DNA of 64,000 nt from Sycon ciliatum (taxonomy: Eukaryota > Porifera > Calcarea > Leucosolenida > Sycettidae). Numbering within the stretch: position 1 is the stretch's first letter; each line of letters begins with the position of its first letter. Both the position numbers and the translations under genes were made by a program. The notes beneath the pieces are model-generated. The model was not told the DNA's origin, did no database searches, and saw only the letters and a list, made by a program, of their open reading frames with translations. This document shows positions 1 to 64,000 of the stretch, in pieces. Location: the NCBI RefSeq assembly GCF_964019385.1, contig NC_088654.1, forward strand, positions 17,568,873 through 17,632,872. The letters are read 5' to 3'.

Positions 1-1990
1 CTACCCGTGGCGCTGTCGCTGAGCTGCCCACACCGCTGCGCACATGGTCGTAGTTCGCGTCACACGGGAGCGTGTTCCCCCGCAAGCTCTGTCGACAGCT
101 GAACCCACCAGCGCATCTGACCCCATATGCGCATGCACCCGTGTTCTTTGTTCCTGTTGTTGCTTACCACTCTCACTTGCTGTTTGCTCCAACACCAGCT
201 CTTTGCCAAATTTTCCCCATCCCAACCCACCCAATTTGGCGTGGTACTAGTATCACAGTACTCATTACTACATACTATCCGAGTCACGAATAAATAAGGA
301 ACTCACGGAAAGGGTGGCATTCACATGGAGTGGGTGGCTGCAAAGCACCCTGTAAGCCTTTGAGCTGACGCCCAACTCCAGGTTACCAGCTCCTTTGCAT
401 TCGTCCTACCATGCAGATGTCCGGGTGTAAGCGTAACCCCGTTAGCAGCCCACTTCCACATCTGTCCTACCATGTGGAAGTGCGGTGTAAGCCTAACCTT
501 GTCAGGTTCAGTGTGACAGTGTACACATGCGGTAGCAGTACAGGCCGAAAATTTGATGCGGCCGAAATGGGTTTTAGCCCCGGGAGGCCGAAATTTGAAT
601 GGGCCGAAAATTTGTCGACATTACAGTGCTTGAACTGCGAAATCCCGCCAGAGCGCCCTGTCTCTCCTATGTGCCCCTCAAGAACTTCTAGTATTCAATG
701 TTTTGCTGTCGGAACAGCTGCAGGTACAGAATGAAACAGACTTCCCAGTGCATGTAGCCGGTGACAGCATGAGTGCCACATCTTCAACTTCACCTAGGGT
801 TCCCAGTAAAAAGGCAGTAGCCTGTTGGGACTCCCCTAGTAAAATAATAAAAACTGCTACTTCCTCCGCGTCATTAAAATTGTCGCTTCGCACATCGCAA
901 TATTTGAGACTTAGCTCGTCTTAGTCAGACTGTCGGAATCGCTGTTTTTTGTGTTCGAACACTGGTGCGACCCTTCCTGCGCAATGTCTACTTGTTACTG
1001 AAGCCGTGGTGGTCTCGGACTTTGTCGGAGCTCTCTTCCGCACCAAGCAAATTCATCACGCTCCGCACTATTCCGCCCCAGAGCACATTTCGTTTTCTGG
1101 AGTTCGTGCCGTCCCACATCGTTCGCGTGGGCATTTATCAAGACTACAAGCTCGAGTATAAGAATCCTGGTATCTCTCCTGAATAGGAAATGCTGAAGTT
1201 GAGGATGGCAAGAACAAAGCGGTCTCAAATTCCTAAAATGCGCTACTTGTGGCGCATGTTGCTGCGAAGGTAGCAGGTCTGAAAGCACCAACAAAATCAG
1301 CGAAGTGCTTGCCAAGGAAAGAAGGTGCGAAACTGCTTACCCTATCCCGTTGGAAGGTCGTTACAGTGTACTTGAAAGATGCTGGCTTGCCTTCTTTGCC
1401 TGCCACCTGGAAGCATGGATCGTTTGAAAACGAAGTTTCTTGACCTGAATTTGACCGCGCGTCTTGTTCAACGTATTGTTGAATGCTGAAGGGTCTGTCT
1501 CAAACTCTGATGAAGACGTCGACCTTAGCTGCAAGTGCAGCGAAGGGGGGGGGGGGGGGGCACAAACTAAAGCTTGGTCCGTCGACAATGCTCTGCCTCA
1601 ATTTCTGGCTGATTTCTTTGCCCTTCGAGTGGACAAAACAAAATTCGAAAAATCGCTCTGGGAAGCGACAATTTTAATGACGCGGAGGAAGTACTAACTA
1701 CTACTTCCCAACAAGATGTGTTACGTCATCAGCGATAAATAATAAAAATGAATAAATGTCACGGTTTGCGTGGGACTCGGCTGCAAGCCGAGTTTTCCGC
1801 ATCCGCCGTGGGAACGCCACCACCCTCTAGGATCAAAGTTCATCAGCGACAAGGTTCTCTACCAAAGGGCCAATTCTGTACCGGCTCGTAGAAATGTGGA
1901 AAACGGCCCGCAATACCGAGAATGTTTTACACATGGGTTTTCATTAGAATGTGGAGTCGCCTGTACACGTGTGTACACACATAAACACAT
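1..1990. other. Unassigned; weak coding-like stretch on + strand
   Basis: No domain recognised. From about 637 to 1160 the + strand reads in one frame with a single stop near 922 (segments with LQVQNETDFPVHVAGDS and PSKKAVACWDSPSK). Similar-length open pieces follow to about 1690, interrupted by a 13-G run near 1548. A decayed mobile-element gene is more likely than a host gene. The short gccgaaaattt-type repeat at 540-620 looks like a degenerate inverted-repeat element. The PSI exon of the Sema gene was searched for here and not found. Confidence 0.3.
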
Positions 1991-1996
1991 GTGCTT

Positions 1997-1997
<1 letters not shown>

Positions 1998-2056
<59 letters not shown>

Positions 2057-2065
2057 GCACACACA

Positions 2066-2113
<48 letters not shown>

Positions 2114-2246
2114 CACACACCCACACCCACGCGCATGCACACGCACACACACACACACACGCGCGCACGCACACACACACACGCTAGCACGTATGCACAC
2201 ACACATGCACAAATGCGCGCACACACACACACACAAACGCGCGCGT

Positions 2247-2278
<32 letters not shown>
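1998..2278. repeat. (CA)n microsatellite, interrupted
   Basis: About 280 bases of (CA)n with CG and TA interruptions, ending about 15 bases from the donor site of Sema exon 5. Apparent His/Thr and Cys/Val reading frames through it are artefacts of the dinucleotide repeat. Confidence 0.98.
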
Positions 2279-2280
<2 letters not shown>

Positions 2281-2292
2281 TGTAGGACTAAC

Positions 2293-2430
2293 CTCAGAGG
2301 CTGTGCTTCCCCCCTGCAATGTAGCATAATAATTTCCACCAGAGATAGTAATATCCGTTACAGGTTGGCTGCGGTCATCAAGCTTCACCACCTCAAAAAC
2401 CCACCAAATGCCAGTACTTGGTTCAAATAG
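2293..2430 (-). CDS. Sema gene exon 5
   Basis: A 138-base, 46-codon, phase 0-0 exon between the acceptor attttgtttcag and the donor GAG|GTTAGT. It carries SQPVTDITISGGNYYATL, the last Sema blade before the expected PSI domain. Its donor lies about 15 bases from the start of a 280-base (TG)n tract (on the transcribed strand). The following exon was not found between 1 and 2290. Confidence 0.8.
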
Positions 2431-3292
2431 CTGAAACAAAATAATTTGGCATATCCACCAACGTCCAAGCAAGTTAGAGTGAGCACACACACATGCACAC
2501 GCAGACACACACACACACAGACACACACACACACACCGGCACACCTCAGACCTGCGAACAGCTATGTTAGACATAGCAACTAACATAGCAACTTGTGCTG
2601 GGATTGCACCATTCAACAGCTTGCAAGGCTGAAGAATTGACCGCCACTATTTTTAGCCTGGTATCCATCACACAGCTGATTGAAGTGACTTTTTCTGGCC
2701 AGTGAATCCCTATTTTTCATTTTTCCATTTTTTAATTTCTTTTTCTTTTTTTATAATAGCTATAAAGAGAACAAATTCTGCTGTCATCGCCACACTACAA
2801 CAAAGTCATGAAGGTTTACCAAAATCGATTTTCTTGTCACAATCATCAGTGGAAAGCCGTGACTGAAGAATAACCATGCCAAATCAATAATTTATATACA
2901 TTCAATAATGTGTTACGAGAACAAAACAAAGTGCTAAAAATAGAATGAGGGAAGGTGAGACAATAGAAGTAAAGTGAGAGCTATAAAATTGTTGTCTCCG
3001 CGTCGATTATTTACATATTTTTCTTTTCTTTTTTCTTTTTCGACACACACACACCACACCACATAATACGGCATACACTGGCTGTTGGTAACCACCCAGG
3101 AGAATGAAAGAAGAGCTAGGAGAATGAGAAAGAGAAGAAAGACGTGTGCGACCATAATCGTCGGGAATTTAACCCGCAACCTCTCGATTGGAAATCGACT
3201 GCACATACCACTGCACCATATGGGACACACACACACACACATACACACAAACACACGGACAGACAGACAGACACAGACACACACACACAGCA

Positions 3293-3326
<34 letters not shown>

Positions 3327-4702
3327 ACACAAACACACTTGTACTTGCTCACTGCCAAAACTGGTCACGTGGGTCTCCCCGGGAGAGGGGAGAGAGACTC
3401 AAAAGGAATCTAGGAAAGATGACTCAATTGGCCATTGAACCACCCAACGGCCGACACCCCCTGAAATCCCCAAACTAGGGTGGACTTGAAATGATCCCAC
3501 TTATGGGCTCACCACACCTCAGTAAGTGGGTGAGGACAAGGTGCAGAAAAAGGATTGACGGCATCAGGGTATCCGCCCCGGGATCCAACTGCAGGTACTC
3601 CTGCCCCCAGTGAAGGTAATACTTGGTACTAGTGTGGGTGGCTAAATCAGTGTGGATCTGATATAATCTTCACTAGCACCATTGATTACACAAGAGTTAA
3701 TCTAGCCAGAAGCAGTCCATGGTTAACAGGTATGTATACTTCAAATAGAAAGTATATGAACCCTGAAACCAACAAAGGTGGTAGGTACAACAATACACCT
3801 TCAAGCAGCCGAGCCCGTTGGCAACAGGCCCAACACTATCTGGCATAAGTGTACCCACCAACCGAACTAGCACAAACACACACACACACACATACACACA
3901 CACACACGCACATACATACACATACACACACGCACGCACATACACACATGTGCACGTGCGTGCGTGCACACCAGCACACAATTACATACATCCAAATACA
4001 TCCACACACACGTACTAACATAATTATACTGTAATTTCAGAAATTTTTGGTGTACTTTTATTTTCGGTACTTTCAGTGCGTCTGTTTCATACCTAAAATT
4101 TCAATACACCGAACAAACACTAACACACCTAATCCAATAGGGAACTGCTTCTCTGCACCGAAAATTTCTGTTCACCTAACCTAGCCTGTTGCCCTCATAC
4201 CGAAAATATTGAGCACCGAAAATTTCTGAAATTAGAGTGCTGTAAAACCGGAAATCTTCGGTGAAGATTTATTTTCGGTAACTTCGGTACAGGTAATTTT
4301 TATCTTAAATTAAACGCGACCTAAAATTCAACAATGCCATGCCACACAGTGTGCAAAATGCATTTCTTGGATCTGTGAAACTGATTTACCGAAATATTCA
4401 CGCTATCGAACCGTTGATTCTGGGAAATACCGAAAATATTGCACCGCCGAAAATTCCCCGTTTTACAGTACACACGCACACGTATAAACACGTCCACGCA
4501 CACACGCACACACACACACACCTGGTCCTGGTAAACACTGCCATTACGGTGACGTGTCCCCTTGCGGGGCCGACAATACGGAACGACGAGCAACGGCAGT
4601 CCGCTGAGAGAGAGGTACTAGGTCAGGGACTCAGGGATCATGTTCGAGAGAGCCATCTCTGGCAGCGATCCGGCTTATCATGGGAAACGATTCCTCTCAC
4701 GA

Positions 4703-4734
<32 letters not shown>

Positions 4735-7700
4735 TCTCAGCCCGGAGTTTTCGGCAACTGGTAAAAGTACGCGGTAAACTCAACAACGTCACAGTACTAC
4801 AAAACCGGGATATTTCGGCGGCGTAATATTTTCGGTATTTCCCAAAAATCAACGGTTTGGTAGCGCGAAAACTTCGGTAAACCAGTTTTCCAGATCCAAA
4901 AATGCACTTTGCACACTGTGTGGCGTGGCATGGCTGATTTCTAGGTCACGTTATATTCTAGTTGATAAATATGGTGGTAAAGACACGCCTGGTGTTTTAT
5001 TCTAGGTAAACATTTCCTGTGCGGAAGATCAGAAGTACAGTCAACTTCGCTAATAACGACAGCGGATATAACGACAATTCGCGAATAACGACAGAATTCT
5101 CATGCCCAGAGCAAAGTCCCATCCAACTGTAATACATATAATGAGACTTCGGGTATAACGACACTTCGCGAATAAGGACACTTTTCTGATGCCCCACCGA
5201 GTGTCGCTATAGGCGAAGTTGACTGTAGCGACAAACTCGGCCATTTGAAAGTAATGTAAACTGTCCGGCTCTCCCCACTGCGCTCTTGGCCCCCATTCAC
5301 ACCACTCCATAGCGAGGAGGTTCGTTCTTGGGTAGATGTTGTATATCGTCCAGACAGCTGTTTCGCTCACTAAGAGCTCCTCAGTGGAGGCAGATAACGA
5401 ATGAATAGCAGGTAAAGGAATCGGGAAAAGAAAAACTACAAATGTCAAGTTATTCTTCACCATCATCAGCAATAAGGAGTCCGAAATTCATGAACCAGTT
5501 TTCGGGCATTCTCTTCAAAAAATGAAATACAAGTAACCAGAACCAATGAAATATAGGGATAGGTAGCATCACAAGGGTGGCAACCATCGCAACTACGTGA
5601 TAAATTTAGCGAAGAATTTATGCACAAGGGGTGATAATAAAAAGGGGAAAGAGAGAAAAGAGAAGGTGGAAGTAGTGAGACAAGACGAACTAAAACACAC
5701 ACACACACTGTGTAAAGACAAACACCAAATGGAGGCTACATTAACTAGTGGGATCAGGAGCGTTAGTAAACAAAGGTGGCTGAAAGCCCTATTTGAATAT
5801 GCATTGTGGCCAGCCGTCTTTGATGGTAAGGTACGGTAGGGGATAGGTACGGGACAGGTACGATCGAGGGTAATACGACACCGTCTCCCGTACCATACCA
5901 TCGAACACAGCTGGCCACGTACAGCTGCCCGCAATATTCAAATAGGGCTTTCAAACGCAAGATCATAACGTGAAGCAACTTGGAAGAATGGGTATGAATG
6001 CGAAGTGTATGGGGGAATGCATGTAGGGCGATAGTGCGGGTTCGAATCCCAGGATATGCCTGAAAAAAAATTGGAGAATTGAAAAATTTATAACATCCCT
6101 ATGCTTTTTTTGCCGTCAGATACGGGATAGCGCCAGGCGTGACACAAACAAACACACAAATACCAAACGAGAGAGCTTGGAAGCTCCGGGCCCTACGCTA
6201 TGCTTTTTTGCCTTGATGACCTAGACAAAAAAAAGCATAGGGATGTTATAAATTCTTTTTTTAAAAATCCTTTTTTTTTAAGACATAACCTGGGATTCGA
6301 ACCCGCACTATTGCGCGCCCTGCATGCATCCCCCGATACACTTCGCATACATACTAATTCTTCCAAGTTGCTTCACATTATGATCTTGCATTTGAAAGCC
6401 CTATTTGAATATGCATTGTGGCCAGCCGTCTTTGATGGTACGGTACGGTAGGGGATAGGTACGGGACAGGTACGATCGAGGGTAATACGACACCGTCTCC
6501 CGTACCGTGCCGTACCATCAAACACAGCTGGCCACATACAGCTGCCCGCAATATTCAAATAGGGCTTTCAAACGCAAGATCATAACGTGAAGCAACTTGG
6601 AAGAATGGGTATGAATGCGAAGTGCATGGGGGAATGCATGTAGGGCGATAGTGCGGGTTCGAATCCCAGGATATGCCTGAAAAAAAATAGGAGAATTGAA
6701 AGATTTATAACATCCCTATGGTTTTTTTGCCGTCAGATACGGGATAGCGCCAGGCGTGACACAAACAAACAAACAAACGAACACACAAAATACCAAACGA
6801 GAGAGCTTGGAAGCTCAGGGCCCTACGCTATGCTTTTTTGCCTTGATGACCTAGACAAAAAAAAAGCATAGGGATGTTATAAATTCTTTAAAAAATTCCT
6901 CTTTTTTAAGACACAACCTGGGATTCGAACCCGCACTATCGCGCGCCCTGCATGCATCCCCTGATACACTTCGCATACATACTAATTCTTCCAAGTTGCT
7001 TCACATTGTGATCTTGCATTTGAAAGCCCTACTAGTATTTGAATATGCATTGTGGCCAGCCGTCTTTGATGGCACGGTACGGTAGGGGATAGGTACGGGA
7101 CAGGTACGATCGAGGGTAATACGACACCGTCTCCCGTACCGTACCATCAAACACAGCTGGCCACATACAGCTGCCCGCAATATTCAAATAGGGCTTTCAA
7201 ACGCAAGATAATAACGTGAAGCAACTTGGAAGAATGGGTATGAATGCGAAGTGTATGGGGGAATGCATGTAGGGCGATAGTGCGGGTTCGAATCCCAGGA
7301 TATGCCTGAAAAGAAAAGGAGAATTGAAAAATTTATAACATCCTATGCTTTTTTGCCGTCAGATACGGATAGCGCCAGGCGTGACACAAACAAACAAACA
7401 AACAAACAAACACACAAATACCAAATTAAAGCTGTGTGGACCCTGGCTAGCTATGCAGAAGACGTTACTGAAGTAACGTCTTCTGCATAGCTATGGGAAT
7501 TAAAGCTGTGTGGACCCTGGCTAGCTATGCAGAAGACGTTACTGAAGTAACGTCTTCTGCATACCTACGGGAATACTGTATAGCAGGAAATTTTCGGACG
7601 GAATTTATTTTCGTACGATTTCGTACACGGCCTCTTTGTACTAAAATTACTTCCGTACTAAAATTTGTTCCCGTGAAATTATGGACACTATACATGGGTA

Positions 7701-10700
7701 CTGCTTGCGAACACGTGCATTTAGCATGCAGCGATGTACGAAAATAGAATCCGTACGAAAGGTCGAAATTCGGCTTTGTCCGAAAATATTTCCGTCCGAA
7801 AATTTCATGCTATACAGTAAAGTGTTCAGTTGAATCTGAAGGATCCGACGGATCTGAGATCTGGATCCCGATCCTTACCAATCGAACATGCCCTTAGATA
7901 ACCATCGTGCTCCAGACATGGGGTGAGAAAGTCTACGTTGCAAGTAGTACACTGGTCGCACGCAGCACGGATCTCCCCTTTAAATCATGAAATGAAATCA
8001 GTGATTGTGCCACCGAAATATATCCTCACCTTCATGATCTCTCCCGTACTTGTGCCAACAAAGAACACAGGAAGCTTATTTATGTCAGAGTTCGCTATGC
8101 TACGGATGTCATAGCGGAAACGCAGGCTAGCTGGCAACAGGTCCAGGGACAGGAGTAAGGTGGTGTGTTTTGAGTTGATCAAGGAGACTGGATAGCTAGT
8201 TAGGGCCTGTATATCGCTGCTTGTACCAAAACAAGTGGGCGTGCTAAGACCACCACGCTGCAGGAAGAAGAAGATAGTGGAAAAGCAGGGTAGATACATT
8301 CACGAGCACCCTATTCAGATAGATAGATAGACAGTTGTCTAAAGTCCCTAGGCTGCTTACACGCGAAACTCGGAGTAACAGCGGAAAGAGACTTGTTTGA
8401 TTCATTGCTGTGCAATATTTGTATTACAGATAGATAGAGAGATAGATAGGCTCTGCCCTACGTGGGTATTGAGCACTCTCCGGACAGTGAAGCACACCAC
8501 NNNNNNNNNNNNNNNNNNNNNNNNNNNNNNNNNNNNNNNNNNNNNNNNNNNNNNNNNNNNNNNNNNNNNNNNNNNNNNNNNNNNNNNNNNNNNNNNNNNN
8601 NNNNNNNNNNNNNNNNNNNNNNNNNNNNNNNNNNNNNNNNNNNNNNNNNNNNNNNNNNNNNNNNNNNNNNNNNNNNNNNNNNNNNNNNNNNNNNNNNNNN
8701 TACAGGTTGATCATTCAAGCAACATAACCTCTGTTCTTTCGGTAATTTCTACATGTTGTTTTTGAAAATGAGCCCTCATTCGTCTTACAAAAGCTTCACG
8801 ATCTCCACATTTGGCCGTGATGTTGATATACTCTGCTATTCTGGCGCCTTCCAGTTTAAAATTACAGCTATGGAGTGTGTTGGCAAACAAAAGGCGCAGG
8901 TTGGCAACCGGGATGGTGGAGATAAAGCCTGGGACCTGTGTGAACACGTGATATAAGCATTCGTGCACACGCACACACACACACACACATACACACACAC
9001 ACACACATGCACAGACACACACACAAGCACACAGACACACACACAAGCACACACGCACAGACACACACACAAGCACACGGATGCACATGACCCCACAGAC
9101 GCATGCGCATATAAACAAACAAAGGAAAAGCATTTAGAATTTGCTCGGCGATGTTGGCCTATGCCAACAGCTTCTGCCGCCATCTCAGCACTAGCGGGCT
9201 CTCGGCCGTTTTTCATGCAGCTGAATTCCCAGCCCCCAGCTTGCAAAACTGGGAGAAAGTGGACGTGTGCGCACCAACACACCGGACAAGCAAAACCGAG
9301 CATAACCGAGCAAAAACAAGCAAAAACAAGCAAAAGCAAGCAGAACCGAGCAAAAAAAGCAAAAAAAATGATAATTCACGTTTCGTGTGGGAATCGCGTG
9401 ACGCTCGGCTGGAGACAAGTCAAAACAAGCAAAAGGAGGCAAAAAGAGGCAAAAACAAGCCAAAAAAAAGCAAACATTGAATTTGAGATTGATGTTCATT
9501 CTTGCGTTGGTCTTTGGATTTTGCCTTTCTGCATGCACGTATCCAGCCGCTTCATATTTCTTTGTTTGACTTTTGACTGATGACCATGGATTCGTAGATC
9601 ATTGCCCTACAGTGGAGATAGCTGTGGCTGTAATTCGAGGCGAAGGGAAGCCACCACACCCAACCAGACTGTGAGGAGCACACCAAAAACGCCCACCCTA
9701 TCAACCCCAAAAGCCTACAGCACTGTTGGGCGCCGAAGAACGGTCAGACTAGAATTTCACCAACTTTTAAGAACGGCCTACAGTCCATTTCAAAAAGATT
9801 TACAATCAGGTTTTGGTCTTAAAAAGTATGAAGATAGGAGAAATTTGGACAACAGAGTACATAGAATGGCTTGTTAGGACACGGCAAATTGTTCTGTGAA
9901 GGTTTCGGAACAATTGGACTAGCCGTTAAGGAGTTAGAATTTCGGCCAGGTTTCCGGCCTTTTCCCATGGTTTACAATTTGCCCTGGAAGCCAACCAGCG
10001 ACTCGGCCTGCTCCGAGAGGCCAGGGGCGGATCCAGGGGGGGGGGGGGTTCGGGGGGTTCGAACGAACCCCCTAAAATTTTTCCGACCATGGTGCATTTT
10101 TTTTATTTTTTTTTACAAACACCAGGCATGCGAATTGCTCCTAGGATCCTGGCCGGCCGTAGCGCATATACATGTATAGCCCGAGCTGAATCATGCAGAT
10201 GTTACATTGATATGATCCTCAGACGAACACCTTGCCAATAGGGCTTGAAAGTGCTACAAGTACGTCACTCCATAGCAATGGCATAGCAACAATTTGAAAA
10301 ATTCGAAAACTGGATCCACCTGGATCCAGTTTTTGTATGGATCCAAGCACATTTCAAGCGGTCTCACTCACAGCAAGGTGATGTTGCCAGTGAAACTGAC
10401 TGATTTGGCTAGTGGGGGCGGGGTGACAACTGGTGGCGAAGTAAAAGTTGCACCTGCATACGACATGAGTGGGTTGCTATGCACCCACATACTGAGGCAA
10501 TAGCAAAGTCACACCTTAGTGGATCCAAAATAGAAATCTGATGTCAATTTACTACTCCCAGGCCGTTTTTGACGTCATCACTTTCAAGCCCTATAGGCCA
10601 TTCCCAAATCGGCCATTTATTTTGGCCTTTTCGGCTTTTCGATCGGCTGAAAAAATCGCCAGAATCGGCTGAAAATTTCTGTATAAGGTGGAACTTATTA

Positions 10701-13700
10701 TTATTATTATTATTAAGAAAGGTTTGCTCCCCACACCGGAGCTCGCGCTATTCCGCCGACTTTACTTGACACTTGACTGACTCACGACTGCCATCCAGAG
10801 CACACGAGAAGTCCATCGAACCTTCGACTCGGCAAACCTGCAAGAAAGCACCACTCCCTGCTCAATACACAGTGTTTCGGGGAATTCACCCCTCATCAGT
10901 TGAGCTTGAGTAGGCTGAGGAAGATTGTGCCTGAAGAGCACCACTTATATAGTGCTCTCCAGGCACAAACATCACCAGGGATACAAACTTACAGAGACGC
11001 TCCGCGGAATAGCGCGAGCGGAATAGCGCGAGCTCCGGTGTGGGGAGCAAACCTTTCTTACAAATCATCGCCGAAGTCGCAACCACTACTTCGTATTATT
11101 ATAATTATTAAATTTTTGATAGGGCAATCCCCACAGGCCTAAGGCCTTTTGACAGAAATTCGGCTCTAAAGTCGCAGCCATCTTTCGCAAGCAAGTAATG
11201 ATTACAGAAATTGTATTTGCATGCTATTGAGGCACTAAAACATCAATTTTCGGCGAATTCAGTGCGAAAATTGCGTATTCGGCTAAAAGATCGGTGATTT
11301 CTTCAAAACCACTATTTTCGGCCAATGTTTCGGCCGGCAGATTTGGGAAATGCCCACGGGCCGTGACGCAGGCGCACACGAGCGGTCATGGCCAGTTGCC
11401 CACGACCCTGCAAAACATGTACATTGTACTACATGTACTTTCACTTTAGCTCATGCATAATACATGTACATGTACATGTACACCCTTCAAAGCGGTGAAC
11501 CCCTTGTACTTGTGGTCTAGGAGCCAAGTCAGCAAAAGTCCAAGGAATAAGCTTATAAGGTATTGATAGGCGACAAGCCTCTGGGTCATCCTAATAAAGA
11601 TATTATTATTATTACATGTACATGTATATTCGGCGATTTCTCGGTAAAATCTCAGAATTCGGCGAAAGGATCGGCGATTTTCTGAAAAGGCTACTTTCGG
11701 CGAATTTTTCGGCCGGCCGATATGGGAAAGGCCTACTTGCCAACATTCAACGCTTGGTCGACACGTACTCTGATGATCTGCCAAGCTCTTCAACTATATC
11801 AACTGACATCCGAAAGTGGGTCAGGAAATGGAAGGACGCAGCACAGAAGTCTCGTGCACTTCCAGCTACCCCACGAGCTCTTGTGCATTGCGATGCTGAT
11901 GTTTTCCCGAACATCCACGTCCTCCTCCGGATTGCTTCAACACTACCCGTCACCTCTGCGGAGAATGAGCGCAGCAACACTGCCTTGAAATGGCTGAAGC
12001 ACTACCTGCGCTCGAGCGCTCGACAATGGGATCAGAGCGCCTATCCTCTAGCCCTTTCCCAAAGGTGCCCGCCCTTTTTTCGCCCTTTTCGGCCCTTTTT
12101 GGAAAAGCCCGTTTCTTTCGCCCTTTATAAGGGCGGAAGAAAACTGAACCCCCCTTGAAAAAATCCTGGATCCGCCCCTGGAGGCATCTCGGATCTTGGA
12201 CAGTGCAGGGCGCCTAACTGTGTACAAAGGATTTGTACGGCCTATAATGGAGTACGCTCCTCTCGTCTGGGCAAGTGCGGCACATTGTCACCTCCATCAG
12301 CTGGACCTGGTCCAGCGTCGAGCCATGAAGGTTATTGGCCCCTCATTGCTCCCCAGCCTGGCAATCCGAAGGCATGTTTACGGGCTGTGCTACCTGTATA
12401 AGCTGCAATGCATACCAGGTCCAGCTCTGCTTACCAACATGTTAACTCCCCCAGCAAGAGTTAACGCTGCACCCCGGACGCGCCGGCAACGCCAGTCCCT
12501 CGGTGGCCACTCTTTCCAACTCGCAACTCCTCTGCCGGACTCCAGTCCAGAGTTCATCCGCCGCTCCTTCCCATACTTTGTCCTGGAGAGCTGGAACACA
12601 CTGCTTGCCCCAATCCTCGCCGAACGCCCAACTCTCAAGAAATTGCCGACATTCAAGACCAAGGCCTACCATCACCTCCGCCAGACCAATTGGCTATGGG
12701 CCACTGACGTCCACCAGCACTGAGAATAACCGGTTGTCTCTATTATTATCATTTTCTGTTTCTCTCTCTCTCTCACTCTTCCTCTCCTGGGAAGCTCCTC
12801 ATGCTCATTCTCCCTTGCTCTGTCCATTTCCCCTTCCTGATGCGTAGACCAACTGTTGAACCCGAGACCACTAGGTCGGGGGAGGTTGACCTACCTCATC
12901 GGCACGCATGCCAGGCTCCTCTGTGTTGTCAATGTTCGCTTGTCCAATTTTGTCTACCTCCCCTTTTATGTTGCTGGCCAGTGCTTTGTAGTAAAAAAAG
13001 CCATTATCGATTTTTTATCAAAACTCACGATTTATCCTTTCCTTTTTGGCCTTGTGGTTATGAATGCTGTCTGCTGACCATGAAGTTGTGAGTTCAAACC
13101 CCAAACTATCTTCAAGTCAATGTTGAGTCACCTCCACCATCACACTGCGCTCTTTAGCCGACTAGACCCTCCTGCACACAACCATCACCATTGCGAGGAC
13201 ACTTCCGTAGACGATATTGATAAACTCCTTCAGACAGCTGTTCCGCTAATACATAGCTCATCAGTGAAGGTAGATGTTGAATGATTAAAAATATAGACCA
13301 AACTGCTATTATATAGGGGATTTCCACATACAAAACTGGCATGGCTGAGGTGATAACGCGGGAAAAGGAAAGTGTGAAGTACTGTTGACGCGCATTGGAC
13401 ATGCATGCAGCGTCGGAAATTCGGCGCGGAAAATCAATCACTATTCAATGCAGAAATAACGTGCCAGAATCAGAGTACTATGTAGCTAGTGAGAGTCTGT
13501 GTACTAGTATTGCAGTTGTCCGAGCGCCATGAAGGCCTGCGAACGCACCTCACGACCCGCCGACGTCGACAGCCACATCAGCCCCTGGGGCATGACACTG
13601 TACTGCTCGCCCGTCGCGCCAAGACGCTTGGCAGTCACTAGGCTTCATGCCACCGATGTTGTCCGCAAGCTACCTTGTTATCTGCCCATCACCCACTGCC

Positions 13701-16700
13701 GCTGACACGCTGCATGCATGTCCAATGCGCGTCAACAGTACTTCACACTTTCCTTTTCCCGCGTTATCACCTCAGCTATTCCAGTTTTGTATGTGGAAAT
13801 CCCCTATATAATAGCAGTTTGGTCTATATTTTTAATCATTCAACATCTACCTTCACTGATGAGCTATGTATTAGCGAAACAGCTGTCTGAAGGAGTTTAT
13901 CAATATCGTCTACGGAAGTGTCCTCGCAATGGTGATGGTTGTGTGCAGGAGGGTCTAGTCGGCTAAAGAGCGCAGTGTGATGGTGGAGGTGACTCAACAT
14001 TTTCTTCAATGGCCGAGAGCTCTGTCGCACCCTGTAATATCTTCAAGTCAAACTTTTTTTTCATTGTTTTTGGTGATGTACAAGACAAAAGGTGGCTGAG
14101 CCAAACGACTTGTTGTTGGAGCTAGCGTTTCCTGCCGAACTGACTGACACTTGACTGGCTCATGCCATGTGATTCTGAACACACCCACAGCACTGAAACA
14201 GTGTGAGTGAACACGGAAGTCATTGCGCTGTAGCTACGTGTTGTTGAATACACCAGCACATCGATCGATCGATTTCTTTTTGAGAACTATTTTAGTATTT
14301 CAAGATCGCCAATTTATTTGAATTTAGGCGTCAACGCCGTCTTCTATCAGCTTTTACAGGCGCCTGCTTTTCTCAAGATGTTGTCGAAGTCACACGGATA
14401 GCTTTGCCAAGTCATGGCCTTGGGAATGAGTCTGTGTCGATGTCGTTTTCGTCACATGGTGAGAGTAAATTGCATCGCAGCTCAAAGAAACTATTTGAGC
14501 ACAAAACGAATTGGGACCCATCCCGCTCGTCAACATTTACCACACTTTCGACGTATCCTCTCTGACTCCATATCAATACAAGGAAGAACTCGTTTGTTGT
14601 AAACCAGACGTACATGCACCGACGCGAGTGAGTTGTCATTTTTCATGCTTTCGCGCGGAATATTTCTTCGAGTTCACAGTGAGTTTTTCCAGGCAGCGCT
14701 CGAGCGCTCATACGGTAAGACGGCAAACTCCCCGGGCGATCGCCAGGATTGCAAATCTTTTTGAAACAGACTCTAGGCTGGATTTTTGCAGATAAGACCG
14801 GAAACCGTAATGTACACTATAATGTACACTCAGACGTATAACTCTGCATAAATGTACATGTAAGACTGGACCATCGAACGAGAACGAAACTGCTGTGTTC
14901 GCTAAAAATAAGAACGGGCTAGGCTAGAACCCTGACCCCCAGTTCTTCGGCGCCCAACAGTACCGCACACGTCAGGCGAAATTACTGGTCAGTCGGCGTC
15001 ACGCATTTTTCACAAAAATTTGCGTTTCACCTGCTGGGAGAGTATGCGTGTACTCGAGTCTCATCCTGAGCACGTTTTTTTCTTTCTTTTTTTAGCTCCA
15101 GTATAGCTGTATTTTTCATTGCAAAGCCCTCCTCGATTGATGTGTTCGTTGTTCAAACGAAGTGGACATTCAATCATGAAGGCAGAGGACATAGGAGCCT
15201 GATTGGAGTTTCTCGTGGCATAGGACGGCCACACAGAGACACTTTGGGATTTTCTGAATATAAAATACCGTACGCACGATGCTGAGATCAATTTGTGCGA
15301 TATCAAATTGTTTGTGATCTACCACATCGAGCAGAACGGGATCCAAACACAAGCTTACCGACGGTTAGGCTGCCGACCTGACTGGACAAATGATCCCTGG
15401 CTTCAACAGACGCCAGAAGTCGGACACCATGTCCTTTGCCGCGCCGTCCATCTCCAAAAAGAACTCCATCTTCGTCGTGAAAAGGCTTGAAATACTCAAT
15501 ATTCAACGGAGATTCGCGGTCTCACCCTTTCTCAGATCGAATCATTTTTTGTTGTAGCAGTTGCAGGGCAGATCCCTGCCACTACTTCAACAGAAGATGG
15601 CTCCAAAGCATGCCTGGAACAAGCCATATCGAGGTTGCAAGCCACCCCTCTCAGCACTTTTTTCGAAGAAATTCGAAATTTCAGTGGTGGAAGATATACT
15701 ATGAAGAGAATTTCAAAAAGTATGTTTCGCGGATCGATCGCTCAACCTACGTCATTCAAACTTTGCAGGATGGTTCAGACGTACATGCTAGGCATGGAAC
15801 CACAGAAGATGATATCATAGCTGACACACAGAGTCACACACACAGCAGATTCGTGTGCACAGATACTGAATTAGTGGACGTCGTCATCTTCTTCCCGCTG
15901 ATCTCAAATGTACTATGACGTGCTATTTCGCCTGACGGTTCTTCTATATTTGTTTACAGGTCGCCAGCCCTATGGTAGCAAAGGAGACTGTACTTTTATT
16001 GATTCCGGAAAGACTGATCGTCTGCAACGTGTGTCATGCCTCTCATAATCATGATGCCTTACGGCTGTAGATGCCTGTGATAAGTGCAGTGCTGGCAACT
16101 GAAACCCGACCCCCTTGCCGGCTCGCCGCGCCGGCAAGGGGGTCGGGTTTAAGTTGCCAGCACTGTACTTACTAGCACTCCAGCTACGGTACCGAGCAGT
16201 GTAGAAAAGCACACCGAGATGGGCCAGAAGAACAAAGTAAGGTGAATCCAGCTACAAGTACCGATGCAATGCCCATCACAGCATTCCGGCATGTACTACA
16301 AGAAGAGACGTGTCCTTTTTTATATATTTCATCCACGGCTCAACATGTTCTCCTATAAAAACGAACCATTAATACTGATTTATTTTCCCGGAAAATGCAT
16401 TATTTCATATATTAGCCCATGGGCTTATGGCTACGTTGTCGTCAGCATCGTCGTGTGTCCGTTTGTGGATTGAACTTGGCCAGGGATAGCAAAAGGGAGC
16501 GCAGAATGTTTTTACATCAGGAAGGACTGGTAAACCGTAGACATTTTTTCCGCGTACACCAAACAATCAGAAAGAAAAACACGTTTTGAAATTTAGGGTC
16601 CATGGCTTCTTTTCTTTCTTCATTTCATACTATGTTACATGTCTTTAGCTTCCAATTTCTTACGAACTTCGATGTGTGCTTTGAGATTTTCAAACTTTGG

Positions 16701-19700
16701 CGAGCAGAAACAAGCCAGTCGAGACACTGCACTCAATGCCTGGTGGGACCGCTTAAACCAGGGAGCACGCACGCCAGCTAAGCCAGCAATAACAAGCCCA
16801 GGCGCGTACGCAGGGGGGGGGGGGGGGGGGCGTTGCCCGGAAACCTCGAAATGTTCCATACGAGCAACGTCTTTGGGCATTTTTTGGTAGGGCGCACGAT
16901 CGATCTGGCAAGAATGCAACACGTCAACAGATCGCGTAACTCTGTCAAATCTCGCTCAAATCTCGCTCAAATCCAATGATCCAAATATCCAGGTCAAATA
17001 GAAAACTCTCAGCTGTCGGTTGAAACAATTTGCGACGCGCTGCGAGCAATTTCTCTTGAGATAAATCATTCGTAAGTAAGTAGAGCCGCGATCTCGGCAA
17101 TTTCAAAAGCGCGCAGTGCGACTTGAGTATCGAGAATTTGAGACTTTCTGTCACGCTGACTTGCTCAAATTTGCAGGGGCTTCACTTGTGATATTGTCAA
17201 GAGTACACAGCAAAAAATCGAAACTCTGCTATCAAGAAAAACGAAATCGCTGGAGCAGGACGCGTTTACGTTTGGGCCTTTGGGGCATTTTTCGCACCGT
17301 CGCTGCACTCTACCGATAGCGCTGGATATGTACATGACTTTACTGTGTCCTGGCTATCATGGTCGACCTCATTCTCTCCCGGGTACCTTTTCACTTCCAG
17401 GAAGCCCAAAATAATGAAGATTGAGTGAGTAGAACTGAAGTTATGATCCAAAGAACACGAAAAAATGCATAATTTTGAAAATTTCCTCGGGCTCTTTAGT
17501 TATTACGGCCCTCAGGCTAACCTGTCGGGCACTAACAAGCCCTCCCTGCCATGCACTAACTATTTTAGAACGAGGTTACATGCATTTGTATCTCACTTGC
17601 ATTATGCTTGTGTACCCTGATATATTGGGTAGTTTTGTGGTTTGTGTGAAGAGAGAATTGGTGTGGTATGAATCGTATGATAGAGTATTTTCTTCTGGTA
17701 ACTCGGCACCACTGAGGACTAATAAAAGTGAGAATAGAAGCAAATGGAATGCTGGGCTCTTATTGCGACCTTCATTCTTATTCGTAGTTTGTGGAGCTAT
17801 TTAGGGGCTTTGAGAGCCCCTTTTCGGTACCATTAATGACTGTGATCTTCTGTTTTTATGGGGTTCAGCCAGCTGTTGAGAAAGGAAAATCGTACAGGTG
17901 AAAGAGTACCGTAAAGTCCGCTGCAAACGCCCACCCCAGCGGGTCCATACTATTTTCGTCTTTTTCAGGTCGACATAGTTGTAGAAAACGGTACGGGAGG
18001 CAAAAGCCGTACACACTTTTGAAATGGGTAGCTTTTAGTAGTACACCATACATTTTGTGCAAAGTTCATTATCTGCACCGTACTGTAATGCGTACATGAA
18101 GTTGTGCGAGTTGAAAGTGAGGATATTCAGCGGGCTTTAAAGTAATCCAAGGCCGTCGACGCGGCATCAAGAGTAGTGAAATTACGATTGAGCGGGCTAT
18201 TTAAACTCTGACAAGGCCCTTGGCGGGAACGTCGCTGATTGGTCGTTTCCTGGACAACGAGACAGACCTTGTTCTAAAACGGGTTTAACTCATTGTTTAG
18301 GATTCGGTTGGAAACCTCCCTAGAGGTGACCCTGCGTACGCGCCTGAAGCCAAACGTGCCTCGTTTCAGTGTGCCCGCGGCCTTAGGCTAGTTCTGTCCG
18401 TCAGCTTCAGCTCTCCAAGCATCCTATTCATATGATTAAAACATGTCGCAAGAAAGTCCTGAACAGAATTTCAAGAATCCATAACCGAGATTTAACTACT
18501 ACAGTAAAACCTGCCAAGGTGACCGCTCTCAAAAGGTGACCACCTGTCTAGAAGACCACCTGTCTAGAAGACCACAACAACCATTTTCCAGTCCAATGAC
18601 CCTGGATAAAGAGACCACCTGTCTAGAAGACCACAACAACCATTTTCCAGTTCAATGACCCTGGATAAGGAGACCGGCTGTACACAGGGATCAAGTTTTG
18701 AAGGTCCCTTGAGCGGTTGCTAGGGGTGAAACGAGTATCTATTTTGACCAATCGATCACTCATTCATAATAATTATTCCATCGGGTATCCGATTATTTCG
18801 AGTATTTCATCTAAATTTGTGAGTTCTCCACTGATTCGGAAAACAATTATCCGTGACCATAGAACAAAAGTCGCCAACGGCTTGTACAGAGTGTAAAGTA
18901 AAGATTTTCATCAGTCCTTCCGTACCTCATAACTAACTAACTTATTACTTGCTGTGGTGATCGCATCGTCCAAGTCATAAAATACTGACTCAAAGGCATG
19001 CATAATGCATGCATACCAGTGGGCGAGCGGTACAACAAAAGCTTTTGAAAATGGAATGCCAATACTACAGTCCATTCATCGGAACTGGCCGCTGGCTTTT
19101 GAAAGTCGGATTTGGGCCGAATTGAGGATCAAAAAACCACTTTAACCTCTTTAGCACGACGCTACCTGAGCGCGCCCCACGCGACAACACCTGTAAAAGT
19201 CGCATTTTCCCATGAAAGTACTAGCTGCTCAAGGATCGATAACTTTACCTTCCCTTGGACGAATTCCACGATCTTGAGCTTCCTGGAAAGGTCTTGAGAC
19301 GAGTGACAAACTGGTGTCAAACCTAGCTCGGAGCGAAACCAAAACCCCGTGCTACAGTCTGGCAAACTTCATCCACGCGCTCGACAGACTTGAGCACGGC
19401 CAAGACTAACCAAGCTCAAATATTCAGCTGCCATTTCGGTCTCCTTGCTCGTATCGAGCTCAAATTTTTTGTGAGGACTCACGGGATCCACTACCATCAT
19501 TTGAATCTTGTTTCCATGGCAGCAGGTAGCGCACAAGTGATCCATGATGGAAAATACGCGTTCTGCAGACTGCGCAAATAAATCGAGTTGAAATTTGCCG
19601 TGTCGAGTCGCATATCTCAACAACCGGTGGTCGCATCGCTTCGGCGATTGTTTCTATCGCCAGCTGAGAGTTTTCTCTTGCAGATACATGTTTCGATTGT

Positions 19701-22700
19701 GAGAATCGACCAAGTATTGAGTGAGTTACGATAGTTTGAACAAGTCACTATGGACTCAACACGGACCCCACGACTATGAGATGCGCGTTCTGCAGACTGC
19801 GCAAATAAATCGAGTTGAAATTTGCCGTGTCGAGTCGCATATCTCAACAACCGGTGGTCGCATCGCTTCGGCGATTGTTTCTATCGCCAGCTGAGAGTTT
19901 TCTCTTGCAGATACATGTTTCGATTGTGAGAATCGACCAAGTATTGAGTGAGTTACGATAGTTTGAACAAGTCACTATGGACTCAACACGGACCCCACGA
20001 CTATGAGATGCGCGTTCTGCAGACTGCGCAAATAAATCGAGTTGAAATTTGCCGTGTCGAGTCGCATATCTCAACAACCGGTGGTCGCATCGCTTCGGCG
20101 ATTGTTTCTATCGCCAGCTGAGAGTTTTCTCTTGCAGATACATGTTTCGATTGTGAGAATCGACCAAGTATTGAGTGAGTTACGATAGTTTGAACAAGTC
20201 ACTATGGACTCAACACGGACCCCACGACTATGAGATGCAGGTTCACTGTACAGTGTACAGCGCGCGTCGTACTAGTACGACGGCCGTGGGGCATGCAACT
20301 CATGTGCGTCGTACTAGTACGACGCTCGCGCTAAAGGGGTTAAATCTCAAAAATCTGGGTTTTGGATCTGCTTCTCCATACATTTTGCCATGGCATACCT
20401 GTCCTAATTTTGTAAAACCTGGCTGAATTTCTATTTCCCTGTTCTTGGACTTTTCTGGCCTCAAATGTGGCAAGGAGTAATTGCATGGGTCACACAATGC
20501 AGGACGTACTGTTGTTTTCACGATATCTACAACTATGCGAGAGAGACACCAAAAAGCTAGGGTGCCAGTTTCTAATGAATGACTATAGAATTCAAGTCGG
20601 CAGGAAAACCGCGAGCTCCCATGTAGGGAGCAACACATTCTTCCCCTACTATCGCCGAAGTCGCACCAGCCTCTTTTTCACATAGAAAAAACAACAAAAA
20701 AACGGTCGAGTACAAAATTTTGAATGCTCCTTCGTTTAAAATTTTCGAACGATTACTCGAATATTCTAACTAATCGTTTCACCCCTAGCGGTTGCCTTAT
20801 AGGCCATTCACATGACGTGCAAAGTCACTTTTATTGTATCGTTTCCAAGGATATTTACTCGCATACGATAAACTTGGACACAAGCGTGCAACTGATTTTT
20901 GAACTCGGCCGGGGCCCTTGTGGCCACGATTCTACTTTGCACGCCAACAAAAGTGTCGGTTGAAAGTACGTACTGCAAATGCCGTGCGTGCACAAACAAA
21001 AATCCAAAATTTTAGATTTCCCGGCATTTTCAGGAGGTCACTATGGATACATTGACGGTTGCAAAGTTTGCCCAGCACCCTGTGAACTGGATAACGGTTT
21101 GCTAGTGTTATCTTGGTTACATGCGTGCGAATGTTTGCACGTCGTGCGAATGGCCGCATTAGACAGGCTTCACTGAGCGTGTACACGGGAAAGTCAACGT
21201 GGAGACGAAGAGTTGAATGAGTCGAACCGAACACACTGCCACATATCTCCACAAACGCAAAGATCATCTGCTGAGATGACATCACTGACCTGAGGAGTTG
21301 ATCGAAACGCTATGTAAATCGACGCACTGTCAAGGTGAGCGTCTACTATAGTATTGCCCACAACTAGATAGCCAGTGGAGACACATACGTACACACACGT
21401 GTACATCAACACAAAAAACACACGCGCGCGTGCGCACACGTACACCCAGCAAACCGTGCGATTGCGCAAGCACACAAATACAAACACACGCACACATGCA
21501 CGCACACACACGTACACACACAAGCAAGGTCAACAATCTGGAGAGGTGCAGAAGACAGCTATTTCTCACATTGATATTAACTAACAAGCCAGTCCAAATG
21601 ATTCGCACTCAAGACGAAAACAAGCTGAACATCAAAGCGAACTAAGAATGCTAGCTGTGACTAGAAGATGAATATAGACGAAGGACTACGACACAGGACG
21701 GCCACGGCTCACTTCAAGAACGCGAAACAACCACCCATTTTGGGAGGCTCAAGTTTATCGTAGATATTGTGTTTAGCTTGTTTTCGTCCTGAGTGCGCTC
21801 ACCTTCCCCTTTCTCAAGCTATTTCACAACTTAGAACCTTCCGAGCTGGAAGGCTGTTGGTAGCACGTTCAAGGCGTAATGGAGCTAACCACCAGGTCGT
21901 TGAATGTCAGTACAATAGTAGTCATTATTGTGCTAACTTACGCACGTTACAACTCATCAATATCAAGCTTATAATTGCCAGTGTTCGGACAACTACGGGT
22001 AACTTATAAACCTTTGGTCCTCAGTTTCTGCTGAATTTTAATCCTCGGCTCTCCATCCGAGTTCATTTTCAAATGTTTCTTTTCTATAGCTTTAAAATAG
22101 GAACGAGAGAGCTTGAAAGCTCAGAGCCCTTGCTATGCTTAGCTTTTATCTAGGTCATCATGCGTGTGATTCGAACTGATAGGAACGTCTTTGCAGTAAA
22201 AAATCTGGACCCGGTTATCGTATTGCAAAGACGTTCCTATCAGTTCGAATAACGCGCATGATGACCTAGACAAAAACAAAAGCGTAGCAAGAGCTCTGAG
22301 CTTTCAAGCTCTCTCATCGTCTCCACGCTGTTTGTTTTTGGTAAAGTTATTTCTTCGTCAATTACCAAGTTCTCCGCGCGCGTGTTCCAAATGAAATAGC
22401 ACCGTTCCCTGATACGAGGATTCAGCTTGCACTGTTGGTTAGGACTTTAAAAAAATCATTTTCTCCTCTCGACTTGCTCAATATTCTCTACGCTGGTCAA
22501 GTTTCCCAACATACATGTAATTGCGTAGGCGGTGGTAAGGCGAATGTGCGAACGCACCTGTAGTCTTCTACCTGTCTAATCATTACGAATTACTGTATAA
22601 CCTATACAAAAGAGAAAGACCAAGGAACTACAAGTTGCGCTATACTGTCCACTAACACCACCAGTTAATAAACAATCAGCTCATGCGATCACATTGCACT

Positions 22701-24747
22701 GCATAACACGTTACTTTTCGGTGCAATTTAAATGGCGGTAATTTCGGTGGAGAAACCTGGCACCTAAATTTAGATTACACAAAAATAGGCACTGGAGTAT
22801 GCACGGTATGTGCAGGGAACGCTGGTCACCTAATTCTACATTACACCTGAATGCCTGATACCGAAATTTTACTGCACCTAAAATAACAAGCTATACAATA
22901 CTGTACAGGCAGAAAATTTCGTCGGTCAATAATTTCGTCCAACTCCAAAGAAAGGGAGTTCGTCCGGTTGAAAATTTCGTCCATGGATCATAAGAGTGTA
23001 TTGAAAAGCTGGACAAATCGACATTAGTCTGGCATTTAATTTAGACCCACAGCTCCTTGGACGAAAAAGACGAATATTTCTGCGTGTACAGTAACCACAA
23101 TATGAACGGCAATACAACTGTGAGCGACACCATTCGGCAATAGGGCTTGAAAGTGCTACGTCACAGCATAGCAAGAATTTCAAAAATTCAAAAACTGGAT
23201 CCACTTGGATCCGGTTTTTGTATGGATCCAAGCACATTTCAAGCGGTCTTACCCACAGCATGGTGATGTAGCCAGTGAAACTGACTGATTTGGCTACTGA
23301 GGGCGGGGTTACAACTGGTGGCGAAATAAAAGTCACACCTGCATGCGACATGAGTGGGTTGCTATGCACCCACATACTTAGGCAATAGCAAAGTCACACC
23401 TTAGTGGATCCAAAAATAGAAATCTGATGTCAACTTACTACTCCCTGGCCGTTTTGACGTCATCACTTTCAAGCCCTATACAACTGTGAGTGACACCATT
23501 CTCTGACTATAGCCTTTGATAGGCGAAGCAGCTATCAGAAGGGAAATATTTTACCCGTGACCCCTTCGTTGTTTGAAATTATTGGTGTGCGAGTAACGGC
23601 TACCCAGGGTAGCAGTGGTCGGCTCTGAGAGCGCACGGCGGAGGAGAGTTTGTTACATTATGAATTTTTAAACCAGTTTATGAATAGGCGACAAATATCA
23701 CGCTGAACTCATACGCGGTAAGGGGGAGGCGGCATGCTTTTGAACACGCCCTGTGTCACTATCAGTGGTGCAGGCCAAACCAAATCACAAATGTACAGAG
23801 CTGCTCAACGAAATCCAGCACCTGCCGGGCGTTGCGCGGCCCTAGACCTGCGAACGCTGGGCTGCGAAATGGTGCGAGGCGCAAACTGGAGAGACTAGAC
23901 TGGATTTCATTGAGCAGCGCCGTACATTCTACGCGTGTGTGGTGCGTACTCGGCTAGTCGGTTGCCAGTACTTACGCCCAAGGTTGGACGACGAATCCCA
24001 GGACGGAAGAGACACCTGAGCCCAGCCGCCGTACATTTTCGGGTACTCCGAGGGAACGGAAGACCCAACGTCGGTGAGGCAGACGTGACCGATGAACCCG
24101 ACGTCAACCCGTCGCGAACCGACCTGCACATTCGGAAGGTTGTAAACAAAATACGCGCCGCCATTTACGGTGAAGCTGTTAACAAAGTCGCCGAATCGCG
24201 GCACGCTAGCGTCTGGATCGATGATTAAGCTAGCGATGATGTTAAGCGTCGCCGCGGATCTCGTGAAGCGGATGGCCGTGCGCGCCTGGTTTCCATTGAC
24301 TGCCGCGGTGGGAAATCCCGCATAGAAGGTGTTGTCCGCGATGCGCGGAAGCACGCTTGACCGGCTCAGGGTGGCATAGTCGAGTGACGGCACGAATATA
24401 CCGCTCATGTTAATGCTCGCTGTGGCTACAGTAGGATTGGAGAGCTGTCGTACCTCGCAGCGCGACTGGCTTCCGCGATAGCACACGAAAAACTGCTGGT
24501 CATCGACTGCGCTGATGGCTAAGACCTGCTCGCCCATAAGAACAGTCGCTACTCTACCCAGAGACGTGTTGAAGATCTCTAGTCCCCTGCTTGTAGCGGC
24601 GTAGACCCGCGTATTGTGAACCACTGTGCGTCCGCTCAGGCCAGTCAGGGAGGCCATGTTTTGGCCACCTGTGCCCACTGTTGTCAACATTAGCATCAAC
24701 ACGACCGTTGCCACGCACAGGGAGTGCGAAAGCCCAGCGTGCAACAT
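2293..24747 (-). CDS. Sema-domain (plexin-like) receptor gene, five 5' exons, partial
   Basis: Host gene assembled from five minus-strand exons: 24747-23976, 21363-21290, 8935-8789, 8257-8030 and 2430-2293. All introns are GT-AG, phases agree at every junction (1, 0, 0, 0), and the total is exactly 453 codons. The product starts with a hydrophobic signal peptide (about residues 1-28) and continues as a Sema beta-propeller. Sema hallmarks occur in the right order: a Cys pair with CEVRQLSN, then VCLTD, then SCNFKLEGARIAEYI, then VFFVGTSTGEIMK, then PVTDITIS with YYATL. The Cys spacing and GTSxGxIxK strand look more like plexins than semaphorins. Plexins are cell-surface receptors for semaphorins with PSI and IPT/TIG repeats after Sema; those exons would lie left of position 1. 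The start codon is supported by an in-frame stop about 17 codons upstream. Family call is firm; the plexin subclass is inference. Confidence 0.85.
2490..2538. repeat. (CA)n at SINE 3' boundary
   Basis: Short (CA)n tract between Sema exon 5's acceptor (about 55 bases away) and the 3' end of the SINE copy. Confidence 0.85.
2539..3225 (-). mobile_element. tRNA-derived SINE, long copy
   Basis: The minus strand starts with a tRNA-like head (3225-3152) with an A-box-like TGGTGCAGTGGT and a mutated B box. It is followed by a pyrimidine-rich body, A-rich stretches and an end segment at 2585-2720. A second copy lies at 46398-46790. Both copies are bracketed by (TG)n: 3226 onward at the 5' side and 2490-2538 at the 3' side here. 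The B box is damaged (GGGTTAAATTCCC), so this copy should be transcriptionally weak. The copy holds about 290 bases (2745-3040) missing from the 46-kb copy. Confidence 0.7.
3226..3345. repeat. (CA)n / CAGA microsatellite at SINE 5' boundary
   Basis: Mixed (CA)n with CAGA units directly abutting the tRNA-like head of the SINE. The 46-kb copy has the same arrangement. Confidence 0.95.
3346..3873. other. Intergenic/unassigned
   Basis: No gene, TIR pair or tandem repeat recognised. Confidence 0.4.
3874..3990. repeat. (CA)n microsatellite
   Basis: Interrupted (CA)n with CATA and CACG variants. Confidence 0.95.
4029..4237. mobile_element. Small TIR element (about 209 bp)
   Basis: Ends are inverted copies of ACTGTAATTTCAGAAATTTT with about 3 mismatches over 25 bases. 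No coding capacity. The interior is rich in CCGAAAAT words. Confidence 0.6.
4497..4705 (-). mobile_element. RTE-like LINE 3' tail fragment
   Basis: Minus-strand match to the 3' UTR end of the LINE at 46830-47577: shared blocks around GGGGACACGT, GTAATGGCAGTGTTTA and CAGGACCAGG. As there, the end runs directly into (TG)n (4480-4520 read on the minus strand). Confidence 0.7.
4709..4733. repeat. (CA)n microsatellite
   Basis: Pure (CA)12-13. Confidence 0.95.
5038..5225. mobile_element. Tigger/pogo-like MITE
   Basis: TIR CAGTCAACTTCGC / GCGAAGTTGACTG flanked by TA on both sides (5036-5037 and 5226-5227). Repeated 'ataacgaca' motifs lie inside both ends. No coding sequence. Typical of a non-autonomous Tc1/mariner-superfamily element. 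Confidence 0.8.
5228..5760. repeat. Diverged copy of the 13.1-kb foldback arm
   Basis: The segment around 5330-5480 shares the CAGACAGCTGTTTCGCT word and the following 'agctc.tcagtg.aggcaga' pattern with the arms at 13120-13413 and 13707-14000, at much lower identity. Rest unassigned. Confidence 0.45.
5783..7420. repeat. Three tandem palindromic units (about 615-630 bp)
   Basis: Units start near 5783, 6396 and 7022; the third is truncated. Each begins with a roughly 175-bp inverted-repeat block (TIR GAAAGCCCTATTTGAAT / ATTCAAATAGGGCTTTC, core rich in GGTACGG). A large palindrome follows, whose two arms both contain an RNA polymerase III B-box word (GGTTCGAATCC at 6039, 6656 and 7285; inverted at 6293 and 6921). 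Poly(T/A) loops and a (CAAA)n track lie in the middle. Confidence 0.8.
7425..7572. repeat. Two tandem 74-bp units, each a hairpin
   Basis: Period 74 (7425-7498, 7499-7572). Unit 1 contains a perfect palindrome at 7449-7492 with 21-bp arms and a 2-base loop (arm AGCTATGCAGAAGACGTTAC...). Unit 2 differs at one or two arm positions. Confidence 0.9.
7574..7819. mobile_element. MITE with 29-bp TIRs
   Basis: Ends TACTGTATAGCAGGAAATTT... and its inverted partner match at about 28 of 29 bases. The ends coincide with TA, as in Tc1/mariner-type insertions. AT-rich interior without coding capacity. Confidence 0.75.
7820..8029. other. Sema intron 4 remainder
   Basis: Intron sequence immediately after the exon 4 donor; nothing else recognised. 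Confidence 0.6.
8030..8257 (-). CDS. Sema gene exon 4
   Basis: A 228-base, 76-codon, phase 0-0 exon with a strong acceptor (cttcttcttcctgcag) and the donor AAG|GTGAGG. It ends in PVFFVGTSTGEIMK, the canonical late-Sema strand (flGTsxGxlxKv). The neighbouring intron contains the 200-N gap, which does not touch the exon. Confidence 0.85.
8501..8700. other. Assembly gap (200 N)
   Basis: Exactly 200 N, so probably a fixed-size placeholder. It lies in the intron between Sema exons 3 and 4. The left flank contains (GATA)n-type repeats (8320-8335, 8430-8450). Confidence 0.99.
8789..8935 (-). CDS. Sema gene exon 3
   Basis: A 147-base, 49-codon, phase 0-0 exon between the acceptor ttcacacag and the donor TTT|GTAAGA. 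It contains LLFANTLHSCNFKLEG, the Sema segment equivalent to the 'SALCxF' strand of plexins. A long (TG)n tract sits about 30 bases upstream of the acceptor on the transcribed strand, where a pyrimidine tract would be expected. Confidence 0.8.
8965..9090. repeat. (CA)n with CAGA/AAGC units, upstream of Sema exon 3
   Basis: On the transcribed strand this is a (TG)n tract ending about 30 bases before the exon 3 acceptor. Confidence 0.95.
9290..9475. repeat. AAAACAAGC-type tandem array
   Basis: Two clusters of imperfect 7-10-base units (aaaacaagc, aaaaccgagc, aaaaggaggc) separated by about 60 bases of other sequence. Confidence 0.8.
9970..10021 (+). pseudogene. LINE reverse transcriptase fragment, 5' piece
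   Basis: Reads FALEANQRLGLLRE and stops at the hAT insertion. The reading frame resumes at 12181 (EASRILDSAGRL). Together the two pieces form the C-terminal segment of a CR1/jockey-type LINE ORF2. Confidence 0.65.
10241..10594. mobile_element. MITE, TAGGGCTTGAAAGTG family, copy 1
   Basis: TIR TAGGGCTTGAAAGTG / CACTTTCAAGCCCTA. About 85-90% identical by eye to the copy at 23141-23480, including the internal GGATCC-containing repeat. No coding capacity. Confidence 0.85.
10591..11742. mobile_element. Possible TIR element (TAGGCCATTCCCAAAT ends)
   Basis: TAGGCCATTCCCAAATCGGCC at the left and an imperfect inverted partner GGCCGATATGGGAAAGGCCTA at the right. Internal CGGC-rich words recur at both ends. 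Boundaries are uncertain because of nested insertions. Confidence 0.4.
10718..11062. mobile_element. Foldback/MITE with 40-bp inverted ends
   Basis: Ends AGAAAGGTTTGCTCCCCACA... and an inverted copy at 11023-11062, including the duplicated word GCGGAATAGCGCGAGC at the right. The interior resembles 40010-40640 and 20570-20670, so this is a dispersed family. Confidence 0.75.
11728..12046 (+). pseudogene. hAT transposase C-terminal (dimerisation) remnant
   Basis: The + strand encodes about 105 residues ending in DVFPNIHVLLRIAS, TLPVTSAENERSNTALKWLK and HYLRSS. This is the conserved hAT C-terminal dimerisation block as found in DUF4371/ZMYM-type (52-kDa-repressor-like) hAT transposases. The DDE catalytic part is absent, so the element cannot move itself. 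It ends abruptly at a CTAGCCCTTTCCCAAAGG word that is also the TIR of the element at 59722. Confidence 0.8.
12181..12820 (+). pseudogene. LINE ORF2 C-terminus and 3' UTR
   Basis: The open frame to the TGA at 12721-12723 encodes YKGFVRPIMEYAPLVWAS and LDLVQRRAMKVIG, the thumb/C-terminal region of CR1/jockey-clade LINE reverse transcriptases, followed by a basic tail. The 3' UTR contains (TATT)n and (CT)n. It is interrupted at its 5' side by the 2.16-kb hAT element and truncated upstream of about 9970. Confidence 0.85.
12821..13119. other. Unassigned intron sequence
   Basis: No gene or TIR element recognised. Confidence 0.4.
13120..14000. mobile_element. Foldback with two 294-bp near-identical arms
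   Basis: Arms 13120-13413 and 13707-14000 are inverted copies differing at about three positions; the spacer is 293 bp. Related diverged sequence occurs at 5330-5480. The apparent reading frames in the arms mirror each other and are not convincing genes. Confidence 0.9.
14001..15480. other. Unassigned Sema intron sequence
   Basis: No recognised element. Short open stretches on the + strand (for example 14414-14600, 15293-15490) show no known domain. Confidence 0.4.
15493..15831 (+). other. Unidentified coding-like ORF inside intron
   Basis: An open frame of about 105 codons with non-repetitive composition, including QIESFFVVAVAGQIPAT and LSTFFEEIRNFSGGRYT. A possible acceptor (ctttctcag) lies at its start region. 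No family recognised. It is antisense to the Sema gene, so it is either a relic of a mobile-element gene or a nested exon. Confidence 0.25.
16087..16165. mobile_element. CAGTGCTGGCAACT mini-element, hairpin form
   Basis: A 79-bp near-perfect palindrome with ends CAGTGCTGGCAACTGAAAC / inverted partner and a 9-base loop. Same TIR as the two TA-flanked elements at 53002-53122 and 53172-53311, so it is the shortest member of that family. Confidence 0.85.
16166..16798. other. Unassigned intron sequence
   Basis: Nothing recognised. Confidence 0.4.
16799..18346. mobile_element. hAT5-like element, 17-bp TIR, 5-bp TSD
   Basis: Perfect 17-bp TIR CAGGCGCGTACGCAGGG / CCCTGCGTACGCGCCTG with flanking 5-bp direct repeats aagcc (16794-16798 and 18347-18351). 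An 18-G run follows the left TIR. No transposase domain seen in the 1.55-kb interior: non-autonomous. Confidence 0.85.
18502..18720. mobile_element. Tigger-like MITE (CAGTAAAACCTGYCAAGG), truncated
   Basis: Left end preceded by TA (18500-18501) and the same 'gaccacctgtc-tagaagaccac' body as the copies at 47966-48136 and 58460-58637, here with an internal duplication. The right end is lost at the hAT insertion (18721). Confidence 0.8.
18721..20787. mobile_element. hAT element with 8-bp TSD
   Basis: Ends TAGGGGTGAAACGA / TCGTTTCACCCCTA, flanked by the perfect 8-bp duplication gcggttgc (18713-18720 and 20788-20795). This is the classic hAT signature. No transposase reading frame. The interior carries three tandem 227-bp units and two copies of the palindrome CGTCGTACTAGTACGACG (20266, 20307). 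Confidence 0.9.
19558..20238. repeat. Three identical 227-bp tandem units
   Basis: Units start at 19558, 19785 and 20012 with a constant period of 227 and no difference seen between copies. They lie within the hAT element, so the amplification postdates or accompanied that insertion. Confidence 0.95.
20788..21289. other. Sema intron 2, 5' part
   Basis: Sequence between the hAT element and exon 2; no feature recognised. Confidence 0.4.
21290..21363 (-). CDS. Sema gene exon 2
   Basis: A 74-base exon (2 bases plus 24 codons) after the acceptor ctatctag and before the donor CAG|GTCAGT. It reads VGNTIVDAHLDSASIYIAF. It supplies the strand expected between the VCLTD segment and the SCNF segment of a Sema domain. 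Joined to exon 1 (phase 1), the split codon becomes Leu. A GT-rich tract lies directly upstream of its acceptor, and the polypyrimidine tract is weak. Confidence 0.75.
21381..21520. repeat. (CA)-rich tract beside Sema exon 2
   Basis: CA/CG-rich imperfect repeat. Read on the transcribed strand it is a (TG)-rich run ending about 17 bases before the exon 2 acceptor. Confidence 0.85.
22104..22318. mobile_element. Palindromic element, 91-bp arms
   Basis: Arms 22104-22194 and 22228-22318 are inverted copies (AGAGAGCTTGAAAGCTC at the outside, GAACTGATAGGAACGTC inside). The outer word also occurs in the 5.8-7.4-kb array. Confidence 0.8.
22607..22705. repeat. Dispersed repeat, ACAAAAGAGAAAGACCAAGG arm
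   Basis: Single arm of the family that forms foldbacks at 47697-47850 and 57082-57800. Confidence 0.75.
23141..23480. mobile_element. MITE, TAGGGCTTGAAAGTG family, copy 2
   Basis: Same TIRs and body as 10241-10594. Flanked by a longer direct repeat, acaactgtgag-Y-gacaccattc, seen at about 23117 and 23481, which is longer than a normal target duplication. Confidence 0.85.
23976..24747 (-). CDS. Sema gene exon 1 (signal peptide, first Sema blades)
   Basis: Begins at an ATG (24747-24745) and encodes 257 codons plus one base. It ends at a consensus donor GTAAGTA (intron starts at 23975), phase 1. Residues 1-28 form a signal peptide with the hydrophobic core VVLMLML. The remainder carries the VCYRGSQSRCEV and HVCLTD segments typical of the first half of a Sema domain. 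A weaker donor (CAG|GTGTCT) a little earlier is disfavoured because only the GTAAGTA donor gives a phase that joins exon 2. Confidence 0.85.
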
Positions 24748-25280
24748 GCTTGCTCCAGTGTCCGCAACAGCAATTCCTTCCGAAAAAGAGCCAGGCCACT
24801 AGCCTACTGCCTAGTGACCGACGGGGCTGATGCCGTGGATATGTACGGCCGCCAACAAATGCTACTGTGCTTGCAAGCTAAGGGGAAAGCGATACCTAGC
24901 CAAGGTACTCTCCTCCTTCCACTCCGACGCTAACTTCCGTAGGGAGCAGGGCGGCAACTCGCGTCCGCCACACACTGTGCTGCGCAATGCAATGGCCCTG
25001 AGCGCAACTTACTGCAGCATGCCGGCCAAGAAAATATTTACTCCGGAGAAAACGCTCGAGCTGACTCGAGCACCTACGCACACACACTTGCCACCTTACT
25101 AGCTGTCGTCGAACTCAGCGTGTCGCTGGTATTTCCTCCTTCCGTGGCGAAGATCCTGCGCGGGCAGAATACCCCAGACTACCTGCCGGACCAGTGCTTG
25201 TGTCAGTAAGGCAACACTTTCTTGCAAACGGCCGCGGTGACAAACTAAACCCTGTTCCACTTCTACTGCTTCTAGCTACA
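24748..25280 (-). promoter_or_regulatory. Upstream region of the Sema gene
   Basis: The stretch directly 5' of the Sema start codon should hold the 5' UTR and core promoter. An in-frame TAG lies about 17 codons upstream. No clear TATA box or initiator could be assigned, and an upstream non-coding exon cannot be excluded. Confidence 0.3.
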
Positions 25281-26246
25281 TTCGGTCAGTTTTGAGTCAG
25301 GAAAGTGGGGGGAACTACACACACTAGTACGTAGTACTGGTCTACAATACAGACATGGTACATGTAGTACTGCATCATATCAGTACAGTACATGTAGAGC
25401 CGATGGCGATGGCGATGTAGTTGTAGAGCCGATCGTATCATGACCTTGATCATTGATATTGTTGATGGCTAGCTGTGTGCTGGCGGACCAGTGGCGATGC
25501 TGCATAGCTGAGCGGGGTGACCTGGCTCAGTGACTGCACAGTCTGTCAGCCAGTGCAGTGCTGACAGTCTTGCAACTGTACCCACACTCCACAGGCCACA
25601 TTGTCATTCATGTACAACGAGTTACGTACGGTACTACCGTACTGGCAATACCGTATATTCTCTATTATAACTAATATCAAGAGTACAAGTCATGTACATG
25701 TCATAACCCCCCAGAGCCTACTAGTACTAGAGTACTAGTACTAGTAGTAGTACCCATGGCCTCGTCGGGACATCACCAACCTCGTCGGCAGCGAGCACCT
25801 TCTCACAACAGTCGTCATGGTGATGACTATGACTGTTACAGCTGACGAGCTGAGAGAAGGACGCCATGGGCAGAAGTTGGAAAAAGACAAGAAAAAAGAA
25901 AAAGAACAAAAGAACAAAAGAACAAAAGAAAAAAGAAATATAAATTACAAATAATTTAATTACAGAGGAAGACAAGAAAATAACATCACAAATCCTTCCA
26001 GACGTGATCCCTGCAGCGGCAGCAACGTGAACAATACAACGGCGGCAACACGACGACTTCTACAACACAAAAAACGAAAATTATAAAAATCCTACCAACC
26101 CGTAGAGTAACGAGGGTCCGAACCTGGGTTTTCCCAATACGGTTCAAATGGTCGCAAGACCGGGACTCTGCCAACCGGTTTATGGTTGTAGTCAGGAGCA
26201 CTACGCGTCCTCGCCTTGTAACATGCTGTCAAAATCGAAAAACATG
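25281..26246. other. Intergenic, simple-sequence-rich
   Basis: Contains (AGTACT)-type and GAACAAAA-type short tandem repeats (25720-25760, 25895-25940). No gene recognised. Confidence 0.5.
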
Positions 26247-26292
26247 TTAAAGGGGAAGTGCATCGATTTTTCGAGTAGGGTCCAGAAGAAAG

Positions 26293-27178
26293 ACAATTTG
26301 ATGTCGGTTCGAATGGCATATCTCTCGCTTCCATACGATAAGCCAAACTTGCCAAATCGCCAATTGTATGCTCACGTTGCCATAGCGACCAGCGCAGTGA
26401 TGACGTACGAAAGGCTTAGCTCCACCACAGAGAAGGTCGATCACTGCAGAATTTGGTCATTTTCAATTGGTTTATTGTATTCACGAAGTGAAAGAAGGGC
26501 TGTGTTCAATGCTGTTAGTGCAGTGAACTGTTTGTTAGTAGTCCTCTCGGTTGTGTACTGGGACGTGACACCGACAGGAGAAAGCTGGAGTGCGGAGACA
26601 CCAGCAGACAAGCGAAAATAGTGACGAACAAAATGCTGAAATCTTGGTTGGGACAAATCAGACGTTCAGCATTTCCCCCAACCAAGGACCATGCCGTTTG
26701 CTCTTTCCACTTCCTGAAGATGAATGTGATGCTTCCTGGCGACTCTGCTATCTCTCGTAACATCTTCTGAAGCCAGGTGAGACGACGGGTGGTGGAGATT
26801 GACGAATGAAATAAAGTCGTAGGTTTGAAAGTTTGCAGAAAATGTCTCAGGAGAGATGGCGAATTCCGAGCATCTTGTCCTGGAGGAAACCATTTCCTAG
26901 GCGCAGTCAGCCTAGGGAAATGCATGAGAAGGGCGATAAATAGTTCACGACACTAACAGCATTGAACACAGCACTTCTTTCACATCGTAAATACAATAAG
27001 ACAATTGAAAAATGACCAATTTCTGCAGTGATCGACCTTCTCTGTGGAGGAGCTAAGCCTTTCATACGTCATCACTGCTCTGGTCCCTATGGCAACGTGA
27101 GCATACAATTGGCGATTTGGCAAGTTTGGCTTATCGTATGGAAGCGAGAGATATGCCATTCGAACCGATATCAAAATA
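26293..27178. mobile_element. Foldback nested in the TTAA element
   Basis: Inverted arms about 26300-26525 and 26945-27170 (GTCGGTTCGAATGGCATATC... and its inverse). The uninterrupted opposite arm of the host element (near 33165-33172) shows where it inserted. Confidence 0.75.
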
Positions 27179-28589
27179 GAGAGGTTTTGCATTCCGAATT
27201 TCGGAATTATTTTCGACTGTGCTTTTCCGAAAAAAGCGCGTTCCGAAAAACGGTATTTTCAGTGTTTTGCATTCCGAAAATCTGATTCGACTTCGTTTCC
27301 AAGGGTTGGTTGCCATGCAAAACAAAATGGAGAGCGTCGAAGGGGTTGAGCAGGATGGGTAGGACTAAAGGGACAAGCCCAACTATTTTTGCAGTTTTCT
27401 GTCATAAAAAAATAAACGTCACAGGCTGCTCTTCGCAGGTGTCCGCGTCGGAGCGGTCCGGGCGAGCGACCGCATCTCAGTGGGACACTTGTCCGTGGCC
27501 GTTGTACTGGAAATCTGTGGCAGAACCTTGCCATGCCAGAGGCTACACACACCCGGGTACCTATACCGGGATAGACAAATCCTTGGTGTTGCTTCTTTCA
27601 TTTTTATTTGTTCTTGCTGAGAAAGAAACGTTGCTGCTTGGAAAGCTTTCTGTTCACTCCAGCGACTTTCCTCTAGTAACGTTGCTCACTGATAATGATC
27701 ATAGCTCGTGATACCAATGGTGAAGAGAAGCTGGGTTTCTTGCCATTTGCAACTTCCTGGCTCTGAAAATATAGCTTGAACAAATAAGAGCTCCAAGTAT
27801 TTTAGTTTTAGATTTCGATGTGCCAGACCTATCGTTACGAGATGCAGAGATGAGGAGCAAGGGAGGCGTTGGACTAATGCCAATAATGGTTTTATGGCCC
27901 AGACAACGCCAGCGATTTTCACTTGTCAAGTTGGAGCAGGCAGATGACAGATTATTTGAGCATTTATAGCGGAGTGGGTGGTTTGCTAAAGAGAATCGTC
28001 TCAGTACCTCATGGTTACTAGTATCTGACAAATGCCTCTTATTGCTAGTCTGCATTATTGAGCATAGCAGAATTGATCATGTCACAAGTAGTGTCAAGAC
28101 TTGATGGCCTACGATTATACTCAGATCATGTTGTAACTTCACGGGAATATCCGTCCTGCCACTTTACGCTCTCCCAAAATTGCCTGCAGGAGTCACGTGC
28201 CTGTGCAAGGGACAATGCGTTTGCATTGCTTACGGATGCAAGCGGATGGAGTGTAGACCAGATGAGAAAAAGTGATCCGGATATTCAACTAGCTTGGACC
28301 GCCATTATAAATTTGCCTGATGCCTGGACTATCTGAACATTGCTCCAAACCAATCCACAGAAGCAATACCCACACAGGAAGCCAAATGATAAACCCATTC
28401 ATCAGCTATCGAACCTTTCATCAAAACATAATGCAGTGCATGCCTACTACTACTCAAACGAGATCAACGGATGCCACATGCCACACAGATACAACGTGGA
28501 GGCTCAGTATTTTCAAGACCCCGTGCAGTCTAGACAACTAGAACAACGAGGTTTGCACCTAATGTCCCTCGATTTGCTTGCCGTATTTA

Positions 28590-29206
28590 GTTCCTTGCAA
28601 TTGAAGCAAGCCGTATCCGAGAACCGGTCACTGAGTTTGCAGTGTCGTCGTCGCGTGTATGTTGCCGTGGTGCTCTCTACCCTCCTGTACGGCGCCTCAA
28701 CCTGGACAACGAAGGCTCCGGACCTACGACACCTCAACCTTTTCCACCATCAATGTGTCAGATCTATCGTTGGAGTGTCGCGACGGCAGCAATGGGAGAC
28801 CCACGCAACGTCCTCAGCCCTTGCAAAGGCCCTTGGAGTGCCTGAGGACATTGGTCACATCATACGGGAATGACGTTTGCGCTGGCTTGGACACGTGGCA
28901 CGGAGGGAAGATCACCGGTTGCCGAAGTGTGTTCTCTTCGGTGAACTGCCTGCCCCGCGCCCCGCGCGTGATCCACGCAAGAGGTGGAGGGACGTTGTTA
29001 TGCATGACTTTGAGCCGGTTGAGCCACCGGTACCAACATGTGGATGGTACGATGCAGCCCAGAACCATCCGGAGTGGCGTGCCATTGCCCATCGACCACA
29101 CAAGGCACCCTCTGCTGCTGGCTACGGTTGCGCCTGCGGCCGCATGTTCCGTCGAAGCGGCGACCTGAAACGCCATCAGTCATTCTGTCGTGGACTGGAG
29201 AAATAA
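28590..29206 (+). pseudogene. RTE-like LINE C-terminus with zinc finger, one internal stop
   Basis: A single frame encodes RRVYVAVVLSTLLYGASTW, then after one TGA (28871-28873) RLRWLGHVARREDHRLPK and RDPRKRWRD, ending in a C2H2-type finger CACGRMFRRSGDLKRHQ-SFC. This is the end of ORF2 of an RTE-like LINE family whose last domain is a zinc finger. It lies in the loop of the TTAA composite. The N-terminal endonuclease and most of the reverse transcriptase are absent. Confidence 0.8.
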
Positions 29207-29592
29207 CAATGCGGTATCATTGCTACGCAATGGGCAAGGTCAAGGTGTGTTTATGGTGGTACAGGTAATGCTATGTACGCCTCTTTGGTCGCTCACACAT
29301 TATCCATTGCCGGCATTGGTTACACGTTATTATCAATTTGTTATGACCTTCGCTGGTCTGCACACCCACCCACTCTACTCTCTACTCTACTCTCTGAAGT
29401 TGAGACTTTCGTTTGCCATTTCATCCGGTAGTTTGACTCTCTGAGAATATCCCTGCTACATGTACATGTATAATATAATTTATACTTTACAATTATCCTT
29501 GTACGTGTCTATCTTCTTGACACCATGACTTTCTTTGAAGGTCTTGTAGCTATGAAATGTTATTTGCTGCAGGCCATGTGTGTGGTGTGGTG

Positions 29593-30029
29593 TGTGTGTG
29601 TGTGTGTGCATCCGTGAATGTCCCACGCTTGGCCCGTGGGTAAATATACAGTCATGTATATGTTATATGCCACACCAATTTCGCTATCTGTATAATATTA
29701 TGCAGCACAGTGGCAGGCATAGAGAGAGAGAGCGAGAGGGAGAGAGACGTTTTAATGTCTCTGATGTGAATTCTTCACTACTACATAATCTACATTGTAC
29801 TTGTATGATCGAGCGTATGAGTGTGTGTGTGTGTGTACTTGTATGATCGAGCGTACAAGTGTGTGTGTGTGGGTGTGCATTTGCAGATTTGGTGCTTCTC
29901 TTGCGACGGGCGTATACATGGTGTGTGTGGGTGCATCCGTGAATGCCCCATGTGTGCGTAAATATACAGTCATGTACGTGTTCTGTGCCATTCAATTTCA
30001 CTAACTGTATATGCAGCACAGTGGCAGGC

Positions 30030-30070
<41 letters not shown>

Positions 30071-30200
30071 TACGTTTTAATAATGTGTCTGAGGTGAATT
30101 CTTCACTACTACATGTACTTGTATGATCGAGCGTACGGATGTGTGTGTGTGTGTGTGCGTGTGAATGTCCCACGCATAGCCACGTGCGCGGTGCCACACA
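29593..30200. repeat. Three imperfect repeats with (GT)n and (GA)n
   Basis: Units near 29593, 29820 and 30110 share the order GT tract, 'gtgaatgtcccacg', 'atatacagtcatgta', 'cagcacagtggcaggcatag', GA tract, 'gaattcttcactactaca', 'cttgtatgatcgagcgta'. The units differ in length. Confidence 0.8.
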
Positions 30201-30239
30201 ATTTCATTATGTGTAGAACAGCGGCTGGTAGAGAGATAG

Positions 30240-30800
30240 AGACAGACAGACAGACACAGAAAGACAGAAACGGAGGGATGCTGCGCATAAACAGGGAGAC
30301 AGCTGGAGAGTTACACAGACAAACACAGACAGGCAGACAGAAAGGCCGTGACGAAGATTCAGAGAAACACAGAGAGAGAGAGAGAGGGGGGGGGGGGGAG
30401 AGAGAAGAAGAGAAGAGAGAGAGAGACACGCGCACACGCACACACACACACAGAAACAGAGAGAGAAAACTGAGAAAGAAAGAGACAGAGAACAGTGACC
30501 GAGTGAGGGACAAAGAGAGACACACAGAGAAAGACTGAAGAAGAGAAGCAGACAGAAAAACAGAGACAGACAGATGGAGACAGAGAAACAGAAAGGAAGA
30601 CAGACAGACAGACAGATGGACAGACAGACAGATAGGGACAGGCACACGGACAGAACGAGATAGGCAGACAGCTAGAGAATGACAAAGACAGGCATACAGA
30701 AAAACCAAGACACAGACAGAGACACATAGACACAGAGAGAGAGAGAGAGGCAGACAGATAGATATATTAATAGAATAGAGAGACAGACAGACAGAGAAAC
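30240..30800. repeat. GACA/GAGA simple-sequence field
   Basis: About 560 bases almost wholly of A/G with CAGA, GACAGACA and GAGA units. Long reading frames across it (Ser/Leu/Cys-rich on the minus strand) are compositional artefacts. Confidence 0.95.
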
Positions 30801-31400
30801 ATGTGGAGACACACAGATACGAGAGATTTCGTTCGTTGGATTTCTAATACTGAAGTAGTATAATACAAGTAGGTAGCAGCATAATGCACACAGATCTAGA
30901 GTGCTGAGAGTTGTCGAATGCGGCGAAAGCAGAGTGTAGTAGACACTACTGTACAGGAGTGAAGCAAAGCTGATTTGTTGTAATGCTGCCTGACTGCTTG
31001 CCTGTGTGCAATAATGAGGTGAACTCATAAAACAGTGAGCCGAAAAAAATATGATTAAAAAGCCGATTCACAAACCAGGTAAAGACAGGAAGAGAAGGAA
31101 AGATATGTGCGCATATACCCTGCACCCGTGCACGCACACACACACACAAACACAGAAGGGAGTTGATAGGTGGAGAATTGCGAAAACAGGGGACCCAGTG
31201 TGCCCTCAAGGAGATAAAGAGATAGAGATAGATAGAGAGATATTTTTGGCACAGTATATTCGGCCCTGGTTTAAATATGGCTTTGGAATTTATTTTTCAT
31301 TGCAATCAGGTTCGGCCTCATTTCTCTGTGCTGTGCTAATGAGTCCACAAAGGACGAAACAGTTCTGTCCCCAGATTGGATAGATAGATAGATATAGATG

Positions 31401-31403
<3 letters not shown>

Positions 31404-31491
<88 letters not shown>
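31404..31491. repeat. (GA)44 microsatellite
   Basis: Nearly pure (GA)n, preceded by (GATA)n. Confidence 0.98.
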
Positions 31492-31495
<4 letters not shown>

Positions 31496-32658
31496 GAGAA
31501 AGACATAGGCAGCTGTCTTGGTCATTATCATCCGATGTATTCCGTGTGGCGTAGACCAGGTGTGCATTGAGAATCCTTTCACAAGGCATCGCCATTTAGC
31601 TTCCTGTGTGGCGTCACATCGTTTCCGTGGACTGGTTTAGATTCTTGCCCACGTTTCCATGAGTCCAGCCAATTAATAGCAGCCGAAGCTATATGAATAG
31701 CCAGATTATGTCTTCTTATCTGCTCTGCACTCCATCCGCTTGCATCAGTAAGCAATGCAAACACGTTGTCCCCTGCACAGGCACGTGACTTCTGCAGGGA
31801 ATTCCGGGAGAGCGTAAAGTGGCAGGACGAATTACTGTGAAGTTGCCACATGATCTGAGTACAATCGTAGCACATCAAGTCTTGACACTACTAGTACTTG
31901 TGACATGACCAATTCTGCTATGCTCTAATGCAGACTAGCAATAAGAGGCATTTGTCAGATACTAGTAACCATGAGGTACTGAGATGATTCTCTTCGGCAA
32001 GCCACCCACTCTGCAAAAAAATGCGCCAAAATTAATAATCCGTCATCTGCCTGCTCCAACTTGACTGTCCTCCTGACAAGTGAAAACCGCTGGCGTTGTC
32101 CGGCCATAAACACCATTATTGGCATCAATCCAACGCATTAATCCAACGCCTTCGTTGCTCCTCATCTCTGCAGCTCATACCAATAGGTCTGGCACGTCGA
32201 AAAACTAACATACTCGGAGCTACAAGCTACATTTTCAGAGACAGGGAGTTGCAAATGGCAAGAAACCCAGATTCCCTTCACCTTTGGCATCACGAGCAAT
32301 GACCATTTATCAGCCAGCAATGTTTTACTAGAGCAAAGGCGCTGGCGGGAACAGAAACAGCAACGTTTCTTTCTCAGCAAAAACAAATAAAAAGGAAAGG
32401 AACAAAAAAGGATCAACACCATGTACCAGGGATTCGTCCATACCTGGTACCCAGGCCAGGTGTGTACTACCCCTGGAAAGGCTCTCCCACAGATTGCAGT
32501 ACAAAAGCCACGGCCAAGTGTCCCACTGAGGTGCGGTCGCTTGCCCGGACCGCTGGGACGCGGACACCTACGAAGAGCAGCCTGTGACGTTTATTTTTTA
32601 TGACAGAAAATCCGCAAAAATAGTTGGGCTTGTCCCTTTAGCCTTTCGCGAGCAGGAT

Positions 32659-32702
32659 CAGGGAGTCGTAAAATACCAGTCCTGGTATTTTACGACTCCC
32701 TG
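32659..32702. repeat. Perfect 44-bp palindrome
   Basis: 21-bp arms (CAGGGAGTCGTAAAATACCA...) with a 2-base loop. It has no counterpart in the opposite arm of the enclosing TTAA element, so it is probably a later insertion. Confidence 0.9.
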
Positions 32703-33246
32703 AGGAGGATCAAATCCATGTGCGCAGGCCAAACTGTTTTTGGGTGCGGTTCGAAGATGAGGACGTACTGATGGTGGACCAAGTGATCCAACAGCTGAAG
32801 ACGAGGTTGGCGAACTACTGTCTTGTACTGTCAGTAGGCTCCATGGCAAAGGAAGATAGAGTGTGATGGAGTGTGAGAAGATTAGTCAACATGGCGAGAT
32901 CAGCGAGAGCAGCAAAACCAGCAAAAATCAAACTGACTACATACGTGGAAATTTTTTCAAATAATCGAGAGCAGCAGAAAGCAAAAATACAAACATGAAA
33001 AATACACTTTTTTGTATTCAAATATGTACTCCCAAACATGAAAGAGCCGAAAATCCATTTTCGGAAAACCATGCACTTTCGCCACCACACTTCCGAAAGT
33101 TCGACTACTTTTTCGACTGCTGCCGCCACATTCCGAAAATAATTCCGAAATTCGGAATGCAAAACCTCTCTCTTTCTTCTGGACCCTACTCGAAAAATCG
33201 ATGCACTTCCCCTTTAATACCAAGCAAGGCTTCTGTATATACAGGT

Positions 33247-33510
33247 ATAACCCCCCCAGAGTGTGCAACGCCTGATCCAGCTCTGCATAGGGTCTTGGTC
33301 GAGCGGAATCGGATCTTTGCGTCATAATACCGTACACATCTGAGGGGAACCCGGGGAGTCGCGGGTACTCTTGGATCAAAAACAATGGTGCCCTGCCTCG
33401 AGACCGGCCTTGCGCGGGTGTGAAGTGTACGCATGACATCAGAAGATCCGATTCCGCTCGACCAAGACCCTACACAGAGCTGGATCGGCGTTGCACACTC
33501 TGGGGGGTTA
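33247..33510. mobile_element. Foldback MITE, 67-70-bp arms
   Basis: Left arm 33247-33316 and right arm 33444-33510 are inverted copies (TAACCCCCCCAGAGTG ... GAGCGGAATCGGATCT). The spacer is 127 bp. Confidence 0.85.
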
Positions 33511-33566
33511 TGTACTCTTGCTAATTAAATATAAGCACAGGTCTCCATTACTAGCACAGTCTCTTA

Positions 33567-34003
33567 GGCTGTGTTTACATGAGAAATTTCAACCCGGGTC
33601 GAGTTCAGCCCGGGTTGAAAGTCTGTACGATAGACAAAAGAGGTGAGCGTTTACATGAAGACAGTTGACCCGGGTCAAATACTGATATGCCGCCAAAAGT
33701 CCACTTCTACAGTCCTCTATGGTCACGTGAATCCGTTCGCGCGAAATTTGCATGTGCAGTGCTGTTCAAACCTGGCGCGAGATACGCACAGAAGTACGTT
33801 TGTACGATTTTCTTGACCCGGGTTGGTTTCAACCCTCCCCTTGGGGGGAGGGTTGAAATCAACCCGGGGCGAAATTTCAACCCGGGTCAAGCGCAATGCG
33901 TCATGTAAACGCGCCATTCACTTTGTGCACATGGGGGGTTGAAATCTGACCCGGGTCGAACTCAACCCGGGTTGAAACGCCTCATGTAAACACAGCCTTA
34001 GTC
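33567..34003. mobile_element. Harbinger-like MITE, copy 1
   Basis: Ends GGCTGTGTTTACATGAG and inverted partner, flanked by TTA on both sides, with long subterminal inverted AACCCGGGTTGAAA words. TTA-type 3-bp duplications and GG-starting ends point to the PIF/Harbinger superfamily. No coding capacity. Confidence 0.75.
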
Positions 34004-34011
34004 TTAGGCTG

Positions 34012-34641
34012 TGTTTACATGAGAAATTTCAACCCGGGTCGAGTTCAGCCCGGGTTGAAAGTCTGTACGATAGACAAAAGAGGTGAGCGTTTACATGAAG
34101 ACAGTTGACCCGGGTCAAATACTGATATGCCGCCAAAAGTCCACTTCTACAGTCCTGTATGGTCACGTGAATCCGTTCGCGCGAAATTTGCATCTGGAGT
34201 GCCGTTCAAACCTGGCGCGAGATACGCACAGAAGTACGTTTGTACGATTTTCTTGACCCGGGTTGGTTTCAACCCTCCCCTTGGGGGGAGGGTTGAAATC
34301 AACCCGGGGCGAAATTTCAACCCGGGTCAAGCGCAATGCGTCATGTAAACGCGCCATTCATTTTATGCACATGGCGGGTTGAAATCTGACCCGGGTCGAA
34401 CNNNNNNNNNNNNNNNNNNNNNNNNNNNNNNNNNNNNNNNNNNNNNNNNNNNNNNNNNNNNNNNNNNNNNNNNNNNNNNNNNNNNNNNNNNNNNNNNNNN
34501 NNNNNNNNNNNNNNNNNNNNNNNNNNNNNNNNNNNNNNNNNNNNNNNNNNNNNNNNNNNNNNNNNNNNNNNNNNNNNNNNNNNNNNNNNNNNNNNNNNNN
34601 NTCAACCCGGGTTGAAACGCTTCATGTAAACACAGCCTTAG
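34012..34641. mobile_element. Harbinger-like MITE, copy 2 (contains 200-N gap)
   Basis: Near-identical to copy 1 and placed immediately after it. The 200-N run (34402-34601) sits where copy 1 shows no missing base. Confidence 0.8.
34402..34601. other. Assembly gap (200 N), probably zero length
   Basis: The left flank ends '...gggtcgaac' and the right flank begins 'tcaacccggg'. In copy 1 these are directly adjacent. The palindromic CCCGGG-rich sequence probably broke the assembly. Confidence 0.95.
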
Positions 34642-34812
34642 ACATAAAAAATCAATAGACTGTGTACATGAGAAATTTCAACCCGGGTCGAGTTCAGCCC
34701 GGGTTGAAAGTCTGTACGATAGACAAAAGAGGTGAGCGTTTACATGAAGACAGTTGACCCGGGTCAAATACTGATATGCCGCCAAAAGTCCACTTCTACA
34801 GTCCTGTATGGT

Positions 34813-37800
34813 AGTCTTTGGCACCTATGATCAGGGGATGGCCCACGCCTGGTAAAAAAAAAAAACCAAAAAAAAAAAAAACCAAAAAAAAAAAAACAAT
34901 GAGAAGTTGCGTACAAATCGTGTACAGACTAAACAGACTATGGATTCGAACATAACAAGTGGAAAACCGGAATCCGAGAAAACGATAACATGCAAAATCA
35001 TGAAAAAGTGGGGGGGGGGGTACTGAAGCAGAACAGTAGCCAAACACACCACGGATAGTTACCGAAAGCACTCTGCAGCAGCAAGGACCACAGAAGCATC
35101 AGAGTCAATGACTCTCTGGCGGGCATCTTGAGACCGTGGCCTGCGGTGACCACGGAGGCTGGCATTGGAGGCACGAACAAGAGAAAAGGAAACCCTTGAC
35201 CTAATAAAGGCAAGAAGTGAGGAGAAGGGCTCCTTTCTCTTGTCGGCGAGCATAGAGGCGACACGCTTGAAAAAAGCGGAGGCGGACTTGCCGTAGCCGC
35301 CGGAAGCACTGAACACAATGGGAGAAAAAGACGCGTGTTCAACTTCCCGGACGCGTTCTTCGTACGCGCGCCTTTTCTCGGCCTCATGCTTCCGGTAGGT
35401 GGCTGTGATGGACTGTTGGCGGTTGGAGCGGGCGTGCGGGTTGAATACCCGGATGTCCAGTAGTGCCCGTTCGAAACGTCCACCCCAGACACCCGATGCG
35501 GCCACATCCAGGCGGGCACCATCCTCGGAGATGGCGGAGCGGTGACGGAAGGTCTCACCGGTTAGCGGCTGGAGATGTGGCTCGACCTGGACATCATGGG
35601 CCACTTCACGTAGGAGAGATGCGGTGAGATCCCGAAGGTCATTATGCCGCATGGCGGGGTAGCCACCAGTTGGGCAAGACAGCGCGTGTTCCGGTGAAAA
35701 CGCTTTGCCGCACACACATTCTGTTGGCAGGCCTGGAGGGGTCCAACCATACCGTAGGCAGAGAGCGTCCCAGAACGCCTGCTTGTGTAGGTTGAAACCA
35801 TACTGACGAAGGGGCCGACAGGTCAACCAGCTGGAGGCGCCCTTTTCAGCAGCAAGATTCAGGGTGCGCTCTGTGGTGCTGGTGGAGGTGGCAATGACCG
35901 AGGCAACCGCTTCCTTCGCCAGGCGCCGGGACTGGGAAACAATCTCTGCCTTCGCTGTGATGGTGGCAGCTGGGACGCCTTCTGCTGACTGATCTTGCTG
36001 GAGGATCTTCTGCACGAGAGACTTGGTAATATGCATAGAGTCCTGGAACTGGGAGGCAAGGGAGGATGGGTTGACGATCCCAAGCCCTCCGTCCCTGCAC
36101 GGTAGGGCCAGCATGGCACGCTCGATGTCTCCTGGCGGGACGCGGTTGATGATGGCAGGGATGAATTTGGTACGGATTCTTTCCTCCAAAGGTGCGAGCA
36201 GGTCGGCCGTATTTGGCACTGTCCGGGCGACAAAGGACCACTGATGGCGAACTCCCTGGCCGAAGGCAGCAAATGCCGCTTGTGGTTGGGTGCGGGCGAA
36301 CTCAGCCAGAACATCCACTTCGCGACACCACTCATCCACCTTGCCTGACACATATGCCGAACAGAATGTTCGTGATCCGAGGACGGCCCCTAGGTGGCGA
36401 CACCCATCCGACCGGATGTCTATGCTGGAGTCCTGGAAGATTTCCCTGGCTCGATCTAAGCACTCGGGCTTCACCAAAAGTATCGACTTTTTGGCGTTGA
36501 TGTAGTATCCATAGGATGGACCTTCTTCTTCCAGGATGGACCACCACTTATGAAGCCTGGTGAGAGTGCTTGCTGCTGTGGAATCATCTGCGAACCACGC
36601 TTGTACGGCTTTGCTAGAGGCAGCACGACGGATGAGAGGCACGGTGCCCAACGCATACATTGCCATTGCGAGCGGATCGCCTTGTGTAGTTCCTTCACAG
36701 GAGAGAATGGTCTCGCCACCGACGAACAGCCGGGATGGGGACCGGTACGTATTGACGATGGTGGTGGAGAATTCTGGGCACAGATGCTGGATGTTGCGAA
36801 TGCATACGTTGCGGTTGATACGATTGAACGCATTTGATGCATCGGCTAGGAGCACGGCCTCAGTGTCGTCTTGTGCGAATGCGGATCGCATAGCGTGGAT
36901 GGCTGCTTCGATGCCGCTCTGTTGACCTGCACACAGTTGGAGGCACCCTGTGGCTTGCTGAATTGCTGGGCCTACTACCATCAATATGGCCTTGCCGATA
37001 ACACGTCGGACGACCTCACCAATTCCGATGGGCCGAACTCCGGGTTGCTTGTCTAATGGGATCAGCCTGCAGGCGGTATAGGCCTCAAGGGAGGAAGGGT
37101 CGATGGCAGTGGTCGCTATGCGACGGGCACACAGGGCGAGCGCATCGCAGAGAGCATCAGAGGCACTATGGAAGGACGAACAGATTCTTCGCCAGCCATT
37201 GGCGTCCATGCCTGAGGGTCCGGCCGCACCGTTGGTATTGAGGACTGATTTCATGATGGCCTCTCTCGTGATGGCTGAGAACATGATGGCATGTGGTTGT
37301 TCGGGAGGTATTCCCGGTATAAGCACTGCCTCATGGAGTGGCTCACCCGGAGGGTGCTTGGAGATGAGGACCTCTCGGACTGATTGACCGTCAATGATGT
37401 CGTTCAGGGAGTGCGAGCCCGTGGATGATTCTTGGGAGAGCATTCGAACCGCTGCTCCGGTCTTCCCTGCAGTGATCAGTGATGCGAAGTTGCGTGCGTC
37501 ATTTCCCTGACTAGCTGGGGTGGGACGGGTGGAGGATTTACCGGCGTCGAGTTGCTCCTGAATTGTTCGGGCTTCCCGTATTAGCTCGTCCACGTTTCCG
37601 GCATTCCACAGTGGCAATCGGCGGTTGAGACAGTCCAGGTGTTCTTGCCGGCTGTTGGCTCCGTATGGCTTCTGCAAGATTAGTTGTGTGGCTGTCATGG
37701 CTCCCTTGATGGCATAGCCTTCACCTGCACCCTCTTGCCCGAAGCGCCTGAAAAGTTGGGCTAACAGTAACACAAACTGCGCCCCGACGGCTCCGGAGGG

Positions 37801-38791
37801 CACGAGAAACAGGTTTGGGCGGAAATGCACTACCTCTTCATATGCGGCGGAGAGTACTTGCTGGGTGTCCGCTACGGAAAGGTTCCCCAATTTCAGGTCA
37901 CAGTTTGCAGGTGTGTACTGTGGGAGTTCATGGGCCCTAGTGTTAGTGTCTGGAGTGGCTCCACTGGTGTTGTTTGAGTGCCCTACATCGCTCTCATCCA
38001 GGGTGGCTAGCAACTCGGCATCCAGGGTTTGACTGGACATTACAGTGGGGTGAGCAGCCTGTGTGCTGTGTGTGGCCTCAGTCACCTCAGTGAGTAAGCG
38101 TTGGGCACGAGCTGCATTGCTCAGGAGACATGTAGGCTGCGCAGCTGCTGGGGAACACTGGGTGTGTTGTGTGTTGCATGATTGGATCTCTGTGCTCTGG
38201 GGCGTTGGTGATGGACGCTCGGGGATTGAATCGGTCTGGCTGTCCTCATTTGCTGACCCGTGCAGATGACGATCGAGCAGGTCCCATGCATGTTGTTGGG
38301 TGTTCGAAACTACGGTAGATGTACGGCTCGTAGCTTGGTCTTCCGAACGATCAAGCAGGTCCCATGCATGTTGCTGGGAGTTCGAAACTACGGTACTCGT
38401 ACTACGACTCGTTCCTGCATCTGCTGTCTGGTGGGCAGTCGCGGGGACAGGCCCAGGTGATCTGGGAACGTGACGTGCCGTTTGAACTCCTACGAGTACG
38501 GGGCTGCGAAAGGCGGGCGGTGGCGACGCCGGAGACGCGGCTGGAGAAGGATTGTTTCGGCAGCGGTTTTTCTGAGCAGGGCAGCAATTCCGGCATTTAC
38601 GTCCACTCTTCACACAGACACAGCCAACACAGGAGCCATTGCCATTGCACCGGCAACACTGAGGGCCTCCCTGCATGGCGTGTGCTGTCCAAGCTGATGC
38701 TTGAGGTGCGCAGCACGAGAATCTGGCCCAGAACTCAGTACAAATCCGACAGCTCCACAATCCGAGACCGTCGAGTTCTGCACATTTTCCC
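34813..38791 (-). mobile_element. Restriction-endonuclease-type LINE, full insertion
   Basis: Bounded by the 12-bp target duplication gtcctgtatggt (34801-34812 and 38792-38803). The uninterrupted target is visible in MITE copies 1 and 2. The 3' UTR (34813-35058) ends in a 45-base block read as ACCAGGCGTGGGCCATCCCC and following; T-rich tracts precede it and there is no poly(A). The 5' end abuts the open frame with no 5' UTR, so the copy is probably 5'-truncated. Confidence 0.9.
35059..38676 (-). CDS. LINE polyprotein: Cys-rich N-terminus, RT, restriction-like endonuclease
   Basis: Intact frame; the first ATG is at 38676, and the open frame extends upstream to the insertion boundary (38791) without a stop. 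Numbering residues from the TTG codon at 38760: a CXC-like cysteine cluster at 35-67 (CCRCNGNGSCVGCVCV); a duplicated motif TSTVVSN(S/T)QQHAWDLLDR at 121-138 and 147-164; reverse transcriptase with RPIGIGEVVRRVIGK (576-590), catalytic D in LLADASNAFNRI (637-648), EGTTQGDPLAMA (689-700) and FADD (723-726); a CCHC knuckle CVCGKAFSPEHALSC (1015-1029); and a PD-(D/E)XK-like core RLDVAASG ... LLDIRV (1083-1104) with YRKHE (1122-1126). It copies its RNA at a nicked target site. The uninterrupted frame suggests recent activity. Confidence 0.85.
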   Translation of the reverse strand: MQGGPQCCRCNGNGSCVGCVCVKSGRKCRNCCPAQKNRCRNNPSPAASPASPPPAFRSPVLVGVQTARHVPRSPGPVPATAHQTADAGTSRSTSTVVSNSQQHAWDLLDRSEDQATSRTSTVVSNTQQHAWDLLDRHLHGSANEDSQTDSIPERPSPTPQSTEIQSCNTQHTQCSPAAAQPTCLLSNAARAQRLLTEVTEATHSTQAAHPTVMSSQTLDAELLATLDESDVGHSNNTSGATPDTNTRAHELPQYTPANCDLKLGNLSVADTQQVLSAAYEEVVHFRPNLFLVPSGAVGAQFVLLLAQLFRRFGQEGAGEGYAIKGAMTATQLILQKPYGANSRQEHLDCLNRRLPLWNAGNVDELIREARTIQEQLDAGKSSTRPTPASQGNDARNFASLITAGKTGAAVRMLSQESSTGSHSLNDIIDGQSVREVLISKHPPGEPLHEAVLIPGIPPEQPHAIMFSAITREAIMKSVLNTNGAAGPSGMDANGWRRICSSFHSASDALCDALALCARRIATTAIDPSSLEAYTACRLIPLDKQPGVRPIGIGEVVRRVIGKAILMVVGPAIQQATGCLQLCAGQQSGIEAAIHAMRSAFAQDDTEAVLLADASNAFNRINRNVCIRNIQHLCPEFSTTIVNTYRSPSRLFVGGETILSCEGTTQGDPLAMAMYALGTVPLIRRAASSKAVQAWFADDSTAASTLTRLHKWWSILEEEGPSYGYYINAKKSILLVKPECLDRAREIFQDSSIDIRSDGCRHLGAVLGSRTFCSAYVSGKVDEWCREVDVLAEFARTQPQAAFAAFGQGVRHQWSFVARTVPNTADLLAPLEERIRTKFIPAIINRVPPGDIERAMLALPCRDGGLGIVNPSSLASQFQDSMHITKSLVQKILQQDQSAEGVPAATITAKAEIVSQSRRLAKEAVASVIATSTSTTERTLNLAAEKGASSWLTCRPLRQYGFNLHKQAFWDALCLRYGWTPPGLPTECVCGKAFSPEHALSCPTGGYPAMRHNDLRDLTASLLREVAHDVQVEPHLQPLTGETFRHRSAISEDGARLDVAASGVWGGRFERALLDIRVFNPHARSNRQQSITATYRKHEAEKRRAYEERVREVEHASFSPIVFSASGGYGKSASAFFKRVASMLADKRKEPFSSLLAFIRSRVSFSLVRASNASLRGHRRPRSQDARQRVIDSDASVVLAAAECFR

Positions 38792-39382
38792 GTCCTGTAT
38801 GGTCACGTGAATCTGTTCGCGCGAAATTTGCATCTGCAGTGCCGTTCAAACCTGGCGCGAGATACGCACAGAAGTACGTTTGTACGATTTTCTTGACCCG
38901 GGTTGATTTCAACCCGGGTCAAGTGCAATGCGTCATTAAATGACGCATTTTTATGCACATGGCGGGTTGAAATCTGACCCGGGTCGAACTCAACCCGGGT
39001 TGAAACGCCTCATGTAAACACCGCCTAATACTAGCACACTGTGAGCACCTTTCGAAACATCTTTCGAAACTATTATTAGCACGGTATTGGTGGAAATCAA
39101 TGCTGCATGCATGATATCTATAGTAGCATGTATTTCTTCTTGCTCTGTATGGATGTATTGGTTGAAAAAATATAAGCTCAGTCTCCAATATAAGCGCGGT
39201 CTCCAATATTAGCGCGGGGTAGAGGGGTGTTGAAAAAATATAAGCACTCGTATGTTGCCGCGTAACGCAGGGGGGTGCAGCGTAACGCGCGACCAGGCTA
39301 GTGCGACAAATTTTCGTTGACTCGGTTGAGTTCGTAACGCGCGTCCGGCGGGGTGCGGCGATCTTTTCATTGCATGCAGTTT

Positions 39383-39492
39383 GCAAAAAATGATGCGGCA
39401 ATAGCAAAAAAATGATGCGGCAATAGCAAAAAAATGATGCGGCAATAGCAAAAAAGTGATGCGGCAATAGCAAAAAAAAGGACTGCGGCAAT
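39383..39492. repeat. 22-23-bp minisatellite, five units
   Basis: Unit ATGATGCGGCAATAGCAAAAA, repeated with length variation in the A run. No spacers, so not a CRISPR-like array. Confidence 0.9.
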
Positions 39493-39624
39493 ATAGAAAC
39501 CTGCGTAACGGCTCCTGTGCGACTTTGCATGTAAACGCCCTGCGTGCGGCAAACATGTGCCAATGTAACGCCAATGTAACGCTTCATGGCCTCACTGCGG
39601 CAACATAATAATTATTGCCAGTAC

Positions 39625-39658
39625 CAAGAGTACATAACCACTGGGTTATGTACTCTTG
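39625..39658. mobile_element. 34-bp palindrome with 7-bp TSD
   Basis: Arms CAAGAGTACATAACC / GGTTATGTACTCTTG with a 4-base loop, flanked by the direct repeat ccagtac (39618-39624 and 39659-39665). Same termini as the palindrome at 44933-44968. Confidence 0.7.
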
Positions 39659-39723
39659 CCAGTACGGTAGTAAGTATGTGGGGCCAGCAGTAGATCTACT
39701 ATGTACTCAGTCAGTGCCGGGAG

Positions 39724-39754
39724 TGGCAGAGTGCAACGAAGTTGCACTCTGCCA
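39724..39754. repeat. 31-bp perfect hairpin
   Basis: Arms TGGCAGAGTGCAAC / GTTGCACTCTGCCA, 3-base loop. No clear flanking duplication. Confidence 0.8.
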
Positions 39755-39756
39755 AG

Positions 39757-39905
39757 TACGAGAAATTTCAACCCGGGTCGAGTTCAGCCCGGGTTGAAAG
39801 TCTGTACGATAGACAAAAGATCAAAGAGGTGAGCGTTTATATGAAGACAGTTGACATGACCCGGGTCAAATACTGATATGCCGCCAGAAGTCCACTCTCC
39901 AACGT
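39757..39905. mobile_element. Harbinger-like MITE, copy 4, left fragment
   Basis: Matches the first 150 bases of copies 1-3 with small insertions, then ends. No right terminus found. Confidence 0.8.
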
Positions 39906-40009
39906 CCAATGTACAACGCTACATTTTTGAACAAACTCAGAGAGCTAGAGAGAGAGGGAGAGAGAGTCCGGAGATTCATTTATTTCACTTCCAAACAGAG
40001 TGCAAGGTT

Positions 40010-40669
40010 CGATGGACTTCTCGTGTGCTCTGGATGGCAGTCATGAGTCAGTCAAGTGAGAATATTATATTATATTTTAAAAGTCAAGTCGGCAGGAATA
40101 GCGCAAGCTCCCATGTAGAGAGGAGCACTCTGAACACACATTCCCGAAGTATCGCCGAAGTCGCACCAACCTCTTCTTCACATTGTCCCCGTCGCGGGCT
40201 TGCGAAATACAGTACGTCATGGTTTGGAGGCAACAACGTTGGGAATGGCCTGGACCTCAGCGTTTCTTCAGCCCTTCCATGAGTACCTCCATGAGCGACA
40301 CTCTCACACTGCTATCTGGTGTTCACGAGGTGTTGTCGCGCTGGAAACGGAGCGTCTCTGTAAGTTTGTAACCCTGGTGATGTTTGTGCCTGGAGAGCAC
40401 TATAAGTGGTGCTCCTCAGCCTACTCAAGCTCAACTGATGAGGGGTGATTTCCGCGAAACACTGTGTATTGAACAGGGAGTGGTGCTTTCTTGCAGGTTT
40501 GCCGAGTGGAAGGTTCGATGGACTTCTCGTGTGCTCTGGATGGCAGTCGTGAGTCAGTCAAGTGAGAATTCAAGTCGGCAGGAATAGCGCAATCTTCAAT
40601 GACTATGTAGGAAGCAACACACAATTCCCCAAGTATCGCCGAAGTCGCACCAACCTCTTCTTCGTGAAC
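40010..40669. repeat. Dispersed repeat related to 10718-11062
   Basis: Two direct blocks share 'ggttcgatggacttctcgtg' and 'ctggatggcagtc-tgagtcagtcaagtgagaat' with the 10.8-kb element. The stretch 40370-40500 matches its interior in opposite orientation. Confidence 0.7.
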
Positions 40670-40774
40670 TTAGGGACCATCGCAAAAGTTCGCAGAACTG
40701 AGCCCCCGAAACGAAGACCGTGAGTTTCGGGCCTGACCCCCCTCCCTCCCCCCTCAAACGAAACGACAGTCACA

Positions 40775-42893
40775 ATAATAGAGAGGTTCCGGGGTACGAT
40801 TTTCCGTGCCAAAATCCGTATGGGCGCTACGGATTTTTTCCAGGCGTGCTCCATACGATTTTTCGGCACGAGAATCCGTGTGGACTGGCTTTCATACGAA
40901 CCATGCTTCGTATGGAGATTTTGCGTCATCGGATCGGGTGCAGAAAGATTTTTCGCGTATTAATTTGGTACGAGAAACATCGATTTTTCGCGGGAAGTTT
41001 TGATTTCGGTACAAATTTTCAAAATAAAAAGGCATAGCGCGGGAATGTGACGTGTTTGCGATCGTAACCTAGGCAATGACGGCAAACACATAAGTTCCGT
41101 ACCCCGGAACCCGCGATATTCATGTTAAAACAAAATGGCGTCACGATTTATTGAAAGTGGTATAGTTGGTGGAACGAGTGTTCAAAACCATTTGAACTTC
41201 ATACTGTTCGTCTTCTTTTTGACATGCTCTCTTTCCATCGTCCTTAGCTTTTGTTTGTTGAGAGCTGTTTTGGCTTTCTCCTATACCTCTGGGGGATGCC
41301 AAGTGATGGTTTTGAGAGGCTGGTGATGGCTGTGAGCGAGAGTTTGCCGATCGGCGTCGTCCTCGCTATAGCGATGAAAATACTAGTTACTGCGCACCTG
41401 GCAGATATCACAACACGTCCGAGCGTCCAGGAGCAAAGGAATCTTGGGTTTTCACTGGAATCTAGTCCTCCAGGATCGTGTAGCCCACCGTCGGTGAATG
41501 GCGGTCCAGAAAGGTCGAACCTGGTCTTCTGCAGCATCTCGCAGTCCTGCGAGGCACACTGAATACGCCTGTCATGTATTCTACAAATAAAAATCACGAA
41601 GTAGTGGACTTTACAGTGATGAGTCTATCCTGTATGCTGCAAAAGACGCAGGAAATGTGACTGGTGTCTGTACACTCAGTGACTGGACGCCAACACCCCA
41701 GTCTTCTCCTGCAGGATCTGTTTGACATTGACATTATGCAGTAGGTCGGCATTGACCTGGTTTGGCAGCTATCGTAATAGTATCTGCCTGGTTGGATGTA
41801 GCAGGTTGGTGTTTGCTCGTCGTCCAGTCCGGAATTTTCTTGTAACTCACGGTGGAGTACGCGCAGGGTTTGTGATCATCCCTGTTCACTTCAATATTAT
41901 CAAACACAACGTTCCCTTTGTCACTCATCTTATCCTGAGTACTGAATTTGCTGACAATATTGCACCACCGTGACTTGTCACAACCTACCGCCACTGCTGG
42001 CGGTGGCGACTGGTTCGTCAATGGCGGTGACCAGGCTGACTGACTAGCTTCGAGACAGCGGCCTCGTTGTCAACCCCGCGGCAGCCTAAAGGTTGATTTT
42101 ATCGATCCAGCCTCAGCGCCATGTTGACGATGCCCTAGTGACTGTGTGTCATGGATTGCCTTGCCATCAGCGGTCATTGCCGTCCACCTTGATGCAGCCC
42201 TCAACAACTGGCTCAGCCCATGGGAGTCTCAAGTGGACAAAGTTGTTGCCAAAGTAGCTCAGAAGATTGGTGCATCGTGGTGTAGGTGAGCACATAACTA
42301 GGACTTCCCAGCGCCTATTTGTCCAGGCTGCGATACTATGTGACATGCTGTACTGCACATTCTTTTCAGCACTGCAAGGCTGGCAGCTGGACCGACTGCA
42401 GGGGCCGCGCACATGCAGGCCGCCTGTTGCCAGTGCAGCATTCTGGAACGTTCCTTCCTTCTGAGATCCGTGGAATAACGTTATTAACTTTCTTTGCTTC
42501 AAAGCAAGTTGCTTACCTTTCTGTTGTGCTCCCAGTGTCCTTACAACAATAACCTACAGCAATGTTTTATTTTCCTTTCCATTACCCAACCAATGAATAC
42601 TATGATGTCGATTCTATTTCTTCATGACTTTGGTGTGTGCCCGCGCACGCGCACGCACGTGTGTGTGTGTATACCTCACTCGCCACTCGAAGTTCTGTTC
42701 CCCATCACTGGAACACTGCCTGTTCTTTCAGGACCTGCCATCATCTGCAGGTGGGCATTCAATGATTGTATTGTGTGTGTGTTTCATTCAGAATCAGATC
42801 CGCTATCGTTGCTATAAGAGAAAATCTGTGGGTTCACATCCAGTGCATTTTTAGATTTGCGTGCTTTTCTCGCCACGGGCGCATACATGGGAC

Positions 42894-42930
<37 letters not shown>

Positions 42931-44810
42931 CTGTGTGTACGGGGATATTGTCTGTATCGGCTTTTGGTACTAATGTTCAGGTCTGTGCTTGCATGTGTGA
43001 ACATGAAATTGTCCGGTTCTGTGCATGCTATTGCTATGTTGTATATTATTGTATGTATGTGTGCATTTCCACGAACAGTGTAGACGAGCGTGGAGAGTGC
43101 ATTCATCCCTCATCAACCACTTCCCCTTGGGCTTACGAGAGTTTTTTCCGCGTACCTCTCATTTTTGTTTGTTTCTCTCTGATACTGTATTGATGCCGGT
43201 ACCTGTACCTCGATGTGTTCCTCTATCTGCAGTCGCCTTTAACCTTCGGTCAAGTTAACGTTTATTGTGCTCTAGTTATCGTGCGAATCAAAATGAACAA
43301 TAATAACACAAGTCGTGCTAGAGTGACGACATGTGCGTGTAGTAGGGTTGATGCGATGGGACGTTATAATTAGGTGGAACAGAACACACTTTGGGCAGAT
43401 TGATTGGGCATCATTGATTGTGCTCAGTCTAAACAGTGAACATAATAATTATCTCCAGTGACAGACTGTAGCGGCTAGCCTCCAATAGGTAGCTGGCACT
43501 AGTCGCTACTGCTTGTTTGACAGGTGCCGCCAGAACCCCTGTTGTGTCATGCTATAGATGCACATGCCCTGTTCTGGGGCATACTGAGGTACTTTGATTT
43601 TGTTGACTGCATGTAGACAGCATCCAATAGTAGTACTCGTAGACCTTGGCTCTTGGTAGGTCAACCACCATCGCATGGATCGATCGGTGACTATGCACTT
43701 GGAGGTTGGAATAGCCCGCGTTGAACAGATCTTGCCATGGCCCAGGGAGTGAACTCGCTTACTCGACTATCCCGGTTTTAGTTAACCAGCATAAGTGGTG
43801 CAATTTGTCCATACCATGTTGCGAGCTCACAGTTGTTTGGGCAGGTTTTGAGCTGCACCACGAAACAAAGCGAAATAACGGCGTGACTGTAGAGCAAGGA
43901 AGCGGCGAGACGGCACTTCCAGGACGAGACAGGCAGTAGAGATGTGTTCACAGCACGAGCAACCTCTCAAACCCTGCCGGTACTCCACAGTTACAAGAAA
44001 ATGTCGGACTGGACGACGCGCCAATGCAAACCTGCTACATCCAACCAGGCAGATAGCTGCCAAACCAGGCCAATGTCGATCCACTGCATACCGGTATGTC
44101 AATGTCAAACAGATCCTGCAGGAGAAGACTGGGATGATATTGGCGTCCAGTGTACGGACACCAGTCACATTTCCTGCGTCTTTTGCAGCATACAGGATAG
44201 ACTCATCACTGTAAAGTCCACTACTTCGTGATTTTTATTTGTAGAATACATGACAGGCGTATTCAGTTTGCCTCGCAGGACTGCGAGATGCTGCAGAAGA
44301 CCAGGTTCGACCTTTCTGGACCGCCATTCACCGACGGTGGGCTACACGATCCTGGAGGAACTAGATTCCAGTGAAAACCCAAGATTCCTTTGCTCCTGGA
44401 CGCTCGGACGTGTTGTGATATCTGCCAGGTGCGCAGTAACTAGTATTTTCATGGCTATAGCGAGGACGACGCCGATCGGCAAACTCTCGCTCACAGCCAT
44501 CACCAGCCTCTCAAAACCATCACTTGGCATCCCCCAGAGGTATAGGAGAAAGCCAAAACAGCTCTCAACAAACAAAAGCTAAGGACGATGGAAAGAGAGC
44601 ATGTCAAAAAGAAGACGAACAGTATGAAGTTCAAATGGTTTTGAACACTCGTTCCACCAACTATACCACTTTCAATAAATCGTGACGCCATTTTGTTTTA
44701 ACACGCATACGGTCCACTTTTCACTGCTCGAAAACGACGTATAAAAAATCCGTAGAGCCTCCACGGATTTTGGCACGAAAAATCGTACTCCGGAACCTCC
44801 CTAATTATGG
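40775..44810. mobile_element. 4-kb foldback with arms of about 1 kb
   Basis: Terminal GAGGTTCCGGGGTACGATTT-type inverted ends. The arms continue with 41128-41900 against 43950-44700, including 'caaaatggcgtcacgattta' and 'ggatgtagcaggttggtgtttgc' blocks in opposite orientation. The unique centre, about 41900-43950, contains GT tracts. Frames in the two arms encode the same unidentified peptide of about 110 residues (KLSLTAITSLSKPSLGIPQR). Confidence 0.7.
42895..42930. repeat. (GT)n microsatellite
   Basis: Short (GT)n in the centre of the 4-kb foldback. Confidence 0.9.
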
Positions 44811-44932
44811 GCTTCATTATTTCACTTGGATGCTGCACACATAATAATTATTATAATATACTACACAGCAGGGCCGGCCCTGGGGGTTCATAAACCCTAT
44901 GAACCCCTGCTAGTACTACATTGTAGTACTAG

Positions 44933-44968
44933 CAAGAGTCCATAAACCACGCGTTTTATGGACTCTTG
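44933..44968. mobile_element. 36-bp palindrome with 7-bp TSD
   Basis: Arms CAAGAGTCCATAAA / TTTATGGACTCTTG, 8-base loop, flanked by the perfect direct repeat gtactag (44926-44932 and 44969-44975). Another small palindrome (GCTAGTACTACA / TGTAGTACTAGC) lies directly to the left. Confidence 0.7.
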
Positions 44969-45224
44969 GTACTAGACTACACACAGTGTACCGGCAGCCA
45001 GCTACGCGACACGCGCAGTTGCATGAATGGACTACGCGTCCTGACAAGCGATCTACGCCGGCTGTGATGGCATGCTAATCTATAATCAGCTCCTATACAT
45101 GTCGTCAATACTTTTTTGAATTGAAGCCCGGTTTGCGATTTTCGACACGACTCCCTCCCCCCCCCCCCCCCCAAACGTATGCTCTTCGTTTCAGGGGCTT
45201 CTGCGAACTTTTGCGATGGTCCCT

Positions 45225-45366
45225 TATAGAGGTTATGCGATAACGTCAAACCCGCCATATATAGGAGCCAGTTGGGGTGGCAAAATGCCCAAAGCGCGTA
45301 CAGAAACCCCTTATATAGAAGAATTTGGGGTGGCAAACGTACTACGTGTATCGCATAACCTCTATA
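45225..45366. mobile_element. 142-bp MITE, copy 1
   Basis: Perfect 18-bp TIR TATAGAGGTTATGCGATA / TATCGCATAACCTCTATA. A second copy splits the LINE at 59016-59162. Confidence 0.85.
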
Positions 45367-45485
45367 CATGTACATGTACCATGAAAAGAAAAACAATAAT
45401 ATTCCAGTACATGCGCAATACATTGGAAAACTCCAAGAAATTCCATGTAAAACAGACGAAATTCAGTTCTCAATATGGCCGATGC

Positions 45486-45695
45486 CTACTCCAGCACCAT
45501 CCTGCGTTGACATGACAGGCAAGTCAGGCGCCTTCTGAAGTTCTGGACCCGCGTAGCTGGAGGTCGACTGCATGGAACACTGAAAATTGGGTATTGATTC
45601 GCAGCCAAACCATTATGATTGAAACTGAGGGCTTGTCCCACTTGAGCCTCTGTTGAGGGCGAGGCGACCAGCAAGTCGCTTCTGATAACCTGCAT
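45486..45695 (-). other. Possible terminal exon, unidentified
   Basis: An open frame of 68 codons with varied composition (SDLLVASPSTEAQVGQALSF ... RRLTCLSCQRRM) following an acceptor-like atgtatgcag and ending in TAG. No family recognised and no neighbouring exon found, so it may be chance. Confidence 0.2.
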
Positions 45696-45839
45696 ACATG
45701 TATTTCAATTTTCAACTGTTCGTGGTGTAGCCAAGGACTGTGCATGTGTTGCGAGTTGGGTATACTGAGAATATGACAAGGCTACAGTGGAGGTTCAAAG
45801 TTCTTTAAAAAACATTTACCATGCAGTTAATGCTATCAC

Positions 45840-46190
45840 GTGACAGTCTTTGATAATGCTCGAAACATTAGCAGATTCTGCTCGAAGAACAGGGAAATTA
45901 GCCCCAACCATACACACCTTATGGCAGGCACTTCCTTGAATTCTGCTCCATTTCTTTTTTCACATACCAAACATGCATGAAACATCAGGCGCGTGCCCCG
46001 TATGGGTTCCTGGGTGCCCGGAACCCCCCTTTTTTCGCTCAAAATGCAGGATTTTGCTTCATTTTTTGAAAGATTTCCCGGAGGAGGTCCCCCGGAAACC
46101 CCCCTTGAAGGGCACCGGCGCACGCGCCTGAACATACCAGAAAAAGTAGAAAATTCTGCAAAATTGTCTGCCGGCAGTATCCGCTGAGGG
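45840..46190. repeat. Dispersed repeat split by a hAT5-like MITE
   Basis: Paralogous to 51965-52140 (inverted orientation). The paralog lacks the 145-bp insertion. Confidence 0.75.
45986..46130. mobile_element. 145-bp hAT5-like MITE with 5-bp TSD
   Basis: Ends CAGGCGCGTGCC / GGCGCACGCGCCTG, flanked by aacat (45981-45985 and 46131-46135). Terminal bases match the 16799-18346 element. The empty site is visible at about 52010-52030. Confidence 0.85.
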
Positions 46191-46297
46191 CATTATCTCC
46201 TACCGGCGTGCAACTGCAATCTCCATCGATAATCTCATGCGTACAATTTCTACATCAGTACATGAGTACATGACTACCAGTTTTTATCCTACTGTGC

Positions 46298-46326
46298 GTG
46301 TGTGTGTGCGCGTGTGTGTGGTACAT

Positions 46327-46397
<71 letters not shown>
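46298..46397. repeat. (TG)n directly 5' of a SINE
   Basis: About 100 bases of (TG)n ending at the first base of the tRNA-like head. Confidence 0.98.
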
Positions 46398-46400
<3 letters not shown>

Positions 46401-46790
46401 ATATGGTGCAGTGGTATGTGCAGCGATTTCCAATCGATAGGTTGCGGGTTCGATTCCCGATGATTATGGTCACACACGTCTTTCTTCTCTTTCTCAGACT
46501 CCTCCTGACTTTTCTTTCATTCTCCTGGGTGGTTACCAACAGCCAGTGCATGCCGGAGTATGTGGTGTGATGTGTGTGCGTGAAAAAAAATGAAAAAGAC
46601 CAAAAAGTAGGGATTCACTGGCCAGAAAAGCCACTTCATAGCTGTATGGTGTAGACCAGGCTGAAAAGTGGTGGTCAATTCTTCAGCCTTGCAAGCTGTT
46701 GAATGGTGCAATCCCAGCACAAGCTGCTATGGCTTCTGCTGTAGCATCGCTATCATCGCCTCTGGCGATGGGCGTCCAATGGTCCAATGG
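46398..46790 (+). mobile_element. tRNA-derived SINE with intact A and B boxes
   Basis: The tRNA-like head at 46398-46469 has A-box-like TGGTGCAGTGGT (46404-46415), anticodon-arm-like CGATTTCCAATCG and B box GGTTCGATTCC (46447-46457). The arrangement most resembles a tRNA-Gly(TCC). Pyrimidine-rich body, A-rich stretch, then an end segment (46607-46735) shared with the 2.5-3.2-kb copy. (TG)n follows at 46789-46804. Not a functional tRNA: the acceptor stem does not pair fully. Confidence 0.8.
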
Positions 46791-46829
46791 TGTGTGTGTG
46801 TGTGACATCCCCAGCCTGCTGACATCGCG

Positions 46830-47577
46830 CCGCATGGAGTGGCTTGGGCATGTTGTGCGAATGCATGAGGAGCGTGCCCCGCGTCAACTACTGTTTGGCA
46901 CCCTACATCCTGTCCGTCCAATGTGCGGCCCGAGGAAAAGGTGGCGCGATGCTGCGCGGAAGGATCTGGCGGCGTTGGGCATCGACGAATGGTATGACTT
47001 GGCCCAGGATAGACGGGAATGGCGGGCCGCTTGCAGTGTTCTGCCCCGCCCCAACCCGTTTGTGAGCCCCTGCGGATACCTTGTGCCGAGTGTGGCCGTC
47101 TCTTCTCCAGGAGTGGTTTGCCTCGTCATAAATGCCTCGATGAGCGCCGCAAACCTGTATCAGAACAGAGAGGTAGCCGACAATGTTCTTCCTGCGAGCG
47201 CTGGTTCCGCAGTGCCGGAGGTTTGGCGGTCCACAAGTGCCCCAACTCCCGGATGCTCCCCGCGACATCGTCTCGGGCTCCGTGCCGGGCGGCGGTGTCT
47301 ACCATTGCTGCTCAGGCGACTCCTCCGCCGTAGCGTGTGCGGCCCGCTCTCTCATGCTGCAAGGCCCACTGTGGGGCCTGTGGCCGATGCTGCCGCTCTA
47401 CTCGTGGATTCCAAATCCATAGCTGCCGGAGATGGCTCTCTCGTCGTGCTGATTGAACATGGTTCCTGATCTCTCGGCAGACTGCCGACTTTCTGCCGTC
47501 GCGCGTCGTTTTCCATGTTGTCAGCCCCGCGAGGGGACACGTGACCGTAATGGCAGTGTTTATCAGGACCAGGACCA
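46830..47577 (+). pseudogene. RTE-like LINE C-terminus and 3' UTR, (GT)n tail
   Basis: Frame 1 encodes RRMEWLGHVVRMHEERAPR and CGPRKRWRDAARKDLAAL; after a frameshift near 47035, two zinc-finger-like units (CAECGRLFSRSGLPRHKC and CSSCERWFRSAGGLAVHKC). Same architecture as 28590-29206 but with two fingers. The 3' UTR ends CAGGACCAGG and passes directly into GT/GC repeats. Confidence 0.8.
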
Positions 47578-47675
47578 GGTGTGTGCGCGCGCGCTTGAGT
47601 GTACTGCATGTGTGTGCGTTGGTTGGTATGCGCGCGCGTGCATGCGTGTGTGTGTGTGTGTGTGTGGTGTGCGTA
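47578..47675. repeat. (GT)n/(GC)n tail
   Basis: Alternating purine-pyrimidine tract starting exactly at the LINE 3' end. Confidence 0.9.
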
Positions 47676-47696
47676 CATGTACAATACATAATGTAT

Positions 47697-47850
47697 ACAA
47701 AAGAGAAATGACCAAGGAACTACAAGTTACGCTATACTGTCCACTAACACCACCAGTTACTAAACAATCAGCTCATGCGATAACATTGCACGGCACTGCT
47801 CGACGTAACCTGTAGTTCCTTGGTCCTTTCTCTTTTGTATAAATTAAGCC
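47697..47850. mobile_element. Foldback, ACAAAAGAGAAATGACCAAGG family
   Basis: Opens with 'tacaaaagagaaatgaccaagg' and closes with its inverse 'ccttggtcctttctcttttgta'. Same family as 22607 and 57082. Confidence 0.7.
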
Positions 47851-47965
47851 TTGGCTCTCCATCCGAGTCCATTCCAATACATAATGTGTTGTAATGCAAA
47901 AAGGGAGATTCATATTCATGTACATGTACATGTACATGTACATGAATATGTATTACTAGTACTCA

Positions 47966-48136
47966 AGTAAAACCTGTCAAGGCGACCACTCGGATAAGGC
48001 GACCACCTGTCCTAGAAGACCACTGGAGCCAGGACCAAGGGATGCTTTTACCAGTCAATTGACCCTGGATAAGGAGACCACCTGGTAACAGAGACTACAT
48101 TGTTCAGGTTCCTTGAGCGGTAGACAGGTTTCACTG
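47966..48136. mobile_element. Tigger-like MITE (CAGTRAAACCTGTC family)
   Basis: Inverted ends AAGTAAAACCTGTC / GACAGGTTTCACTG with the 'gaccacctgtcctagaagaccac' body shared with 58460-58637. Confidence 0.8.
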
Positions 48137-48650
48137 TAATTCAATGTGCATGTACACGTCCAAGTGGGGTCGGTCCACTGTAAGATGTAGCCTCTCTTCA
48201 CTCAGACTCAAACCATGTGAGAAGAGCAGTGAGGGCGATGTGTCAGCAGATGCGGCCCATTAGTGTCATGATTGCTACTTGTTACTGCACAATGCAGTTC
48301 CGGTCACGATGGTCACTTGAGTATATACATGTAAACATGTACAGGATTGTATAGATTGTACATAATTATAGTGAATGACCGTTGTTGTCGTTGGATAATC
48401 CCTCACCCATCCTAATCGTATCTTGTACGTAACTGGTTCTATACCATGCATCTAGCTAGTGCAAACCATAGCCTAGGTCTCGCGGAGTACTACAAGTACA
48501 ACTACATTGTACGTACAATCAAGGTTACTGGTCACGTGGTGTGTTATCGCTGGTTAGCCCAGTATCTAATGCTGTTCTTCCACTGCCCCAAAATACGAGA
48601 AGAGTGCCTTTAGTAAAGAGCCTCCCGACTACAGACCATGTCGACCTAGT
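48137..48650. other. Unassigned
   Basis: No gene or repeat recognised. Confidence 0.4.
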
Positions 48651-48677
48651 AGTACCTTCCATGACCTACATTCCAGC

Positions 48678-48938
48678 ATGTTATGTCACCATGCAGCGAG
48701 GCGAGACGTTCCAGATGTAGGAGCTGCATTGTACTTCTCCTCCAGCACTGCCGCTGCCACTGCGCTCCAAGGCAAGGGATTCTGTTCACAGGCTCCAGCT
48801 AGGCTACTGAGCCATCCCCAGGCCCTTCGCCTTGGCGACCGCCATTGCGAGAGCATGCTCACATCACCCAGTGACCTGATGAGTGATGGATCGGACCATC
48901 CCGGTGTTTCGCCACTGTCACTAACATCAAGAGACTGA
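48678..48938 (+). other. Possible last exon of an unidentified gene
   Basis: An open frame of 86 codons with Ala/Ser-rich then Ser/Asp-rich composition, ending SPSDLMSDGSDHPGVSPLSL and TSRD before a TGA. An acceptor-like ctacattccag lies just upstream. The tail looks like a real acidic C-terminus, but no domain or upstream exon was found. Confidence 0.3.
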
Positions 48939-50820
48939 GGACATGATCGTCACCTGGGGATTCTTCGTTTTATTTTCATAGAGAGTTTTACGCCAAATTT
49001 GGTGAGATTGCGCATCACGTACAGTACAGCGATCCACCCCGTTGTGGATTGTACAATTATGTAGGTTTAGGCGGCAGCTGCATCATCTTTTGATTGAGCA
49101 GTTCTTGGACCAGCGCGGTTGTCGAAGACACAATCGGGTATTGTGGGGTATATTTTAAACGTAGCTGAACTCTGCACCTTTAAGTTTAACTATCAACAAA
49201 GCTGTTAACGATACCATTCAGCTGTTCAATAAGGCAACAATCTCTCCTCCTCTACTTACTCCATGCGCTCTCAGCCTACACGTGGCTACCCTGTAACCGG
49301 TTACCCCTTCGTTGTTTGCATGTACATGTACATATGTACATTATGTGCCGGTATAATATCCTCTGTCAGATCATACTTTTTCTTTCCAAATTTTCTAATT
49401 CCTTTCCTCTCTTTTCTAAATGCGGCTTATCCATTCGCCTTCATGTCATTGGGCCTAGTTCCCGTTTATGGTGCGAATTACAGTAAACCAACCAACCATA
49501 TTAAAAATATCACCATGGTATTGGTGTGTGTAATGGCTACTGAGGCTAGCCATCTGTTGGCTGAGAGCGTATAGAGCCATTGGAGGGGAAGAAGAGGAGA
49601 GATTGTTGCATTATTGAATGCTGCACTGTCAAGTGATTTGCACATGAAATGTTCAGCAGATGACGCCTGTAAGTGTATGCCTGAGCTGAGCAGTGCTGAC
49701 ACAGCAGAACGATGAAGCTTCGATTCTCGAATGACTCAGTACATGTACTCTGCCGGCCTAAGCCAGTAAAGGCTAAACGACGTAACGTCGTTGTATGGTA
49801 TAATAACGATCTGTGAGTGTGACGCACCAGAACGATGAACGCTGCATGCGGCACTACTCTCGCCGCTTCAATGCAGTTGTATGATATCATCGTAACTGGC
49901 AGGTGTGGACCGGGACAGGCTCTTTTAGTTACTTCATTCCCAGGCAGTAATACTAATAGTTGGTGGTCCACTTTTTCCTCCCGGAGCAATGGGCCGCGGG
50001 GATATCCAGTACACGTAGTTACGTCTGTTCTAGGATTAGTAAGCAGAACAGTCATAGTGATTGTGCTGCAGTGTTGCGGCACCTGGCCCTCACCCTCTTG
50101 GCAACTCCTTGGAAGGCATCAATGCAGTGCTTGACCAACAGAGGTGCGTGCCCGCGCGTGTTGCTACCACGAAGTACATGCACATGTAACTACAACCCAT
50201 TGTACTGCACTACAGCTGCGCTCCGTGAAATCCGACCGGAAGTGCAAAGCTGCCACCAGCCCTGGACCAGTTTTCGATTATTTTCATTGTGTGCTCACAG
50301 CCACACAGTGAGTAGTCGTTCGTGCCACTACCAGGCCTGCAGGGCGAAGTAACATTAGTTGAAGGCGCCAAATACGCACTCTGGGTCAGATTTCACCGAG
50401 CGTAACTTTAGTAATAGTAGTGCCCAGTGCACCGGTGACAGACGGTGGTGTGTGGTTGGCGATCGCGAACCAGGCCGGTTTCTGGCAACGAACGGCGGCC
50501 GGAGAAGCAAGAGGCCACTACAAAGCTGGGGACCTTTCGCCGAGATCAAGGTCCAAGGAGACCTTACCGTGTACAAAATGTGGAAACCAAGGCTGGCTGG
50601 AGTGCAGAATAAAGCATAGTCTTCTACTTACAGTCATGTACATGTAGTACTAAGTCTTGCACAATCATGTTGTGTTTAAGCTAAAAACGTGTTTCTATGG
50701 TACACGCCAAGTGGTATCGTGTAGCGTGGGAGAGGTTGATTGCGATACAAGCAGAGCTAGAGACACACTTGATTGCAGCACGTTATCGCCTATCCGGGTG
50801 TGGATAGATTGCTCATCTCT
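48939..50820. other. Unassigned
   Basis: Short reading frames only; (ACATGT) words at 49318-49335. Nothing recognised. Confidence 0.4.
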
Positions 50821-50845
50821 CCCCCCCCCCCCCCCCCCCCCCCCC
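50821..50845. repeat. Poly(C) run (about 25)
   Basis: Homopolymer; length is likely unreliable in the assembly. Confidence 0.95.
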
Positions 50846-51964
50846 TGCATGCTGCAATGACTGTAGTAGTTGACTGCACACAGCAAACATTCGGAGCCGC
50901 GCCGCTAGGAGTCGAAGGCAGAATTGATAAAAAGGCAAGATGGCGATTGATGACGTAGACGTAACATCAATGGTTGAATGCAGGTATCAAACGAAGTTCT
51001 CGAGAGTGAACAAACTCCAATCAATGGCAATCATCTCAAATCCTCTCATGCATCCGCCTACCGGTAGTAACCGGTGGCGACCAGTCGCTGAATACTATAT
51101 CAATCCATGCAAGATGGTACATACGAACAAGATACCCACAGACACCCACACTTACACATCCAGCAACATGCAGCATCAGGGGCACAATAAATGCCAAGAC
51201 GCTGTAAGAGGCAGGACTACTTGGGTATAACATTAAATTTTATGACCTGATTGTATTTGCCAGTATACAATGTAGTATCGAGAGCAAGGCGCACCAGCAA
51301 CAAGGATACCGGTATTAAAAACTGGACTACTGTAACTAAAATAATGGTTGTCCAGTGCCGGTGAAACTGATCTTTGGGCCACACGAATTGACAACGAATG
51401 GGCTGTTGACTTTGTTGAGCAGTCGTTCCCGTCTGTCGCCTTCCACGAAGATTTACCAAGGTATAAGCAGTGCTTCTGATTCTAAGTTTGGAACACCGTT
51501 CGGTTGAAGTGATCGTGCTACTTCCGTCCCTTCTTCAAACGTAGTCGAAACCGTTTGTTGATCTCAAGGCGCTGCATTCCGTGTATGCCCGGCATTATGA
51601 AGGATGCACACAATGTCGACTCATGAAAGCCCCGATAGACTGTCACCCTTCAGATGTGCACAAACCTACATTGTACATGACTTGATTGTACACATGTATG
51701 TCGTTATGTTAACCGACTGTGGATTAAAATGGGCAGAATTGCCTTCGTGAACTGCCGGCAGTTTGCATAAGAGAGCCATTTCCTCACGCTGTCTGTTGTT
51801 CATCAAGGTAAGCAGCACTGAAGAACAATACCCCCCCCCCCCCCCACACACACACATTTGGATCTCAAGGGCATTCATACACATGGGCACATGTACATGT
51901 ACATGATTGTGTTCTGTGTTAGAATTCTAGCTATGTCAGTATGTATGCATGCATGCAGTAGGCC
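50846..51964. other. Unassigned
   Basis: No feature recognised apart from a C run followed by CA at 51831-51856. Confidence 0.4.
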
Positions 51965-52140
51965 TTTGCGGATAATGCCGGCAGAAAAATTGGCAGAATT
52001 CGGTACTTTTCTGGTAAGTTTCATGCATGTTTGGTATGTGGATAAAGAAATGGAGCAGAATTCGAAGAATTACCCGCCATAAGGTCTGTATGATTCTGCC
52101 AATTTCACTGCTTTTCGAGCAGAATCTGACAAAGCCTAGC
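51965..52140. repeat. Empty-site paralog of 45840-46190
   Basis: Inverted orientation to the 45.9-kb copy; contiguous where that copy has the 145-bp insertion. Confidence 0.75.
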
Positions 52141-52883
52141 ATGCAGCGATCGCCTAAGAGTCTGTTTGCAACGTAGTGGGGGTGAGACATCCTGAGGATT
52201 CATGTGTAACTCAAAGAGAATTGGTGAGCACACATGCTCTTTCCCTGGGCACTGCAAATTCACAACTCATTTCACGGAATCATTTTCGACGTTTCGGCAA
52301 ATTGCCAGCATCAGGATGCAGCAATCATGCAATCAGAATGCAATGTTTGTGACATGTCCAGGTTTGGATTCTGCAGCAGTACCGGTACATGCACGATGCA
52401 GGTGTTGCTCCTTGGGAAAGTATTCGATTACTTGTAGTTAGTTATTTCTTCTCCTTGGCATACACTGTAGCTCCTTCTCCTTGACAGCAGCACGTCGATT
52501 TCTGACACCTGCTGACATCGCAAGCCAGGCCTAGCCTGGTTTAGGGCGGGCCAGGCAACACGAGCATGCAGGCTGGGTTCACCTGTCAGAAGTCGACTGC
52601 GATTCTACAGTATGTGCGCTGACAGTGACAGGAATGTGCGAATTCGCTGGGCGGAGCTGTGTCGCCATCTGCCCGCCCATTGGTCGCGTGCATCTTGGAG
52701 CACACAGATCTTACTGGATCTATCGTGAATGGAGTTGTCACGTACATTTTATTGTAGAGCATTTTCATTTTCTCTTTTGGCTTTTGCTGTTTGCTTAGCT
52801 GTTGCGCTAGTGATGTCATGGCGTGTGTCATGGCTTGTGATCGCCCGTACAAGTACAAGACTAAGAGACTTTTTCCACCAAGG

Positions 52884-52924
52884 CAAGGAGTCGTGAACAA
52901 ATACCGGTATTTCACGACTCCTTG
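52884..52924. repeat. 41-bp palindrome
   Basis: Arms CAAGGAGTCGTGAA / TTCACGACTCCTTG around ATACCGGTAT. Ends resemble the 34-44-bp palindromes at 32659, 39625 and 44933. Confidence 0.8.
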
Positions 52925-53001
52925 CTTTCCACGCCATCTTGGAGCAGACCTCTTTCCGTTCGTGACACACGTCTACAGATACAATGTACATGTACAATGT
53001 A

Positions 53002-53122
53002 CAGTGCTGGCAACTGAAATCCGACCCCCTGAGCGGTGCGCTCACATCGTAACACTACGAAATTGAGGCCGCTAGAAAGTGAACGCACCGCCCAGGGTGT
53101 CGGATTTCAGTTGCCAGCACTG
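53002..53122. mobile_element. CAGTGCTGGCAACT mini-element, copy A
   Basis: TIR CAGTGCTGGCAACTGAAATC and inverted partner, flanked by TA on both sides. 121 bp; Tc1/mariner-type MITE. Confidence 0.85.
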
Positions 53123-53171
53123 TACATGTACAGTACATGTAAGTAGCACAATGTAGACTCATATTGTTCTA

Positions 53172-53311
53172 CAGTGCTGGCAACTAAAATCCGACACCTG
53201 CACGGTGCGCTCACATGGCAAAGGTCCAACAGAGGATAGTAAAGCTACGAAATAGAGACCGCTAGAATGTGAATGCACCGCTCAGGGGTCGGATTTCAGT
53301 TGCCAGCACTG
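53172..53311. mobile_element. CAGTGCTGGCAACT mini-element, copy B
   Basis: Same TIRs, TA-flanked, 140 bp; only 49 bases from copy A. Confidence 0.85.
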
Positions 53312-54011
53312 TACAGTGCTACGAACGGATTATTAATTTTTTTCGTGGAGTTCCCCGCCCCGTGTGAAGTAGGACGGCAAATGTTTTCGCGGACTCCTCC
53401 ACTATTAAAGCAGGTTATGCCCCGTTCAGGTACATTACAACGCATAGAATAGCTCCGTGTTCTCTTCATGCTCTATACTGACGCTCTCACTGCATAGTAG
53501 TAGTAGTGTGCTGAAGAGTGCAGTCGCCACCAAGTCACCTCCTTCACGACACGTGGGATAACCGATTGCATCTTTCTGCTGTAACATTGCTGTGTGTGTG
53601 ATATTCTACTCCTTCTCGCATCATTCCCACTGGTGTTGCCCATGGGAAACCAGCACAGCTACATGTAGATACCGTAATAATAGTTTTAAAATATTATCGT
53701 AGTAGATGAGTCTAAGTGATTACTACCGTCGCATGCAGCCCACAAGACCAAACACCTTATTGAACTTCTTTCTCACGGTCGCTTCCGTGTACAATAGGGC
53801 TGCCTGTAGCCCGAGTGCACTTGCAAGTTAATAAAGAATACATACCTGTACATACAGAACATGTCTTGGGTCCTTGCTGCAAATACGCAGAGCAGAAAAA
53901 CAGAGACCAATATCGTTATTGGCTTCTGTTTTTCTGCTTTGTGTACATGTACCTGTACTGCAGACAGGCACAGTGGGTTGGTCAAAGACCATGATTGAGA
54001 TACGAGAGGTA
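53312..54011. other. Unassigned, one 46-bp hairpin
   Basis: A GCAGAAAAACAGA... imperfect palindrome at about 53891-53938. Nothing else recognised. Confidence 0.5.
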
Positions 54012-54548
54012 CAGTCTGTATCGGCTATAGCGTAGTACCCTTTTGATTTCTGTGATTTATCACTATTTAAACCGATGCATCACTACATGTATATTATGCG
54101 ATACGATCGATTTTTTTCTTCTTTTTTCGATCGACACATGAAAGGCAAGGAAATACTTCCAGCATGGCGTTTTGACAAATGAGCATGCTGCATAGTTGAC
54201 AGTGCCCGCATTTCCATAAAAAATTCTGTTATGTACATGTACATGTATCACTATAAAAACAAGCAACGTGAAGAAAGTAAAAAAAATAGGGTCTTTGATA
54301 TTATTGCTACATGTATTTTTAAAGTTATCACTATAGCCGATAATAATAATTATAGTGAGTAATAGTGTGTTATGCATGTTTTGATTCTTTGTTGCCATCA
54401 TAATATCCGATATATCATTACATCCGATAATATTGGTTATAGTGATATTTGTACTGGATAAAATACGTTTTGCTTTTGATATTTCGTACCAATATCACTG
54501 TAGCCGGTATATTCTTATATCCGGTCACTCTATAGCCGATGCAGACTG
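54012..54548. mobile_element. Tigger-like MITE, TA-flanked
   Basis: TIR CAGTCTGTATCGGCTATAG / CTATAGCCGATGCAGACTG with TA outside both ends. Internal 'atatccgata' words repeat in both orientations. Confidence 0.75.
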
Positions 54549-54659
54549 TACAGGTCTCAACACCTTTGAAAAAATAAAAGTACTGTACATTTATTGTGGA
54601 AAATACGGTATGTAAACAATACATGCCGTGGTAGCACCACCCCAACCAACTTCTGGTAC

Positions 54660-54880
54660 TGCTGAAGTAAACATTACAGACCTGTTACATTTTCAGTGCA
54701 GATCAGGCCCTTTCAGGGAATCGTGCCACGTGGTATGGTCCAAGGGCCTGATGTGATGTAACATCTGTTATGTAGATCAGGCCCTTTCACGGAGCCGTGC
54801 CAGACCGTAATGGTACGACTCCCTGCCGAGTCCCGGGTGTAGATCTATTTATAGGAGGATTCCCTTGCCTTTGCAACAAA
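54660..54880. repeat. Duplicated GCAGATCAGGCCCTTTCA block
   Basis: The phrase 'agatcaggccctttca-gga-tcgtgcca' occurs twice (about 54700 and 54777), plus an inverted 'aagggcctgat'. A TATA-like TATTTATA at 54848 follows. Identity unknown. Confidence 0.5.
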
Positions 54881-55029
54881 CAACGGACTCTGGACGGTGA
54901 ACTTTTGACCTTTGAGGCCCTAGCGGTTTTATGCAGCAGTTATGCTGAAGGATGAACTAAGTAAGTTATGCTCGGCAATGCTATTAATTTTTTTCAGAAA
55001 GCCGTGATTATGCCCAGAATTATGCCGGC

Positions 55030-55464
55030 ATTATCCGCCGATGAAGTGTAGTCTCCTGGACGTGCTTCCGGTGTACTTTTGCTATTCCTAAATTGGACAC
55101 CGATCGGTCAGATGCGGGCATATCTGAGGACCTGGCCCTCCTGGACAACAAGGAACTGCGAGAGCTTGCGATAGCCTGGCCATATCGACAGTACAGGAAC
55201 CCGGCCTCAACTCGTCCACCGATTGCGGGGCCTAGGTATCGGCCGACCGTCCCCAGCAGGTCAGTCGGATGCCCACTTATTGTCGTTAAAAGGGATGCTG
55301 TAGATGGGATTTCATGCTGCATGAAGGAACTTTCAGGCAGGGTCTCCCAAATAGCAGACCTGCTGTCTCAAGTTGCCACACTTCGCGACGAAATTGCCTT
55401 GTTCAAAAAAGTAATGCGTGCTCCAAGTGCAACATGCATTACATTGCGCCGCAAGTCAAAATAG
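55030..55464 (+). pseudogene. Candidate LINE ORF1 fragment
   Basis: A 140-codon open frame with WTCFRCTFAIPKLDTD at the start (a C-x2-C pair like the end of the PHD-type finger in CR1-clade ORF1 proteins) and a heptad-like segment ELSGRVSQIADLLSQVATLR near the C-terminus. It is followed by (AGT)n. The ORF1 identity is inference from layout; no start codon is certain. Confidence 0.4.
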
Positions 55465-55619
55465 TAATAGTAGTAGTAGTATTCTTTTATTTTCCATCGG
55501 AAGCCTCAACAGTGATGAACACAACTCTTAAGAGGGCCGATAACAGAGTAGAGGGGTGTGGGGTGAGAAAAAATAATAATAATAAGAGATATTTAAACTA
55601 AACTAAACTGATACTTGGA

Positions 55620-57000
55620 ACAATAAAGCAGCAGTAAGCAGTAAGCAGTAAACACAGGTATACAATACAAGCGATGCAGATCAATGAGGCCGTTTGCTGA
55701 AAAGAAGATCAAAATACTTCTGAAAAGACGCTGCGTCTTTAAGCATGGTCCTAATGGGATAATGCAAGAATTAAAGAGATGTTTTTAAAAACGAATTTAA
55801 ACTAGGAACGCAGTAAACACAGTTATACAATATAGGCGGTGCAGATCAATGAGGGAGTTTGCTGAAAAGAAGATCAAAATACTTCTGAAAAGACGCTGCG
55901 TCTTTTAGCATGGTCTGAAGGTGCTTAGCAAATGTAGTGCGGTGCTGGGTGCGCCACTCCACAGGCAAAGAATTAAAGAACAGGGCAGCACGATTTGAAA
56001 AGGAATTGACACCGTCAGTCGTCCGGAATTTAGATATTGCAATAGCAGCATTAAAAGAGCTTCTTATTGTCCTAGGGCCGGTTGAAACTTGAGGGAAAAG
56101 GTCCGTCAGATTTGGGAGAGGGAAAACGACATGATTAACATGGATAAATTTAGCAATGCTACGAATAAGGTAATGTTCAAACGGATCAATCGACAATCTA
56201 GCTAACAGCGGCATGACGTCATCTTGTAGTTTTGAGCCACAAGCAGCGCGTACAGAACGACGATAAACGGACGAGAGTCGCTGTCGGTCCTTGGCGGATA
56301 GCTTCATTGCAAAGCAAGAGCAGCAGTATAATAAGTCAGGCCGGATAACAGAGAGGATAAACTGCCGTTTTGCCTTCAAACTTAGCTGCCGAAAACACCG
56401 TCGAAGAGCGCCAATTTTCGTGCAAGTCTTCCTAACGATAAAGTCTATGTGACCAGACCAAGAAACATCACTGTCTACAATGACTCCCAGGATTCTCGTG
56501 CTAGACACTTGAGTCAGAGGCTGTTGGTTAAAAACGATTGGAGTTGAGAGGGGTTGAGAAGACTTAGAAATCATCAAAGTTACAGTCTTTGTTGTATTAA
56601 TGCGCAGCCCAAGCTCGTCTAGATCCACAGAAATTGCAGATAGCGAATCAGTAACGGTAGCGACGGCCTCAGCTTGTGTACGTCTGCTGGCATACAACGT
56701 CATGTCGTCAGCGAACATCGGGAGCTTGCAAGAAAAGGCCTCTGCTGTCAATGGGAGCTTCCGTACATAGATGTTAAATAGAACCGGACCCAGAATGGTG
56801 CCCTGTGGCACGCCACTAGTGATTGCCACCAACGGAGATGTTCCAGTGTGGGTAACCACCCGCTGTTGTCTGGCACAAAGGTATGATCGGAACCAGGCCA
56901 GGGCCGCTCCCGAAATACCGACAGCTGCGAGAGCAAGAAGAAGCTGCTGATGCTTCACCAAATATTTATTACGACTGTAGACAAAATGCATGATAGTGAA
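55620..57000 (-). pseudogene. CR1-like LINE, 5'-truncated, RT C-terminal half
   Basis: Open frame 56991-55846 (minus strand) beginning inside the reverse transcriptase: NKYLVKHQQLLLALAAVGIS, ITSGVPQGTILGPVLFN, PMFADDMTLYASR, TRILGVIVDSDVSWSGHI, then the thumb and a C-terminal extension ending FQKYFDLLFSKLPH. No endonuclease and no priming-grip N-terminus. The frame is intact, so the 5' truncation happened at insertion rather than by decay. The last 90 bases of the ORF plus UTR are duplicated downstream (55668-55745 against 55831-55916). Confidence 0.85.
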
Positions 57001-57012
57001 TTATTATTAAAA

Positions 57013-57058
57013 TGCTTGGCACCTATGAAATCAGGGGATGGCCCACGCCTGGTAAAAA
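57013..57058 (-). mobile_element. Solo 3' tail of the restriction-endonuclease LINE
   Basis: 46 bases nearly identical to the 3' terminus of the 34813-38791 LINE (GGCACCTATGA-TCAGGGGATGG...), here without any element body. Two inserted A residues distinguish it. Confidence 0.7.
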
Positions 57059-57081
57059 CTTAAATAATGTACATGAATACA

Positions 57082-57800
57082 TATTATACAAAAGAGAAAG
57101 ACCAAGGAACTACAAGTTACACTATACTGTCCACTAACACCACCAGTCACCAAACAATCAGCTCATGCGATAACATTGCACGACACTGACCGACGGTGCT
57201 GACGTTCCCCCAATGTCCTTCACAGCTGAGACTTTCAGCTCGTGCTTATCTTGGTTGTGCTCACCTTCCCCTCCTTATGCCATTTCTATAACTTAGAACC
57301 TTCCAAGTTGGAAGGCTGTTGGAGTGTGCATCCAAAGATGTGCTAGAGCTGTTAGCCAGTTAGTTGTAGAACGTCAGTACCGTCGGTCAGTGTCGTGCAA
57401 TGTTATCGCATGAGCTGATTGTTTAGTAACTGGTGGTGTTAGTGGACAGTATAGCGTAACTTGTAGTTCCCTGGTCTTGTTGTTGTTTCTTTATTTTACT
57501 TCACCATATGAACAGGCAAGACTGCCTTCTCACCGGGGCTGTTGGCCCACGGCTCTCACAATATGATGAAAATGTTTAAAATGTGTATGAAGAAGAAAGG
57601 AACGGAAAAGAAGATGAAATGAAAGGAAAGAAAACAGTAGGTATTAATTTTATGAAGGGGGGGGGGGTATGAAATGGGTATTATCATAGTTGATGAGAGA
57701 AGTATGATATACAATATTCTTGTTCTATAGACTATTTAGTACGGGCATTTCATGAGAGTCATGCATGGGCAAGGTCTTTCTCTTTTGTATAATTAATTAA
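57082..57800. mobile_element. Foldback, ACAAAAGAGAAAGACCAAGG family, long copy
   Basis: Arms 57082-57190 and 57378-57475 are inverted copies. The closing terminus 'ctttctcttttgtata' is displaced to about 57776 by a roughly 300-bp insertion (57476-57770) that includes a G run. Confidence 0.75.
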
Positions 57801-58004
57801 ACCTTGGCTCTCCATCTGAGTCCATGAATACACACCTTGACTTTCTAATAAGGGAACTACACAGTTGCAACAATAATGTACGTAATTATACTTATACAAA
57901 GGGAAACATTATTATTGAATAATACCAACCGCCGCCGTCCCTGCACCTGACAGTGCAGATCAAACCCTGGCCCAGTCAACAGGTACCCACCCCGTACCTC
58001 CCGT
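57801..58004. other. LINE 5' region or unassigned
   Basis: Directly upstream of the ORF1-like frame; no distinct feature. Confidence 0.4.
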
Positions 58005-58459
58005 ATGTCCACCTGCACCCACGCAACCCGTACCCTCGGCCTCATACAGCTCCAAAGTGGTTCAAACCAGAGAGTAGTACAATACTCCCTGGTTGACGTT
58101 CAAAGCGGCACAACTCCCGCACGACCCACTACGACAACCGTTACCAGCTACTACCAACGCCCTCAACCCAAACCGAAAACGGAACACTTGGTGGCGAGTT
58201 CCCATACAAAGTGTTGTGCCTTGTACGTGGGCAACATTGATAGTGGCTGCTCTTCAGAGTCCATCGTGAAATGGTGTGAAGGTCACGACGTCCAAGTACT
58301 GAAGTGTTCTGTGTCGGAAACGAAATATTTTGGAGTCGCCTTTGCCCATGTCGCCCTGCCTGCAGATTGCCGAGATGCCGCACTCAGTTTCGACTTCTGG
58401 CCACCAACTGCCAGAGTCCTTGAATGGCGCTTCCAGGCTGACCGCATCACATGCAAGTA
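58005..58459 (+). pseudogene. LINE ORF1-like fragment
   Basis: The frame from the ATG at 58005 includes CCALYVGNIDSGCSSESIVKW, FGVAFAHVALPA and FDFWPPTARVLEW. This is the RRM-like/'WP-x-V-x-EW' block typical of ORF1-encoded RNA-binding proteins of CR1-clade elements. The frame runs on into the MITE at 58460, so its C-terminus as read is MITE sequence. Confidence 0.7.
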
Positions 58460-58637
58460 CAGTAAAAGCTGCCAAGGTGACCACTCGAATAAGGCGACCA
58501 CCTATCCTAGAAGACCACTGCAACCAGGATCGAGGGATGCTATTTCCAGTCAAATGACACTGGAAAAGGAGACCACCTGGTTGCAGAGACCACACTTTGA
58601 AGGTCCCTTGAGCGGTCGTCTTAGACAGGTTTCACTG
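58460..58637. mobile_element. Tigger-like MITE inserted in LINE ORF1
   Basis: TIR CAGTAAAAGCTGCC / AGACAGGTTTCACTG, perfect TA duplication (58458-58459, 58638-58639). Confidence 0.9.
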
Positions 58638-58749
58638 TACACGGTTCCATTCAAAAGTAATTTAAATCCGCAGGGTCGCCCCTTTTCCCCTTCAACCAGT
58701 CTCAGCCAGTACCCGTAAAGGTTAATTTCTCCCCCACGTCCTACCCACA

Positions 58750-59010
58750 GGGACTTACAATTCGCATTGGACATGTAAATATTAAATTTTGTAGTTTGAT
58801 GCATAAAACACATATTATTGAAGAGCTCATGGAGCAGCATACACTAGACAGCTTGGAAGTTACAGAAACGTGGCTCGACAGCAGTATCTCCGACGCAGCG
58901 ATATCAATGCACTGCATGACATTGTTCCGAAGAGATAGAGCATGCCAACGAAACTGCTCCTGCCTAACCACCTGCAACCCGTGCAGAAAGGGTGGAGGTG
59001 TATGCATATA
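58750..59010 (+). pseudogene. LINE AP-endonuclease, N-terminal piece
   Basis: Reads IGHVNIKFCSLMHKTH, LDSLEVTETWLDSSISDAA and KGGGVC: the Asn and TETWLD motifs at the start of LINE APE endonucleases. Ends at the 142-bp MITE. Confidence 0.85.
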
Positions 59011-59015
59011 AGCCT

Positions 59016-59162
59016 ATTATAAGGGTTATGCGATAACGTCAAATCCGCCATATAAAGGAGCCAGTTGGGGTGGCAAAATGACCAAAGCGCGTACAGAAAC
59101 CCCTTATATAGAAGAATTTGGGGTGGCAAACGTACTATATGACGTGTATCGCATAACCTCTT
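59016..59162. mobile_element. 142-bp MITE, copy 2, inside the endonuclease
   Basis: GGTTATGCGATAACGTCAAA / TATCGCATAACC ends and a body matching 45225-45366. The endonuclease reading resumes directly after it. Confidence 0.85.
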
Positions 59163-59720
59163 CGTGAGGAACGCAGTGAGTGCTTCTGTAGACACGAACA
59201 AACCCCCTCCTGGAATTATCTTGGGTGAGGATCCAAATTGGCCGCCGTGATAATATCCTCGTCGGATGCCTTTACCGCCCCCCCCCCCCATCTGAACCCG
59301 TAGCCTATTGGGATCTGCTTGCCGAAACTATTGACCAAGCTGATGCAGAACAAGTAATGCTTGTAGGGGACTTTAACACTGAGTTCTTGGATCAGACCAA
59401 ACGTCAGTTCCACCATCTTCAGCGCAAGATATTACTGCCCTTCAACTTCACAAAATAAATGTCGTTGGAGATGCAACACGAGTTACCCTCCGATGAAGTT
59501 CATCGATCGATTGCATGCTGACTAATATCACAGCTGTTGCGCCTGCTACTAGCCACGCATGCGAACACTCTGACCACTGCCTCATCACGGCTTTCACCCC
59601 GTAGCCATCGACATCAACTCAGACCATGCAACAACTCGGAAAGTTGCCAGTCGCAACTTCAGAAATTTCGATGAAAATATATTCTGTTCTGCCCTCCAGT
59701 TCAATTCCATTAAGGTAGCA
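59163..59720 (+). pseudogene. LINE AP-endonuclease, C-terminal piece
   Basis: Contains DNILVGCLYRPPPP, MLVGDFN and SIDCMLTNI with CEHSDHCLI; the GDFN and SDH motifs carry APE catalytic residues. At least two frame changes and a C run (59278-59290) break it. Confidence 0.8.
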
Positions 59721-59721
59721 G

Positions 59722-60168
59722 CTAGCCCTTTCCCAAAGGTGCTCTTTTAATTCGCACTTAGTGCTTTTCGCGTCCCTCAAAATATGCTGAAAAAGTGCTC
59801 TTTTTCAGCGAAGTATGGCCATGATACATGTTCAGATATGAACCCAAGCTGAGAAATGAGTACGCACTCTTCCATTTATGGGTCCACGCACGTTTTACAG
59901 CATTGCTTACACCGCGTACCGGGTACAAGCTTCACCAACTTGTTGCCCCCCCCCCCAAAAAAAAGCGGCATGCCAAGGCCCATCGAGCACTCGGAAACTG
60001 TGATCGCATGCATGAGCAAACAGATTTTAGCACTTTTTCAGCTAAAAAAGCTCAAAAAGGGCGATATTCACCAAAAAACGCAATAAAGGGCGAAAGAGAC
60101 GGACTTTTCCAAAAAGGCCAAAACTTGAGGGCGAAAAAAACGGCGAGCACATTTGGGAAAGGGCTAGT
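59722..60168. mobile_element. TIR element CTAGCCCTTTCCCAAA
   Basis: Ends CTAGCCCTTTCCCAAA / TTTGGGAAAGGGCTAG; interior of 'gcactttttcagc' and 'gggcgaaa' words. The same left end occurs at 12047 inside the hAT element. Confidence 0.75.
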
Positions 60169-61225
60169 AGGCTAGTAGTAGTAGCCTGGTCGTAAATTTC
60201 ATAATTATGGCATTCAACTGACCGTAACTTTGGTGTCTCTCAATGGATTTGAGTGAAATTTTCACCACACACTCTTGCCACTATGCTGGCCCTCTGGACA
60301 TGATTTCAAAGTTCTTGCGCCTCACTGACAGGCTTTCCAGGCCGGAAAAACTCAAAATTCCGGCATAGTGCCACGGTGTGCGAGCCACCCAGGAGCCAAA
60401 AAAATGCATTTACAATATTTTGCACATTTTTGTGCCCATTCTGTCCGTGCGCGGGATCCAAACCTAAAAAAGTCCAGAAGCAGCCATGGGTGGTGGGATA
60501 GGGCCCCTCAACGTGGCCCTGGAATCTGTCACAACGGCACGGGTGGGCATTCTCTCACAAACTCCCACAGATCCAAGTCAATTTTTGAATTTTTTTAGGT
60601 TTAGGGCGTGCTACGAGGTCGTACCTTTGATACAACATCCAGTGCTGGGACCTCCACAGCAAGCCCTTTCCACAGCATTGCATACCAAATCCAGGATACT
60701 CTCCAGAATCGGCAAAGACTACCACTCACGTTCCACTACTGCCTAATGCTGAATCCTACCTGACTTCTTGACACGACTCAAACTTGCCAAAGTCACTAAA
60801 TCAACGTCAACTACAATAATCAAGCCACATTTTTTAGTAAGGCCACAGCTTCCAATCATGACATGCAAAGCAGCGGTGCAGCATCGCAGGCATGAATCGT
60901 GGACGTGGTGACAGGGTCTGATGTACATTATAATATGTATCTGCAACGTCACGAGGGTGCAGGCAAAAGTCCATGTACATGTACATGGCTAAAAAAACGT
61001 GATTTTGGACTTGGAGCAAAATTCTGCACACTTTCGCGTCTTTTCATGATACGACAAGTTGCGCACGGTCTGCTCACATTCAAATACAGTGCTGCCAAAA
61101 ATGACAGCATGCAACAAAACAATCTGTCCTTGCAAGGGCACATTTTCGGCCATAACTCTTGAACGGCTGGTCAGATCGAGACAAAAGTTTCAGAGATTTT
61201 GCAGCTGTTCATGCTCTTTCTGATG
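60169..61225. other. Unassigned insertion in the LINE
   Basis: Lies between two TIR elements where the LINE should continue. No TIR, domain or tandem repeat recognised. Confidence 0.4.
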
Positions 61226-62114
61226 TACAGTCGTCGCCAAAAAAATCCGGCCAAATGCAATGCTAGCTGCCGGTAGCTGTACTGGGCCGCATACACTGTA
61301 TCATACAATGGTAGTGGTACTGGTAGACCGGATCTGCATGTACTGCAGTTACTTCACTGTTCACATGCGGACAGGCTAGGCCCGCATACACCATGTAGAG
61401 GCGACGGTTCGATACGTGCAGTGCACAGAACGGCTTGACAGGTCAGCCAAATTTGTATAGGCCCAAACCATGCAAACCTATCATCAGCGTTGATTGTTCA
61501 CTCGAAATATGTTTGTGGAAGGAAACTGGCATGTTGAAGTTTGATCTGAGGCCAGAGTCAATCGAACTGAGCCACTCCTTTGTGCTGACCCATTGCCTCC
61601 AAGTTGCCCAATTTTTCGCTTCAAATCAGAGGTGGCTCCAAACCGGAAAGGTTTTAGAGTGCACGTCACTCTTAGTCTGAAATTAGGTAATTGCTATCGC
61701 TCCACGACGGCCAGTACAGAATAACAATAAGCCTTGTGTGTGCTTCTCCATTAGTTTTGATTGGTATGCGGTGCTTTATTGGCGAGAGGCGAACCGCTGT
61801 TTACCTGCGACAAGAAGTTGATTTTTCGAAAGTCGTCAAACTCAACACGTCAAAAACTCACCTGCTTGGTGTGGCGCTTCTGTTCATCGCAGAGCCATGA
61901 AATTTTGGCTCGGAGTATAAGTTAGTTATAACACATCGTAGTCTCACTGTGACATGTGTTTTCTAATCAAAATACCAAGAGAGAAAGTGAATATGGAGTC
62001 CGTTCCGGTTTGCAACCTACCGTTATACTGAGCTTGTATACAAACTCTCATCTCTCCCCACACAACACTCCAGACTTGTATTTTGCATATAACAGGTACT
62101 TCGATGACGAGAAT

Positions 62115-62178
62115 ATAAACTGGTATATAAACTGGTATATAAACTGGTGTATAAACTGGTGTATAAACTGGTATATAA
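62115..62178. repeat. 12-bp minisatellite (TATAAACTGGTA)5
   Basis: Five units with A/G variation at one position. Confidence 0.95.
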
Positions 62179-62227
62179 ACACCTTTTTCTTAGGATCACA
62201 GTAGGGGAGTTTGTATATCAGCTCGGT

Positions 62228-62355
62228 ATAAGCATAATATAACCTACTCAGTTGAATATGGGAAATATAAACCAATATACAAACCTCGGCTTCGCCTCGG
62301 TTTGTATACAGGTTTATATTTCCCATATAATCAACTGGTTAGGTTATATTATATA
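62228..62355. repeat. Long AT-rich palindrome
   Basis: Arms of about 55-60 bases (AATATAACCTA...TATACAAACC and inverse) around CTCGGCTTCGCCTCG. Confidence 0.85.
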
Positions 62356-62659
62356 CGTATGTCCTATTTGAAACCGTCGCTACACTCACTCAGACTCAGG
62401 CTCGCGCTCGGCGCTCGCAGTGCTCAACCCGACTGCAGCAGGCAGAGTGCGGCGCAGACTGTTCAGTGCTGTCCATACCAGTGGCAGTACAGTGGCCTAC
62501 ATTTTGTAGTAAGTTGAGGCTAGACTAGAGTCTAGTGCATGTGCCACTCCAGTGCATGAACCCGCGATGAAGTACCGCGTGCGTAGATCTACCTACCATA
62601 CCTATGTACGCGTATACTTGGCATTGGCCGGATTTTTTTGGCGACGACTGTAGCACTCG

Positions 62660-64000
62660 ACATGAATTTACAAATTCTATTTTCAGGGATTTTACGACCA
62701 GGCTGCCCCCTTAACACCTTCACTACCTATGATATTGACGCGATGGTTGCTGAGTGGACGGGGAAGGTCAACGCAGCCCTAGATACCGTGAGTAGCCGCA
62801 GTGGTAAATACGACCCGAAGAACGCCTAAAGGAAGCCTAACTACCCATTTAACGCCCGAGTTTCGGACAGCAGCTCGGGAACGCAAGGCAGTCTACAAAC
62901 AGAGGAAGGCTGGTGGTTTTCAGAACATTTCCCTTGGAACGAAAATTAAAAAAACTACGCACGCAATGCAACAATCTATTCCGACGCCTTAAGAATGTAT
63001 ACTTCACGTCCAAATGCTACACATATGAACGAGAATTGCGGAAGTTCTGGAAGTCTCTGAACATACTTACCTAGCGTTCCGCTCCGGTCCAACGTGTCAA
63101 CCTTGATCCCGACAAACTCAATGCATACTTCCATAGTATCGTGACAGACCCTGATGTGTCCTATGACGTGCCACTTGGTCCACGGGCGAGCAATGATATG
63201 ATTGCTTTCAACCCAACGACCATCGTAGAAGTCAAGGCCCTAAAATAGACACACTCAACATCCACAAGTCCCCGGGTCCTGATAGCATTTTTCTGTTCAT
63301 TCTCAAAGTATCGAAAGAAGTCATCGCCCCCTCGCTGACTGAAATATGTAATGCCTCCCTGTCATCCAGAATAGTTCCGAACCACTTCAAAACTGCAAAT
63401 ATAACCTCGATTCTGAAATCTACCTCTGCTCCCCGGGATAGCCCTGCCAACCATCGGCCCATATCGCTCACTTCTATCCCAGCGAAACTGCTTGAGCAGA
63501 TTGTGGCTTCCCGTCTTGGTGATTTTTACGATGGTGAATGCCCATTTGATGAAGACCAGTTTGGCTCCAGGAAACATCGTTCCACCGTGCAGCTGCTAAC
63601 GAATGACTGGCTCCATGCCCGTGATGGAGGCCTTTCCACAGTTCTAGCCTGCATAGATCTACGGAAAGCGTTTGACACAGTCCGCCACCAAATACTCCTC
63701 GAGTCCCTCTCCAGCGCAGGAATTGGTGGAAAACCGCTGCACTGGTTTGCGTCGTATCTGTCGGAAAGGACACAGCGGGTTGTAACCCAGCGTGGATGCT
63801 CCAGTACCTTGGTCGTCTCAAGTGGAGTTCCTCAGGGCACTGTCCTGGGGTCTGTGCTGTTCAATTTGTATGTCCGTGAGCTCCCCAAGACTGCAGAAGC
63901 GCATGGTTGTCATCTCCCCATGTTCGCCGATGACACGACTCTGTACACATGCCACAAATCCCTTCACCTTGCTGCACAAACACTTAACTTGGCGCTCTCG
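62660..64000 (+). pseudogene. LINE reverse transcriptase, partial at window end
   Basis: The linker (TTYDIDAMVAEWTGKVNAAL, RERKAVYKQRK) has frameshifts; one stop near 63072; one frameshift near 63240 at NPTTIVEVKAL / IDTLNIHKSPGPD. The reverse transcriptase is then open to the window edge: ANHRPISLTSIPAKLLEQI, LACIDLRKAFDTV (catalytic Asp), VSSGVPQGTVLGSVLFNLY, PMFADDTTLY. A separate, diverged lineage from the 55.6-57.0-kb CR1-like copy. Confidence 0.9.

What the first reader, a model, noticed from the sequence alone, without database searches (positions are those of the whole stretch)
39618..44975. Very short palindromes (34-36 bp) with perfect 7-bp direct repeats
39625-39658 and 44933-44968 share termini CAAGAGTNCATAA, have 14-15-bp arms and tiny loops, and each is flanked by a perfect 7-bp repeat (ccagtac, gtactag). 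Similar-ended palindromes occur at 32659 (21-bp arms, 2-base loop) and 52884. They are too small for a normal MITE. They may be minimal transposon relics, excision/re-insertion hairpins, or a distinct class of mobile hairpin.
Basis: partly seen in the sequence, partly recalled or inferred. Interest (0 to 1): 0.7.

Follow-up and report, generated by a model that had tools for sequence, protein, structure and literature searches.

The report
Hairpin scars left by departed transposons
Two 34-36-base DNA hairpins, each framed by a repeated 7-base word, look like the healed scars left where a P-element-like jumping gene cut itself out of an unidentified animal-like genome.

Summary
Hairpins 39625-39658 (34 bp) and 44933-44968 (36 bp) share ends CAAGAGTNCATAA, and each is abutted by an exact 7-bp direct repeat (CCAGTAC; GTACTAG). 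Of 23 short hairpins with exact 12-nt arms, 2 are so flanked; offset flanks agree in 90 of 46000 draws. The two repeats are nearly one word in opposite orientation, GTACTRG. The hairpin end is also the end of longer DNA: a ~296-bp foldback element (right end 33520) and a solo end at 25678. So these are terminal-inverted-repeat (TIR) remnants, not a separate kind of element. Best explanation: excision scars of a P-superfamily transposon. P transposase cuts 17 nt inside its TIR, so end joining leaves duplication-stub-filler-stub-duplication. Against the independent TIR copy, hairpin 1 is 15 nt + ACT + 16 nt. Published Drosophila P junctions have the same anatomy; the 33 of 66 isolates keeping both stubs of at least 12 nt span 25-44 bp. 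Seven-bp duplications are known from 1360 and Galileo, both P superfamily. The rest of the genome could not be searched; no P transposase was found in 118 scanned window ORFs.

The parts
39618..39624 (.). left 7-bp direct repeat CCAGTAC (target-site duplication; rc GTACTGG)
39625..39658 (.). hairpin 1, 34 bp: TIR stub 15 nt + ACT + TIR stub 16 nt
39659..39665 (.). right 7-bp direct repeat CCAGTAC
44926..44932 (.). left 7-bp direct repeat GTACTAG, at the edge of a 23-bp palindrome 44910-44932
44933..44968 (.). hairpin 2, 36 bp: two mutually inverted stubs of 14 nt, 8 nt between
44969..44975 (.). right 7-bp direct repeat GTACTAG
33221..33520 (-). longer foldback relative (~296-300 bp): intact right end CAAGAGTACATAACCCCCCAGAGTGTGCAACG (rc from 33520), left end interrupted between CAAG (33221 or 33225) and TATAACC (33246); no duplication recognised
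25678..25716 (+). solo end of the same family, CAAGAGTA + 16 nt + CATAACCCCCCAGAG
44880..44909 (.). possible older third scar, CTGGGGGTTCATAAACCCTATGAACCCCTG, next to CTAGTAC; no clear duplication
32659..32702 (.). family B hairpin 1, 44 bp, flanked by AGCAGGAT / AGGAGGAT (7 of 8); not assigned to the P-type scars
52884..52924 (.). family B hairpin 2, 41 bp, TTTCCAC on both sides but 5 extra bases on the left and 1 on the right; not assigned

Best explanation
The two hairpins are excision scars of a P-superfamily cut-and-paste transposon that makes 7-bp target duplications at GTACTRG-like sites. Steps: (1) a transposon ending in CAAGAGTNCATAA... inserted and duplicated 7 bp; (2) its transposase cut at the 3' transposon ends and, on the other strand, 17 nt inside each TIR, so each flank kept its 7-bp copy plus a single-stranded TIR stub of up to 17 nt; (3) end joining fused the two stubs with slight trimming and a few filler nucleotides. 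Because the stubs are inverted copies, the product is a hairpin of about 2 x 17 bp with a tiny loop, framed by the duplication. Shown here: the structure, the match of hairpin 1's stubs to an independent TIR copy, and the flanks. Inferred: the superfamily, the 17-nt stagger in this family, and the order of events.
For: Exact 7-bp repeats abut both hairpins (2 of 24, control 0 of 520; 2 of 23, control 90 of 46000), and they are nearly the same word in opposite orientation (GTACTAG, GTACTGG). The hairpin end recurs on longer DNA: 15 and 16 nt of hairpin 1's two arms match the 33520 end exactly, leaving 3 nt between; CATAACCCCCCAGAG recurs exactly at 25702 and 33498. P transposase leaves 17-nt 3' tails (PMC2895639, section 7 read; PMC5466332 and PMC7776569, passages), and the junctions in Table 1 of PMC2895639 are duplication-stub-filler-stub-duplication: 33 of 66 isolates keep both stubs of at least 12 nt and span 25-44 bp, 27 of the 33 within 30-38 bp, 5 within 34-36 (rows typed). 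Ours are 34 and 36. TSD length 7 is the mode for 1360 (PMC3276498, passages) and usual for Galileo, consensus GTANTAC (PMC4168063, PMC2775673, passages). GTACTAG scores 6 of 7 and GTACTGG 5 of 7 against GTANTAC (0.45% and 3.5% of window 7-mers do as well). All 4 flanking 7-mers of family-A ends score at least 3 of 4 on NTANTAN, against 4.6% of window 7-mers; the motif was chosen after seeing the flanks, and two of the four are one-sided flanks without a duplication.
Against: No P transposase domain was found in the 118 window ORFs scanned. For hairpin 2 no independent copy of its exact end exists (it differs from the 33520 end at position 8, so exact stub matching stops at 7 nt); its stub length rests on symmetry alone. 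Similarity to the Drosophila P end is weak: 10 of 17 for hairpin 1's family (2.2% of CA-starting window 17-mers do as well; 10 of the first 14, 0.36%, a length picked afterwards), 9 of 17 for hairpin 2. The targets fit 1360's motifs poorly: GTTNAAC 4 and 3 of 7 (17% and 48% of window 7-mers do as well); KTNBWAB 7 and 6 of 7 (1.8% and 16%). GTACTRG is over-represented in this window (36 against 11.7 expected), so the shared word is less surprising than it looks. A broad control showed no excess of abutting 7-bp repeats (2 against 4.7 per run). Neither longer copy has a recognisable 7-bp duplication. The 17-nt stagger reported in the papers seen is for Drosophila P, not for 7-bp members. Half of the published isolates (33 of 66) do not keep both stubs. 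Only two cases.
Confidence: 0.6

Rival explanations
1. Internal-deletion relics made in place: a longer foldback element lost its middle by aborted gap repair, replication slippage or nicking of an extruded hairpin, which shortens palindromes from the centre until they are too short to extrude.
For: A longer foldback relative exists at 33221-33520; the window is rich in palindromes (24 against 0-2 per resample); centre-directed processing of palindromes is known (recalled; one search was a search listing only).
Against: Deletion endpoints would be expected at any distance; both stubs of hairpin 1 end at 15 and 16 nt and hairpin 2's exact symmetry also ends at 14 nt, just inside the 17-nt limit.
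Confidence: 0.22
2. Micro-MITEs: 34-36-bp elements that insert as such by a transposase recognising the short ends.
For: Exact duplications and shared ends; both hairpins read AACCAC across the centre in the same orientation.
Against: Centres differ in length and sequence, and part of the shared letters lies in hairpin 1's arm. P transposase binds 10-bp internal sites beyond the 31-bp TIR, and the internally deleted P elements described are 0.5-2.8 kb (PMC7776569, passages). The two hairpins are not copies of each other in the middle; only this window could be examined.
Confidence: 0.1
3. Remnants of another superfamily with 7-bp or variable duplications (Mutator-like, Dada, an unusual hAT).
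For: Foldback form is typical of Mutator/Foldback elements (recalled); an ORF at 11598-12155 has a weak hAT dimerisation match (E 0.00041, 20.5 bits, under the 21.4 cut-off), so hAT relics may exist here; family B ends CARGGAGTCG look hAT-like (recalled).
Against: hAT excision leaves no TIR stubs (recalled), and the modal duplication of the hAT element hobo is 8. The GTACTRG target resembles Galileo's GTANTAC.
Confidence: 0.07
4. Chance, or repair-templated palindromes unrelated to transposons.
For: Palindromes and GTACTRG words are common in this window; the broad control shows no excess.
Against: Controls matched to short hairpins: 0 of 520 and 90 of 46000 for an exact abutting 7-mer; the CAAGAGTAC or CAAGAGTCC end recurs at four places.
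Confidence: 0.01

Closest known systems
Drosophila P-element excision footprints (end-joined junctions, PMC2895639 Table 1)
   Same: Direct duplication, TIR stub of at most 17 nt, microhomology or filler (0-14 nt where both stubs are at least 12 nt), inverted stub, duplication; 25-44 bp when both such stubs survive
   Different: There 8-bp duplication and freshly made in a laboratory assay in flies lacking Rad51; here 7 bp, natural, different TIR sequence, unidentified host
Galileo and 1360 (P superfamily)
   Same: 7-bp duplications; Galileo target GTANTAC close to GTACTAG; Galileo has long foldback-like TIRs, as the 33221-33520 relative has
   Different: No transposase seen here; ends not compared with Galileo or 1360 ends, which no call returned; 1360's own motif GTTNAAC fits poorly
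Foldback or palindromic MITEs
   Same: The ~296-bp relative is a TIR-TIR element of this form
   Different: The hairpins lack all subterminal sequence and are shorter than any MITE known to me (recalled)

Membership tests
P-superfamily excision footprint | Target duplication of 7 or 8 bp directly flanking the stubs | tested here: met
   Exact 7 bp at both hairpins
P-superfamily excision footprint | Each stub matches the element's TIR for no more than 17 nt | tested here: met
   Hairpin 1: 15 and 16 nt against the independent 33520 end. Hairpin 2: no independent copy of its variant end, so not decided there
P-superfamily excision footprint | Total span in the range of known junctions (25-44 bp with both stubs of at least 12 nt) | tested here: met
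   34 and 36 bp
P superfamily (element) | Encodes THAP/P transposase between the ends | tested here: inconclusive
   None among 118 window ORFs scanned with Pfam; expected absent from scars; genome not searchable
P superfamily (element) | Palindromic target motif of the kind reported for Galileo or 1360 | tested here: inconclusive
   GTANTAC: 6 and 5 of 7; KTNBWAB: 7 and 6 of 7; GTTNAAC: 4 and 3 of 7; only two sites
P superfamily (element) | Terminal sequence similar to Drosophila P | tested here: inconclusive
   10 of 17 and 9 of 17 identical; 2.2% of CA-starting window 17-mers reach 10
hAT | 8-bp duplication abutting the ends | tested here: not met
   The two family-A hairpins have exactly 7 abutting bases in common, not 8
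hAT | Excision without TIR stubs | not testable with these tools
   Feature recalled; no excision event can be watched here
Mobile micro-MITE | Several copies with the same internal sequence at different sites | tested here: not met
   The two hairpins differ in the centre; only this window could be examined

The most novel reading that the evidence does not exclude
The hairpins are themselves mobile: a 34-36-bp palindromic element, perhaps moving as a folded single strand, inserted by a transposase that makes 7-bp duplications at GTACTRG. It would be among the smallest eukaryotic elements that move as such.
Probability: 0.08. Interest if true: 0.8.

Novelty: new member of a known kind. Interest (0 to 1): 0.45.

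Why it matters
If right, a 30-45-bp palindrome framed by a 7- or 8-bp duplication is a readable fossil of one kind of cut: a transposase with a long stagger. Counting such scars would measure past excision of P-type elements in any genome, would give the stagger length of uncharacterised members from stub lengths alone, and would record how the breaks were healed. To my knowledge (recalled) repeat annotation ignores such short palindromes.

Tried and rejected
Empty sites: self-comparison of the window for a copy of either locus without the hairpin found none; the 32658 hairpin lies 16 bp beyond the end of a 79% inverted 1-kb repeat, but the partner copy diverges before it. More family members: single-end searches with up to 3 mismatches are at chance level for CAAGAGTNCATAA (57 against 60.8 expected), although 5 of the 57 are exact; CARGGAGTCGTRAA exceeds chance (30 against 14.2), but only the two hairpins' four arms match exactly. 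Scans elsewhere: viral contigs 0; genome contigs 1 bacterial hit, a 45-bp palindrome (L001), taken as coincidence without a test. RNA gene: Rfam 0 matches at gathering thresholds. Direct repeats near palindromes in general: 18 of 69 palindromes have a 7-bp or longer repeat within 8 bases of the arms against 2.0 in the control, but by my reading at least 11 of the 18 arise from nested, tandem or simple palindromic repeats, so offset repeats (family B) were given little weight. Literature: searches (5 papers listed; 0; 7; 15 of 49 listed; 15 of 28 listed) showed no paper whose title or opening abstract describes natural palindromic P scars; full texts were not searched for it beyond those terms, and the rows listed are about arachnid mites or other unrelated matters. 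The library holds open-licence papers only.

Dropped before counts: ORF scan, 479 frames of at least 60 aa passed a composition filter, the 150 longest were listed, and 118 of the 150 were submitted; 32 were left out by hand, mostly as overlapping or repetitive. Published junctions: 3 of 66 isolates (deletions past the duplication) were counted in the total only. My first count gave 32 isolates with both stubs because its filter also dropped the one blunt join (25 bp); one search corrects this to 33.
Full report
Setting. The window contains 400 N, 200 of them at 8501-8700, reverse-transcriptase ORFs, CA-type simple repeats (seen in the ORFs) and many palindromes. It reads as animal nuclear DNA, but no call identified the organism. 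The rest of the genome could not be searched (13 unanswered calls, listed in Tried and rejected).

Observation. Both hairpins exist as described. Hairpin 1 (39625-39658, 34 bp) has 15-bp exact arms and a 4-nt loop between two copies of CCAGTAC. Hairpin 2 (44933-44968, 36 bp) has 14-bp exact arms between two copies of GTACTAG. The reverse complement of CCAGTAC is GTACTGG, so the two duplications differ at one base. Of 24 hairpins with exact arms of at least 10 and loops up to 16, 2 have an exact 7-bp repeat abutting the arms; mismatched flank pairs gave 0 of 520. With exact 12-nt arms and length 26-60 it is 2 of 23, against 90 of 46000 offset draws. A broader test is less clean: among 5622 inverted-end pairs up to 1.5 kb only these two have an abutting repeat of exactly 7, but offset flanks of the same pairs gave 4.7 per run, I think because simple and tandem repeats dominate that set. 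Folded as single DNA strands with their flanks, both do far better than shuffles (z -7.5 and -7.2), which a palindrome must do and which is no evidence of function. For hairpin 1 the direct repeat can be read as TTGCCAGTAC, 10 bp, because TTG at the arm end also precedes the left copy; a scan of maximal repeats therefore recovers hairpin 2 only, as the one of 167 maximal 7-bp repeats at gaps of 24-60 with inverted inner ends. Hairpin 2, with the same ends, argues for 7.

Not a hairpin family of its own. The end CAAGAGTACATAACC occurs in full at a third place: the right end of a foldback element ending at 33520, whose arms are nearly identical over about 70 bp and whose left tip is interrupted. 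A fourth place, 25678, has CAAGAGTA, 16 inserted nt, then CATAACCCCCCAGAG, which matches the 33520 end exactly over 15 nt. So the hairpin arms are the outermost bases of a transposon-like TIR.

Why a scar. Most cut-and-paste transposons leave few or no TIR bases behind (recalled). P transposase is unusual: it cuts one strand 17 nt inside the TIR (PMC7776569, passages), leaving 17-nt non-complementary 3' tails on the donor flanks (PMC2895639, PMC5466332, passages). Table 1 of PMC2895639 (section 7 read) lists the repaired junctions from flies lacking Rad51: duplication, stub, microhomology or filler, inverted stub, duplication. Of 66 isolates, 33 keep both stubs of at least 12 nt; these span 25-44 bp, 27 of them 30-38 bp and 5 of them 34-36; the other 33 have at least one shorter stub or none. 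Hairpin 1 decomposes against the independent 33520 end into 15 nt, ACT, 16 nt, inside the 17-nt limit on both sides. Hairpin 2 is symmetric for 14 nt on each side with 8 nt between; its end differs from the 33520 copy at position 8, so its stubs cannot be measured independently (exact match 7 nt).

Why the P superfamily. Seven-bp duplications are the mode for 1360 (274 of 279 insertions as printed, PMC3276498, passages) and the rule for Galileo, whose target consensus is given as GTANTAC, GTAGTAC or GTATTAC (PMC4168063, PMC2775673, passages). GTACTAG matches GTANTAC at 6 of 7 and GTACTGG at 5 of 7; 0.45% and 3.5% of window 7-mers do as well. Against 1360's motifs the fit is poor to middling: GTTNAAC 4 and 3 of 7 (17% and 48% do as well), KTNBWAB 7 and 6 of 7 (1.8% and 16%). 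The flanking 7-mers of the four family-A ends (GTACTAG, GTACTGG, CTAATAT, TAATTAG) all score at least 3 of 4 on the inner TA-TA positions, against 4.6% of window 7-mers; this test was framed after seeing the flanks, and the last two are one-sided flanks. Hairpin 2's target lies at the edge of a 23-bp palindrome (44910-44932), in keeping with the palindromic targets reported for this superfamily. Similarity to the Drosophila P end is only 10 of 17 and 9 of 17, and GTACTRG is about three times commoner here than expected (36 against 11.7); both weaken the assignment. No P transposase was seen in 118 scanned ORFs, as expected if only scars and short relatives are present.

The other palindromes. 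32659-32702 and 52884-52924 share CARGGAGTCGTRAA..ATACC with each other. Their arms extend to 19-22 nt (one with a 3-nt interruption), beyond a 17-nt stub; the flanks of the first agree at 7 of 8 positions, and the second has TTTCCAC on both sides with CAAGG intervening on the left and one base on the right. They could be scars of a family with a longer stagger, internal-deletion relics, or remnants of a hAT-like element; I leave them unassigned. A third palindrome, 44880-44909, sits next to CTAGTAC and resembles the family-A end, but lacks a clear duplication.

Verdict. Confidence is about 0.9 that the hairpins are TIR-TIR remnants of a transposon (the sum of the scar, internal-deletion and other-superfamily readings), and 0.6 that they are P-type excision scars specifically. 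Internal deletion in place keeps 0.22, and a mobile micro-element about 0.1. The kind of structure is known from Drosophila experiments; what may be new is recognising it as a natural palindromic scar in another, animal-like genome, which my searches (open-licence papers, titles and opening abstracts of the rows listed) did not show described.

Noticed in passing
45986-46130: 145-bp stretch with inverted ends CAGGCGCGTGC... and a 5-bp direct repeat AACAT: perhaps another small non-autonomous transposon, of a different superfamily.
   Followed up: partly
11598-12155 (+): ORF with a weak hAT dimerisation-domain match (E 0.00041, below Pfam's cut-off).
   Followed up: partly
16081-16171, 52997-53127, 53170-53313: Related palindromic elements with ends like CAGTGCTGGCAACTGAAA; one is an almost loop-free 91-bp palindrome.
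   Followed up: no
33826-33873, 34266-34313 against 38785-39026: A 48-bp hairpin extension present in two copies of a repeat and absent from a third, so palindromes grow or shrink within one repeat family.
   Followed up: no
25686-25701 and 33225-33245: Two family-A ends are each interrupted within the first 17 nt by roughly 16-21 nt containing a small palindrome (ACATGTACATGT; CTGTATATACAG); possibly filler from repair of one-sided cuts.
   Followed up: no
44866-44910: Palindromes CAGGGCCGGCCCTG and GGGGTTCATAAACCCTATGAACCCC beside the hairpin 2 target, with a TGTAGTA word (rc) on both outer sides (read): perhaps an older scar at the same target.
   Followed up: partly
whole window: GTACTRG occurs 36 times against 11.7 expected from shuffles.
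   Followed up: no
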